Of a stretch of 45,340 nucleotides of DNA, positions 1-45,340 are shown in pieces. The notes under the pieces are model-generated. The model was not told where the DNA came from. It saw nothing but the letters and a program-made list of their open reading frames with translations, and searched no databases. Source of the DNA: Pseudomonas sp. BN411 (GTDB taxonomy: Bacteria > Pseudomonadota > Gammaproteobacteria > Pseudomonadales > Pseudomonadaceae); assembly GCF_029871235.1 (NCBI RefSeq), contig NZ_SSOM01000085.1, forward strand, positions 1-45,340, written 5' to 3'. Made by a program: the position numbers and the translations under genes. Within the stretch, counting starts at the first letter, position 1, and each line of letters opens with the position of its first letter.

Positions 1-1400
1 TACCCCCACCAGGGTGATGTGGTTGCCACCGATGGTGACCAGAGTGTCCGCCCCGACATCGGTGATCGATACGCGGGTTGCGAAGTTCGCCGCGGTGATG
101 CCCGGCACTGTCAGTTGCATCAGGTCCTGGCCACCTGCCGGGTTGGCGTCGAAGTCCAGGATATTGTCGTTGCCAAAGCCTGCGGCAAACACGAAGGTGT
201 CATTACCGAGACCGCCAGTCATGAAGTCGTTACCGGCCCCACCGATCAGCCGGTCATTACCGAGGCCTCCAGTCAGTGCGTCGTTGCTCGCACCGCCGCT
301 GAGAGTATCGTTACCCGCACCACCACTCAGGCTGTCATTACCGGCGCCGCCGATGATCATGTTATTCAGGTCATTGCCAATCCCCGCGAACGCGCCCGCC
401 CCAAGGTTGGTGAGGTTCTCGAGGTTCGCGCCCAGCACATAGCCCGATCGTGTGGCCTGAACCAGGTCGATACCTTCACCAGCGAGTTCGGTCACGACAT
501 CCGGGGTGTTGTCGATGAGATAGACGTCATTACCCGCACCGCCGACCAAGGAATCAGTGCCGGCGTCGCCACGTAAACTATCCGCACCGGAACCGCCAAC
601 CAAGGTGTCGTTGCCACCGCCACCGCTTAGGCTGTTATTACCTGCCCCCCCCGTGATCACGTTATCGAGCCCATTGCCAATCCCCGCGAATGCCCCTGCG
701 CCCGTGTAGGTGAGGTTCTCGACGTTCACGCCCAGCGCATAGCCCGATCGTGTGGTCTGAACCAGGTCGGTACCCTCACCACCCAGTTCGATCACGGCGT
801 CCAGGGTATTGTCGATGAGATAGACATCATTCCCCGCACCACCGGCCAGGGCATCGATGCCTGCGCCGCCGTTGAGTGAGTCATCCCCTGCGCCCCCGTT
901 CAGGTTGTCATTCCCACTGCCGCCAATAAGCACATCGTTGCCGACACCACCAACCAGCGAGTCGCCGCTCGCACCACCAATCAGGGTATCGTTACCGTCA
1001 CCACCGCTTAGGCTGTTACCAGCTGCGCCGCCGGTGATCACGTTATCCAGCCCATTGCCAATCCCCGCGAATGCCCCTGCGCCCGTGTAGGTGAGGTTCT
1101 CGACGTTCGCGCCCAACACATAGCCTGACCGCGTGCTCCGAACCAGGTCGACACCTTCGCCAACAAGTTCGGTCACGACATCCAGAGTGCCGTCGATGAG
1201 ATAGATATCATTCCCCGTGCCGCCGATAAGCGTATCGACGCCAAGGCCACCATTGAGCGTGTCATCGCCATCACCGCCGATGAGCACGTCAGCTCCAGCC
1301 AGGCCATTCAGGGTGTCATTACCAGCAAGCCCCTGAATCTCATCGATTCCTGCCGTGCCGTTAAGCACGTCGTCCCCTGCCGTACCGACGATCAGTGTCC
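1..1400 (-). repeat. RTX repeat tract with three long near-identical blocks
   Basis: Within the giant peroxidase gene. A block encoding GxxLGANxENLTYTGAGAFAGIGN, followed by GGxGN RTX nonapeptides, recurs three times. The shared DNA core cattgccaatccccgcgaa (plus strand) starts at 372, 672 and 1053, so the spacings are 300 and 381 bp, both multiples of three. Each block resembles the RTX module of calcium-binding secreted proteins. High DNA identity makes the tract a likely site of in-frame expansion and contraction and of assembly errors. Confidence 0.85.
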
Positions 1401-4400
1401 CCACCGCCGTCGTTGCCGCCGAGGCCACCGACTCCGCGGTGCCGCCGTCATCCGTAAAGCTCGCCACCACCCGCAGCAGTTGCCCCAGCTGCGCCGCCCC
1501 GACCGTGAAGCTCGTCCCCGTGGCGCTGGCAATATTGTCCCAGGTCGCCCCGCCATTGGTGGAGAACTGCCACTGGAAGCTGAACACCGAGGTAGCGGTG
1601 CCATCCGCGTCGGCGATGGTCCCGCGAGTCGCCGTCAACACCTGGCCCAGGCTCGGCGTGGTATCGCTGATCGCCGGCGCACCCGTCGGCGCATCGTTTG
1701 ACGGAGTCGCCGAAACCAAATCCGTCACGTTCGACAGCACGGTCTCCAGCACACCATTGGCGTCCTTGTAGATGGCCATCACCCGCAAGGCCAGGCCGGC
1801 CAGGTCGGCGGTGACGCGGAAGCTGCGGCCCGTGGCGCGGGAGACCTCGCCGGCGGCGACGAAGGTGATGTCGTCGAAGATGCCGCTGCCCGCGTTGGTT
1901 TCCACCTGCCAGTAGTAGGACACCGCTCCGGTGATGGTGCCGCCGGCATTGTCGGCATCGGTTACGCCAGCCAGGGAAGCGGTGAGCAGCGTGCCGACTT
2001 CAGGTGTAGCGTCGTTGATGCTCACCGCGCCTACCGGGCGTGCGTCGACGCCGGACAGGTCGATGACGCCGTCGGTGAACTGCAGGCGCTCGATGCTGTT
2101 CAGTTGGTCGGTACCGTCACGTCCAGCCACCGAGTCAGTCACGGTGACCGTGCCATCGGCATTGACCACGAAGTCGTACTCCGACGACAGGCCGCGGTAC
2201 GCCGCCGTATCCAGCGCGGCAGTGCCTTGCAGGAGCTCCCGCACGATCACCAGTTGCCCGGCGTGATAGGTACCGTTGACCATCAGCGGCACCATCTCGG
2301 TCATGTTGTTGAAGCTCGCGATCTCCGCGCCGCTGCCATCGAGGTTGGCCCGCACGCTGATGCGTACGTTCAGCCATCTGTCGCCATCGATCAGGTCATC
2401 GCCACCCCGTCCCATGATGATGTCGCTGCCGCTGCCGCCGAGCATGATGTTGCCGCCGTCGAAGAAGGCCACGGACGGCACGGCCACGGTACCGAGCATC
2501 TGGTTGAGGAAGCCCTGGAGCCCGGAGATCAGCGCGATGTTGGTCAGCACGCTGCCCTTGGCGCCGGCCACCGGCAACGAAGCGGCATCGGAATCGTCAC
2601 CGCTCAGCACGTCACCGAAGGCGGAACCCGACAGACCTTCGACGAAGTCGAAGCGGGACAGTACCGAGGCACCTGAACCCGGCTGTTGCGGCTGGTCGAA
2701 GAAGCGGTCACTGATGTCGATGGTGACACCGCGGGTATCGTTCTTGAAGGTCGCCCAGTCGTAACCGGAGGAACCGATGTAACGGTCACCCTGGCCAGCG
2801 CTGCCGACCATGATGTCGTCACCGCCCTCGGCGTTGAACTTGTCGTTTTCGCCGCTGCCGACGTAGACGTCGTTGCCGGCGATCGGGTCGTTGCCAGCCG
2901 GATCGAAGTTGTCGCCAGGGGCGCCGTCCGAGGTACCGGCTTCCAGCCAGTCATCACCCTCGTTGCCCATGTCCTGCTCGTTGGCTTTGGAGCCCAGGAT
3001 GAAGTCGTTGCCCTGGCCGCCGAAGGCTTCGCTGGCGTCTTCACCGGTGATGATGAAGTCGTTGCCGAAGCCGCCGAGGATCAGGTTGACGCCGTTGCCA
3101 CCCTGGATCACGTCGTTGCCGTTGTCACCCTTGATGTTGTCGTCGCCACCCACGTCCGTGATGATGTCGTCGTTGTCGCCACCATTGATGAAGTCATTGC
3201 CGTAGCCGCCATCCAGACGGTCATCTCCGCCGTCGCCGTAGAGGGTGTCGTCGCCCTCGCTGGAGCGCAGGATGTCGTTGCCGGCACTGCCGCCCAGTAC
3301 CACATGGTCCGGACCGCGATACATCAGGTAGTTGGTGTCCAGCCCGGCAGTCGCCGGATTGTCGCGATCCACCAGCGGCAGCAGCGGGTTGTCACCCAGC
3401 GGGTCGGAGTTGCCGGCTATGGCATCGGTGCCGACCACATCATCCAGGGTGCCCTGGATGCCATCCGCGCCGGCATCATTGAGGCCGGTGTGCTGCACCA
3501 GCGGATTGACCTCAAGGGTAAAGGCCGGGGTCAGGAAGACCACGCCCGGCAGGTGGGTGGCATGGGTGTTGGCCATGATCAGCTTGGCGAACGAGTTGCC
3601 TTCCAGCTCAGCGTTGAAGTTCAGGCCGGCGGTACGTTCCAGGTAGTAGAAGCGGTCGCCGTCCTGGAGTTTCTCCAGCTGGTTCTCGAACACGAAGTTG
3701 AAGGTCGAGCCCAGCATGCCGCCGAACGGCGTGACCTTCTCGGCCAGGCCACCGATCCAGAAGTCCACCAGGTTGAGGCCGGTTTCCACGCCGGTCCATG
3801 CGCCAGTGCCATTGAGGAAGTCCAGCCGGTCGGCAGGTGCCGCTGCCCCGCCCAGGACGATGGCGGTCGCCGCGGCGCGCTTCTCGGCCAGGGTAGTCGC
3901 CGTTACGTCGATGGAGTCATGGGTACCGTAGGCCGCGATGAAGTTGATCAGCGACTCCGGATGCTTCAGGTGCATCACCATGTCGGCCCAGCTCACGTAG
4001 GGCTTCAGGTTGGCGTCGCCGGTAGCGTCGTAGAACGAGGCCCGGGCATGGTTGAGGCTCGGCACGCCGGTGTCGCGGCCACGGGCGATGTTCAGCGCTG
4101 CCAGGTCCAGCGGCAGGCCCACCAGGTTGTTGCGCAGCGCCTCGGTGACGAACTCGTCGATCTGGTTGCCCACGGTACGGGTCACGCCACGCACGATGGC
4201 ACTGGTAGCGTCTTCCGGGGTCACGCCGCTGGCGGCATAGGCCAGCGGGTTGAGGAAGGCGGCGATCAGGCCCAGTTGCTGGTCGTTGGTCGGGTGCAGC
4301 GGGTCAGCGACGATCGGGTTGAAGTTGGCGTCGAAGCGATCGACTGTCTCGGTCAGCATCGAGTGGCCGAAACGGTAAACCGTGTGGGCGAACTCGGCGA

Positions 4401-7400
4401 CGATCGACGGATCGAGGTTGACGTCATAGACCTGGGTCGGCGCGAAGAACGGGTCGACGTTGGGCTGGATGGTCCGCGCGAACTCTTCGAATACCAGGTG
4501 CTGGTACTGCATTTCAGTACCGAACTTGGCGGTCTGGAACAGCCGCTCGCCATTCCACTGCAGGGCATTGATGTCGGCCGCGGTGGTCGGGAAGGCAGCC
4601 GGAGCCGTACCCGGCAGCAGCCACTCGGCGAGGAACGCCAGGTCGTTGCTGGCCAGCACGGTGGACTTGGTCTGTGCCACCAGGCGATTGTGCTCGGAGT
4701 GGAAGATCGCGTGGACGGAGGTCAGGCCGATGTTCTCGTTGACCCGGCCGTCGCCGGCCATGTAGTGCGCGTCGAGCAGCTCGTTGTCGTAGGTTCCCGC
4801 TGCCGGCGGGGTGCCCACGTTGACGATGTTGTCGGCGTCGGCGGTCAGGCCGCCGGTGGGATCTGCGCTGTGGGCGATGTCGATGAGGAACTGGTGACCG
4901 GTGCTCACTGCACCTACCAGGCTGATACCCAGGCCGCCGTTGGCAGCCGGGTTGCCCTCCACCAGCTCGTCGTCGGCAGTACCCACAATACCGTCCGCGC
5001 CGGGGAACACCACTTGCGGGAAGCCGTTCGCCCCCTTGATGAAGTTGCCGTAGTCGTCGGTGGCCAGCAGCGGCACATCGAACACGTTGGCATCGGTCAG
5101 GTTGATCCCGAGGATGTCACGAGCCTGGGCCTTGACCACTGCCCAGGTGGCCATGCCACCGATTTCCACGTCGTCGGCTGTGCCGAACTCGCCATCGGCA
5201 CCCAGGTTGCGGTTGGTGATCAGTTCACCGGTCGCCTTGGGCCCAGTCGGGGTGGAGATGTACTCACGCAGGAACACCTGGTGCGACGGGTGCGAGCTGT
5301 AGGTCTGGTTCTGGTCGACGAAGGGCGAGGTGGTGTTCTCGTTCTGCCCCGGTACGCCGCCCACCTGGGTAGCGCGGGTGAGGACCATGAAGTTGGTCGG
5401 GCTGCCCGCGACGAAGCGCGGATCATCCGGCTGCAGCGGGATGAACACGGTGCCGCTGCCACCCTTGGTCACCAGGTCCAGGCCGTGGTCGAAGAACTGC
5501 CCGAAGAAGGTCATCCAGGCGTTGAACGGAGCGGTCAGGCCAGCATCCGGCATGGTGTTGGCGATGAAGTTCACCTGCTGGTCATCGCCCGTGCCGAACA
5601 GACCGTCCAGTCCAGGACTGGTCACGACCAGATTGCCGTCCTTCAACACATCGTCGGCTGTCCCGAGAATCCCGTCCACGCCAGGATCGAAGGTCGACGC
5701 CACCGCCGCCGGGTTGTTGGCGGTCTGGTCGACGATCAGATTGCTGATGGTGCGCGGGTCGCTGTCCACCACACTGACGGAGCTGTTGTAGTTGGTGTTG
5801 GTGACGCCGTTGAAGGCGGCCTCATCGTTCTCATTGGTGAATTCAGGCGGCAACAGGCGCGGGAAGGTGTTGTCGGCTGCACCGAACTGGCTCTGGTCGA
5901 TACCGGAGAAGTTCAGCAGGTTGTTGAACTCACCGGTGACCGTGCGCAGGCCCATGGAGGCGCGGATGTTCGGCAGCAGGGACAGCAGGTCGGCACCGCC
6001 AGCATGAGCCTCGGCGATGCGGATCTGATCGAGGATGAAGTTCAGGTCCCCGCGCACCAGCTGGATGCCTGGTCCGCTCTGGGTAACACCCGGCCCCACA
6101 TCGACCACCGGAGTGGGCGGCGGCGGAGTGAAGGCCGCCACGGCGGCGGACGGTGCGGAGAACACCTGCTCGGTGACGCCGCCGGCATCCTGGTAGACGC
6201 CCTTGACCCGGATCGACAGACCCGCGAGGTCCGGAGTGATCCGGAAGCGGATGCCGTTGGCGCTCTGGAAGGCCAGGTCGCCCGCCGGTGCGGCAATGAT
6301 GTCCTCGAATACGCCGCTGCCCGGAACGCGCTCGACCTGCCAGACATAGTTGACGTCGGTGATGTCGCCACCAGGGTTGTCACCGTCGTTGACGCCGGCC
6401 GCGGAGACGGTGAGGAAATCACCCACCTCCAGGGCGCCACCGTTGGTATCGCCGATGGTCAGCAGTCCCGTCGGCTCGGCATTGAGACCGGCGACCAGCA
6501 CCTGCCTGCTGTCGGAGAACTGGATACGCTCGACGTTGGTCAGGCGATCGATGCCGTCACGGCCAGCCACCGAGTCGGTCACGGTGACGGAGCCGTCGGC
6601 ATTGGTTACCACCGTGTAATCGGCAGCACGGCCTTGGTAGTTGGCGGTGTCGAAGCCGGCACCGCTATCGAGCAGTTCACGCACCGCCACCAGCTGACCG
6701 GGGTTGAAGGTGTGGTTCAGCATCAGGGGGATCAGGTCCACCATGCTGTCGAAGGTGGCGATTTCCGCGCCGGTGCCGTCGGCATTGGCACGTACGCTGA
6801 TGCGCACGTTCAGCATCAGGTCGCCATCGATCAGGTCGTTGCCGCCGCGACCTTCCATGATGTCGCTGCCGCCACCGCCGAGGATGATGTTGCCGCCGAC
6901 GAAGGTGTCCACCAGGTCGTCCGCGGTGCCGAGGATGCCGTCCGCACCTACCGCGGCCTGGTCACCGAGGAAGGCCCGCAGGCCGGTGATCAGGTCGAGG
7001 TTGGTCAAGGCACCGCCGGTAGCGCCGCCGTGGTTGATGATGGTGGTCGGGTCCACGTCGTCGCCGCGCAGGATGTCGGCGAAGGCGGAACCGGACAGGC
7101 CTTCCACTTCGGCGAAGCGGTCGAAGATCGAAGCCGGCGACTGTGCCACCGGGAAGGCGATGTGGTCGCCCACTTCACCGATGCCGAGGAAGGCCGCCAG
7201 CGCCAGGTCGACGGTGACGCCGATGTTGTCGTTCTTGTAGGTGACCCAGTCATAGCCGGACATGCCGTCCATCTTGTCCTGGGCATCGCTGCCCACGAAG
7301 ATGTCGTCGCCGCCCTCCCCGATCATTTCATCGAAACCGCCGCCGCCGATGAAGATGTCGTGGCCGATCACGTTGTCAGCCAGCAGAGGCGCGAAGTTGT

Positions 7401-10400
7401 CGCCGGGCGCGCCGTCCTGGGTACCCCACTCGATCCAGTCGTTACCCTCGTTGCCGGTGGGCGGCAGGCTGGTCTTGGCGCTGTAGATGAAGTCGTCGCC
7501 CTGGCCGCCGAAGGTGGTGGACATGTCTTCGATGGTGACGATGAAATCCTTGCCGTTGCCGCCGAGGATCAGGTTGCCGGCGCCGCCGGCCATCATGTTG
7601 CCGACTTCGATCACGTCGTTGCCGTCGCCACCTTCCATGCGGTTGTCGCCACCCATATCGGTGAGGACATCGTCACCGGCGCCACCCATGACGGTGTCGT
7701 TGCCGTACCCGCCTTCGAGTTCGTCGTTGCCGCCATCGCCGTAGAGGGTGTCGTCGCCGTCGCCGGAGATGAGGGTGTCGTCAAGCGCTGTGCCACCGAG
7801 CACTATGTGGTCTTCCCCGGTGTAGCGCAGGTAGTTGGTTTCCACGGCAGCGGTATTGGGATTGTCGCGGATCACCAGCGGGGTGATTTCAATACCGTTG
7901 ATGACGATACCGCCGGTGGGGTCGGAGTTGCCGGCGATACCGTCTGCGCCGACCACATCATCCGCCGTGCCCTGGATGCCGTCCGCGCCGGCGTCGTTCA
8001 GGCCGGTGTGCTGCGCGGCCTGGTTGACCTCAAGGGTCCAGGTCGGTGTGGAGAAGATCGCGTTGGACAGGTGAGTGGCATCGGTGTTGAGCATCACCAG
8101 TTTGGCGAAGGAGTTGTTCTCCAGCTCGGTGCCGAAGTTCATCCCCGCAGTACGCGACAGGTAATAGAAGCGGTCACCGTTCTGCAGGGACTCCAACTGG
8201 GTCTCGAACACGAAGTTGAAGGTCGAGCCCAGCTTGCCGCCGAACGGCATCTTCTCTTCGGCCAGGCCGCCGATCCACAAGTCCACCAGGTCCAGGCCGG
8301 TAGTGGTCACGCCATCGGCGCCGCTGGCCCAGGCCCCGGTGCTGTGCAGGAAGTCCAGGCGGTCAGTCGGTTCGCCGGCGCCGCCCAGCACCAGCAGGGT
8401 CGCAGCGGCACGTTTGGCCGCCAGGGTAGTAGCGCCGGTGATGCTGGTATGGGTGCCGTAGGCGGCGATGAAGTTGATCAGCGATTCCGGGTGTTTCAGG
8501 TGATCGAGGAAGTCCACCCAACTGGTGTAGGGGTTCAGTTGCTCGTCGCCGGTCATGTGGTAGAACTCGCGGCGCGCGGCGTTCAGCGAGGGAATGCCGG
8601 CATCGCGGCCACGGGCGATGTTGATGGCGGCGAGGTCCAGCGGCAGGCCTACCAGGTTGTTGCGCAAGGCCTCGGTGACGAATTCGTCGATCTCGTTGCC
8701 CACGGTGCGGGTCACACCACGGACGATGGCGCCGGCCGCAGCTTCCGCAGTCGGGCCACTGGCGGCGAAGGCCAGCGGGTTGAGGAAGGCGGCGATCAGG
8801 CCCAGTTGCTGGTCATTGGTCGGGTGCAATGGGTCGACTGTGACCGGGTTGAAGTTCGGATCGAAGCGATCGATGGTCTCAGTCAGCATCGAGTGGCCGA
8901 AGCGGTAAACCGTGTGGGCGAACTCGGCGACGATGGACGGATCGATGGTGGTGTCATAGCCCGATGGCGCCAGGAATTCGTCCACCTGCGGCTGGATGGT
9001 ACGGGCGAACTCTTCGAACACCAGGTGCTGGTACTGCATCTCGGTGCCGAACTTGGCGGCCTGGAACAGACGCTCGCCGTTCCAGTCCAGGGCAGCGATA
9101 TCGGCCGCAGTGGTCGGGAATACGGTTGGTGCCGTACCCGGCATCAGCCAGGGAGTCAGCTCCGCCAGGTTGCCGGAAGCCAGCAGTGTGCTCTTGGTCT
9201 GTTCCACCAGGCGGTTGTGCTCGGAGTGGAACACGTGGTGCACGGTGGTCAGGCCGATGTTTTCGTTGACCCGGCCGTCACCGGCCATGAAGTGCGCGTC
9301 CAGCAGCTCGTTGTCGTAGGTCCCGGCTGCGGGCGCGGTTCCCACGTTGATGATGTTGTCGGCGTCGGCGGTCAGGCCGCCGGTGGGGTCGGCGCTGTGG
9401 GCGATGTCGATGAGGAACTGGTGACCGGTACCGACCGCATTGGTCAGGTCGATCGGTGCCAGCGGGTTGCCTTCCACCAGGACGTCGTCGGCGGTGCCGG
9501 CCAGGCCGTCGACCCCTTTCATCACCACCTGCGGGAAGCCATTCGGCCCCTTGATGAAGTTGCCATAGGCATCGGTGGCCAGCAGCGGCACGTCAAACAC
9601 GTTGGCATCGGTCAGGTTGATCCCGAGGATGTCGCGGGCCTGCGCCTTGACCACCGCCCAGGTGGCCATGCCGCCGATTTCCACGTCGTCAGCGGTGCCG
9701 AATTCGCCATCGGCCCCCAGGGCACGGTTGGTGATCAGCTTGCCGGTGGCATGGGGATGACCATCGGCACCGATCTCGTAGGCACGCAGGAACACCTGGT
9801 GCGACGGGTGCGAGCTGTAGGTCTGGTTCTGGTCGACGAAGGGCGAGGTGGTGTTCTGGTTCAGGCCAGGGCCGCCGAACTGGGTGGCGCGGGTCACGAC
9901 CATGAAGTTGGTCGGACTGCCGGCAACGAAGCGCGGGTCGTCCGATTGCAGCGGGATGAAGATGATGTCGTTGCCGCCTTTGGTGACCAGGTCCAGGCCG
10001 TGGTCGAAGAACTGACCGAAGAAGGTCATCCAGGCGTTGAAGGGTGCGGACAGGCCGGCATCCGACGCAACGTTGGGAATGAAGAAGGTCGGCTTGTCAT
10101 CTGCCGTGCCGAACAACCCGTCAAGGCCGGGGCTGGTCACGATCTGGGCGCCGTCCTTCAGCACGTCGTCGGGCGTTCCGAGAATCCCATCCACGCCAGG
10201 GTCAAAGGCCGTCGCGACTGCCGCCGGGTTGCTGGCGGTGTCATCGACGATCAGGTTGCTGATGATGCGCGGCTGGGCGTCGATTACCGTCCCGGTCGTC
10301 TGCGCGTAGGACGTGCCGGCATCGGCTGGCCGGAACACCGGGTCCAGCAGACGCGGGAAAAGGTTGTCCGCGGAACCGAACTCGGTCTGGCCGGCGAACA

Positions 10401-10551
10401 GGTTGTTGAACGAGCCGTCTATGGTGCGCAGGCCGAAGGGCACCTGCACGTTGGGCAGCAAGTCAATGAGCTCCTCGCCATTGGCGTGGGCTTCAGCGAT
10501 GAGAATCTGCTGGAGAATGAAATCCAGGTCCGCGAGGTTGAAATTGGCCAT
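1..10551 (-). CDS. Giant RTX heme peroxidase with two tandem animal-type peroxidase modules (PepA/PehA-like), 3' end outside window
   Basis: The frame starts at ATG 10551 (GAGG 9 nt upstream) and stays open to base 1, giving 3,517 codons with no stop seen in the stretches translated. Module 1 (residues ~1-1490) has an animal-type heme peroxidase domain with distal His184 (FFGQFFDHGLD), catalytic Arg221 (VTRATQ) and proximal His553 (RFGHS), then RTX nonapeptides (GGxGxDxLx) and an Ig-like segment. Module 2 (~1495-2990) repeats this order with His1689, Arg1726 and His2063. Both catalytic domains carry DGxxGTxDD insertions, matching the calcium-binding PERCAL motif described for P. putida PP_2561, also a two-domain peroxidase. 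Residues ~2990-3517 are another Ig-like segment and RTX repeats ending in a GADTLVTIGG-type motif. Known of the family: secreted, calcium-dependent, type I export. Inference: extracellular peroxidase acting in surface colonisation or competition. The export signal should lie beyond the left edge. Confidence 0.93.
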   Translation of the reverse strand, partial: MANFNLADLDFILQQILIAEAHANGEELIDLLPNVQVPFGLRTIDGSFNNLFAGQTEFGSADNLFPRLLDPVFRPADAGTSYAQTTGTVIDAQPRIISNLIVDDTASNPAAVATAFDPGVDGILGTPDDVLKDGAQIVTSPGLDGLFGTADDKPTFFIPNVASDAGLSAPFNAWMTFFGQFFDHGLDLVTKGGNDIIFIPLQSDDPRFVAGSPTNFMVVTRATQFGGPGLNQNTTSPFVDQNQTYSSHPSHQVFLRAYEIGADGHPHATGKLITNRALGADGEFGTADDVEIGGMATWAVVKAQARDILGINLTDANVFDVPLLATDAYGNFIKGPNGFPQVVMKGVDGLAGTADDVLVEGNPLAPIDLTNAVGTGHQFLIDIAHSADPTGGLTADADNIINVGTAPAAGTYDNELLDAHFMAGDGRVNENIGLTTVHHVFHSEHNRLVEQTKSTLLASGNLAELTPWLMPGTAPTVFPTTAADIAALDWNGERLFQAAKFGTEMQYQHLVFEEFARTIQPQVDEFLAPSGYDTTIDPSIVAEFAHTVYRFGHSMLTETIDRFDPNFNPVTVDPLHPTNDQQLGLIAAFLNPLAFAASGPTAEAAAGAIVRGVTRTVGNEIDEFVTEALRNNLVGLPLDLAAINIARGRDAGIPSLNAARREFYHMTGDEQLNPYTSWVDFLDHLKHPESLINFIAAYGTHTSITGATTLAAKRAAATLLVLGGAGEPTDRLDFLHSTGAWASGADGVTTTGLDLVDLWIGGLAEEKMPFGGKLGSTFNFVFETQLESLQNGDRFYYLSRTAGMNFGTELENNSFAKLVMLNTDATHLSNAIFSTPTWTLEVNQAAQHTGLNDAGADGIQGTADDVVGADGIAGNSDPTGGIVINGIEITPLVIRDNPNTAAVETNYLRYTGEDHIVLGGTALDDTLISGDGDDTLYGDGGNDELEGGYGNDTVMGGAGDDVLTDMGGDNRMEGGDGNDVIEVGNMMAGGAGNLILGGNGKDFIVTIEDMSTTFGGQGDDFIYSAKTSLPPTGNEGNDWIEWGTQDGAPGDNFAPLLADNVIGHDIFIGGGGFDEMIGEGGDDIFVGSDAQDKMDGMSGYDWVTYKNDNIGVTVDLALAAFLGIGEVGDHIAFPVAQSPASIFDRFAEVEGLSGSAFADILRGDDVDPTTIINHGGATGGALTNLDLITGLRAFLGDQAAVGADGILGTADDLVDTFVGGNIILGGGGSDIMEGRGGNDLIDGDLMLNVRISVRANADGTGAEIATFDSMVDLIPLMLNHTFNPGQLVAVRELLDSGAGFDTANYQGRAADYTVVTNADGSVTVTDSVAGRDGIDRLTNVERIQFSDSRQVLVAGLNAEPTGLLTIGDTNGGALEVGDFLTVSAAGVNDGDNPGGDITDVNYVWQVERVPGSGVFEDIIAAPAGDLAFQSANGIRFRITPDLAGLSIRVKGVYQDAGGVTEQVFSAPSAAVAAFTPPPPTPVVDVGPGVTQSGPGIQLVRGDLNFILDQIRIAEAHAGGADLLSLLPNIRASMGLRTVTGEFNNLLNFSGIDQSQFGAADNTFPRLLPPEFTNENDEAAFNGVTNTNYNSSVSVVDSDPRTISNLIVDQTANNPAAVASTFDPGVDGILGTADDVLKDGNLVVTSPGLDGLFGTGDDQQVNFIANTMPDAGLTAPFNAWMTFFGQFFDHGLDLVTKGGSGTVFIPLQPDDPRFVAGSPTNFMVLTRATQVGGVPGQNENTTSPFVDQNQTYSSHPSHQVFLREYISTPTGPKATGELITNRNLGADGEFGTADDVEIGGMATWAVVKAQARDILGINLTDANVFDVPLLATDDYGNFIKGANGFPQVVFPGADGIVGTADDELVEGNPAANGGLGISLVGAVSTGHQFLIDIAHSADPTGGLTADADNIVNVGTPPAAGTYDNELLDAHYMAGDGRVNENIGLTSVHAIFHSEHNRLVAQTKSTVLASNDLAFLAEWLLPGTAPAAFPTTAADINALQWNGERLFQTAKFGTEMQYQHLVFEEFARTIQPNVDPFFAPTQVYDVNLDPSIVAEFAHTVYRFGHSMLTETVDRFDANFNPIVADPLHPTNDQQLGLIAAFLNPLAYAASGVTPEDATSAIVRGVTRTVGNQIDEFVTEALRNNLVGLPLDLAALNIARGRDTGVPSLNHARASFYDATGDANLKPYVSWADMVMHLKHPESLINFIAAYGTHDSIDVTATTLAEKRAAATAIVLGGAAAPADRLDFLNGTGAWTGVETGLNLVDFWIGGLAEKVTPFGGMLGSTFNFVFENQLEKLQDGDRFYYLERTAGLNFNAELEGNSFAKLIMANTHATHLPGVVFLTPAFTLEVNPLVQHTGLNDAGADGIQGTLDDVVGTDAIAGNSDPLGDNPLLPLVDRDNPATAGLDTNYLMYRGPDHVVLGGSAGNDILRSSEGDDTLYGDGGDDRLDGGYGNDFINGGDNDDIITDVGGDDNIKGDNGNDVIQGGNGVNLILGGFGNDFIITGEDASEAFGGQGNDFILGSKANEQDMGNEGDDWLEAGTSDGAPGDNFDPAGNDPIAGNDVYVGSGENDKFNAEGGDDIMVGSAGQGDRYIGSSGYDWATFKNDTRGVTIDISDRFFDQPQQPGSGASVLSRFDFVEGLSGSAFGDVLSGDDSDAASLPVAGAKGSVLTNIALISGLQGFLNQMLGTVAVPSVAFFDGGNIMLGGSGSDIIMGRGGDDLIDGDRWLNVRISVRANLDGSGAEIASFNNMTEMVPLMVNGTYHAGQLVIVRELLQGTAALDTAAYRGLSSEYDFVVNADGTVTVTDSVAGRDGTDQLNSIERLQFTDGVIDLSGVDARPVGAVSINDATPEVGTLLTASLAGVTDADNAGGTITGAVSYYWQVETNAGSGIFDDITFVAAGEVSRATGRSFRVTADLAGLALRVMAIYKDANGVLETVLSNVTDLVSATPSNDAPTGAPAISDTTPSLGQVLTATRGTIADADGTATSVFSFQWQFSTNGGATWDNIASATGTSFTVGAAQLGQLLRVVASFTDDGGTAESVASAATTAVGTLIVGTAGDDVLNGTAGIDEIQGLAGNDTLNGLAGADVLIGGDGDDTLNGGLGVDTLIGGTGNDIYLIDGTLDVVTELVGEGVDLVRSTRSGYVLGANVENLTYTGAGAFAGIGNGLDNVITGGAAGNSLSGGDGNDTLIGGASGDSLVGGVGNDVLIGGSGNDNLNGGAGDDSLNGGAGIDALAGGAGNDVYLIDNTLDAVIELGGEGTDLVQTTRSGYALGVNVENLTYTGAGAFAGIGNGLDNVITGGAGNNSLSGGGGNDTLVGGSGADSLRGDAGTDSLVGGAGNDVYLIDNTPDVVTELAGEGIDLVQATRSGYVLGANLENLTNLGAGAFAGIGNDLNNMIIGGAGNDSLSGGAGNDTLSGGASNDALTGGLGNDRLIGGAGNDFMTGGLGNDTFVFAAGFGNDNILDFDANPAGGQDLMQLTVPGITAANFATRVSITDVGADTLVTIGGNHITLVGV
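1500..10551 (-). repeat. Internal tandem duplication of ~4.5 kb (peroxidase-RTX-Ig module)
   Basis: The two halves of the peroxidase gene are homologous over their whole length at an offset of about 4.5 kb. The distal His codons are at 10002 and 5487, the proximal His codons at 8895 and 4365, and the RTX clusters near 7750 and 3240. Long stretches of DNA are nearly identical, for example around 5466-5560 versus 9966-10060. The copies have diverged in the PERCAL insertions and in the linker that opens module 2 (proline-rich, near 6110). Confidence 0.85.
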
Positions 10552-10721
10552 TTGCTGATTCCTCAATTCCGACTGCGTAAGGGCGTGCGCCATGGCAGCA
10601 AGGACAGGGCTCCACGCTTTCGACTTGACTTCGGGATTTGGGGGACTAGATGACGCCTACCTTGAAGCGACGCTGGTGCTAGCGCGATTCACGCTCTTCA
10701 GCAGGAGGTTCTATCCCTGAG

Positions 10722-10747
10722 GGTGCCGGCAATATCGTGCCGACACC
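10722..10747 (-). other. Inverted repeat in the 5' leader of the giant peroxidase gene
   Basis: Arms ggtgccggca and tgccgacacc flank a 6-nt loop: a 10-bp stem with one mismatch. It lies about 170 nt upstream of the start codon, between the predicted promoter and the gene, and has no T-run after it. It could be an mRNA structure or an operator; function unknown. Confidence 0.35.
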
Positions 10748-10937
10748 GGGGCGTCATCCGCCCGGCGGACCGTGAAATTCGGAAAGATGCTGCGAGACGG
10801 GCGAAAACGCCCCTGGTGATGCGGTGTGCGAAACAGTGCTCATGACGTTCTCCCTAGCGTTCATTGTTTCTCGGCTAAGGCTGCAACGCCCTCACGATGC
10901 AGCTATCCGCATTGCGAAACAATTTCTTACATACCTG

Positions 10938-10966
10938 ACTAAAGATTCGCCAAAAAACACTGTCAA
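10938..10966 (-). promoter_or_regulatory. Candidate sigma-70 promoter of the giant peroxidase gene
   Basis: On the minus strand TTGACA (10966-10961) is followed after 17 nt by TTTAGT (10943-10938), a perfect -35 and a 4/6 match to -10. It lies in the only AT-rich stretch upstream of the gene and predicts a leader of about 380 nt. No experimental support; the long leader leaves room for another promoter closer to the gene. Confidence 0.4.
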
Positions 10967-11271
10967 GCGTCCGTCATTCCCACCAAATTCGACCGTTTAT
11001 ATCATTTAAGTCATTGTTTTTAATCGCATTATCCATGAAATATGTTCTTACAAAGGCAATTCCGAGGGGCACTCCGGGGCCATCTCCACCCATTTCGGGG
11101 GCCATCCCCAATTGCTGGAACACCCGTTCTAGAGCGCTTCGCGACTGACGCTTCCGTTAATCCGCTGTTTGCCACCGCCCGGAGGAGCCGGGCCTAGCCT
11201 TGCAAAATCCGCGACTTCATGAGTCAAAAAACCGTGCTTTTTGCCTGAATGGGCAGCAGGAGTGGAATTTG

Positions 11272-11335
11272 TGTAGGAGCGAGCTTGCTCGCGAAGTGGC
11301 GGCTCAGGAGGTTCGCGAGCAAGCTCGCTCCTACA
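11272..11335. repeat. REPIN: inverted pair of Pseudomonas REP sequences
   Basis: Arms 11272-11295 and 11312-11335 are perfect 24-bp reverse complements of the tgtaggagcgagcttgctcg type, separated by 16 bp. This is the standard REP doublet (REPIN) of Pseudomonas, mobilised in trans by RAYT transposases. It sits just downstream of the sfnR-like gene and may stabilise the 3' end of its mRNA. Confidence 0.9.
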
Positions 11336-11373
11336 GTCCGCTTGCGCCCCGGGATGAGGCGCGGGAAATGGGA

Positions 11374-12438
11374 TCAAGCCAGGCGAACGCCGGGGGTGCT
11401 ATGGGCGACTTCCAACTCGCCAATCTTCTCCAGCCGCGCCCTTACGATGTTGCGGCTGATGCCCAGCAGGCGGGCGGTCTGTAACTGGTTGCCGTGGCAG
11501 AAGCGGTAGGCGGTGCGGAACAGGCGTTCCTCGATGTGTTCGTAGAGATCCGGCCGGTTCTCCTCGAATAGCGCCTCCAGCGCGGCTTCCAGGCCAACGG
11601 GCTGGAGCGGCTGGTCCTGGCGGATGGAGGCCAGGCGAATGTCCACCAGGTGCAGGTCGGCCGGTTGTACCTGGCGGTTGCGGCACACCAGCAGCGCGTG
11701 GTGGATAGCGTTTTCCAGTTCACGGATGTTGCCCGGCCAGCCATGGGCGAGCAGCTTGCGCTCGGCTTCCGGACTCAGGCTCGCCGGGGTGTAGCCCAGG
11801 CGTCGGCAATGTTCTTCGAGGAAGAATGCCGCCAGGGGCAGGATGTCCCCCTTGCGCTCGCGCAGCGGCGGCAACTGGATCTTGGCCACATGCAGCCGGT
11901 AGAAGAGGTCCTCGCGGAAATGTCCGGCGATGACCGCATCCGCCAGGTTGACGTTGGTCGCCGCCACCAGGCGCACGTCAATGGGGATCGGTGTGCGCGA
12001 GCCGAGCCGCACCACTTCCCGCTCCTGCAGCACCCGCAGGAGCTTCACCTGCATGTTCAACGGCAGGTCACCGATTTCGTCGAGGAACAGGGTGCCGCCG
12101 TTGGCCGCCTCGAACCAACCGGCCTTGCTCTGCGTGGCGCCGGTGAAGGCCCCCTTCTCGTGACCGAAGAGCTCGCTCTCCACCAGGGTTTCCGCGAAGG
12201 CGCCACAGTTCACCGCCACGAACGGACCACCGGAGCGGCGACTGAGGTTGTGGATATGCCGGGCCACCAGTTCCTTGCCAGTGCCGGTTTCCCCGACGAT
12301 CAAGGCGTTGGCCTCGCTGGGAGCCAGGCGCTCGATGCGGCCGAGCAGGTCACGGGAGGCCGGGTCCTCGAAAACCAGCACGGTGGCCCGTACGGACTTG
12401 GTCAATTCACGGGCATTGGGGAGGGTAAGCAGAGACAT
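11374..12438 (-). CDS. sfnR: Sigma-54-dependent activator, SfnR family (SfnR2-like)
   Basis: A 354-aa enhancer-binding protein with no N-terminal receiver or PAS domain. The AAA+ core begins almost at once, with Walker A GETGTGKE, the sigma-54-contacting GAFTGA loop and Walker [14 protein letters not shown]. The C-terminal ~60 residues form the Fis-type helix-turn-helix (ARLLGISRNIVRARLEKIGE). In Pseudomonas, SfnR proteins activate dimethylsulfone and methanesulfonate genes under sulfate limitation. This gene is divergent from msuEDC and closely resembles the sfnR-like gene at 15689. The ATG at 12438 has AGGAA upstream. Lack of a sensory domain suggests control by its own level, classically set by CysB. 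A palindrome overlaps its predicted -10 element. Confidence 0.9.
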   Translation of the reverse strand: MSLLTLPNARELTKSVRATVLVFEDPASRDLLGRIERLAPSEANALIVGETGTGKELVARHIHNLSRRSGGPFVAVNCGAFAETLVESELFGHEKGAFTGATQSKAGWFEAANGGTLFLDEIGDLPLNMQVKLLRVLQEREVVRLGSRTPIPIDVRLVAATNVNLADAVIAGHFREDLFYRLHVAKIQLPPLRERKGDILPLAAFFLEEHCRRLGYTPASLSPEAERKLLAHGWPGNIRELENAIHHALLVCRNRQVQPADLHLVDIRLASIRQDQPLQPVGLEAALEALFEENRPDLYEHIEERLFRTAYRFCHGNQLQTARLLGISRNIVRARLEKIGELEVAHSTPGVRLA

Positions 12439-12488
12439 GGTGCATTCCTGGCATCCGAAAGCGCAGAGGAATGATGCCCGATGCCCAT

Positions 12489-12528
12489 ATAGATAAAAAA
12501 ATTATCTATTCGCATTTATATATTCCAA
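12489..12528 (-). promoter_or_regulatory. Predicted sfnR2 promoter with overlapping palindrome
   Basis: On the minus strand TTGGAA (12528-12523), 16 nt, then GATAAT (12506-12501) form a good sigma-70 promoter in an AT-rich island. The inverted repeat ATAGATAA-N5-TTATCTAT (12489-12509) covers the -10 element. CysB is the known activator of sfnR genes in pseudomonads, but the position over -10 would fit repression better. The identity of the binder is not visible. Confidence 0.5.
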
Positions 12529-12563
12529 TTTTACATATACGAGAACACCCCATCGCCAGCAGA

Positions 12564-12583
12564 GGTGTTGCCAGGGCAACACC
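12564..12583. promoter_or_regulatory. Perfect palindrome upstream of msuE, candidate SfnR enhancer site
   Basis: ggtgttgcc-ag-ggcaacacc is a 9-2-9 perfect inverted repeat about 100 bp upstream of the sigma-54 promoter of msuE, the usual distance for an enhancer. A related half site, caacac, follows at 12588-12593. Binding by either SfnR paralog is inferred from position only. Confidence 0.55.
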
Positions 12584-12666
12584 CAAGCAACACAACTGCT
12601 GCCCATCAGCCAGAGAACATCCGCAAAACATCACCGAACTGCCCTGATTCCGCACACTTTGCGCTT

Positions 12667-12682
12667 TGGTACGCCCCTTGCT
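12667..12682 (+). promoter_or_regulatory. Sigma-54 promoter of the msuEDC operon
   Basis: tggtacgccccttgct matches the consensus TGGYACRN4TTGCW fully, with GG at 12668-12669 and GC at 12680-12681 separated by exactly 10 nt. Transcription should start near 12693, some 30 nt before the msuE ATG. Adjacent sigma-54 activator genes on both sides agree. Confidence 0.92.
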
Positions 12683-12723
12683 CTGTCCTGCTGCACACCC
12701 AGCAACATCACAAGGGATACCTC

Positions 12724-13287
12724 ATGAGCAAGTCGATCAAAGTGGTCGCTGTTACCGGCAGCACCTTCCGTCCTTCCCGCACCCTGGTGCTGATCCAGGC
12801 CATCGTCGCCGAGCTGGGCAGGCACCTGCCCATCCAGAGCCACCTGATCGAACTGGGCGACATCGCCCGCTCGGTGGGCGGCGCGCTGTCGCGCAAGGAA
12901 CTGCCGGAGACCGTCGAGCACGAACTGCGCGCCATCGAGAATGCCGACCTGCTGGTGGTGGCCACTCCGGTCTATCGCGGCACCTATCCGGGCCAGTTCA
13001 AGCACCTGTTCGACCTGATCGACCAGAGCGCGCTGATCGACACCCCGGTGCTGCTCGCCGCCACCGGTGGCAGCGAGCGCCATGCGCTGGTCCTCGACCA
13101 CCAACTGCGTCCGCTGTTCAGCTTCTTCCAGTCGCTGACCCTGCCCATCGGGGTCTACGCCTCCGAGTCCGATTTCGACAACTACCAGATCAGCAGTGAC
13201 GCGCTGAAAGCCCGCATCCAGCTCGCCGCCGAACGTGCAGCGCCTCTATTCCCCGGCGCTGCCGCCGACCTGCTGAAGATCGCCTGA
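12724..13287 (+). CDS. msuE: NAD(P)H-dependent FMN reductase MsuE
   Basis: A 187-aa flavodoxin-fold FMN reductase that supplies FMNH2 to the two monooxygenases encoded next. The N-terminal GSTFRPSRT is the flavin phosphate loop, [13 protein letters not shown] is a conserved family block, and the [15 protein letters not shown] stretch is typical of MsuE/SsuE/SfnF. An earlier in-frame start exists, but ATG 12724 has AAGGGA at good spacing and lies just after the sigma-54 start site. The gene is first in a tight operon, 10 bp before msuD. SsuE or SfnF are alternative names; the msuD-msuC context favours MsuE. Confidence 0.92.
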
Positions 13288-13297
13288 AGGACCTGAC

Positions 13298-14443
13298 ATG
13301 AACGTTTTCTGGTTTCTCCCCACCCACGGCGATGGCCATTTCCTCGGCACCACCCAGGGCGCCCGGCCGGTCTCCCTGCCCTACCTCAAGCAAGTGGCGC
13401 AGGCCGCCGACAGCCTCGGCTACCACGGCGTGTTGATCCCCACCGGCCGCTCCTGCGAGGACTCCTGGGTGGTCGCCTCGGCCCTGGCGCCGCTGACCGA
13501 GCGTCTGCGCTACCTGGTGGCAATCCGTCCGGGGATCATCTCCCCCACCGTCTCCGCGCGCATGGCCGCTACCCTCGACCGTCTCTCCGGCGGACGCCTG
13601 CTGATCAATGTGGTCACCGGCGGCGACCCGGACGAAAACCGCGGCGATGGCATCCACCTGAGCCATGCCGAACGCTACGAGGTCACCGACGAGTTCCTGC
13701 GCATCTGGCGCCGCGTGTTGCAGGGCGAGTCGGTTGATTTCGAGGGCAAGCACATCCAGGTGGAAAACGCCAAGGCGCTCTACCCGCCGCTCCAGCAGCC
13801 CTATCCGCCGCTGTACTTCGGCGGCTCTTCCGACGCAGCCCATGACCTGGCCGCCGAGCAGGTGGACGTCTACCTGACCTGGGGCGAACCGCCTGCAGCA
13901 GTGGCGAAGAAGATTGCCGACGTACGCGAACGCGCCGCCCGCCATGGCCGCACCGTGAAGTTCGGCATTCGCCTGCACGTGATCGTGCGTGAAACGGCGG
14001 AAGAAGCCTGGCGCGCCGCCAGCAAGCTGATCGAGCACATTTCCGACGACACCATCGCCGCCGCCCAGCAGTCCTTCGCCCGTTTCGATTCCGAAGGCCA
14101 ACGGCGCATGGCCGCGCTGCATGGCGGACGCCGCGACAACCTGGAAATCGCCCCGAACCTCTGGGCCGGCGTCGGACTGGTGCGTGGTGGCGCCGGCACC
14201 GCCCTGGTGGGCGACCCGCAGCAGGTGGCGACGCGCATCAAGGAATACGCCGACCTCGGCATCGAGAGCTTCATCTTTTCCGGCTACCCGCACCTGGAAG
14301 AGGCCTACCGCTTCGCCGAACTGGTGTTCCCGCTGCTGCCCGAGCCCTACGCCAGTCTGGCCGGTCGCGGCGTCACCAACCTCACCGGCCCGTTCGGCGA
14401 AATGATCGCCAACGACGTATTGCCCAAGGCCGCTGCGAGCTGA
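13298..14443 (+). CDS. msuD: FMNH2-dependent (methane)alkanesulfonate monooxygenase MsuD
   Basis: A 381-aa luciferase-like TIM-barrel monooxygenase, the usual length for SsuD/MsuD. It uses FMNH2 and O2 to cleave the C-S bond of short alkanesulfonates, giving sulfite and an aldehyde (formaldehyde from methanesulfonate). It starts [13 protein letters not shown] and has conserved [43 protein letters not shown] and [11 protein letters not shown] blocks. The ribosome site (gaagga) overlaps the end of msuE. SsuD and MsuD cannot be separated by eye; being coupled to msuE and msuC and lacking ssuABC here supports MsuD. Confidence 0.93.
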
Positions 14444-14450
14444 GCCTGCC

Positions 14451-14472
14451 CGCCCCTTCTCGCCAAGGGGCG
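14451..14472 (+). other. Intra-operon hairpin between msuD and msuC
   Basis: cgcccctt-ctcgcc-aaggggcg forms a perfect 8-bp stem with a 6-nt loop in the 64-bp gap. No T-tract follows, so termination is unlikely. It may set differential mRNA stability of the msuED and msuC-sfnR parts. Confidence 0.5.
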
Positions 14473-14507
14473 TCCCAACAAGAATCTCACCTGAAGAGGT
14501 ATCCCGC

Positions 14508-15688
14508 GTGAATGCCCTGCAGCATCTCCCCCATCCCTCGCCGCTGGAAATTGCCCGCGAGCTGGCGGCCGGCTTTGCCGAAACGGCCGCCGAGCGCGAC
14601 GCCCGTGGCGGTACACCCAAGGCCGAACGCGATGCCATCCGCCAGAGCGGCCTGCTGTCACTGATCATTCCCGAGCAATACGGCGGACTCGGCCAGGACT
14701 GGCAAACCACCCTGGACGTGGTACGCGAATTCGCCCGCGTGGACAGCTCCATCGCCCACGTCTTCGCCTTCCAGCACCTGATGCTCGCGACCGTGCGGCT
14801 GTTCTCCCGCCCCGAGCAATGGCAGCCCTGGTTCCAGCTCACCGCACGCAGCCAATGGTTCTGGGGCAACGCGCTGAACCCGCTGGACACCCGAACGACG
14901 GTGAAGCGCTTCGACGGCTGGCGAGAATTCTCCGGCAAGAAGAGCTTCTGCTCCGGTGCCCTCGATTCGCAGATGCTGATCGCCTCTGGCCTGGACGAAG
15001 AAACCGGCAAGCTGCTGATCGCTGCCATCCCCACGGCCCGCAGCGGCATCAGCCTGGCAGACGACTGGGACAACATCGGCCAGCGCCAGACCGACAGCGG
15101 CAGCGCCATCTTCGAGCGGGTGCGGGTCGAGGAAAACGAACTGCTGCTGGACCCGGGCCCGCTGAGCACACCCTTCGCCTGTCTGCGCCCGCTGATTGCG
15201 CAACTGATCTTCACCCATATCTACCTGGGCATCGCCGAAGGCTCCTTCGAGGAGGCCCGCGCCTACACGCTCAAGGAAGCCCGCCCCTGGTTCAAATCGC
15301 CGGCCAGCCACATCGGTGAAGATCCCTACGTGCTGGCCCATTACGGCGAGTTCTGGGTTGGCCTGGAAGGCGTCCGCGCCCTGGTGAGGCGCGCCACCGC
15401 CCTGCTGGACGCAGCCTGGAACCAGGGCCCCGACCTCGGTGATGCCCAGCGGGGCGAACTGGCCCTGGCCATCGCCACCGCCAAGGTAGCGGCCACCCGC
15501 ACCGGCCTCGACCTGTGCAGCCGCCTGTTCGAGGTGACCGGCGCGCGCTCCACCCATGCCGCCCTGCGCCTGGACCGCCACTGGCGCAACCTGCGCACCC
15601 AGACCCTGCACGACCCGGTGGACTACAAGGTCCGCGAACTGGGCGAGTGGGCCCTCAACCAGACCCTGCCGAAGCCGACCTTCTACTC

Positions 15689-15692
<4 letters not shown>
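14508..15692 (+). CDS. msuC: FMNH2-dependent methanesulfinate monooxygenase MsuC (acyl-CoA dehydrogenase fold)
   Basis: A 394-aa acyl-CoA-dehydrogenase-fold protein of the DszC/SfnB/MsuC type, which are reduced-flavin monooxygenases rather than dehydrogenases. MsuC oxidises methanesulfinate, the product of dimethylsulfone cleavage by SfnG, to methanesulfonate, the MsuD substrate. Visible family blocks are [18 protein letters not shown] near residue 45, [11 protein letters not shown] in the middle domain, [12 protein letters not shown], and the C-terminal helix with [17 protein letters not shown]. The start is GTG 14508 with aagagg 8 nt upstream. The stop codon overlaps the next ATG (ATGA), so it is translationally coupled to the sfnR-like gene. 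Confidence 0.88.
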
Positions 15693-16810
<1,118 letters not shown>

Positions 16811-16814
16811 TGGC

Positions 16815-17234
16815 TCAGCTCGGCCGCAAACCCTGAGTGGGCAACGCCGCGGGACCGCAGCATTCGCCCGTCTCCGGCGAAGAATCGTCGGTGGCGCTGA
16901 CCTGTCGTCCCTCGGCATCCAGCCCGACAACGCCCACCACCCGGTAGCAGTCGACGTCATCTTCCAGCGGAATGGCAAACAGCCGCACCGTTTCATCCAG
17001 GGCGAAGTGGTGCACCTCCTCGCCTACCGCAACACCATCGCGATAAGCCTGCAGGTACAGCTCGGCGGCCACCGCGTCGCCTTCTTCGGCACGGCTGAGC
17101 ACGCCGACCAGGCTGTCCTCGTCGTCCACCACCTGCAGCCAGTGCCCACGCAGATGCACCTCGGCCGCCCACACCGGGGCGGCGGCCAGCCCTAGCAGGC
17201 AGCAGATCGCCAATGCCCGCAGCGGAAATCCCAT
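16815..17234 (-). CDS. Small exported protein of unknown function
   Basis: 139 aa with a clear Sec signal peptide (LRALAICCLLGLAAAPVWA, cleavage before AEVHLRG). The mature part of ~115 aa is acidic and predicted to be all-beta, with a CCGP pair of cysteines near the C-terminus and one further Cys (DCYRVVG). I do not recognise the family. ATG 17234 overlaps the stop of the upstream membrane-protein gene (TGATG), so the two are coupled. Its 3' end lies 4 bp from the end of the convergent sfnR-like gene. A longer reading frame from 17363 is not preferred because it would bury the signal peptide. Confidence 0.75.
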   Translation of the reverse strand: MGFPLRALAICCLLGLAAAPVWAAEVHLRGHWLQVVDDEDSLVGVLSRAEEGDAVAAELYLQAYRDGVAVGEEVHHFALDETVRLFAIPLEDDVDCYRVVGVVGLDAEGRQVSATDDSSPETGECCGPAALPTQGLRPS

Positions 17235-18310
17235 CAGCGGCTGCTCAACTGGCTGTAGTCGTCGGGTGTCGGCAGACCCAGCCATTCCTGCCAGCGCTGC
17301 AGGTCGCCACGGGCACTTTCGAACAGGGCACTGGCCTTCATCTTGTCCAGGGAACTCACGCACTCCTCCAGCGGCGCCTCCTCGCGCAGGCAGGGGTTGC
17401 CCGGCGGCAGCTGGGTTCCCGCCAGGTACGACACCAGGAAGTAGGTGGCCGCGTTGTCGGTGGGGAAGATGTGCCGGCCGCCGGTACGCAGCCAGCCGCG
17501 CAGGGCTTCGGTCAGGTTGTCGGCATAGGCCTTGGCGTCGGGGGTGAAATCGACTTCGGTGCAGTCCTTCAGGTAGAGATTGCTTGCGGTTTCATCGCTG
17601 ACCTTGCCGTACACGGTGCAATAGAGGTCGACGTATTTGCCCTCGACTACCGGCTCGGAGAATTTCTTCGGATCGCTATGGAGTTCCGCCTGCACGTTGA
17701 ACATGTCGTTGGCGCCGGGCAGCTCCAGGATCACGTCATCGGCATAGTCGATGCGAACGGCCAGGACTTCGCCGGTAACGATGAGCTTGCGCCCCCTGAA
17801 GAAGGGATCGACCGCCTCGTCGTCACCTTCATACAGCCGCGCCAGCTTCGAGCTGGGCATGCGCTCCACCGGGTTGACCATCGACAGCGCGTTCAGCGCC
17901 GACTTCCCCCCGGCCAGGGCAACCAGGTAGTCCTGCTCCATGATGTGGCGAAAGAAGTTCAGGGCGCCCGGGTCCACCTTCGGGTGATCGCCACTCTCCT
18001 GCCTGGACAGGGCATCGCCATCCTTGGCCTGCAGCGCGGGAGCGGGCGCCGAGACCAGTTCCCTGGCGGTGGTACTGATGTGCACGCCGAGAAGGAACAG
18101 CGGCACCGCGAGAATGGCCACGGCGACACTGCTGCCGGCTTTCCCGGTGAGGCTTTCGATCGCGCACCAGGACGCCGGGCACAGCCAGATCGCACCGGAC
18201 AGCATCAGCAATCCGCCGATGATGGAACTGCCCATGACCCCGAAAGACGCGGCAACCAGGACCGAACAGACGATCCAGCAGATCGGCCGGATGACAGGTA
18301 CGAACTTCAT
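17234..18310 (-). CDS. Inner-membrane protein with OB-fold-like domain, unknown function
   Basis: 358 aa. The N-terminal ~80 residues hold two to three hydrophobic segments (VIRPICWIVCSVLVAASFG, a second near 30-50, and SSVAVAILAVPLFLLGVHIS), followed by a soluble region likely periplasmic. The middle (KLIVTGEVLAVRIDY ... GKYVDLYCTVYGK ... LYLKDC) resembles the tRNA_anti-like OB-fold found in many membrane-tethered proteins of unknown role. The last ~100 residues are helical. It is the first gene of a two-gene operon with the exported protein downstream (1-bp overlap). A role in envelope homeostasis is only a guess. Confidence 0.75.
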   Translation of the reverse strand: MKFVPVIRPICWIVCSVLVAASFGVMGSSIIGGLLMLSGAIWLCPASWCAIESLTGKAGSSVAVAILAVPLFLLGVHISTTARELVSAPAPALQAKDGDALSRQESGDHPKVDPGALNFFRHIMEQDYLVALAGGKSALNALSMVNPVERMPSSKLARLYEGDDEAVDPFFRGRKLIVTGEVLAVRIDYADDVILELPGANDMFNVQAELHSDPKKFSEPVVEGKYVDLYCTVYGKVSDETASNLYLKDCTEVDFTPDAKAYADNLTEALRGWLRTGGRHIFPTDNAATYFLVSYLAGTQLPPGNPCLREEAPLEECVSSLDKMKASALFESARGDLQRWQEWLGLPTPDDYSQLSSR

Positions 18311-19103
18311 TCAATGCCCCTTCTCGTAGCAAGACTGGTCCCGGATGTTCCCGGAAGGCCGTGACCCTCCCCGGGTCATCGACCTCGGGACAGCAGGATT
18401 CTTGGAGGGGGAAGGCGGAAATCAAAATCAGCAATCTTCATTTCCCGTCAGCAATGCGCCGCCTGCGGATTCCGGGGATTGAAGGGTATGTCTGCGTTAG
18501 TGGTTGCGACGTTGGCGGGAGCCTTCTTGCACACGACTTCCAAGCTCAGCCGCCAGTCTGATTCAACCCTCTCCCCCGGCCCCTCTCCCGCAGGCGGGCG
18601 AGGGGTGACTCGCGCTGGCGCGGCATAAGCCATCCTGAGGCAGCCAGCGGCCTGAAACCGGGTAGAAGCGGTGGGGCGGCGACTCCGCCCCTTCAGGAGG
18701 CCGAGCGGAATCATTGTGGAGGGGGACGAGCGGCATGGATGCCGCGAGAGGCGTGTGGGGCCATGGATGGCCCCTCTCGCCGTGCCCCCGGAACAACGAT
18801 GGAGGGAGGGCACCCCGGCGAAGCCGGGGCCGGATGCAGGGGCAAGCCTTTTGGTTCCTTTTTGGCGTTTGAAAAAGGGACTCGCCTGGGAAGGCGAAAC
18901 CAAAACCATCCGCAGAACTCGGCAAGCGGCTTGGCTCAGGAATCTCTAGCAACCCTTAACACGGACATCGTCTTTTCAAACGGGCCATGGCGATAGCTCC
19001 CACGCTTTGAGCAGCACCGGCAGCAATGACCATTTTTGATTCGCATCAGGCGCGGAGCGGCTTCGACAATCGGCGGCGTGACAACTTCAGTGGAGCGTTT
19101 GAA
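18311..19103. other. Repeat-rich intergenic region, no convincing gene
   Basis: About 790 bp. At 18560-18608 there is a pyrimidine-rich ccctctcccccggcccctctcccgc / gcgggcgagggg palindromic element of a kind scattered through Pseudomonas genomes. 18670-18910 encodes, on paper, short peptides such as KPFGSFLAFEKGTR. I recognise these as spurious translations of a multi-copy intergenic element, including cggcgaagccgggg and ctcgcctgggaaggcga stems. The 3' end (18960-19100) should carry the csrA-like promoter, but I see no strong -35/-10 pair. Confidence 0.5.
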
Positions 19104-19283
19104 ATGCTGGTCCTGTGTCGAAACGTCGGGGAATCCCTGGTCATCCAGCAGACGCCGGAGACCCTCACTCGCATCAAGGTCATTCGCACGGAGCGGCCCA
19201 CGGTCATCCTGAGCGTGGAAACCCGAACCCTGGATGGACAACTCATGGAGCGGACCGAGCTGCACCTGCCGGAAACCGCCTGA
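19104..19283 (+). CDS. Divergent CsrA/RsmA-family post-transcriptional regulator
   Basis: 59 aa. The N-terminus LVLCRNVGESLVI fits the CsrA beta-1 pattern (L-x-L-x-R-x-x-GE-S-x-x-I), and MERTELHLPE aligns with the VHREE RNA-binding segment, keeping the key arginine. The central GVxAP signature of canonical RsmA/RsmE is missing (VILSVETRTLDG instead), and the loop after beta-1 is longer. CsrA proteins bind GGA in mRNA leaders as dimers. This copy is clearly not the housekeeping RsmA. Start ATG 19104 has gtggag 8 nt upstream; an upstream in-frame start at 19026 would add 26 residues before the CsrA fold and is rejected. Confidence 0.8.
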   Translation: MLVLCRNVGESLVIQQTPETLTRIKVIRTERPTVILSVETRTLDGQLMERTELHLPETA

Positions 19284-19342
19284 CAGGGACGGGCGTCGGA
19301 GAGCGGTCCGCCCGAGGCCGCCGCTCCGCCCCGGCCTGGGAC

Positions 19343-19816
19343 TCAACGGTTGAGACAACGGACGTTGTCGATCTCGCGGGCGTAGTAGCAGATCACCCTG
19401 TCATCGGGCACCGGCAGGAATTCCAGGCGCAGTGTCGCCCCTGTCGCCAGACCGTACTGTCGCCCGAAGAACACATCGGGAATCTCGCTCAGCTGTTGCA
19501 ACGGCTTGGCACGGCTGGTCTGGGCTTTCTGCAACTGGAGTTCGAGACTGCGGGGACCGACATGAACGACGTCCGCCAGCAGGGACGCGTAGTTCACCTC
19601 CGAGCCGACCCGCTCCATGGCGGCAAAGCTCAGCACATCACCGATGATGACCCGCTCTTCCGAACGTATCAGGCTGCCGTCGTTGAGCACGATGCGATTC
19701 GCGCCATGGTAGGAAACCCCGCGCGAATAGGCCGCGTGATCGAACGCCAGTCCGGCCACCGCCAGCAGGGCAAGGCCACCGAGGATGAAGGCATGCTTGT
19801 AGCGGCGCAGCATCAT
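19343..19816 (-). CDS. Small membrane-anchored periplasmic protein, ToxS-like partner of the regulator upstream
   Basis: 157 aa with one N-terminal membrane helix (HAFILGGLALLAVAGLAFDHA) and a ~125-aa periplasmic domain ending in a CYYAREIDNVRCLNR cysteine pair. It overlaps the preceding regulator gene by ATGA, so the two are co-translated. No sequence similarity to ToxS is obvious, but the architecture and position (single-pass protein right after a ToxR-type regulator) match ToxR-ToxS and TcpP-TcpH pairs, where the second protein protects or tunes the first. Function inferred from context only. Confidence 0.7.
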   Translation of the reverse strand: MMLRRYKHAFILGGLALLAVAGLAFDHAAYSRGVSYHGANRIVLNDGSLIRSEERVIIGDVLSFAAMERVGSEVNYASLLADVVHVGPRSLELQLQKAQTSRAKPLQQLSEIPDVFFGRQYGLATGATLRLEFLPVPDDRVICYYAREIDNVRCLNR

Positions 19817-20658
19817 GGCCAGCCCCTCATGCAGCGGCGGACCATCTCCAGTTGCAGATTGGCCATTGGGTTGTCCTCCAGAAAGATCAGGTTCTCCGTC
19901 GCGCCATCGGTACGGACGCAACTGAGGTCGTAGAGACGGTTGGAGCGGTTGATCCAGATGTGCCCGGCCAATCCATCCTCACGGGCGTCCAGCGCCGGCT
20001 TGAACGCTTCGCGGCTACGGGCGATCTCCTCTGCACTGTCACCGACGAAATGGAAGGTCGTCGGCCCCGCCACCACGTCCTCGACCACCAGGTCGGACGC
20101 GGCGCCATCGAATACGCCCAGGCGATACAACGCCACCAGGGCGAGCAGGCAGAGCATCGCCCCATAGGCCGGCACCAGCAGCTTCGGCGAGCGCAGCAGG
20201 CGCGCCAGCCGATTTTCGCGAGCGGTGATTGGCGCAGCCGACGCAGGCACAGATTCCACCGGCTCAATAGCGGTTGGCGCATCGGCAACGGCCGCTGCGG
20301 ACTCAGGTGCGGAATCGTCCACCACGTACTGCGCATTGAACCGATAGCCCCGGCGCGGGACCGTCTGCAGCAGTTCGTGGTCGGTGCCGTCTTCGATCAG
20401 ATTGCGCAGGGTGAATATCGCCTGGTTGAGACTTCCAGCGGCAACGACGCGATTGTCCCAGGCGTATTCCATTATTTCGTTGCGACTGCGGGTTTCCCCG
20501 GGACTATCCAGCAGAAGTTGCAACAGGCGCGATTCCGAATAGGACAAGGTCACCGCACGCGGATCGCCGGAAGTCAAACTTATATGTAACTGATTATTCG
20601 CGGCATCGAATACTGCAGTGCCGCCACTTTTCAGCTGAAACTTGAACTGGCTTTTCAT
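19813..20658 (-). CDS. Membrane-anchored transcriptional regulator, ToxR/CadC type
   Basis: 281 aa. Residues ~10-110 form an OmpR-type winged helix without a receiver domain (SYSESRLLQLLLDSPGE, RNEIMEYAWDNRVVAAGSLNQAIFTLRNLIED, ELLQTVPRRGYRF), the typical ToxR/CadC DNA-binding domain. An Ala/Pro/Glu-rich linker follows, then one transmembrane helix near residues 160-183 (GAMLCLLALVALYRLGVF) and a ~98-aa periplasmic domain with two cysteines (DLSCVRTDG and VRRCMRG). Such proteins read periplasmic signals and act from the membrane. It is divergent from a lipoprotein and an outer-membrane protein gene, plausible targets, as for ToxR and ompU/ompT. Confidence 0.85.
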   Translation of the reverse strand: MKSQFKFQLKSGGTAVFDAANNQLHISLTSGDPRAVTLSYSESRLLQLLLDSPGETRSRNEIMEYAWDNRVVAAGSLNQAIFTLRNLIEDGTDHELLQTVPRRGYRFNAQYVVDDSAPESAAAVADAPTAIEPVESVPASAAPITARENRLARLLRSPKLLVPAYGAMLCLLALVALYRLGVFDGAASDLVVEDVVAGPTTFHFVGDSAEEIARSREAFKPALDAREDGLAGHIWINRSNRLYDLSCVRTDGATENLIFLEDNPMANLQLEMVRRCMRGWP

Positions 20659-20946
20659 GAAAGTTTTCTGAGCTTATTGATTTCATTACCCGCAGGAGAG
20701 ACTGCGAATTCTCTCGCACATCGACTTACCGCTGCACGCTCCACGGCATAAATAACGATTTTTGATTCTTGTTTTCCGCGCCCCTGCTTCAGAGTGCCAG
20801 GGCGCCGGAAAAGGCGCGGCAGCGCGGCGTTGCAGTTCTCCTCCCCTCCTGGCGGCACGCCGCGCTGCCACTTTCGAAGCCGGTACCGGCGAGCCTTTGC
20901 CGGTCTCAGGCGCGCGCATGCCGACGCGTCTTCAACAGGAATCCCC

Positions 20947-21630
20947 ATGCATTTCAAAGAACTTTCCATCCTTGCGCTTTCGACAGCGCTGTTCGGTTGT
21001 TCAATGGCGCCGAGCATCGACCCCTCGATAGTTTCAGGAAAACAGACCGATGTGCTGATGAAAGTCATCGAACGAGATGACAGCACAATTGCCTGGAAAA
21101 AATACCCGGCACCTTTTTCCAACAACCATGACAAGGTCGTTTTCATCGACTTGCCAAAAACCTCTTCATTCGCCAGCAGCGACTTGGAGCTCGGCGCGTC
21201 CAATACGGATATCAACAAACTGCTCCTCCACTTCCGTGGCCAACTGGAACGGCAACTGACATCCGCCGGCTACCGCCTGGTGGCACGCCCCACACCGGGG
21301 GCTCTGTCGTTGCGCGTGTCGATCAGCGACCTGGAACGTACACCGCGCGATCCGAGCGTCATGGAATACATCCCCATCGGCTTCCTGGTCGGCCTCTCCC
21401 TGCACGCCACCGGCGTACGCGACGAGACCCTCTACGTGTTCTTCGACAGCGAGGTCCGTGACGGCCTGACCGGCGAAACCCTCGGCCGCGCCGTCGACCG
21501 GGCCAAGGGCCGCAATCTCGGGCAGTCCGACAAGCCCGTGGTCGAGGACATCTACCCCGCCATGGACGCGGCGGTGCTGCGCATCCGCGAGCGCCTGGAC
21601 CGCGAGTTCCAGCGCAAGGGACCGGCCTGA
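20947..21630 (+). CDS. Putative lipoprotein, DUF3313-like
   Basis: 227 aa with a lipobox ending LFGC (Cys18). The body (IDLPKTSSF, LLLHFRGQLERQLTSAGY, RVSISDLERTPRD, GRAVDRAKGRN, DAAVLRIRERLDREF) resembles DUF3313 lipoproteins, as does the more typical member at 26402. An earlier in-frame start is rejected; ATG 20947 has AGGA at good spacing and starts the signal peptide. The gene is divergent from the ToxR-like regulator across 288 bp and followed 44 bp later by an outer-membrane beta-barrel gene, so all may form one envelope unit. Molecular role unknown. Confidence 0.75.
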   Translation: MHFKELSILALSTALFGCSMAPSIDPSIVSGKQTDVLMKVIERDDSTIAWKKYPAPFSNNHDKVVFIDLPKTSSFASSDLELGASNTDINKLLLHFRGQLERQLTSAGYRLVARPTPGALSLRVSISDLERTPRDPSVMEYIPIGFLVGLSLHATGVRDETLYVFFDSEVRDGLTGETLGRAVDRAKGRNLGQSDKPVVEDIYPAMDAAVLRIRERLDREFQRKGPA

Positions 21631-21674
21631 TCCCTCCATTCCCATTCCAACCAACAAACCATGCAGGACCACAG

Positions 21675-22175
21675 ATGAAATTCGGAAAACACCTTGCAGC
21701 TGCCTTCCTTGCCTTCAGCACCCTCAACGCCGTCGCGGATGACCGCGGCTTCTACGTGGGTGGCGGCGTGACCAAGGTAGAAACCGACGAGCACAGCCTC
21801 GGTGACGACGACAACGCCTACAAGGCCTACATCGGCTACCGCCTGAACCCCTACCTGGCCTTCGAAGGCGCCTGGGTCGACCTCGGTAGCTTCGAGGGCG
21901 AGCGTGGCGACTTCGACGGCCACTCCGTACAGGCCGCCGCCCACTTCGGCGTACCGGTGGGTGACCGTGTGCGCCTGTTCGCCAGCGCCGGCGTCCATGC
22001 CTGGGATGCCGACGCAGACGTCGCCGGCGACAGCAACGATCTGGACCTGACCTACGGCCTCGGCGTCGAGCTGGATGTATTCCGCAACGTCGGCGTGCGC
22101 CTGGAACAGGAAGTGCTGAAGGTCGGCGACATCGAGCTCGACCAGACCACCGCCAGCGCCTACCTGCTCTTCTGA
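21675..22175 (+). CDS. Small outer-membrane beta-barrel protein (OmpA/OmpW-like, 8 strands)
   Basis: 166 aa with a signal peptide (KHLAAAFLAFSTLNAVA, then DDRG). The mature ~145 residues alternate polar and hydrophobic residues in amphipathic strands (GFYVGGGVTKV, AYKAYIGYRLNPYLAFEGAWVDLG, VRLFASAGVHAWD, TYGLGVELDVFRNVGVRLEQE) and end in aromatic Phe (AYLLF), the outer-membrane insertion signal. There is no OmpA C-terminal peptidoglycan domain. It probably shares a transcript with the lipoprotein upstream and could be the target of the membrane regulator at 19813. Confidence 0.8.
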   Translation: MKFGKHLAAAFLAFSTLNAVADDRGFYVGGGVTKVETDEHSLGDDDNAYKAYIGYRLNPYLAFEGAWVDLGSFEGERGDFDGHSVQAAAHFGVPVGDRVRLFASAGVHAWDADADVAGDSNDLDLTYGLGVELDVFRNVGVRLEQEVLKVGDIELDQTTASAYLLF

Positions 22176-22183
22176 CGCCCTTC

Positions 22184-22210
22184 GCGGCCCCTGCCCCGGC
22201 AGTGGGCCGC
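22184..22210. terminator. Bidirectional terminator-like hairpin between convergent genes
   Basis: gcggccc ... gggccgc with an inner tgcc/ggca stem sits between the ends of the beta-barrel gene (+) and the transglycosylase gene (-). There is no clear T-tract on either side, so intrinsic termination is uncertain. Confidence 0.4.
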
Positions 22211-22217
22211 GCCCTCC

Positions 22218-23741
22218 TCAGATTCCCTCCAGCCTGCCCAGCATCCTTGCCGGCTGTGCTTCCTCCCGGTCCCGGGCGAACTTGTAGGCGATGTAGTACT
22301 TGTACACGTTGCTCACATAGTCGATGGGCTCGCGGCCCAGCTCCCTCGCCACCACCGCCTCCACATGGCCAAACCAGCGGTCCGGGTCCAGGCCGCTTTC
22401 CCGCGCCATGCGCCTGGCCTTCTGCAGGTTGCCCGGCCCGGCGTTGTACGCCGCCAGCAGCATGAACATGCGATCGTCCGGATCGAGCGCCGGATCGTCG
22501 AGATAGGTGTCGGCGAGAAAGCGCAGGTACTTGCTGGCCGCCTCGACGTTCCGTTCCGCGCTATTGCGCACACCCGCCACCCCTACGTTGGGGTCGGCCG
22601 CCGTGCTCGGCAGCACCTGCATCACGCCCACCGCGCCCTGGCTGCTGCGTGCGCGCTGGTTGAAGCGGGACTCGTGGAAGGCCTGGGCCATCAGCATCAG
22701 CGGGTCCAGGTCGTAGCGTCCGGCGGATGCAACGAAGGCCTGGTTGAGCTGACGGAAACGGCGCAGCTCCTCAGCCGATGCCGGTTCGCCGAGAAAGCGT
22801 CCCGGATCGCGTCTGCCATTGCGCAGGTCCCGTCCGAGGCGGCTGCCGCGATCCTGTTCGGCGAGGAATTCCGCCAGCACTGCATGCAGCTCGGGATTGT
22901 TCTGGCGCACCGCCCAGGCGTAATGGCCGCCCCAATCGAGCTCCACTGGCCGCTGGATTGCGATCCGGCCCAGGGTCGGCTGCCAGGCCTGGGCCACGCG
23001 CCGATCCACCACGGCGGCGGCATGGACGCCGGCATCCACCAGCGCCAGCAGTTCTTCAGGCTCGGTCCCTTCGGCCAGGGGCACCACGTGGATCGGCGCC
23101 AGACCGCGCTCGATGAAGGTCCGGTTCAGCGCCAGCAGTTCCCAGAAATCATTGCCAAGTGCCGGCACCGCCACTTCCTTGCCGGACAGGTCATCGAGAC
23201 TGCCGATCGGCTCGCCAGCCGGGCCGGTCACCAGCACCGGGTCGGCGCGGAACGAACCGGGGGCGGTGACCACCTGCCCGCCAAAGCGCGCGGTCTCCCC
23301 TTCCACCAGCCCGCCCGCGGCGATATCGCCGACGCCCCGGACCAGGCTGGGCAGCAGCTGTTCGCGGCTTACCGGAATGAACATCACATGCCAGCGGCGC
23401 TTGCCGGCCTGGCGCGGGTAGCGCTGGTTCAGCCAGCGTTCGAAGGCGAGGCCAACCTCGTGGCTCACGCCTTTCTGGCGGCCCTGGTCGATGTGGAAGA
23501 AGGTTCGGCTATAGGGCACCAGGATGCGGATGCTGCGGCGCTCGCGGAGGCAGTCGAAATCGTCCGTGCGATCCGGCGGCGGCTCGGGGGCGAGAATCGG
23601 CACCGCAATCCGCGAGGCTTCCTGCTGCATGGCATTGGCCAGGGCCACCTGCAATGGCAGCAACCCCATCAGCAAGCCGGCCGGAAGGGCAAGCGATCCC
23701 ATCAGAGAGCGCAGCGGTCCGCGCCGTGTTCGAGTTCCCAT
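22218..23741 (-). CDS. Membrane-bound lytic murein transglycosylase, MltF family
   Basis: 507 aa. Signal peptide (LALPAGLLMGLLPLQVALANA), then a type-3 periplasmic solute-binding domain (residues ~60-310; RSIRILVPYSRTFFHIDQGRQKGVSHEV) and a C-terminal SLT lysozyme-like domain (~330-490). The catalytic glutamate is Glu357 (QAFHESRFNQ), with the conserved QGAVGVMQVLP and AYNAGPGN motifs. MltF cleaves peptidoglycan to 1,6-anhydro-muropeptides, with the N-terminal domain tuning activity. The signal peptide lacks an obvious lipobox. ATG 23741 has AGGAA upstream. MltF paralogs are common in Pseudomonas; I cannot say whether this is the principal copy. Confidence 0.88.
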   Translation of the reverse strand: MGTRTRRGPLRSLMGSLALPAGLLMGLLPLQVALANAMQQEASRIAVPILAPEPPPDRTDDFDCLRERRSIRILVPYSRTFFHIDQGRQKGVSHEVGLAFERWLNQRYPRQAGKRRWHVMFIPVSREQLLPSLVRGVGDIAAGGLVEGETARFGGQVVTAPGSFRADPVLVTGPAGEPIGSLDDLSGKEVAVPALGNDFWELLALNRTFIERGLAPIHVVPLAEGTEPEELLALVDAGVHAAAVVDRRVAQAWQPTLGRIAIQRPVELDWGGHYAWAVRQNNPELHAVLAEFLAEQDRGSRLGRDLRNGRRDPGRFLGEPASAEELRRFRQLNQAFVASAGRYDLDPLMLMAQAFHESRFNQRARSSQGAVGVMQVLPSTAADPNVGVAGVRNSAERNVEAASKYLRFLADTYLDDPALDPDDRMFMLLAAYNAGPGNLQKARRMARESGLDPDRWFGHVEAVVARELGREPIDYVSNVYKYYIAYKFARDREEAQPARMLGRLEGI

Positions 23742-23851
23742 CGGGGTTCCTGTCGTCTGGTTCGTGGAGCGTATCGCTCCGCCCCAGGCCGGACAGGTCG
23801 GTCTGAGAGCGGCGATGCACGCAAGGCAAGGGTCAGCGCCCGTGTGTCGGG

Positions 23852-24670
23852 TCAGTATTTTTCTTCGATGTAACGGAAGGGATAGTCGGGCGACTGGTAG
23901 GGCCCCAGCTTGCCGCGCTTCGGCAGCCTGACTTTCTTCTCATCGGGGACGTCCTGGTAGGGCACCTGGTCCAGGATGTGCCGGATGACATTGAGGCGCA
24001 CCCGGCGCTTGTCCTCGGAGCGGGCGATGTGCCAGGGCGCCCAGGACGTATCGGTGGCGATGAACATTTCATCGCGGGCGCGGGTGTATTCATCCCAGCG
24101 GCCAAAGGAGCGGATGTCCATCGGCGACAGCTTCCAGGTCTTGCGGCCGTCGTTGATCCGGTCTTCGAGCCGACGCTGCTGTTCCTCCGGGCTGACTTCC
24201 AGCCAGTACTTCAGGAGGATGATCCCCGACTCCACCACCGCTCGCTCGAACAGGGGCGTGAAGGCAAAGAACTTCTGCACGTCCTTTTCACTGCAGAACC
24301 CCATGACCCGTTCGACGCCGGCGCGGTTGTACCAGCTGCGGTCGAAGATCACGACCTCCCCGCCCGCCGGAAAGTGGCTGATGTAGCGCTGCACGTATAT
24401 CTGCGACTTCTCCCGCTCGGTGGGCGTCGGCAGCGCGACGCTTCGGAAGATGCGCGAGCTGGTGCGTTCGGTCAGCGCCTTGATCACGCCGCCCTTGCCC
24501 GCTCCGTCCCGCCCTTCGAAGACGATGCAGATGCGCATGCCTTCCTGGACGACCCAGCGTTGCAGCTTCACCAGTTCGACATGCAGTCGCTTCAGCTCCG
24601 CCTCGTATTCCTTGCGCGGCATTCTGGGCGCTTTGCTTGATTCCCTGGATTTGTCGGATTTCCCGGTCAT
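23852..24670 (-). CDS. ppk2: Polyphosphate kinase 2 (PPK2, class I)
   Basis: 272 aa, the single-domain class I PPK2 length. The enzyme transfers phosphate between polyphosphate and nucleoside diphosphates, making GTP/ATP from polyP. Walker A GRDGAGKGG lies at residues 53-61, Walker B VIFDRSWYNRAG near 108-119, and the lid region RRLEDRINDGRKTWKLSPMD follows. WAPWHIARSEDKRRVRLNVI is a family block. The start at ATG 24670 has gaggga just upstream; a longer frame to 24919 is rejected because the added part has no family similarity. It stands alone with its own upstream region. Confidence 0.93.
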   Translation of the reverse strand: MTGKSDKSRESSKAPRMPRKEYEAELKRLHVELVKLQRWVVQEGMRICIVFEGRDGAGKGGVIKALTERTSSRIFRSVALPTPTEREKSQIYVQRYISHFPAGGEVVIFDRSWYNRAGVERVMGFCSEKDVQKFFAFTPLFERAVVESGIILLKYWLEVSPEEQQRRLEDRINDGRKTWKLSPMDIRSFGRWDEYTRARDEMFIATDTSWAPWHIARSEDKRRVRLNVIRHILDQVPYQDVPDEKKVRLPKRGKLGPYQSPDYPFRYIEEKY

Positions 24671-24847
24671 ACATCCCTCTCTCTTCCAGACATCCGGACT
24701 CCGCAGGGCGGAATCCAGCCGATTGTCCGGACACGCTCGGGTACTCCCTGTGACCGTCCCGCATCCGGCCGGCGGGAACGTCCCGCCAGTCCTTGAAACC
24801 GGAGGGCGGCAAACCGTTGCGCCGCCCAAGCCGGATTTCCCGCAGCC

Positions 24848-24909
24848 AAAAAAAATCACCTGCCCGTCGCCCCGGCACCCGCAAGGGGCTCCGAGACGAA
24901 AGGCAGGTG
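24848..24909 (-). terminator. Intrinsic terminator after the DUF3302-YibH operon
   Basis: On the minus strand, 7 nt past the YibH-like stop, CACCTGCC (24909-24902) pairs with GGCAGGTG (24864-24857), with further GC pairing possible inside, followed by a run of eight T. Clear rho-independent terminator. Confidence 0.85.
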
Positions 24910-24915
24910 CAACGC

Positions 24916-25875
24916 TCAATGGAAGGGGAAGATGTAGTTCATCCAGGCCGCCATGCGCAGGAGGATCTTGCGCATCACCGCCACATGATGGAAATGCTCG
25001 CTGTAGAGCGCCGCCTGGCCGTAGGCGCCGCCGGGCATCAGGGCCGCGTACTGGGCATAGTCCGGGTCGGTGATCTCGACGATCACCGGCACCCGGCCAG
25101 GAGGCGGCGTGCCGGTGAAGCTGAGCAGGTTGCCGGAGGGTTGCACCTGGCCTTCGCCGATCACCGAAATCACCTGTTTCACCTTGCCCTTGAACACCTG
25201 GCCCGGGATGCCGTCGAAAGCCACTTCGGCCTCGTCACCGGGGGTCAGGCGCAATTGGCTGTTCTGGCGCATCCAGGCGGCGATGTAGTGCCCCTCGTCC
25301 GGGATGAACACCATCGAGGGACGCAGCGGCAACCGCGTGGCCATCATTCCCGGGCGCAGCGACACATGGGTCACGAAGCCCTTGCTCGGCGCGCGCACCA
25401 CGGTGTGATCCAGGTCGAACTGGGCGATGTTCAGCTGCGCCTGCAGGTCATCCACCCGCGCCGTGGTGAGGTCCACGTCGCGGCGGTTGCCGACATTGCG
25501 CGCCGCCAGCTCACGAGCGCGGGATTGGTCGGCGCGGGCCGACACCAGCTGCGCCTTGATGGATTTGACCTTGTTCTCGAACGGCGTCGGGTCGATGCGG
25601 AACAGCACATCGCCCTTCTCCAGGGGCTGGTTGGTCTTGACCGGCACCTCCACCACCTGGCCGCTGACCGTCGGAATCACCGGCGTCGACACGAAGTAGC
25701 TGCGCGCCACTTCGGAGTACGGGTGGTTGTAGTTCATCAGGAAGATCAGCGTCCCGATCAGAACCACGCCGCCCAGCGCGGCAGTGGGCACCGACCACTT
25801 GTTCAGCGGAATCTTGAAGATCTTGAAGATGGCGACGCAGATAGCCGTGTAGGTGAGGATCAGCAACAGGTCCAT
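24916..25875 (-). CDS. HlyD-family membrane fusion protein, YibH/YiaV-like
   Basis: 319 aa. Two N-terminal hydrophobic stretches (residues ~3-20 and 29-48), then the biotinyl-lipoyl half motif (STPVIPTVSGQVVEVPVKTNQPLEKGDVLFRIDP), a short coiled-coil hairpin (~85-150), the second lipoyl half (TVVRAPSKGFVTHVSLRPGM) and a beta-barrel/membrane-proximal part. Such adaptors bridge inner-membrane pumps to the outer membrane. E. coli yibH and yiaV are each preceded by a DUF3302 gene, exactly the arrangement here: ATG 25875 is 1 bp from that stop. No transporter gene accompanies it, as in E. coli, so the substrate is unknown. Confidence 0.88.
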   Translation of the reverse strand: MDLLLILTYTAICVAIFKIFKIPLNKWSVPTAALGGVVLIGTLIFLMNYNHPYSEVARSYFVSTPVIPTVSGQVVEVPVKTNQPLEKGDVLFRIDPTPFENKVKSIKAQLVSARADQSRARELAARNVGNRRDVDLTTARVDDLQAQLNIAQFDLDHTVVRAPSKGFVTHVSLRPGMMATRLPLRPSMVFIPDEGHYIAAWMRQNSQLRLTPGDEAEVAFDGIPGQVFKGKVKQVISVIGEGQVQPSGNLLSFTGTPPPGRVPVIVEITDPDYAQYAALMPGGAYGQAALYSEHFHHVAVMRKILLRMAAWMNYIFPFH

Positions 25876-25876
25876 A

Positions 25877-26230
25877 TCAGGCCTCCTCTACCGCGCGGGC
25901 CGAACGGGACGCGCCCTGCCCTTCGAGGCGTTCGAGGCGCCAGCGCATCTCGGCCAGTTGCTGCTCCAGCTCCGCCTTCGGCGTGCCGAAGCCCCAGCCA
26001 CGATCGTCGCGGTACAACATTGCCCAGATCCACAGGAACGGCCAGATCGCATGCAGGGTGAACAGGCTCACCCAGCCAGCGGCATGGATCGCGTCCTGGT
26101 GCGGGTGGTTGCGCCGCTTGGAGATTTCATAAGGGATGTCGTGGATCACGATGATGCCGTAGAACAGCACGATCACGACGAAGAACAGCACGCCAAGGGC
26201 GAAGTAATCGAGAATCCCGTCACTTACCAT
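25877..26230 (-). CDS. DUF3302 inner-membrane protein, YibI/YiaW-like
   Basis: 117 aa. Two transmembrane helices (FALGVLFFVVIVLFYGIIVI and WVSLFTLHAIWPFLWIWAM) separated by HDIPYEISKRRNHPHQDAIHAAG, the DUF3302 signature, and a C-terminal coiled coil (ELEQQLAEMRWRLERLE). It is the first gene of a two-gene operon with the YibH-like adaptor. ATG 26230 has aggtga upstream; a longer frame from 26362 is rejected. The pair is thought to act together in the inner membrane. Confidence 0.88.
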   Translation of the reverse strand: MVSDGILDYFALGVLFFVVIVLFYGIIVIHDIPYEISKRRNHPHQDAIHAAGWVSLFTLHAIWPFLWIWAMLYRDDRGWGFGTPKAELEQQLAEMRWRLERLEGQGASRSARAVEEA

Positions 26231-26349
26231 TTCATCACCTGGTTTTCGGGGGGAGGACATCCGCATCCGGTTGGGTTGTGCAAGGCGCCGGACTTGTTGC
26301 GGATTTGTGGCCAGGCCGTCGCGCACCAGGGTTTCCGGCACACGCGAAA

Positions 26350-26374
26350 GGGAACCGGCCATCGACCGGTTCCC
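26350..26374 (-). terminator. Hairpin between the DUF3313 gene and the DUF3302 operon
   Basis: gggaaccgg-N7-ccggttccc is a perfect 9-bp stem starting 28 bp beyond the DUF3313 stop. On the minus strand it is followed by CTTTCG, only a weak T-tract. Probably a terminator isolating the two units. Confidence 0.55.
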
Positions 26375-26401
26375 GCCTGGAGGTTTATCGGGGGAGGCCC
26401 G

Positions 26402-27064
26402 TCAGGGCCTGAAGTCGCGCGCGTCCCGCGCCCAGTCGTCGAGCACCGGCTTGAGGTCATCCAGGACCAGCGGCGTCTTGCGGTTTTCCAGGCTCAATCC
26501 CTGTCCCTTGCGCACCGCCCTGACGACGGGCTTGCCGCTGGCCGCGTCCACCGCTTCCACTTCGGCGTAGATGGCCACTTCCTGGTCGCGCGTTCCCGCC
26601 GCCGTGGTGGTGGCAGCCGCCAGCAGGGCAATCGGAATGACCTCGTAGGCCTTCAGGTGCTCGGTGGAGATCGCCACGGCAGAGATGGACGGACGCACGA
26701 TCAGCGTGTCCGCCTCCGGTGTGCCGACCAGACGGGCCTTGCCGATCAGCTCGCGCTGCAGCGCCAGGCGCATGTAGGTGGCGATCTGGTCCATGGTCTG
26801 CTGGCTCATCTGGTCGCTGGGGGCCGGGGCCGGGGCCGGATGGAACACCGGCTTTTCCACCAGGAGCGTGCCGTAGCGCTTCGCGTCGAAGCCCGGCGCC
26901 GTCCAGCGCAGCACGGGCTGGCCGCTGGCAGACATCTTCTCTTCGAGCTGCGAGTAATCCCTCAGGAAGCCCGAATACTCCTCGGGCTGGGTGACCTTGC
27001 TGGAACAGCCGCTGGCCAGCATAACGATCGCTGCCAGCGCAAATCCGAATAGCGGTTTCACCAT
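26402..27064 (-). CDS. DUF3313 lipoprotein
   Basis: 220 aa with a lipobox (LASGC, Cys20) and a typical DUF3313 body: EEYSGFLRDYSQLEEK right after the anchor, YGTLLVEKPVFHPA, the helical LALQRELIGKARLV, and AIYAEVEAVDAASGKPVVRAVRKGQG. Family members are outer-membrane or periplasmic lipoproteins of unknown function, often stress induced. ATG 27064 has ctggag at good spacing; a longer frame from 27127 would hide the signal peptide. It is monocistronic, bounded by hairpins. A more divergent relative lies at 20947. Confidence 0.85.
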   Translation of the reverse strand: MVKPLFGFALAAIVMLASGCSSKVTQPEEYSGFLRDYSQLEEKMSASGQPVLRWTAPGFDAKRYGTLLVEKPVFHPAPAPAPSDQMSQQTMDQIATYMRLALQRELIGKARLVGTPEADTLIVRPSISAVAISTEHLKAYEVIPIALLAAATTTAAGTRDQEVAIYAEVEAVDAASGKPVVRAVRKGQGLSLENRKTPLVLDDLKPVLDDWARDARDFRP

Positions 27065-27147
27065 AGAAGACTCCAGGTTTGACGGGGTTGAACCTGCGGG
27101 TTGCACCCCTCTTCTGACTGGCGGCAAAGCCTATGGATGAGCGCTTT

Positions 27148-27197
27148 TCAGCACTTCGCATTTCACGACAGTTATTTAGCACTTCATGACAGTGTGA
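27148..27197. repeat. Imperfect direct repeat upstream of the DUF3313 gene
   Basis: agcacttc...cacgacagt and agcacttcatgacagt lie side by side 90-130 bp upstream of the DUF3313 start. This could be a tandem operator; no known consensus recognised. Confidence 0.3.
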
Positions 27198-27254
27198 CGG
27201 GGTTCCTTGCAACAAAACGTGTCGCCCCACTGGAACACCGTTGTCGAACGGATC

Positions 27255-27335
27255 ATGCAACCCAGCGCGGGTGGCACCGGGTTGCATGGGGGATGGGACG
27301 GGATGGAGTGGCGCTCCGACCTCCAAGGGAGCGCC
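27255..27335. terminator. Two hairpins downstream of the second peroxidase gene
   Basis: ggcgctcc/ggagcgcc (27310-27317 and 27328-27335, 8 bp) lies 14 bp after the peroxidase stop. atgcaaccc/gggttgcat (27255-27263 and 27279-27287, 9 bp) follows. Neither is trailed by T residues on the minus strand, so they may protect the mRNA end rather than terminate by themselves. Confidence 0.4.
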
Positions 27336-27348
27336 GGGCGGTGGAGCT

Positions 27349-30300
27349 TCAGACGACGCCGATGAAGTCACTCGCTGCCAGGGCGACGTGCCCGACGAGG
27401 TCGATCTGGAAGTCGGCGGCATTGTTGTTGTTCACATTGCCCTCCACATAGGTGTGCTCTACACCGCCGACGTTGACGTAATGGAACCTCAGCTGGGCCT
27501 GTCCATTGAATTCGTTGCCAGCGCCATTCCATTCACCCAGGAAGCTGAAGTCCTGATTCCCTGCATTGCCAGGTCCGGTCGTCCTCGCATCGATCTGGCC
27601 GAGGTCGATGCGATCACTCCCCTGCTGGAAGTCGTTGATCACATCCCGGGTACCGCTGCTGGTACCCGAGTCGCTGAGCACGGCGAAAACGAAGGTATCG
27701 GCATCCGCACCGCCGCTGAGCAGGTCGCGTCCCGCACCGCCGGCCAGGACATCGGCACCGACACCGCCACTGAGGACGTCGTCGCCACCACCCCCGGCAA
27801 GCTGGTTGGCCAGTGCATCACCGGTCAGGGTATCGGCACCCGATCCGCCTATCACGCTCTCGATACCGCTCAACAGGTCACTGCCAATCTGACTGCTGCT
27901 GGCCGCCCCCGTGGCCAGGTTGACCACGGCTGCAGCTCCGGTGGCGGAAAGGTCGTAGGTATTCAGGCCGTCGTTACCTGCATAGACGTCATTGCCGTCG
28001 AACAGGCTGGCAATGAATCGGTCGTCACCCTGGCCACCGCTGGCACTGTCATTGCCCTGTCCTCCCACCAGTACGTCGTTACCCCCTGCACCCGCCAGGT
28101 TGTCATTGCCGCTTAGTCCTTCGAGGCGGTTGTCGGCCGAGCTGCCGGTGATCTGGTTGGCGCCGCTGCTGCCCAGGACGTTCTCGATGGATACCAGCAC
28201 ATCATTGCCGGTCTGCGCGCTGCTGGCGGTACCAGCGGTCAGGTCGACGCTGGCGTTGGCGGACGTGCCGGAGAGGTCATAGGTGTCCACACCGTCGCCG
28301 CCGTCGTAGTGGTCGTTGCCGTCGCCCACTGTCGCCACGAGGGTGTCGCTCCCCGCGCCGCCTTGCACGCTATCGTTGCCAGCCTGACCAATGAGCCGGT
28401 TGTTGCCGGTGTTACCCACCAGCAGGTTGTCCAGCCCGTTGCCCACACCATTGATGTTGGCGGTGCCGGTCAGCACCAGGTTTTCGACGTTGGCCGCGAG
28501 GTTGTAACTCACCGAGGACTGCACCGTGTCGCTACCACCGTTCAGGGCCTCGTTCACCGCGTCGCCGGTGGAGCCAACCACGTAGGTGTCGTTGCCCGCA
28601 CCGCCGCTCATGCTGTCATTGCCACTGCCACCATCCAGCAGGTCGCTGCCGTCGCCGCCGCTAAGTACATCGTTGCCGGCATAGCCGAGCATGACGTCCT
28701 GGAAGGCCGTCCCCACCAGAGCCGCGCGATCCAGGAAACCGCCCAGGCCGTTGTCGTTAAGGGAAGTGCCTTCGATGAAGCGCCCGACCGCTTCGGTGGG
28801 ATCGGAGTAGACCGTCTCCACTACCCCGTGGTTGTCGGTGAAGCTGACCGCTACCCGCAACTGCTGCCCGACCTGCGCGGCCACCGGTGCATAGGTCGAG
28901 GCAGTGGCGCCATTGATGGCAGCCCAGACGGCCCCCGAAAGTACCTGCCACTGGAAGCTGAACGCGCCAGCACCGGAGGGAATGCCATCGGCGTCCTGGA
29001 TGGCAACGGTGCTGGCGGTCAGGCGGTACTGCATCGGCAATGGCCGGCTGGGGGTGGTTGGAGCCGTGGCGAAGCCGGAAACCAGCGGTTTACCGGTAGG
29101 CAGCTGGTTATTGACGTCCAGGCTGACAGTGCGGTCCGCGAAGCGGACTTTCTCGATGCCGACGAGGATGTCGGTTGCATCGAGGTTGGCGGCACCGACG
29201 CGCTTGTCAGTGATCCTGAAGCCGCGAATCTCGTTGCTTCCCGAATTGGTATCGCTGATCAGGGTAATGCTGTAGTCGGCGAAATTGCCGCTGTAGACCG
29301 CCTCGTCAGCAACACCATCCGCCGTTCCACCGGCGTGGTTGTCGCCGAGTACGAAGCCCGAACGTGCGGCCTGCAGCCCGGTGAAGTGCTGGGCGAAACC
29401 CTGGGCGGCCAACAGGTGGTTGAGGTCGGCCAGGCCAATGGAGTCACCCACCAGCACATCGTTGCCGGCATTCCCCTGCACCACGTCGTCGCCGCTGCCG
29501 CCCACCAGCCAGTTCTCGTTGCCATCACCGATCAGGCCCGCCGTCGGGTTGGCAGGACTGGCGGGATTGGCCCGTGCGTCACTGAAGCGCGAACCGACCA
29601 GGCCTTCGATGTTCGCCAGCAAGGCGTTGAACGGCTGGAATAGCACGGCGGTGCCCGGCGCCGCGACGATGTTCTGCTGGTTCAGGTTTGCAGCGGCATC
29701 CAGCTGGATGTTCACATCGCTGAACGCTGCGATATCGAAGCCGACATCGCCGAGCGCTTCATCCCCGTCACCCTGTCCCGGCGCACCGCCGATACCCGGC
29801 AGGAGAATGTCGTCGCCCTCTTCCCCGAACAGCTGGTCGCCGGTCGAGCCGCCGGAAATGATGTCGTCCCCGGCTTCGGCAAAGAGGATGTCCGGCCCGT
29901 CGCCACCGTAGATTTCGTCGCTGCCATCGCCGCCGTGGACCAGGTCCGTGTCACCACCGGCGTCGATGTAGTCGTTGCCGGCGCCGCCGTAGAGCTCGTC
30001 GATCCCTGCCTCGCCGTAGAGATGGTCATTGCCATTGCCGCCGATGACGATGTCGATGGCGCCCGCACTGGTACCGGCATAGACGATGTCATCGCCGTCA
30101 CCGCCGTCGAGGAAGTCCTCGATGTCACCGCCGTAGATCACGTCATTGCCATTGCCGCCGTAGAGGTGGTCGGCGCCGGCCTTGCCGTCGAGGATGTCGT
30201 TTCCATCCTCGCCATAGCCGGTGTCGTCGCCATCACCCAGGTCCAGCCAGTCGGCATAGTCGGTCCCGGCTACCACCTCGTGGGAGTTGTAGCCCACCGC

Positions 30301-33300
30301 TGCGGTGCCATCCGGATTCTCGCCCTGGTCAGGACGGTAGTCACGGATGAATGTGCTGGACGCATGGGTTTCCGGGTTGATCAGGCTGAGCAGCAGGCCG
30401 TTCCCGCCGATCCCCCCGGAGCCACCGGTGGAGTAGACGCCCATTTGGTTGGCATCCACCAACCGGCCGTACTTGTGCTCGCTCTTGTAGGCAGTAGCAG
30501 TCGCCCCGGAGTCCTGGTAACTGAGCTCGATGTAGCTGTCCATGTAGCCGAACACATCACCCGCCAGGTGCCGGGCATCGGTGGTGCGCTCGATGATGTC
30601 CTTGAACTGTTCGGTGACCACTTGCTCGTTGAGGTTGGTCATGCCCGGCAGGCCGAGGTCGAGACGGAACAGGTAGTAGAAGCGGTCGCCATCCATGAGC
30701 CGCTCCATCTGGTCTTCGAATATGGCGTTGAAGGTGGTGCCGAGCTGGCCGGTGTAGACGTGTTTCTCTGCCAGTCCGCCAATCCACAGGTCGATGTGGT
30801 TGAAGCCATCGGAACCTGCGACGAAGTTTCCGTTCTGGTCGGCGGCATTGGACAGGAAGCGCGCTGCGTCTTCGGCGGTCACCACGCCACCGGCCCAGCT
30901 GACGTCTATCCCGGTCTGGTCGGCATCGATGATGGCCTGGGCATGCGCCACGTCGCCATCGAAGGAATACGCGCCGATGAAGTTCACCAGGGACTCAGGG
31001 TGGATCATGTTGTTGGCGAAGTCGCTCCAGCTCGTATAAGGCGTCAGCGCATCCACGATCAGGTTGGTGTGGTGCTGGGAGCCGGCCGGCGTTTGCCGCT
31101 CGGCGATCAGCGCATCGTGGATCTGCTGACGCGCCGCATTGAGCGTCGGTAGCCCCAGGTCACGGCCGCGCGCCAGGTTGATGGTGGCCAGGTCCAGCGG
31201 CTGGCCCAGCAGCCCCTGCTGCAGCGCCGGGGTGACAAGCTCGTCGATCTCGTTGCTTACCTGCCGCGTCATACCGAGGGCGATGGCGGTCGGGCCGATA
31301 TCGGCGAAGCCGCCGGGGTTGAGGAAGGCTTTCTCCAGGGCGTAGCGGGTTATGGCGCCAGTAAGGTCATAGACGCCGCTGGCATCGCGCTCCAGTGCGT
31401 CGATGGTTTCACGCAACTGCGAGTGCCCGAAGCGGAATGCCGCCTGGCCATACTCCAGGGAGATATTGGCGTTGATGCCGGAGTCGTAGGTGACGAACTC
31501 TGGCAGGTCGGGCGTGATCAGCCGCGCGTACTGGTCAATGGCAACGTGCTGGTACTCCATTTCCACCACCAGCTTGGCCCCCTGGAACAGCAGGTCATGG
31601 TTCCAGGAAACAGTCACGCCATCAGTCAGCGTGTAGTTGCCGGCCGCGTCGGTGTAGTAACCCCCGGCTCCGTTGTCGATGCCGACCTGCCAATTGTGGC
31701 GAACCCCAACATCGGCCTGGAGAATCTCCTGTTGCAGGTTGATCAACTGAACGTTGTGGTCTTCGTGGAAGACATGGTGCATGGCGGTCAGACCGAAGTT
31801 CTCGTTGGCACGGCCGTCGCCCGCGATGTAGTGGTCACCCACCGATTCCAGCAACAGCTCATTGGCAACCGCGTAATCGGCAGTGCCCGGATCGGCAAAG
31901 ATCGAGAAATCAGAGGGATTGACCAGACCGAACAGGGACTTGGTCGGGCCGTTGTCGTAGTGGAACAGGATCCCGTAGGGGTTCGTCGGGTCGAAGGTCA
32001 CGCCCAGCAGGTGACTGTCCAGGGCCATGAGGCGCGCCACATCGATGTGCACGTCGTCGAAGTGCGGGTTCATGTCCAGCAACAGGGCCTCGCGGGCATG
32101 GACCGCCTGGACGCCGGAAGTGGAAGGGTCCGCGTCCAGCACATGCCCTGCGTCGTCGCGCACGCGGAAATTGGCCAGGTCATCCCAGGTCAGGTCATCG
32201 CGCCCAGTGGCCACGATATGGGCGCGTAACTCGTTCAGGGTTGGCAGTGTCTGGTGGGTGAGCACGCCATTGAGCGTCCAGGCGGCCTCATCGCTCAGGG
32301 TAGTGCCATCGAACAGGCGAGCTCCCGGCCGGAACTGTCCAGGGTTGGACGGGTCAGCCACCCATTCGCGCAGCAGCTGAGTGACAGTGGCCTCGGAACC
32401 GTAAGTCTGGTTCTGGTCGATGTAAGGCGAGTCCAGGTTGAGGTATTGCGGATTGCCTGCGGCATCGACGCTGCCCACGCTGGCCCTGTGGACGGTGATC
32501 GAATGCACCGGCTGGCCGTCCGGGCCGATGGAGCCGTAGAGCGGGTCGTCGGGTGCCAGAGGAATGGTGATGGTGGCGGTCCGGCTCGGCTTGTCGATGA
32601 AGTCCAGGCCGTGGTCGAAGAACTGGCCGAACAGCGTGAACCAGCCGGTGGTCGAGGGGTCGCCGGAAACCGTGTTGAGATTGCGGATGAAGTACTGACC
32701 GCTACTGGGGGAGGTCGGATCGGCTTCGCCCAGTTGGCCGAGCAACCCCGGGTCGCTGACCACCGCCACACCATTGGCGTCATGCAGGATGTGGCCCATG
32801 GCGTCAGTGGCGAAGACCACGCCGCCACTGACGATGGTCTGGCTGACCATCCTCGGCGTGTAGTCCACCAGCGAGGCGAACGGGTCGGCGTAGGAAGCCG
32901 GCGTGCCCAACTCGGCGCCAGGGTGACTGGAGAGGTAATCCTGCCAGGCCGCGTTGTCGGCGTTCTGCTGCACGTACTGGCTGTAGTCCGGCAGGGTCAG
33001 GCGGATGAAGTCCTGGCCGAAGCTGCCCCAGGCATGGCCATCATGCGTGAGGTTGTTGAAAAAACCGGACACGTTGCGCAGGCCGATAGGGTCGCGCGCG
33101 CCGTTGTACCAGACGCTCTCTCCGGCTGGGATGGCCAGGGGATCGAAGCTGCCATCAGTACCCAGCACATGCACCGAACCATCCGATCCCGTGTAACCGA
33201 ACAGGGGGGTTCCATCGACCGTGTAACCCACCACGCGCAGGGTGGGGAAGCTGACCTGCTGCAACAGGTAGCTAATATCCTTCAGGTTGAGCGTGAAGCT

Positions 33301-33315
33301 TTTCAGGCTGTACAT
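27349..33315 (-). CDS. RTX heme peroxidase with one catalytic module and a type I secretion C-terminus
   Basis: 1,988 aa, complete. After ~200 N-terminal residues comes an animal-type heme peroxidase domain: distal His235 (FFDHGLD), catalytic Arg277 (VHRAS), FHEDHN near 518, proximal His631 (FRFGHSQL) and IGGLAEKHVYTG ... MDGDRFYYL. RTX nonapeptides follow at ~1025-1190, an Ig-like region at ~1400-1530, and a second RTX tract to ~1880. The end has a serralysin-type fold (TFVFAVLSDSGTSSG ... NDFQQGSDRIDL) and a C-terminal DFxxxLxGHVALAASDFIGV signal typical of type I export. Unlike the peroxidase at 1-10551, I see no DGxxGTxDD PERCAL insertions. ATG 33315 has gggaga upstream. It is divergent from a histidine kinase gene 68 bp away. 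No exporter genes are in the window. Confidence 0.93.
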   Translation of the reverse strand: MYSLKSFTLNLKDISYLLQQVSFPTLRVVGYTVDGTPLFGYTGSDGSVHVLGTDGSFDPLAIPAGESVWYNGARDPIGLRNVSGFFNNLTHDGHAWGSFGQDFIRLTLPDYSQYVQQNADNAAWQDYLSSHPGAELGTPASYADPFASLVDYTPRMVSQTIVSGGVVFATDAMGHILHDANGVAVVSDPGLLGQLGEADPTSPSSGQYFIRNLNTVSGDPSTTGWFTLFGQFFDHGLDFIDKPSRTATITIPLAPDDPLYGSIGPDGQPVHSITVHRASVGSVDAAGNPQYLNLDSPYIDQNQTYGSEATVTQLLREWVADPSNPGQFRPGARLFDGTTLSDEAAWTLNGVLTHQTLPTLNELRAHIVATGRDDLTWDDLANFRVRDDAGHVLDADPSTSGVQAVHAREALLLDMNPHFDDVHIDVARLMALDSHLLGVTFDPTNPYGILFHYDNGPTKSLFGLVNPSDFSIFADPGTADYAVANELLLESVGDHYIAGDGRANENFGLTAMHHVFHEDHNVQLINLQQEILQADVGVRHNWQVGIDNGAGGYYTDAAGNYTLTDGVTVSWNHDLLFQGAKLVVEMEYQHVAIDQYARLITPDLPEFVTYDSGINANISLEYGQAAFRFGHSQLRETIDALERDASGVYDLTGAITRYALEKAFLNPGGFADIGPTAIALGMTRQVSNEIDELVTPALQQGLLGQPLDLATINLARGRDLGLPTLNAARQQIHDALIAERQTPAGSQHHTNLIVDALTPYTSWSDFANNMIHPESLVNFIGAYSFDGDVAHAQAIIDADQTGIDVSWAGGVVTAEDAARFLSNAADQNGNFVAGSDGFNHIDLWIGGLAEKHVYTGQLGTTFNAIFEDQMERLMDGDRFYYLFRLDLGLPGMTNLNEQVVTEQFKDIIERTTDARHLAGDVFGYMDSYIELSYQDSGATATAYKSEHKYGRLVDANQMGVYSTGGSGGIGGNGLLLSLINPETHASSTFIRDYRPDQGENPDGTAAVGYNSHEVVAGTDYADWLDLGDGDDTGYGEDGNDILDGKAGADHLYGGNGNDVIYGGDIEDFLDGGDGDDIVYAGTSAGAIDIVIGGNGNDHLYGEAGIDELYGGAGNDYIDAGGDTDLVHGGDGSDEIYGGDGPDILFAEAGDDIISGGSTGDQLFGEEGDDILLPGIGGAPGQGDGDEALGDVGFDIAAFSDVNIQLDAAANLNQQNIVAAPGTAVLFQPFNALLANIEGLVGSRFSDARANPASPANPTAGLIGDGNENWLVGGSGDDVVQGNAGNDVLVGDSIGLADLNHLLAAQGFAQHFTGLQAARSGFVLGDNHAGGTADGVADEAVYSGNFADYSITLISDTNSGSNEIRGFRITDKRVGAANLDATDILVGIEKVRFADRTVSLDVNNQLPTGKPLVSGFATAPTTPSRPLPMQYRLTASTVAIQDADGIPSGAGAFSFQWQVLSGAVWAAINGATASTYAPVAAQVGQQLRVAVSFTDNHGVVETVYSDPTEAVGRFIEGTSLNDNGLGGFLDRAALVGTAFQDVMLGYAGNDVLSGGDGSDLLDGGSGNDSMSGGAGNDTYVVGSTGDAVNEALNGGSDTVQSSVSYNLAANVENLVLTGTANINGVGNGLDNLLVGNTGNNRLIGQAGNDSVQGGAGSDTLVATVGDGNDHYDGGDGVDTYDLSGTSANASVDLTAGTASSAQTGNDVLVSIENVLGSSGANQITGSSADNRLEGLSGNDNLAGAGGNDVLVGGQGNDSASGGQGDDRFIASLFDGNDVYAGNDGLNTYDLSATGAAAVVNLATGAASSSQIGSDLLSGIESVIGGSGADTLTGDALANQLAGGGGDDVLSGGVGADVLAGGAGRDLLSGGADADTFVFAVLSDSGTSSGTRDVINDFQQGSDRIDLGQIDARTTGPGNAGNQDFSFLGEWNGAGNEFNGQAQLRFHYVNVGGVEHTYVEGNVNNNNAADFQIDLVGHVALAASDFIGVV

Positions 33316-33383
33316 AACGATCTCCCACTGCCCTGTCCGGGCATTGCCAGGGGCCTGGGAGAAAGCATCGAGGAGTCCGGCGA

Positions 33384-34913
33384 ATGCCCGCAGATGCGAA
33401 GGTCGAACCAAATCAGCAGACCTTGGGACAAGTCGGCGCCCCGACTTTGGTCCAACCCGACCCCGGACCAATGTCGGGGCCGCACCGCTCCTGGGGAAGC
33501 CGTATGCGCCAGCGGATTCGCCAGCTGAAGCGCTCCACTCAGTTCGTCATCGCCGCCAGCCTGATCCTCGGCCTGACCATGAGCCTGGTGGGCAACCTGG
33601 TGAGCCAGCGCATCGAGCGGGCGGCCGTGCAGTCGGCGGCGCAGGCCGGTGCCGTCTACATGGAAAGCTTCCTCGAACCCTTCGTGCAGGAGCTGGCGAG
33701 AACCCAGGACATTCCCCCGGAAAGCGCGGCGGCCATCGACCGGCTGATCATCAACAGCAGCCTCAACCGCCACGTGGCTTCGGTGAAGATCTGGCGCCCG
33801 GATGGGACTGTGATCTACAGCACCGACAAGTCGGTAGTGCACCGCAAGTTCCCTACCGATGAGATCGACGAGGCATTGCAGGGCCAAATCGTCACCGACC
33901 TGGAAGACCTCGGCCAGGACGAGAACGCGTTCGAGCGCAGTCTCAAGGTGCCCCTCTACGAAATCTACGCGCCCCTGCGGGAAACCGGCTCGGGCAAGGT
34001 GGTAGCGGTGGGTGAGTTCTATGAACGCGCTGACCAGTTGGAACGGGAAATCCGCACCGTGCGCCTGCAGGTCTGGGCAGTGGTTGGCTCTGCCACGCTG
34101 GCGATGCTGGGCTTGCTCTTCTTCGTGGTACGCCGCGGCGAGCGCATCATCGAGCGCCAGCAGATAGCCTTGAAACAGCGGATGGTCGAACAGGCACGCC
34201 TGCATGCCCGCAATACCCAACTGCAGCGCCGCATCACCACTGCCAACCAGGAATTCTCGCGCATCAGTGAACTGACCCTGCGACGCCTGGGTGCCGACCT
34301 GCATGACGGCCCGGCACAGTTGCTGACACTCATCCTGGTCCGCCTGGATGAACTCGCCCAACTACGCGAGCGCCTGCAACAGCAAGGCGAACCATTCGAC
34401 GGCGATGCCCTGGAAACCTTGCGCAGTGCCGGTCAGGATGCCCTCCGCGAAATCCGCGACATTTCCCGTGGACTGGCGGTCCCTGAAATCAGCGAACTGG
34501 GGCTGGAACAGGTGCTGCGCCTGGTGGTGCAGCGCCACGAACAGCGCACCGATACCCAGGTGGAGCTGGATATCCAGCCGTTGCCTGCCGACGCCACGAT
34601 GTCACTGAAGATCTGCCTCTATCGCTTCACCCAGGAAGCCCTGAACAATGCCGTGATGCACGCAGGTGGCCAAGGCCAGAAACTCTCGGCCCGTATGGTT
34701 GAGGGGCAACTGGAGGTACAGGTGGCCGACTCGGGCAATGGTTTCGTCCCCAGCGACCAGGCCAGCAATGGGCAAGGCCGCCGCCGACTGGGGCTCGCCG
34801 GCATGCGTTACCGAGTGGAAGCACTGGGTGGGCAGTTCGACATCCATTCAGCGCCAGGCGAAGGCACCCGCGTCAGTGCCCGCTTCAGGATGGACGACGT
34901 AGCGGCCGGCTAG
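33384..34913 (+). CDS. NarL-type sensor histidine kinase (HisKA_3) with periplasmic sensor
   Basis: 509 aa. Membrane helices near residues 48-70 (FVIAASLILGLTMSLVGNLV) and 231-252 (VWAVVGSATLAMLGLLFFVV) bracket a ~160-aa periplasmic domain, probably a PAS/Cache-like sensor (VKIWRPDGTVIYSTDKSVV). The HisKA_3 box holds phospho-acceptor His307 (GADLHDGPAQ), and the ATPase has N-box QEALNNAVMHAGG and DSGNGF / RLGLAGMRYRVEALGG. ATG 33384 has gaggag 8 nt upstream. The probable partner is the response regulator at 34910, convergent on the other strand, with stop codons sharing CTAG. The ligand is unknown; the gene is divergent from a secreted peroxidase. Confidence 0.9.
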   Translation: MPADAKVEPNQQTLGQVGAPTLVQPDPGPMSGPHRSWGSRMRQRIRQLKRSTQFVIAASLILGLTMSLVGNLVSQRIERAAVQSAAQAGAVYMESFLEPFVQELARTQDIPPESAAAIDRLIINSSLNRHVASVKIWRPDGTVIYSTDKSVVHRKFPTDEIDEALQGQIVTDLEDLGQDENAFERSLKVPLYEIYAPLRETGSGKVVAVGEFYERADQLEREIRTVRLQVWAVVGSATLAMLGLLFFVVRRGERIIERQQIALKQRMVEQARLHARNTQLQRRITTANQEFSRISELTLRRLGADLHDGPAQLLTLILVRLDELAQLRERLQQQGEPFDGDALETLRSAGQDALREIRDISRGLAVPEISELGLEQVLRLVVQRHEQRTDTQVELDIQPLPADATMSLKICLYRFTQEALNNAVMHAGGQGQKLSARMVEGQLEVQVADSGNGFVPSDQASNGQGRRRLGLAGMRYRVEALGGQFDIHSAPGEGTRVSARFRMDDVAAG

Positions 34914-35587
34914 CGCGCCTTGCCCTGCATATCGAGCGATTGCTCGTGGTCTTCATCCCATTGGCGCCGCAGGGCGGTGACGGCTTCCACGCGATTGCGT
35001 GCATGGAGTTTCTGCATCACGTTGGTCATGTAGTACTTCACGGTCTTCTCGCTCAGCTTTAGCTTGTCGGCCACTTCGCGATTGGTCAGGCCGTTGGCCA
35101 CTTCTCGGATGATCTGCTCCTCGCGGTGCGTCAGCTCGATCCTGTGCCGCTCCACATCCTGCCGATGCCGCATTCGCCCCAGTAGCCGGCTGGCGAAGGC
35201 CGGCGTGATGAAGCTTTCGCCTCCGGCCACGGTGCGGATCGCCTGCACCAGCTCAGGCCCGCTGACACCCTTGAGCACATACCCCTGGGCCCCGGCTTCC
35301 AGTGCCGCATAGGCATCGTCTTCGCTTTCCGAAACGGTCAGCATCAGTACCCGCACGCCCGTCGCCTCGGCGGTGATTCGGCGCACGGCGGCAAAGCAGT
35401 CGCCCGGCATGTTCACATCCATCAGCAGCACGTCGGGTCGAAGGCGCAGGGCAATATCCACAGCATCCTCCGAGCAGGCGCCCTGCTCCACGACCTGGAA
35501 GTCCCCGATACGCTTGAGTGCGGAGGCCACGCCTTGCCTGAGCAGGGGATGGTCGTCAACGATGCCGATCCTGATCCTGGCTTCCAC
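34910..35587 (-). CDS. NarL/FixJ-family response regulator
   Basis: 225 aa. The receiver domain has the acidic pair Asp11-Asp12, phospho-acceptor Asp57 (LLMDVNMPG), a conserved Thr (MLTVSES) and Lys (GYVLKG). The C-terminal LuxR-type helix-turn-helix (~150-215) has LTHREEQIIREVANGLTNREVA, LSEKTVKYYMTNVMQKL. It pairs by type with the HisKA_3 kinase encoded tail-to-tail. The start is GTG 35587 with ggggag about 10 nt upstream. The KTVKYYMTNVMQKLHARNRVEA helix is typical of ethanol/alcohol-oxidation and nitrate-type regulators, but no specific regulon can be read. Confidence 0.9.
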   Translation of the reverse strand: MEARIRIGIVDDHPLLRQGVASALKRIGDFQVVEQGACSEDAVDIALRLRPDVLLMDVNMPGDCFAAVRRITAEATGVRVLMLTVSESEDDAYAALEAGAQGYVLKGVSGPELVQAIRTVAGGESFITPAFASRLLGRMRHRQDVERHRIELTHREEQIIREVANGLTNREVADKLKLSEKTVKYYMTNVMQKLHARNRVEAVTALRRQWDEDHEQSLDMQGKAR

Positions 35588-36043
35588 GAAAGGTTACTCC
35601 CCGAGTGACGCAGGCCCACCTCACCGGCGGCAGCAAGCCAGCGGAGGCGGGATTGGGGACTGCCCCGATGGCGAGGCGTACGTCCCCCGACAACCCTGAG
35701 TAGTAGCAGCGCCCTGCCTCCCATGCCGATGAGGGGTCGCAGCCCCCGCCGAATGCGCGGTTTTCCAGAACGGACGGTACTCCGGGCGACGGGCGGCACC
35801 CTCATCCATCTCCCTACCGCCGAAACTCGCCAGGAGCTCGAAAGAGCGCTGTCAGCTTATCGCCGTTGGCAATAAACCGATGCCAGATAATTCCTTTGCT
35901 TCATCAATCGAGCGTGATCAGCTCTACCCGCAGGATTTTTGTGGGAAATTCGACGACTGCCTGTTCGCCAATGCCCTTCCACCTGCTAAAAAAAGGAAGC
36001 GGGCGGGGAAAGTCCGCACATCATCGGCATCCGCAGTACGCTT
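35588..36043. other. Intergenic region upstream of the response regulator and chaC
   Basis: 456 bp holding the divergent starts of the regulator (-) and chaC (+). A ggggac ... gtcccc inverted repeat (about 35654-35686) lies upstream of the regulator. An AT-richer zone at 35870-36000 probably carries the chaC promoter. No convincing reading frame seen. Confidence 0.5.
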
Positions 36044-36703
36044 ATGACCGGAAGCAACCACGACACACCTTTCACGCCCTACCCGCCGCTGCTCGATCAG
36101 CCGGCGCAACTCACCCGCGCCGAACTGCTCGCCTCCCTGGAAAACACCATGGCCCGCCATCGCGGCGGTCCGGTCTGGCTGTTCGCCTACGGCTCGCTGA
36201 TCTGGCGGCCGGAATGTCCCACGGAAGAAAGCCGCCGCGCGCGCATCCACGGCTACCATCGCGGGCTTTACCTCTGGTCCCTGATCCATCGCGGCACTCC
36301 GGAATCGCCAGGGCTGGTGCTCGGCCTGGACCGTGGCGGCTCCTGTGCAGGTTTCGCCTACCGACTGCCGGAGGAACAGCTGCAGGAACACCTGATCGCC
36401 CTTTGGCAGCGGGAAATGCCCGATGCGGCCTACGAGCCCAAATGGCTCAACTGCCAACTGGAGAGAGGCCCCAAGGTGAAGGCCCTGGGATTCGTGCTGC
36501 GTCGCGACTTCGCCTGCTATGCCGGCGCACTGCCGGACCACGTGCTGCGCCAGGTCTTCGACGGCGCCAGCGGTCACTACGGCAGCACACGGGACTATGT
36601 GGAAAAGACCGCGAACATCCTGCGAGCCCACGCCATGCCCGACCGCAAGCTGGAGGAAGCCCTGGTGCGCTGCTGCAAACAGGGTGCGCTGAGTTTCAGC
36701 TGA
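36044..36703 (+). CDS. chaC: Glutathione-specific gamma-glutamylcyclotransferase ChaC
   Basis: 219 aa. ChaC splits cytosolic glutathione into 5-oxoproline and Cys-Gly. The substrate-binding motif WLFAYGSLIWRPE lies near residues 45-57, RRARIHGYHRGLYLWS follows, and the candidate catalytic glutamate is in LWQREMPDAAYEPKW near residue 126. The YGST..YVEKT C-terminal block is also family typical. Length matches bacterial ChaC. No strong ribosome site is seen before ATG 36044, but the N-terminal extension resembles other Pseudomonas ChaC proteins. It is monocistronic. Confidence 0.9.
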   Translation: MTGSNHDTPFTPYPPLLDQPAQLTRAELLASLENTMARHRGGPVWLFAYGSLIWRPECPTEESRRARIHGYHRGLYLWSLIHRGTPESPGLVLGLDRGGSCAGFAYRLPEEQLQEHLIALWQREMPDAAYEPKWLNCQLERGPKVKALGFVLRRDFACYAGALPDHVLRQVFDGASGHYGSTRDYVEKTANILRAHAMPDRKLEEALVRCCKQGALSFS

Positions 36704-36857
36704 TCGCTGTGGGTCCAACCTCTCGCCTGCGATCGCTGCCTGGCGCCTCGGATTCCTTATCGATAACACGAAAAATCACACAATGTGTTTGCCTTGAATC
36801 CCTACAGGTCCCGTGCGTAGCGTTTCGAGCCCGCCAGCAGCTACGAGCACCCCGCAC

Positions 36858-37127
36858 ATGACTTCGCATCGCTTTCCCACCCTGGAAGACTTCCCCATCG
36901 ACGTTCTGGATGTGCACGCCGACGCCAGCCCCGAGGATTGCCACCGGCTGGGCGACTACCGCCTGGTTCAGGTTTCCAGCCTGATCGAGCGCCTGCGCCA
37001 CGAGCGGAACGCCGGCGCATCCGGCCAGCTGCGCCAGGAGGTCCTGCTATCGACAATGGAAGCGCTGCTGATGGATGCCCACCTGATGTACGCGCGGGCT
37101 CATGCGCGGGCCGGTAGCAAGGCCTAG
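36858..37127 (+). CDS. Small hypothetical protein
   Basis: 89 aa, soluble, acidic at the start (FPTLEDFPIDVLDVHADASPEDC) and helical after (YRLVQVSSLIERLRHERNAG, LLSTMEALLMDAHLMYARAHARA). No signal peptide or motif recognised. The composition and codon third positions look coding. A GTG start at 36813 with an aggt-like site would add 15 residues; ATG 36858 has no strong ribosome site, so the start is uncertain. It lies 154 bp after chaC in the same orientation. Confidence 0.55.
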   Translation: MTSHRFPTLEDFPIDVLDVHADASPEDCHRLGDYRLVQVSSLIERLRHERNAGASGQLRQEVLLSTMEALLMDAHLMYARAHARAGSKA

Positions 37128-37151
37128 CCCGAGCTGGCACCTCTTTTGTTT

Positions 37152-37175
37152 TGTGGGGGCGAATTCATTCGCGAA
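37152..37175 (+). repeat. Single REP element
   Basis: tgtgggggcgaattcattcg-type Pseudomonas REP sequence with its internal cgaa/ttcg palindrome, right after the small hypothetical gene. No inverted partner is seen nearby. Confidence 0.75.
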
Positions 37176-37205
37176 AGGGATTGGCACCACGCTGACCTGA
37201 CACCG

Positions 37206-37245
37206 CCCTCACCCCAACCCTCTCCCAGAGGGAGAGGGAGAGGGA
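37206..37245. repeat. Purine/pyrimidine palindromic intergenic element
   Basis: ccctcaccccaaccctctccc-aga-gggagaggg forms a short stem and belongs to the same type of interspersed element as 18560-18608. Scattered copies are common in Pseudomonas genomes. Confidence 0.5.
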
Positions 37246-37270
37246 GCCGTCCGTGCCAGCCCGGCAGCAA

Positions 37271-37365
37271 CGTAGGATGGGTGGAGCGGAGCGATACCCA
37301 TGCTGTTCGTTGGAGCCGATGGGTATCGCTTCGCTCCAGCGGAACGCCGCCCGCCACATCCTACG
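37271..37365. repeat. 95-bp inverted-repeat element (cgtaggatg ... catcctacg)
   Basis: Ends cgtaggatg and catcctacg are reverse complements, and internally tggagcg-gagcgatacccat pairs with atgggtatcgcttcgctcca. It is a palindromic miniature repeat of the type found in many copies between Pseudomonas genes. No coding capacity. Confidence 0.7.
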
Positions 37366-37422
37366 AACGTCTTCCTGTTTCCTGGGTAGCCCAATCGTCA
37401 CAGGCAGAGCCGATGACTCAGG

Positions 37423-37443
37423 ACCACGTCCTCGGGACGTGGT
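37423..37443. other. Perfect 9-bp hairpin downstream of nirD
   Basis: accacgtcc-tcg-ggacgtggt. It lies about 70 bp past the nirD stop and could end nirBD transcripts, although no T-run follows on the minus strand. It resembles the hairpin at 45189-45207, on the opposite side of the nas/nir locus. Confidence 0.5.
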
Positions 37444-37511
37444 TTCCCAAGTCCAAATGAACTCACTCCACAGAGTTAGCTCCCCCTCAACAAGCGTCGC
37501 GAACGTCGGGA

Positions 37512-37880
37512 CTACTCCACCCCAAGCTCCACCACATCCCCTTGCAACCTGACCGGCCATACACGCAGCTTCTGCTCCGGATACTCCAGGCAAGAACCGT
37601 CCTCCAGGCGGTAGTGCTGCTTGTAGAGCGGCGAGGCGATCACCAGGGAGCCGCCCAGGTGGCCGACGATGCCACGGCCGATCACGTTGGCATGGGCCAT
37701 TGGGTCGTGGTTCTGCACCGCGAACAACTGCTCGCCCTCCTCGCCGTTCAGATAGAAGAGCGCCACCTGGATATTGCTCACCCAGGCCACCACGCCCGAG
37801 TTGGGCACCAGGTCTTCCCGGCGGCAGACGGGCTGCCAGCGGCCCCGGACTTCACTGCGTTGCAGGCTTGCTTCGATCAT
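37512..37880 (-). CDS. nirD: Assimilatory nitrite reductase (NADH) small subunit NirD
   Basis: 122 aa with the Rieske-like fold of NirD (DLVPNSGVVAWVSNIQVALFYL, VQNHDPMAHANVIGRGIVG, ASPLYKQHYRLEDGSCLEYPEQKLRVWPVRL) but without the Cys-His pairs that hold a 2Fe-2S cluster, as is normal for this subunit. It assists NirB in reducing nitrite to ammonium. ATG 37880 overlaps the nirB stop by one base (TGATG), so translation is coupled. It is the last gene of the operon. Confidence 0.94.
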   Translation of the reverse strand: MIEASLQRSEVRGRWQPVCRREDLVPNSGVVAWVSNIQVALFYLNGEEGEQLFAVQNHDPMAHANVIGRGIVGHLGGSLVIASPLYKQHYRLEDGSCLEYPEQKLRVWPVRLQGDVVELGVE

Positions 37881-40432
37881 CAGACCACCTCCTCGGCTAC
37901 AGGGATCAGCGTGAGCTCGGCCGCCGTCACCGGACGGATCTGCCCACGTTCATTGACGAAATGGATATCCGGATCACCGCGCCCGTCGTTGACGAAGGTG
38001 CGGAAGCGCTTGAGCTTCTCCGGGTCCTTGATGGCGTTGGCCCACTCGCATTCGTAGCGGTCCACCACCAGTTGCATCTGTGCTTCGAGCTCCGCACCCA
38101 GTCCCAGGCTGTCGTCGATGATCACCGCCTTGAGGTAATCCAGGCCGCCCTCCAGGCTCTCACGCCAGACCGAGGTGCGCTGCAGCTTGTCGGCGGTGCG
38201 GATGTAGAACATCAGGAAGCGGTCGATGTAGCGGATCAGGGTTTCGTCATCGAGATCGGTGGCGAACAGCTCGGCGTGGCGCGGACGCATGCCGCCGTTG
38301 CCGCAGACGTAGAGGTTCCAGCCCTTCTCAGTGGCGATCACACCCACGTCCTTGCTTTGCGCCTCGGCGCATTCGCGGGTGCAGCCGGACACGGCGAACT
38401 TCAGCTTGTGCGGCGAGCGCAGGCCCTTGTAGCGATTCTCGATGTCCAGGGCCATCTTCACGCTGTCCTGGACGCCGTAGCGGCACCAGGTGCTGCCCAC
38501 GCAGGACTTCACGGTACGGGTGGACTTGCCATAGGCGTGGCCGGTTTCAAATCCGGCGGCGATCAGCTCGCCCCAGATATCCGGCAACTCGTGGAGCTGG
38601 GCGCCGAACAGGTCGATGCGCTGGCCGCCGGTGATCTTGGTGTAGAGCTTGTACTTCTTCGCCACCTCGCCAATGGCGATCAGGCCTTCCGGGGTGATCT
38701 CGCCGCCGGGGATGCGTGGTACCACCGAATAGGTGCCGTTCTTCTGCATGTTGGCCATGAAGGTGTCGTTGGTGTCCTGCAGCGGCACCAGCCAGGGGTT
38801 CTGGATCGGCCGGTTCCAGCAGGAAGCGAGGATGGAGCCGATGGCCGGCTTGCAGATCTCGCAGCCGACGTGGCCACGGCCATGCTTGGCGAGCATCTCC
38901 TCGAAGGTCTCGATGCCTTCCACCCGCACCAGTGCATAGAGCTCCTGGCGGGTGTAGGCGAAGTGCTCGCAGAGGCTCTTGTCCACAGCCACGCCACGGG
39001 CCGACAGTTCGTGCTCGACCACCTGCTTGAGCAGTGCCGCGCAGCCGCCGCAACCGGTGGCCGCCTTGGTGCAGGCCTTGACCCCGGCGACGTCGGTGCA
39101 GCCACTGTCGATGGCGGAGCAGATGGCGCCCTTGCTGACGTTGTGGCAGGAGCAGACGGTGGCGGTGGCCGGCAGTGCATCGGCGCCCAGGGCCGGCGCG
39201 CCCTCACCCACCGGCAGGATCAGGCTGGACGGGTCGGCCGGCAGCTTGATGCCGTTCTGCACGTACTGCAGCAGGGTGTCGTAGTAGCTGTTGTCACCCA
39301 CCAGCACCGCACCCAGGGCCTGCTTGCCGTCGGCGGAAACCACCAGGCGGCGATAGCTGGAGGTGGCTTCGTCGATGAAGCGGTAGCTGCGGGCGCCCGG
39401 CAGCGCACCGTGAGCGTCGCCGATGGAGCCCACGTCCACGCCCAGCAGCTTCAGCTTGGTGGACATATCGGCACCGATGAAGGGATCGGCGTCTTCACCA
39501 CAGAGCTGCGCTGCGACGCTGCGGGCCATCTGGTAACCGGGGGCGACCAGGCCAAAGATGCTGCCGTTCCAGGCGGCGCACTCACCAATGGCGTAGATGT
39601 CCGCGTCCGAGGTCAGGCATTGGCCGTCGATGGCCACGCCGCCGCGCGCGCCCAGTTCCAGGCCGCACTGGCGGGCCAGGGCGTCCTGCGGGCGGATGCC
39701 GGCAGAGAAGACGATCAGGTCGGTTTCGAGGAAATCCTCACCGGCGAAGTTCATCCGGTAACGGTATTCCTCGCCGGCACTGATGGACTGGGTCGCCTTC
39801 GAGAGATGCACCCCCACGCCGAGGTCTTCGATGCGAGCCTTGAGCGCCTGGCCGCCCTGGTCATCGAGCTGCACCGGCATCAGGCGCGGGGCGAACTCCA
39901 CCACATGGGCGTCGAGCCCCAGGGACTTCAGCGCGTTGGCGGCTTCCAGGCCCAGCAGGCCGCCGCCCACCACCACACCACGGCGAGCCTGGGCGGCAGC
40001 GGCGCGGATGGTGTCGAGATCGGCCAAGGTGCGGTAGACCAGGCGCGAGTCGCCTTCGGCCCCTTCAATGGGAGGCACGAAGGGATAGGAACCCGTCGCC
40101 AGTACCAGCTTGTCGTAGGCCAGGCTGCCATTGGCAGTGATCACCTCACGACGCTCGCGGTCGATCTCCAGTACCGGCACGCCCAGGTGCAGGGTCACGC
40201 CCGGCGTCTGATAGAGGCTGGCCTCGCTCAGGGCCAGGGATTCGGCATCGCGGCCCGTGAAGTATTCGGAGAGGTGCACGCGGTCATAGGCGCGCAGCGG
40301 CTCCTCGCTGAAGACTTCGATGCGATAGCGATCCAGGGCGCCGCGCTCGACCAGTTGCTCCACACAGTGGTGGCCGACCATGCCGTTGCCGATGACGACC
40401 AGCGTTTGCACATCAGGAGTGGAAGTGTTCAT
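37880..40432 (-). CDS. nirB: Assimilatory nitrite reductase (NADH) large subunit NirB
   Basis: 850 aa, cytoplasmic; reduces nitrite to ammonium with six electrons from NADH. Domains in order: FAD/NADH pyridine-nucleotide reductase (VVIGNGMVGHHCVEQL at the start, GVVVGGGLLGLEAANAL near 150), a BFD-type 2Fe-2S domain (CSCHNVSKG and GCGGCAALL near 430-465), then sulfite/nitrite reductase ferredoxin-like and siroheme domains. The 4Fe-4S/siroheme cysteines lie in SCVGSTWCRYG (~645) and SGCTRECAEA (~686). The start at ATG 40432 is chosen because it begins the FAD domain and lies downstream of the leader terminator; a longer frame to 40825 runs through the leader and is rejected. Confidence 0.94.
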   Translation of the reverse strand: MNTSTPDVQTLVVIGNGMVGHHCVEQLVERGALDRYRIEVFSEEPLRAYDRVHLSEYFTGRDAESLALSEASLYQTPGVTLHLGVPVLEIDRERREVITANGSLAYDKLVLATGSYPFVPPIEGAEGDSRLVYRTLADLDTIRAAAAQARRGVVVGGGLLGLEAANALKSLGLDAHVVEFAPRLMPVQLDDQGGQALKARIEDLGVGVHLSKATQSISAGEEYRYRMNFAGEDFLETDLIVFSAGIRPQDALARQCGLELGARGGVAIDGQCLTSDADIYAIGECAAWNGSIFGLVAPGYQMARSVAAQLCGEDADPFIGADMSTKLKLLGVDVGSIGDAHGALPGARSYRFIDEATSSYRRLVVSADGKQALGAVLVGDNSYYDTLLQYVQNGIKLPADPSSLILPVGEGAPALGADALPATATVCSCHNVSKGAICSAIDSGCTDVAGVKACTKAATGCGGCAALLKQVVEHELSARGVAVDKSLCEHFAYTRQELYALVRVEGIETFEEMLAKHGRGHVGCEICKPAIGSILASCWNRPIQNPWLVPLQDTNDTFMANMQKNGTYSVVPRIPGGEITPEGLIAIGEVAKKYKLYTKITGGQRIDLFGAQLHELPDIWGELIAAGFETGHAYGKSTRTVKSCVGSTWCRYGVQDSVKMALDIENRYKGLRSPHKLKFAVSGCTRECAEAQSKDVGVIATEKGWNLYVCGNGGMRPRHAELFATDLDDETLIRYIDRFLMFYIRTADKLQRTSVWRESLEGGLDYLKAVIIDDSLGLGAELEAQMQLVVDRYECEWANAIKDPEKLKRFRTFVNDGRGDPDIHFVNERGQIRPVTAAELTLIPVAEEVV

Positions 40433-40472
40433 AGGTAGCACCCGACCCAAGCCAATCACGTTTTCTGGGGGC

Positions 40473-40507
40473 AAAAAAAAGCGCCTGGGACTCGCCGTCC
40501 CAGGCGC
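40473..40507 (-). terminator. Leader terminator of nirBD (attenuator)
   Basis: On the minus strand GCGCCTGGGAC (40507-40497), loop GGCGA, GTCCCAGGCGC (40491-40481), then eight T (40480-40473): a perfect 11-bp stem and a textbook intrinsic terminator, placed 40 nt upstream of the nirB ATG. Its 5' arm overlaps the second ANTAR-type hairpin (40501-40516), so the two cannot form together. Confidence 0.92.
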
Positions 40508-40588
40508 CTTTGCCTGTTCGTTCATGGGTGCTGCCGGGCCACACTGCCTGGCGCACCTGTCAACCCGGGGAAGTGATCGCCATTGATC
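40501..40588 (-). promoter_or_regulatory. ANTAR-type (NasT/NasR) antitermination leader of nirBD
   Basis: Two hairpins with hexanucleotide loops carrying A1 and G4, the ANTAR target signature. P1 is GATC[AATGGC]GATC (40588-40575), with a weak 4-bp stem. P2 is CAGGC[AAAGGC]GCCTG (40516-40501), a perfect 5-bp stem. The 58-nt gap contains an accessory ggtgc/gcacc hairpin (40557-40527) that could bring P1 and P2 together. The P2 3' arm and loop are also the 5' arm of the leader terminator. Known: NasR of Klebsiella and NasT proteins bind such leaders to permit nas/nir expression with nitrate. The NasST genes are not in the window. Confidence 0.85.
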
Positions 40589-40635
40589 TGCCGGGCCGCC
40601 CGCCACGCTGTTCGTGGTGAGCCTGGAACTGCCTA

Positions 40636-40651
40636 TGCAGTGGCTGTGCCA
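40636..40651 (-). promoter_or_regulatory. Sigma-54 promoter of nirBD
   Basis: Minus strand TGGCACAGCCACTGCA: GG at 40650-40649 and GC at 40638-40637, exactly 10 nt apart; one mismatch to TGGCACRN4TTGCW. The start site would lie near 40625, giving a leader of about 195 nt with both ANTAR hairpins. NtrC control under nitrogen limitation is the expected input. Confidence 0.8.
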
Positions 40652-40775
40652 GATTGCCGAACCGCGCTTCCCTCTCTCTCCCCAACGCCAGAAACGACGC
40701 GGCTTCCAGCAGATCCGGCAGCTGCCTCGACCGTTGCCACTGGAGAATCCAGCAAGCATCCGGACAAGAACCAAA

Positions 40776-40793
40776 ACGGTGCGAATGCACCGT
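40776..40793. promoter_or_regulatory. Perfect palindrome midway between the divergent nir and nas promoters
   Basis: acggtgc-gaat-gcaccgt (7-4-7). It lies 125 bp from the nirB and 100 bp from the nas sigma-54 promoters, a good place for a shared enhancer. The half sites resemble NtrC's GCAC/GTGC but in everted order, so NtrC binding is uncertain. Confidence 0.5.
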
Positions 40794-40893
40794 CCGCGCC
40801 CCATCCTGAAGCTCATCCAGCACATTGCGAATCAAGCGGGAATTTACCCGCAAGCAGCGTCCCGCCAAGCCTTCACGCGCATCACAGGGGACT

Positions 40894-40909
40894 TGGCATG
40901 TGCCTTGCG
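40894..40909 (+). promoter_or_regulatory. Sigma-54 promoter of the nitrate reductase gene
   Basis: tggcatgtgccttgcg: GG at 40895-40896 and GC at 40907-40908, 10 nt apart; two small deviations from consensus. It predicts a start near 40920, three bases before the first ANTAR hairpin, and a leader of about 107 nt. Confidence 0.82.
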
Positions 40910-40922
40910 ATAGCTGCAACAA

Positions 40923-40966
40923 GGCAATCAATGCCGATTGCCCTACCCCACGACAAAGGCGCCGTG
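40923..40966 (+). promoter_or_regulatory. ANTAR-type (NasT/NasR) antitermination leader of the nitrate reductase gene
   Basis: P1 is ggcaatc[AATGCC]gattgcc (40923-40942), a perfect 7-bp stem. P2 is cacgac[AAAGGC]gccgtg (40949-40966), 6 positions with one A-C mismatch, separated from P1 by 6 nt. Both loops have A1 and G4, and the P2 loop is identical to that of the nirB leader. The P1 core atcaatgccgat matches atcaatggcgat of nirB at 11 of 12 positions. P2 shares gcgccgtg with the 5' arm of the terminator at 40959, so binding P2 should block termination. Confidence 0.88.
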
Positions 40967-41004
40967 TCTCCCCCGTTCCGACGGTGGGTGGCATGGCGCT
41001 TTTT
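40959..41004 (+). terminator. Leader terminator of the nitrate reductase gene (attenuator)
   Basis: gcgccgtg (from 40959) pairs with catggcgc (to 40999) and the inner ccccgt/acggtggg pair as well; the long stem has a mismatch and a bulge, loop tccg, and ends in ttttt (41000-41004). It lies 23 nt before the ATG. Its 5' arm overlaps ANTAR hairpin P2. Confidence 0.82.
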
Positions 41005-41026
41005 CGTTTCTGCGCAAGGTACGGAT

Positions 41027-44000
41027 ATGGCGAACAAGACAGTGCGAAGCGTGTGTCCCTATTGCGGCGTCGGCTGCGGCATCGTCATGGAGGTGGCGGA
41101 CAACCGCGTGGTCAAGGTGAGCGGCGACAAGTCCCACCCGACCAACTTCGGCCGCCTCTGCACCAAGGGGAACACCTGCGCCCAGCCGTTGACCGACTCG
41201 GGCCGCATGGAGCATGCCTACCTGCGCCACGAACGCAGCCGCGACCCGGTGCGCGCAGGCATCGACCAGGCCATCGGCGACACCGCCCGGCGCCTGCGCG
41301 AGCTGCTCGACGCCCACGGCCCGGACGCCATTTCCTTTTATGTGTCCGGGCAGATGTCCCTGGAGGCCCAGTACCTGGCCAACAAGCTGGCCAAGGGATT
41401 CATCCGCACCCGTCACATCGAATCCAACTCCCGGCTGTGCATGGCCAGCGCGGGCAGCGGCTACAAGCTCTCCCTCGGCTCGGATGGCCCGCCCGGCTCC
41501 TATCAGGATTTCGACAAGGCCGACCTGTTCCTCGTGACCGGCGCCAACATGGCCGACTGCCACCCGATCCTCTTCCTGCGCATGATGGACAGGGTCAAGG
41601 CCGGGGCGAAGCTGATTGTGGTCGACCCACGCCGCACCGCCACCGCCGACAAGGCCAGCCTTTACCTGCCGATCAGGCCGGGCACCGACCTCGCCCTGCT
41701 CAACGGCCTGCTCCACCTGCTGCACAGGAACGGCCATACCGACCCGGCCTTCATCGCCGCCCATACCCGGGGCTGGGAGGCCATGCCGGACTTCCTCGCG
41801 GACTACACGCCGGATCGCGTCGCCGCCATCACCGGGCTGCCCGAAGCGGATATCCGCAAGGCCGCCCAGTGGATCGGCGAAGCACGGGACTGGATGAGCT
41901 GCTGGACCATGGGCCTCAACCAGAGCACCCATGGCACCTGGAACACCAACGCCCTGTGCAACCTGCACCTGGCCACCGGCGCCATCTGCCGGCCGGGCAG
42001 CGGCCCTTTCTCCCTCACCGGCCAGCCCAACGCCATGGGCGGACGCGAAATGGGCTACATGGGCCCCGGCCTGCCCGGCCAGCGCTCGTTGCTGGTGGAC
42101 GCCGACCGGGCCTTCATCGAAGACCTGTGGCAGCTACCGCACGGCCACCTGCGCCAGGACGGCGGCAACGGCACCGTTGCCATGTTCGAGGCCATGGGCG
42201 CAGGCGACATCAAGGCCTGCTGGATCATCTGCACCAACCCGGCGGCCACCGTGCCCAACCGTCGCCTGGCCATCGAAGGCCTGCAGGCGGCCGAACTGGT
42301 GATCACCCAGGACGCCTTCCTCGATACCGAAACAAACCGCTACGCCGACATCCTCCTGCCCGGTGCCCTCTGGGCCGAGGCGGAAGGCGTGATGATCAAC
42401 TCCGAGCGTACCCTCACCCTCACCCAGAAGGCCGTGGACGCCCCCGGCGACAGCCTGCCGGACTGGCAGATCATCGCCCGCGTCGCCTGCGCCATGGGCT
42501 TCGAAGAGGCCTTCAGCTACGCCTCCGCCGCCGAGGTGTTCGAGGAAATCAAACGGGCATGGAACCCGAAGACCGGCTACGACATCCGCGGCGCCAGCCA
42601 TGAACTGCTGCGCCAGGGACCGATGCAATGGCCCTGTGCGCCGGGCAGCTCCGCCAACGCGCGCAACCCCGTCCGCTACCTCAACGACGGCGCCAGCCAG
42701 GCGCCCAGGACCGATACCGACAGCAATCGCCCGGCCATCGCCTTCGCCACCGAAGACGGCAAGGGCGTGTTCCTGGCCCGCCCCCACATGGAGCCGGCGG
42801 ACCTGCCCGACGACGAGTTTCCCCTGATACTCAACACCGGGCGCGTGCAGCACCAGTGGCACACCCTGACCAAGACCGGCAAGGTCGCCACCCTGAACAA
42901 GCTCAACCCCGGCCCCTTCGTGGAGATCCACCCGAGCGATGCCAGCCGCCTCGGCATCGTCGACAAGGGCCAGGTGGAAGTGCGCTCCCGCCGTGGCCGC
43001 GCGGTGCTGCCGGCGGTGGTCAGCGACCGGGTGCTGCCGGGCAACTGCTTCGCGCCCTTCCACTGGAACGACCGCTACGGCGACGACCTGGCGATCAACG
43101 CGGTAACCAGCGACGCCATCGACCCCATTTCGCTGCAGCCGGAGTTCAAGTACAGCGCCGTTGCCCTGGCACCCGTCGCTCCGACCAGCCCCCAGCTCAT
43201 CCCCTTGGTAGAAGTCGAGCCGGTCGCGGCCAGCGCCGCTGCCGGTTTTCCGGAGGAACTCGCCGACATGCCGATCAACGCCTTCGCCCGTCTGCTGAAC
43301 CTCGATGTCAGCGCCGAGCTCTGCCTGGCGCCCACCGAACAGCGCTACCTCCAGGGTTACCTGCTCGGCCTGCGCAGCGAAGAGAGCCGCAAGCTGGGTG
43401 GCGTGCCCACCTTGCCGACCTGCGCTCCACTTGCCCCGGAAACCCGCCTGCTGCTGGACGGCATCCTCGCCGGGCTGTTCTCCCGTAGCTGGGAGGCGCC
43501 CGCGCCTGTAGCAGCCGAGGCACCGGTTGCGGAAAAGCCGCTGCTGGTGCTCTGGTGCTCGCAAACCGGCAATGCGGAAAGCTTCGCCACCCTCTGCGCC
43601 GACAGCTTCAAGGCCGACGGCCGCACGGTACAGGTACGCTCCATGGACCTTGCCCAACCTGCCGATCTGGCTGGCGTCGGTGCCGCGCTGCTGATCGCCA
43701 GCACCTTCGGCGACGGCGACCCGTCCGACAATGGCGCCGCCTTCTGGGACGCCCTGAATACGGACGGTGTCCCCTCACTGTCCGGGCTGGACTTTGCCGT
43801 GCTGGCCATGGGTGACTCCAACTACGACCAGTTCTGCGGCTTTGGCCGCAAGCTCGACGCCCGCCTCGAAGCCCTCGGCGCGCGCCGCCTTGCGCCACGG
43901 GTGGACTGCGAACCGGAGTACGAAGAACCGGCGCAGGCCTGGCTGGACAACGTCCGCGCCGCCCTGGCCGGTAACTTGGTCACGCAACCCGTGCCGGAAA

Positions 44001-45154
44001 CCATCGGAGCACCGTCGGAGGAAGCCGATGCGCCCACCTACAGCCGCCAGCGCCCCCTGGTGTCCCGCCTGCTGCGCAACCCGGTGCTGAATGCGCCTGG
44101 CTCCAGCAAGGAAACCCGGCAGATCGTGCTCGACCTCAAGGGCAGCGGCTTGCGCTATCAGGCCGGCGATGCCCTGGGGGTGTGGCCGAGCAACTGCCCG
44201 AATCTGGTGAACGAAGTGCTGGCCGCACTGAAGCTGGACGGTGACCAGCCGGTGGAGGTGAAAGACCAGGGCGCGATGCCACTGTCGACCGCCCTGGGTC
44301 GCCACTTCGACATCGCGAAGATCACTCCCGACCTGCTGCGCTTCGTCGCCGAACGTTCGGCGAGCGGCGAACTCACGGCCCTGCTGGAACCAGCGAACAA
44401 GGCCGGGCTGGACGACTGGCTCTGGGGACGGCAACTGGCCGACCTGCTACGCGCCCATTCCGTCCGGATCAGCGCGGATGAACTGCTGGGCCGGCTGAAA
44501 CGCCTGCAACCGCGCCTCTACTCCATCGCATCCAGTCCCCTGGCGACGCCGGATGAGGTGCATCTGACAGTGTCTACTGTGCGCTACCAGTGCGAGGGCC
44601 AGGACCGCGCCGGCATCTGCTCGGCCTTCCTCGCCGACCGCGCGGGCCAGGGCGATGTGTCGATCTTCATCCAGAAGTCAGCCCACTTCCGCGTACCAGC
44701 CGACCCCGAGCGGCCGATGATCATGGTCGGCCCCGGCACCGGCATCGCCCCTTTCCGCGCCTTCCTCCAGGAACGCCAGGCATCGGGCGCCAGAGGCCGC
44801 AACTGGCTGTTCTTCGGCGAACAGCGGGAAGCCACCGACTTCTACTACCGCGACGAGCTGGAAGCCTGGCAGGCCTCCGGCCACCTGCACCGCCTGGACA
44901 CCGCCTTCTCCCGCGACCAGGCGGAGAAGGTCTATGTGCAGCAACGCATGCTGGAACAAGGCGCCGAGCTGTGGCGCTGGCTGGAGGACGGCGCGCATTT
45001 CTATGTCTGTGGCGACGCCAGTCGCATGGCCAAGGACGTGGACGCGGCGCTCAAGGCGGTGGTGCGGGAGCACGGCGGGATGAGCGCAGCACAAGCCGAG
45101 GCCTACGTCAGCGCCCTGGCCAGGGACAAGCGCTATGTGCGGGATGTGTATTGA
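41027..45154 (+). CDS. Assimilatory nitrate reductase fused to a CysJ-like NADPH diflavin reductase
   Basis: 1,375 aa. The N-terminal ~700 residues are a molybdenum bis-MGD nitrate reductase: 4Fe-4S cysteines 10, 13, 17 and 45 (CPYCGVGC ... LCTKG), Mo ligand Cys138 (SRLCMAS), GPFSLTGQPNAMGGREMG, and a C-terminal molydopterin-binding domain (LNTGRVQHQWHTLTKTG). A CysJ-type linker follows, then flavodoxin/FMN (~837-980; LWCSQTGNAES, STFGDGDPSDN), FAD (RLYSIASS) and NADPH (MVGPGTGIAPFRAFLQER) domains, ending KRYVRDVY as in CysJ. Electrons can run NADPH-FAD-FMN-FeS-Mo in one chain, reducing nitrate to nitrite for NirBD. ATG 41027 has aagg upstream and starts the 4Fe-4S domain; upstream in-frame extension runs through the leader and is rejected. 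Such fusions are annotated in other pseudomonads. Confidence 0.93.
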   Translation: MANKTVRSVCPYCGVGCGIVMEVADNRVVKVSGDKSHPTNFGRLCTKGNTCAQPLTDSGRMEHAYLRHERSRDPVRAGIDQAIGDTARRLRELLDAHGPDAISFYVSGQMSLEAQYLANKLAKGFIRTRHIESNSRLCMASAGSGYKLSLGSDGPPGSYQDFDKADLFLVTGANMADCHPILFLRMMDRVKAGAKLIVVDPRRTATADKASLYLPIRPGTDLALLNGLLHLLHRNGHTDPAFIAAHTRGWEAMPDFLADYTPDRVAAITGLPEADIRKAAQWIGEARDWMSCWTMGLNQSTHGTWNTNALCNLHLATGAICRPGSGPFSLTGQPNAMGGREMGYMGPGLPGQRSLLVDADRAFIEDLWQLPHGHLRQDGGNGTVAMFEAMGAGDIKACWIICTNPAATVPNRRLAIEGLQAAELVITQDAFLDTETNRYADILLPGALWAEAEGVMINSERTLTLTQKAVDAPGDSLPDWQIIARVACAMGFEEAFSYASAAEVFEEIKRAWNPKTGYDIRGASHELLRQGPMQWPCAPGSSANARNPVRYLNDGASQAPRTDTDSNRPAIAFATEDGKGVFLARPHMEPADLPDDEFPLILNTGRVQHQWHTLTKTGKVATLNKLNPGPFVEIHPSDASRLGIVDKGQVEVRSRRGRAVLPAVVSDRVLPGNCFAPFHWNDRYGDDLAINAVTSDAIDPISLQPEFKYSAVALAPVAPTSPQLIPLVEVEPVAASAAAGFPEELADMPINAFARLLNLDVSAELCLAPTEQRYLQGYLLGLRSEESRKLGGVPTLPTCAPLAPETRLLLDGILAGLFSRSWEAPAPVAAEAPVAEKPLLVLWCSQTGNAESFATLCADSFKADGRTVQVRSMDLAQPADLAGVGAALLIASTFGDGDPSDNGAAFWDALNTDGVPSLSGLDFAVLAMGDSNYDQFCGFGRKLDARLEALGARRLAPRVDCEPEYEEPAQAWLDNVRAALAGNLVTQPVPETIGAPSEEADAPTYSRQRPLVSRLLRNPVLNAPGSSKETRQIVLDLKGSGLRYQAGDALGVWPSNCPNLVNEVLAALKLDGDQPVEVKDQGAMPLSTALGRHFDIAKITPDLLRFVAERSASGELTALLEPANKAGLDDWLWGRQLADLLRAHSVRISADELLGRLKRLQPRLYSIASSPLATPDEVHLTVSTVRYQCEGQDRAGICSAFLADRAGQGDVSIFIQKSAHFRVPADPERPMIMVGPGTGIAPFRAFLQERQASGARGRNWLFFGEQREATDFYYRDELEAWQASGHLHRLDTAFSRDQAEKVYVQQRMLEQGAELWRWLEDGAHFYVCGDASRMAKDVDAALKAVVREHGGMSAAQAEAYVSALARDKRYVRDVY

Positions 45155-45188
45155 GGGCGGACCTGCGACCCGTTTGGCGAGTAAACAT

Positions 45189-45235
45189 CCACGTTCGTAG
45201 AACGTGGACTTACTTTTGGCCCCCTATAAGGGGGC
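45189..45235. repeat. Two adjacent hairpins after the nitrate reductase gene
   Basis: ccacgttc-gta-gaacgtgg (45189-45207) and gccccct-ata-agggggc (45219-45235) follow the stop by 35 bp. No T-run follows the second, so termination is uncertain. The first resembles the hairpin at 37423. A structured RNA or remnant of a mobile-element end is possible. Confidence 0.5.
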
Positions 45236-45257
45236 ATCTCGGAGCGGGCTGAGCAAT

Positions 45258-45318
45258 CGTAGCTCGGCTGCAATCCAGGAGCGGCGGTGGGATAGCCCCG
45301 GATTTCATCCAGGCTACG
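45258..45318. repeat. Imperfect palindromic repeat (cgtagctcgg ... ccaggctacg)
   Basis: cgtagctcggctgcaatccagg pairs imperfectly with ccccggatttcatccaggctacg. It resembles the cgtagcccggatgcaatccgggg-type intergenic repeat common in Pseudomonas. It occupies the last part of the window together with unassigned sequence. Confidence 0.6.
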
Positions 45319-45340
45319 GACTGCTGGCTGCCGCATAACC

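Follow-up and report, generated by a model that had tools for sequence, protein, structure and literature searches.

Known Leader Systems

The closest described relative of the leaders reported here is the NalA leader, which precedes nirBD-PA1779-cobA in P. aeruginosa and nirBD in P. putida. As reviewed, NalA has a sigma-54- and NtrC-dependent promoter and a terminator before nirB, and NasT, acting as the antiterminator, is needed for read-through (PMC12830290). NasS releases NasT on nitrate or nitrite, and c-di-GMP weakens NasT binding (PMC12830290, the latter citing Nie et al. 2024, P. putida). The basic NasT/NalA mechanism is already published. NasT also binds the nasA leader in Paracoccus (PMC3795266). 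In Bradyrhizobium, NasT hairpins were predicted at nirA and narK, and narK rose, not fell, in a nasT mutant; that the narK leaders of B. diazoefficiens may bind NasT is already in print (PMC6759348).

The EutV-bound leaders of E. faecalis eut and the NasR/nasF system share two features with the leaders described below, namely A1/G4 hexaloops and a P2 hairpin that overlaps the terminator (PMC3369931, PMC8934654). The linkers between the two eut hairpins are 5–12 nt long, and a linker of 14 nt, or one extended by 20 nt, is harmful (PMC3369931, PMC8934654); in the EutV study, the 20-nt longer linker abolished activity, and the dimer was argued to bind one hexaloop at a time, moving from P1 to P2 (PMC8934654). 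Our literature search, which covered titles and the starts of abstracts, returned no three-hexaloop leader and no account of the narK RNA as an ANTAR target; either may yet be published.

The nirB/nasC Locus

We compared these systems with a 45,340-nt stretch of Pseudomonas sp. BN411 (the window). Profile search of the window placed nirB and nirD leftward from 40432 and nasC rightward from 41027, with a gap of 594 bp between nirB and nasC. The genes and promoter elements are as follows.

37880 to 40432, minus strand: nirB, assimilatory nitrite reductase large subunit, ATG at 40432 (TIGR02374, 1067.6 bits, cut-off 578.35)
37512 to 37880, minus strand: nirD, nitrite reductase small subunit (TIGR02378, 98.8 bits, cut-off 74.65)
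41027 to 45154, plus strand: nasC, assimilatory nitrate reductase fused to a CysJ-like flavoprotein reductase (NF047855 and cysJ; named by domain order)
40637 to 40651, minus strand: sigma-54-like promoter of nirBD, TGGCACAGCCACTGC, TGGCAC-N5-TGC (sequence pattern)
40894 to 40908, plus strand: sigma-54-like promoter of nasC, TGGCATGTGCCTTGC, TGGCAT-N5-TTGC (sequence)
40770 to 40782, plus strand: possible shared NtrC site, ACCAAAACGGTGC, midway between both promoters

The nasC product matched NF047855 over residues 3–715 (452.7 bits) and cysJ over residues 828–1375 (596.3 bits), both under the whole-protein cut-offs. Among the matches listed, the closest named NirB was that of Pseudomonas sp. 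JM0905a, 98% identical to the window NirB. Elsewhere in the window (27349–33471, minus strand), a 2040-aa frame reads by eye as a haem-peroxidase-like region with RTX-type glycine-aspartate repeats behind it.

Each strand of the gap carried a sigma-54-like promoter, hexaloop hairpins with A1 and G4 and a terminator that overlaps P2, which is the anatomy given in the original prediction. It had also reported the same P2 loop, AAAGGC, on both strands and P1 cores that differ by one base in 12 (ATCAATGCCGAT and ATCAATGGCGAT), and both points held. The arrangement was compared with 1000 dinucleotide shuffles of the gap, read on both strands (2000 strands), and scored for a P1, a P2 and an overlapping terminator, with a P1–P2 loop distance of 14–80 and a terminator score of at least 15. 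None of the 2000 shuffled strands passed, and the real strands scored 17.1 and 21.3 against a threshold that was set after both had been seen. Fold z-scores were −5.86 (plus) and −4.06 (minus), and 0 of 200 shuffles were as stable on either strand. A general terminator scan, restricted to loops of 3–8, listed neither leader terminator.

Conservation was followed in named nirB loci, the best 80 of at least 586 confirmed; in this and all other counts, the relatives are not independent samples. A like sigma-54 element lay 60–320 nt before P2 in 80/80 named nirB leaders, and the nirB P2 sequence was likewise present in every one. nasC was divergent from nirB in 43 of the 80 loci, and 41 of these 43 carried both P2 elements. 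Within the genus, 12 loci around narK RNA matches were inspected: ten showed both leaders with P1, a middle A1/G4 loop and P2, one the nasC side only (L216) and one only the nasC P2 (L220).

The possible NtrC site was called with the NtrC consensus. ACCAAAACGGTGC was the sole window match at up to one mismatch, where 0.10 were expected. As a general feature, a shared NtrC enhancer was rejected: CCAAAACRGTGC was found mid-gap in only 13/43 divergent relatives (CCAAAAC anywhere in 17/43), and pairing by distance linked a site of this kind to both promoters in two loci only. Next to this possible site, at 40774–40795 and likewise midway between the promoters, is the perfect inverted repeat CGGTGC-GAAT-GCACCG, accompanied on the minus strand by a short run of T.

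The nasC Leader

The plus-strand leader contains the following elements.

40923 to 40942, plus strand: P1 hairpin, ggcaatc-AATGCC-gattgcc, hexaloop AATGCC at 40930–40935 (sequence pattern, covariation)
40949 to 40966, plus strand: P2 hairpin, cacgac-AAAGGC-gccgtg, hexaloop AAAGGC at 40955–40960; its second pair is an A.C mismatch
40959 to 41004, plus strand: intrinsic terminator of the nasC leader, 5' arm shared with P2 (score and fold)
40895 to 40965, plus strand: narK RNA (RF03032) match covering the promoter, P1 and most of P2 (52.0 bits, E 2.8e-8, gathering score 43.2)

Two A1/G4 hexaloop hairpins, AATGCC and AAAGGC, are thus followed by a terminator that shares P2; the loops are 25 nt apart and the linker is 6 nt. 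On this anatomy, the nasC leader looks like a standard P1/P2 ANTAR target. The original prediction had named an ANTAR covariance-model search as a check on both leaders; among the Rfam models, the plus leader is a member of the narK RNA family by score, and the minus leader fell under every cut-off. The match includes the whole nasC promoter except its first base. The RF03032 model spans the promoter, P1 and P2 and holds both hexaloop sequences, but Rfam pairs only P1, and the P2 hexaloop is unpaired in its structure line. That the narK RNA family is an ANTAR target is our own reading.

In relatives, the nasC P2 motif yACGACAAAGRCGCCGT was present in 41 of the 43 divergent loci (L029 and L030 lacked that form); in two of the 41, L063 and L066, the pattern used detected no nasC P1. 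The stem of nasC P1 covaries: 28 distinct rows gave 20 double-change cells, against a maximum of 13 in 500 shuffles and 10 in slid versions. The A.C mismatch at the second P2 pair is part of the motif and so recurs in the same 41/43 loci; the window nirB P2 is fully paired. The mismatch perhaps weakens the nasC P2 against the terminator. Eight of the 41 nasC leaders with the P2 motif had a P1–P2 distance of 37–45 nt and no convincing middle hairpin: two had no candidate, in four the best one had only three pairs, and in the remaining two it was A-T-rich, with an 8-nt loop.

The nirB Leader

The minus-strand leader is longer and contains the following elements.

40575 to 40588, minus strand: distal P1 hairpin, gatc-AATGGC-gatc, hexaloop AATGGC at 40584–40579 (pattern and fold)
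40527 to 40557, minus strand: middle hairpin, Pm, hexaloop AGTGTG (A1/G4) at 40545–40540 (predicted fold; relatives with a covarying stem)
40501 to 40516, minus strand: P2 hairpin, caggc-AAAGGC-gcctg, hexaloop AAAGGC at 40511–40506 (CAGGCAAxGRYGCC in 80/80 named loci)
40473 to 40509, minus strand: intrinsic terminator of the nirB leader, 5' arm shared with the P2 loop and 3' arm

The distal P1 is predicted to sit on an outer stem (40598–40591/40568–40561). The leader has A1/G4 hexaloop hairpins and a terminator that shares P2. The original prediction had treated it as a plain P1/P2 pair, which did not survive: 73 nt separate the P1 loop from the P2 loop, and a third hairpin, 40557–40527, stands between them. 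In contrast to the eut leaders, whose linkers are 5–12 nt, the nirB linker is 58 nt and holds a third hexaloop.

The best Rfam match of this leader was P11 (RF00625), at 20.5 bits against a gathering score of 70. From position and sequence, we take P11 to be NalA. NalA-type sequences share the order P1, middle hairpin, P2 with the window nirB leader, but their P2 reads GGAC-AAAGGC-GTCC instead of CAGGC-AAAGGC-GCCTG and their P1–P2 distance is about 41 instead of 73. The window leader is no member of P11 by score; it would, however, work like NalA. Both leaders of the gap look like ANTAR targets on their sequence.

The distal P1 motif was found in 66 of the 80 named nirB leaders, 54–87 nt from P2. 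The pattern used did not find it in the other 14; in one of these, P. resinovorans (L023), P1 is present and displaced by an insertion of ~140 nt. The core of that insertion, TTTACGAGTTGTAAATGAG, had one other match among the loci compared (L125), read as the same place of the same strain. The nirB P1 gave three double-change cells, which is not beyond shuffles (mean 2.5, maximum 6); this hairpin is too conserved for covariation to tell either way, and conservation is the sole evidence there. As a detector, a short-pattern search with AAAGGCGCC was not useful alone (98 scattered matches, 42 for the reversed control) and was dropped.

A Third Hairpin in the nirB Leader

RNAfold placed an extra hairpin with the hexaloop AGUGUG between nirB P1 and P2, and in the full-length fold the terminator displaced P2 only. 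The 50 nt that precede P2 were scanned in relatives for the strongest hairpin, with loop letters unconstrained and with any A-T or G-T pair that closed a loop shorter than 6 opened. Leaders of the window type had a middle 6-nt loop in 42/80 cases. Among their 27 distinct middle hexaloops, 24 had G4 and 20 had both A1 and G4, whereas the same scan gave fractions of 0.33 and 0.10 in shuffles and 0.28 and 0.07 in nirB coding windows.

A second set was drawn from NalA-type leaders. It comprised the 30 best P11 loci, 40 chosen further down the list and the genome's own (71, not every match), and was reduced to 70 by one unanchored locus (L149). A middle hexaloop was found in 61/70, with G4 in 61/61 and A1 and G4 in 52/61. 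The 20 distinct hexaloops of this set had G4 in 20/20 and A1 with G4 in 13/20 (shuffles, 0.31 and 0.13). Without the pair-opening rule, G4 was still present in 18/19 distinct window-type and 13/13 distinct NalA-type hexaloops. Binomial values for the middle-loop G4 ignore relatedness and are not to be taken as probabilities. The stems of A1/G4 middle hairpins also covary, with 29 double-change cells in 34 distinct rows (maximum 20 in shuffles, 10 in slid versions), in a subset pre-chosen for an A1/G4 loop and at least three pairs; in all the covariation counts, P1 included, rows were anchored on the loop and closing pairs, so the closing pairs carry no weight. This suggests that the nirB leader is a three-hexaloop variant with P1, Pm and P2, and NasT probably contacts the middle hexaloop as well.

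Pm could instead be a mere spacer that compacts the long linker and brings P1 near P2, NasT never touching it. This is plausible, if not the reading we favor: the strongest middle loop was 4, 5 or 7 nt in the other 38/80 window-type leaders (some of which, such as L034 and L040, also hold a lower-scoring A1/G4 hairpin), and RNAfold predicts a compact P1–Pm–P2 array in the window. A spacer, however, should not keep its loop bases, and the G4 and A1/G4 counts in the distinct hexaloops of both sets stand well above shuffles.

A further reading, which seems to us unlikely, is that Pm serves as the functional P1 and that the distal nirB hairpin is a relic or a structure with another purpose. It would agree with syringae-type leaders, in which the distal loop starts with G (GACGTG, GATGAA) and the middle loop, AACGNN, has the usual P1 sequence, and with P. 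resinovorans, where the insertion parts P1 from Pm and leaves Pm–P2 intact. The distal hairpin nevertheless keeps a P1-like loop in the 66 leaders counted above, and in a number of these it is Pm that is without an A1/G4 hexaloop.

NasT-Like Proteins and Co-Occurrence with Leaders

The genome of the window encoded two PF03861 matches, both NasT-like proteins with a receiver (Response_reg) and an ANTAR domain, and each gene adjoined a NasS-like gene. ANTAR-domain and nasST-like genes were therefore present, as the original prediction had called for. No NIT-ANTAR protein of the NasR type was found among the PF03861 matches of this genome. The neighbors gave only weak SsuA_fam (NCBIfam) matches (41.8 and 39.9 bits vs. 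163.5), and we presume them to be NasS from their position and resemblance. Aligned with EutV (6wsh/6ww6), NasT1 was identical at R142, K149, E160, Y164, Arg168 and Met172, with a numbering shift of two, and differed at Lys147, Asn173, Arg175 and Arg177. The EutV residues reported to contact G4 are Arg142, Lys149, Glu160 and Tyr164 (PMC8934654), and NasT2 equals NasT1 at the G4-contact positions.

Across 148 genomes of the family, leaders were searched with RF00625 (E ≤ 0.01) and RF03032 (E ≤ 0.001) and NasT at E ≤ 1e-10. All 112 leader-bearing genomes encoded an ANTAR protein, 105 of them NasT and seven a NIT-ANTAR protein without NasT. Of 36 leaderless genomes, 34 were without an ANTAR protein; the exceptions had NasT (G097) or another ANTAR protein (G019). 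It is very improbable that the leaders are attenuators or small RNA genes without an ANTAR partner, with coincidental hexaloops. NalA has been described as a small RNA (PMC3973561), yet the 112/112 co-occurrence and the dependence of NalA on NasT reported in the review (PMC12830290) both speak against such a view.

Within the genus, nine of 18 genomes had two ANTAR genes, eight had one and one had none (G004); the last was also without narK RNA and P11. Half of the ten genus loci with both leaders came from genomes with a single ANTAR gene; there, if NasT acts on these leaders in the first place, one and the same NasT has to act on both. The original prediction of a single NasT-like protein for both leaders is accordingly possible in principle, but the genome of the window has two NasS–NasT-like pairs.

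Other Leaders in the Genome

Further leaders in the same genome (contigs C82 and C53) were judged by a sigma-54-like promoter, hexaloops and a terminator, a rule under which others may be missed.

C82:65846–65917: leader of a NarK-family transporter gene (70.7 bits; loop distance 25)
C82:62426–62562: leader of a NirB-fragment/CobA-like pair (P11, 94.3 bits; loop distance 41)
C82:73325–73398, minus strand: leader of nasS1 (35.2 bits; loop distance 22)
C53:31658–31731, plus strand: leader of nasS2 (34.1 bits; P2 loop GATGGC, with G1 and not A1)
C53:33998–34040: leader of an nrtA-like gene (18.7 bits, E 0.98; loop distance 27)
C53:37342–37414: leader of a porin-like gene (45.1 bits; loop distance 26)

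The nasS1, nasS2 and nrtA leaders scored under the RF03032 cut-off and were counted by anatomy. That both nasS-like genes have leaders of their own suggests that NasT feeds back on nasST expression.

Behind the NalA-type leader on C82, a second complete nirBD was considered and rejected, the gene there being 372 aa long and covering NirB positions 1–332 only (386 bits, cut-off 578.35). This NirB fragment (6287–7405, minus strand, of C82:55000–62600, L221) is followed by a frame that we read from its translation as CobA-like; the full nirBD, with nasC, is at the window locus instead. The C82 locus looks like a reduced form of the P. aeruginosa nirBD-PA1779-cobA operon. Behind the porin-like gene, which has a leader of its own, come a chemoreceptor-like protein and a small membrane protein; the latter is NIT-like by eye, with no Pfam match (L012, 13343–16756, plus strand).

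Proposed Mechanism and Implications

Both leaders are very probably antitermination switches opened by NasT, the nasC leader with the standard P1/P2 pair and the nirB leader with three hexaloops. Each transcript would begin at its sigma-54 promoter and continue through a leader closed by an intrinsic terminator. When both nitrate and nitrite are absent, NasS would hold NasT, the terminator would swallow P2 and transcription would stop. With nitrate, freed NasT would bind the hexaloop hairpins and keep P2 folded, so that transcription could enter nasC and nirBD. Gating of both transcripts by nitrate and NtrC, as the original prediction had it, would follow by analogy with the published NasT/NalA work.

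With its 58-nt linker, the nirB leader has a distance problem that a middle hexaloop would solve. A wider and more doubtful extension is that, throughout the Pseudomonas family, the nirBD leader is an ANTAR target with three hexaloops, on which a NasT dimer is relayed from the distal to the middle hairpin and on to P2, bridging a distance that abolishes two-loop EutV switches. Narrow two-loop leaders (narK, nasC, nasS, nrtA) and wide three-loop ones (nirB) could then differ in the strength or timing of their response to the same free NasT. The eight long-spaced nasC leaders without a convincing middle hairpin weaken the case for an obligatory relay; together with the 38/80 nirB leaders without a middle hexaloop, they indicate that a relay is not always needed and that NasT seems less strict about distance than EutV.

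If NasT does contact Pm, this would be relevant to an issue raised by the EutV-RNA structure, namely whether an ANTAR dimer steps from one hexaloop to the next. The narK RNA and P11 families of Rfam would become annotatable as ANTAR targets. For the organism, the paired leaders would place nitrate reductase and nitrite reductase under one RNA gate. Together with the similar leaders before the nitrate/nitrite transporter, nrtA-like and porin-like genes and both nasS-like genes, they would form a small, uniform NasT regulon.
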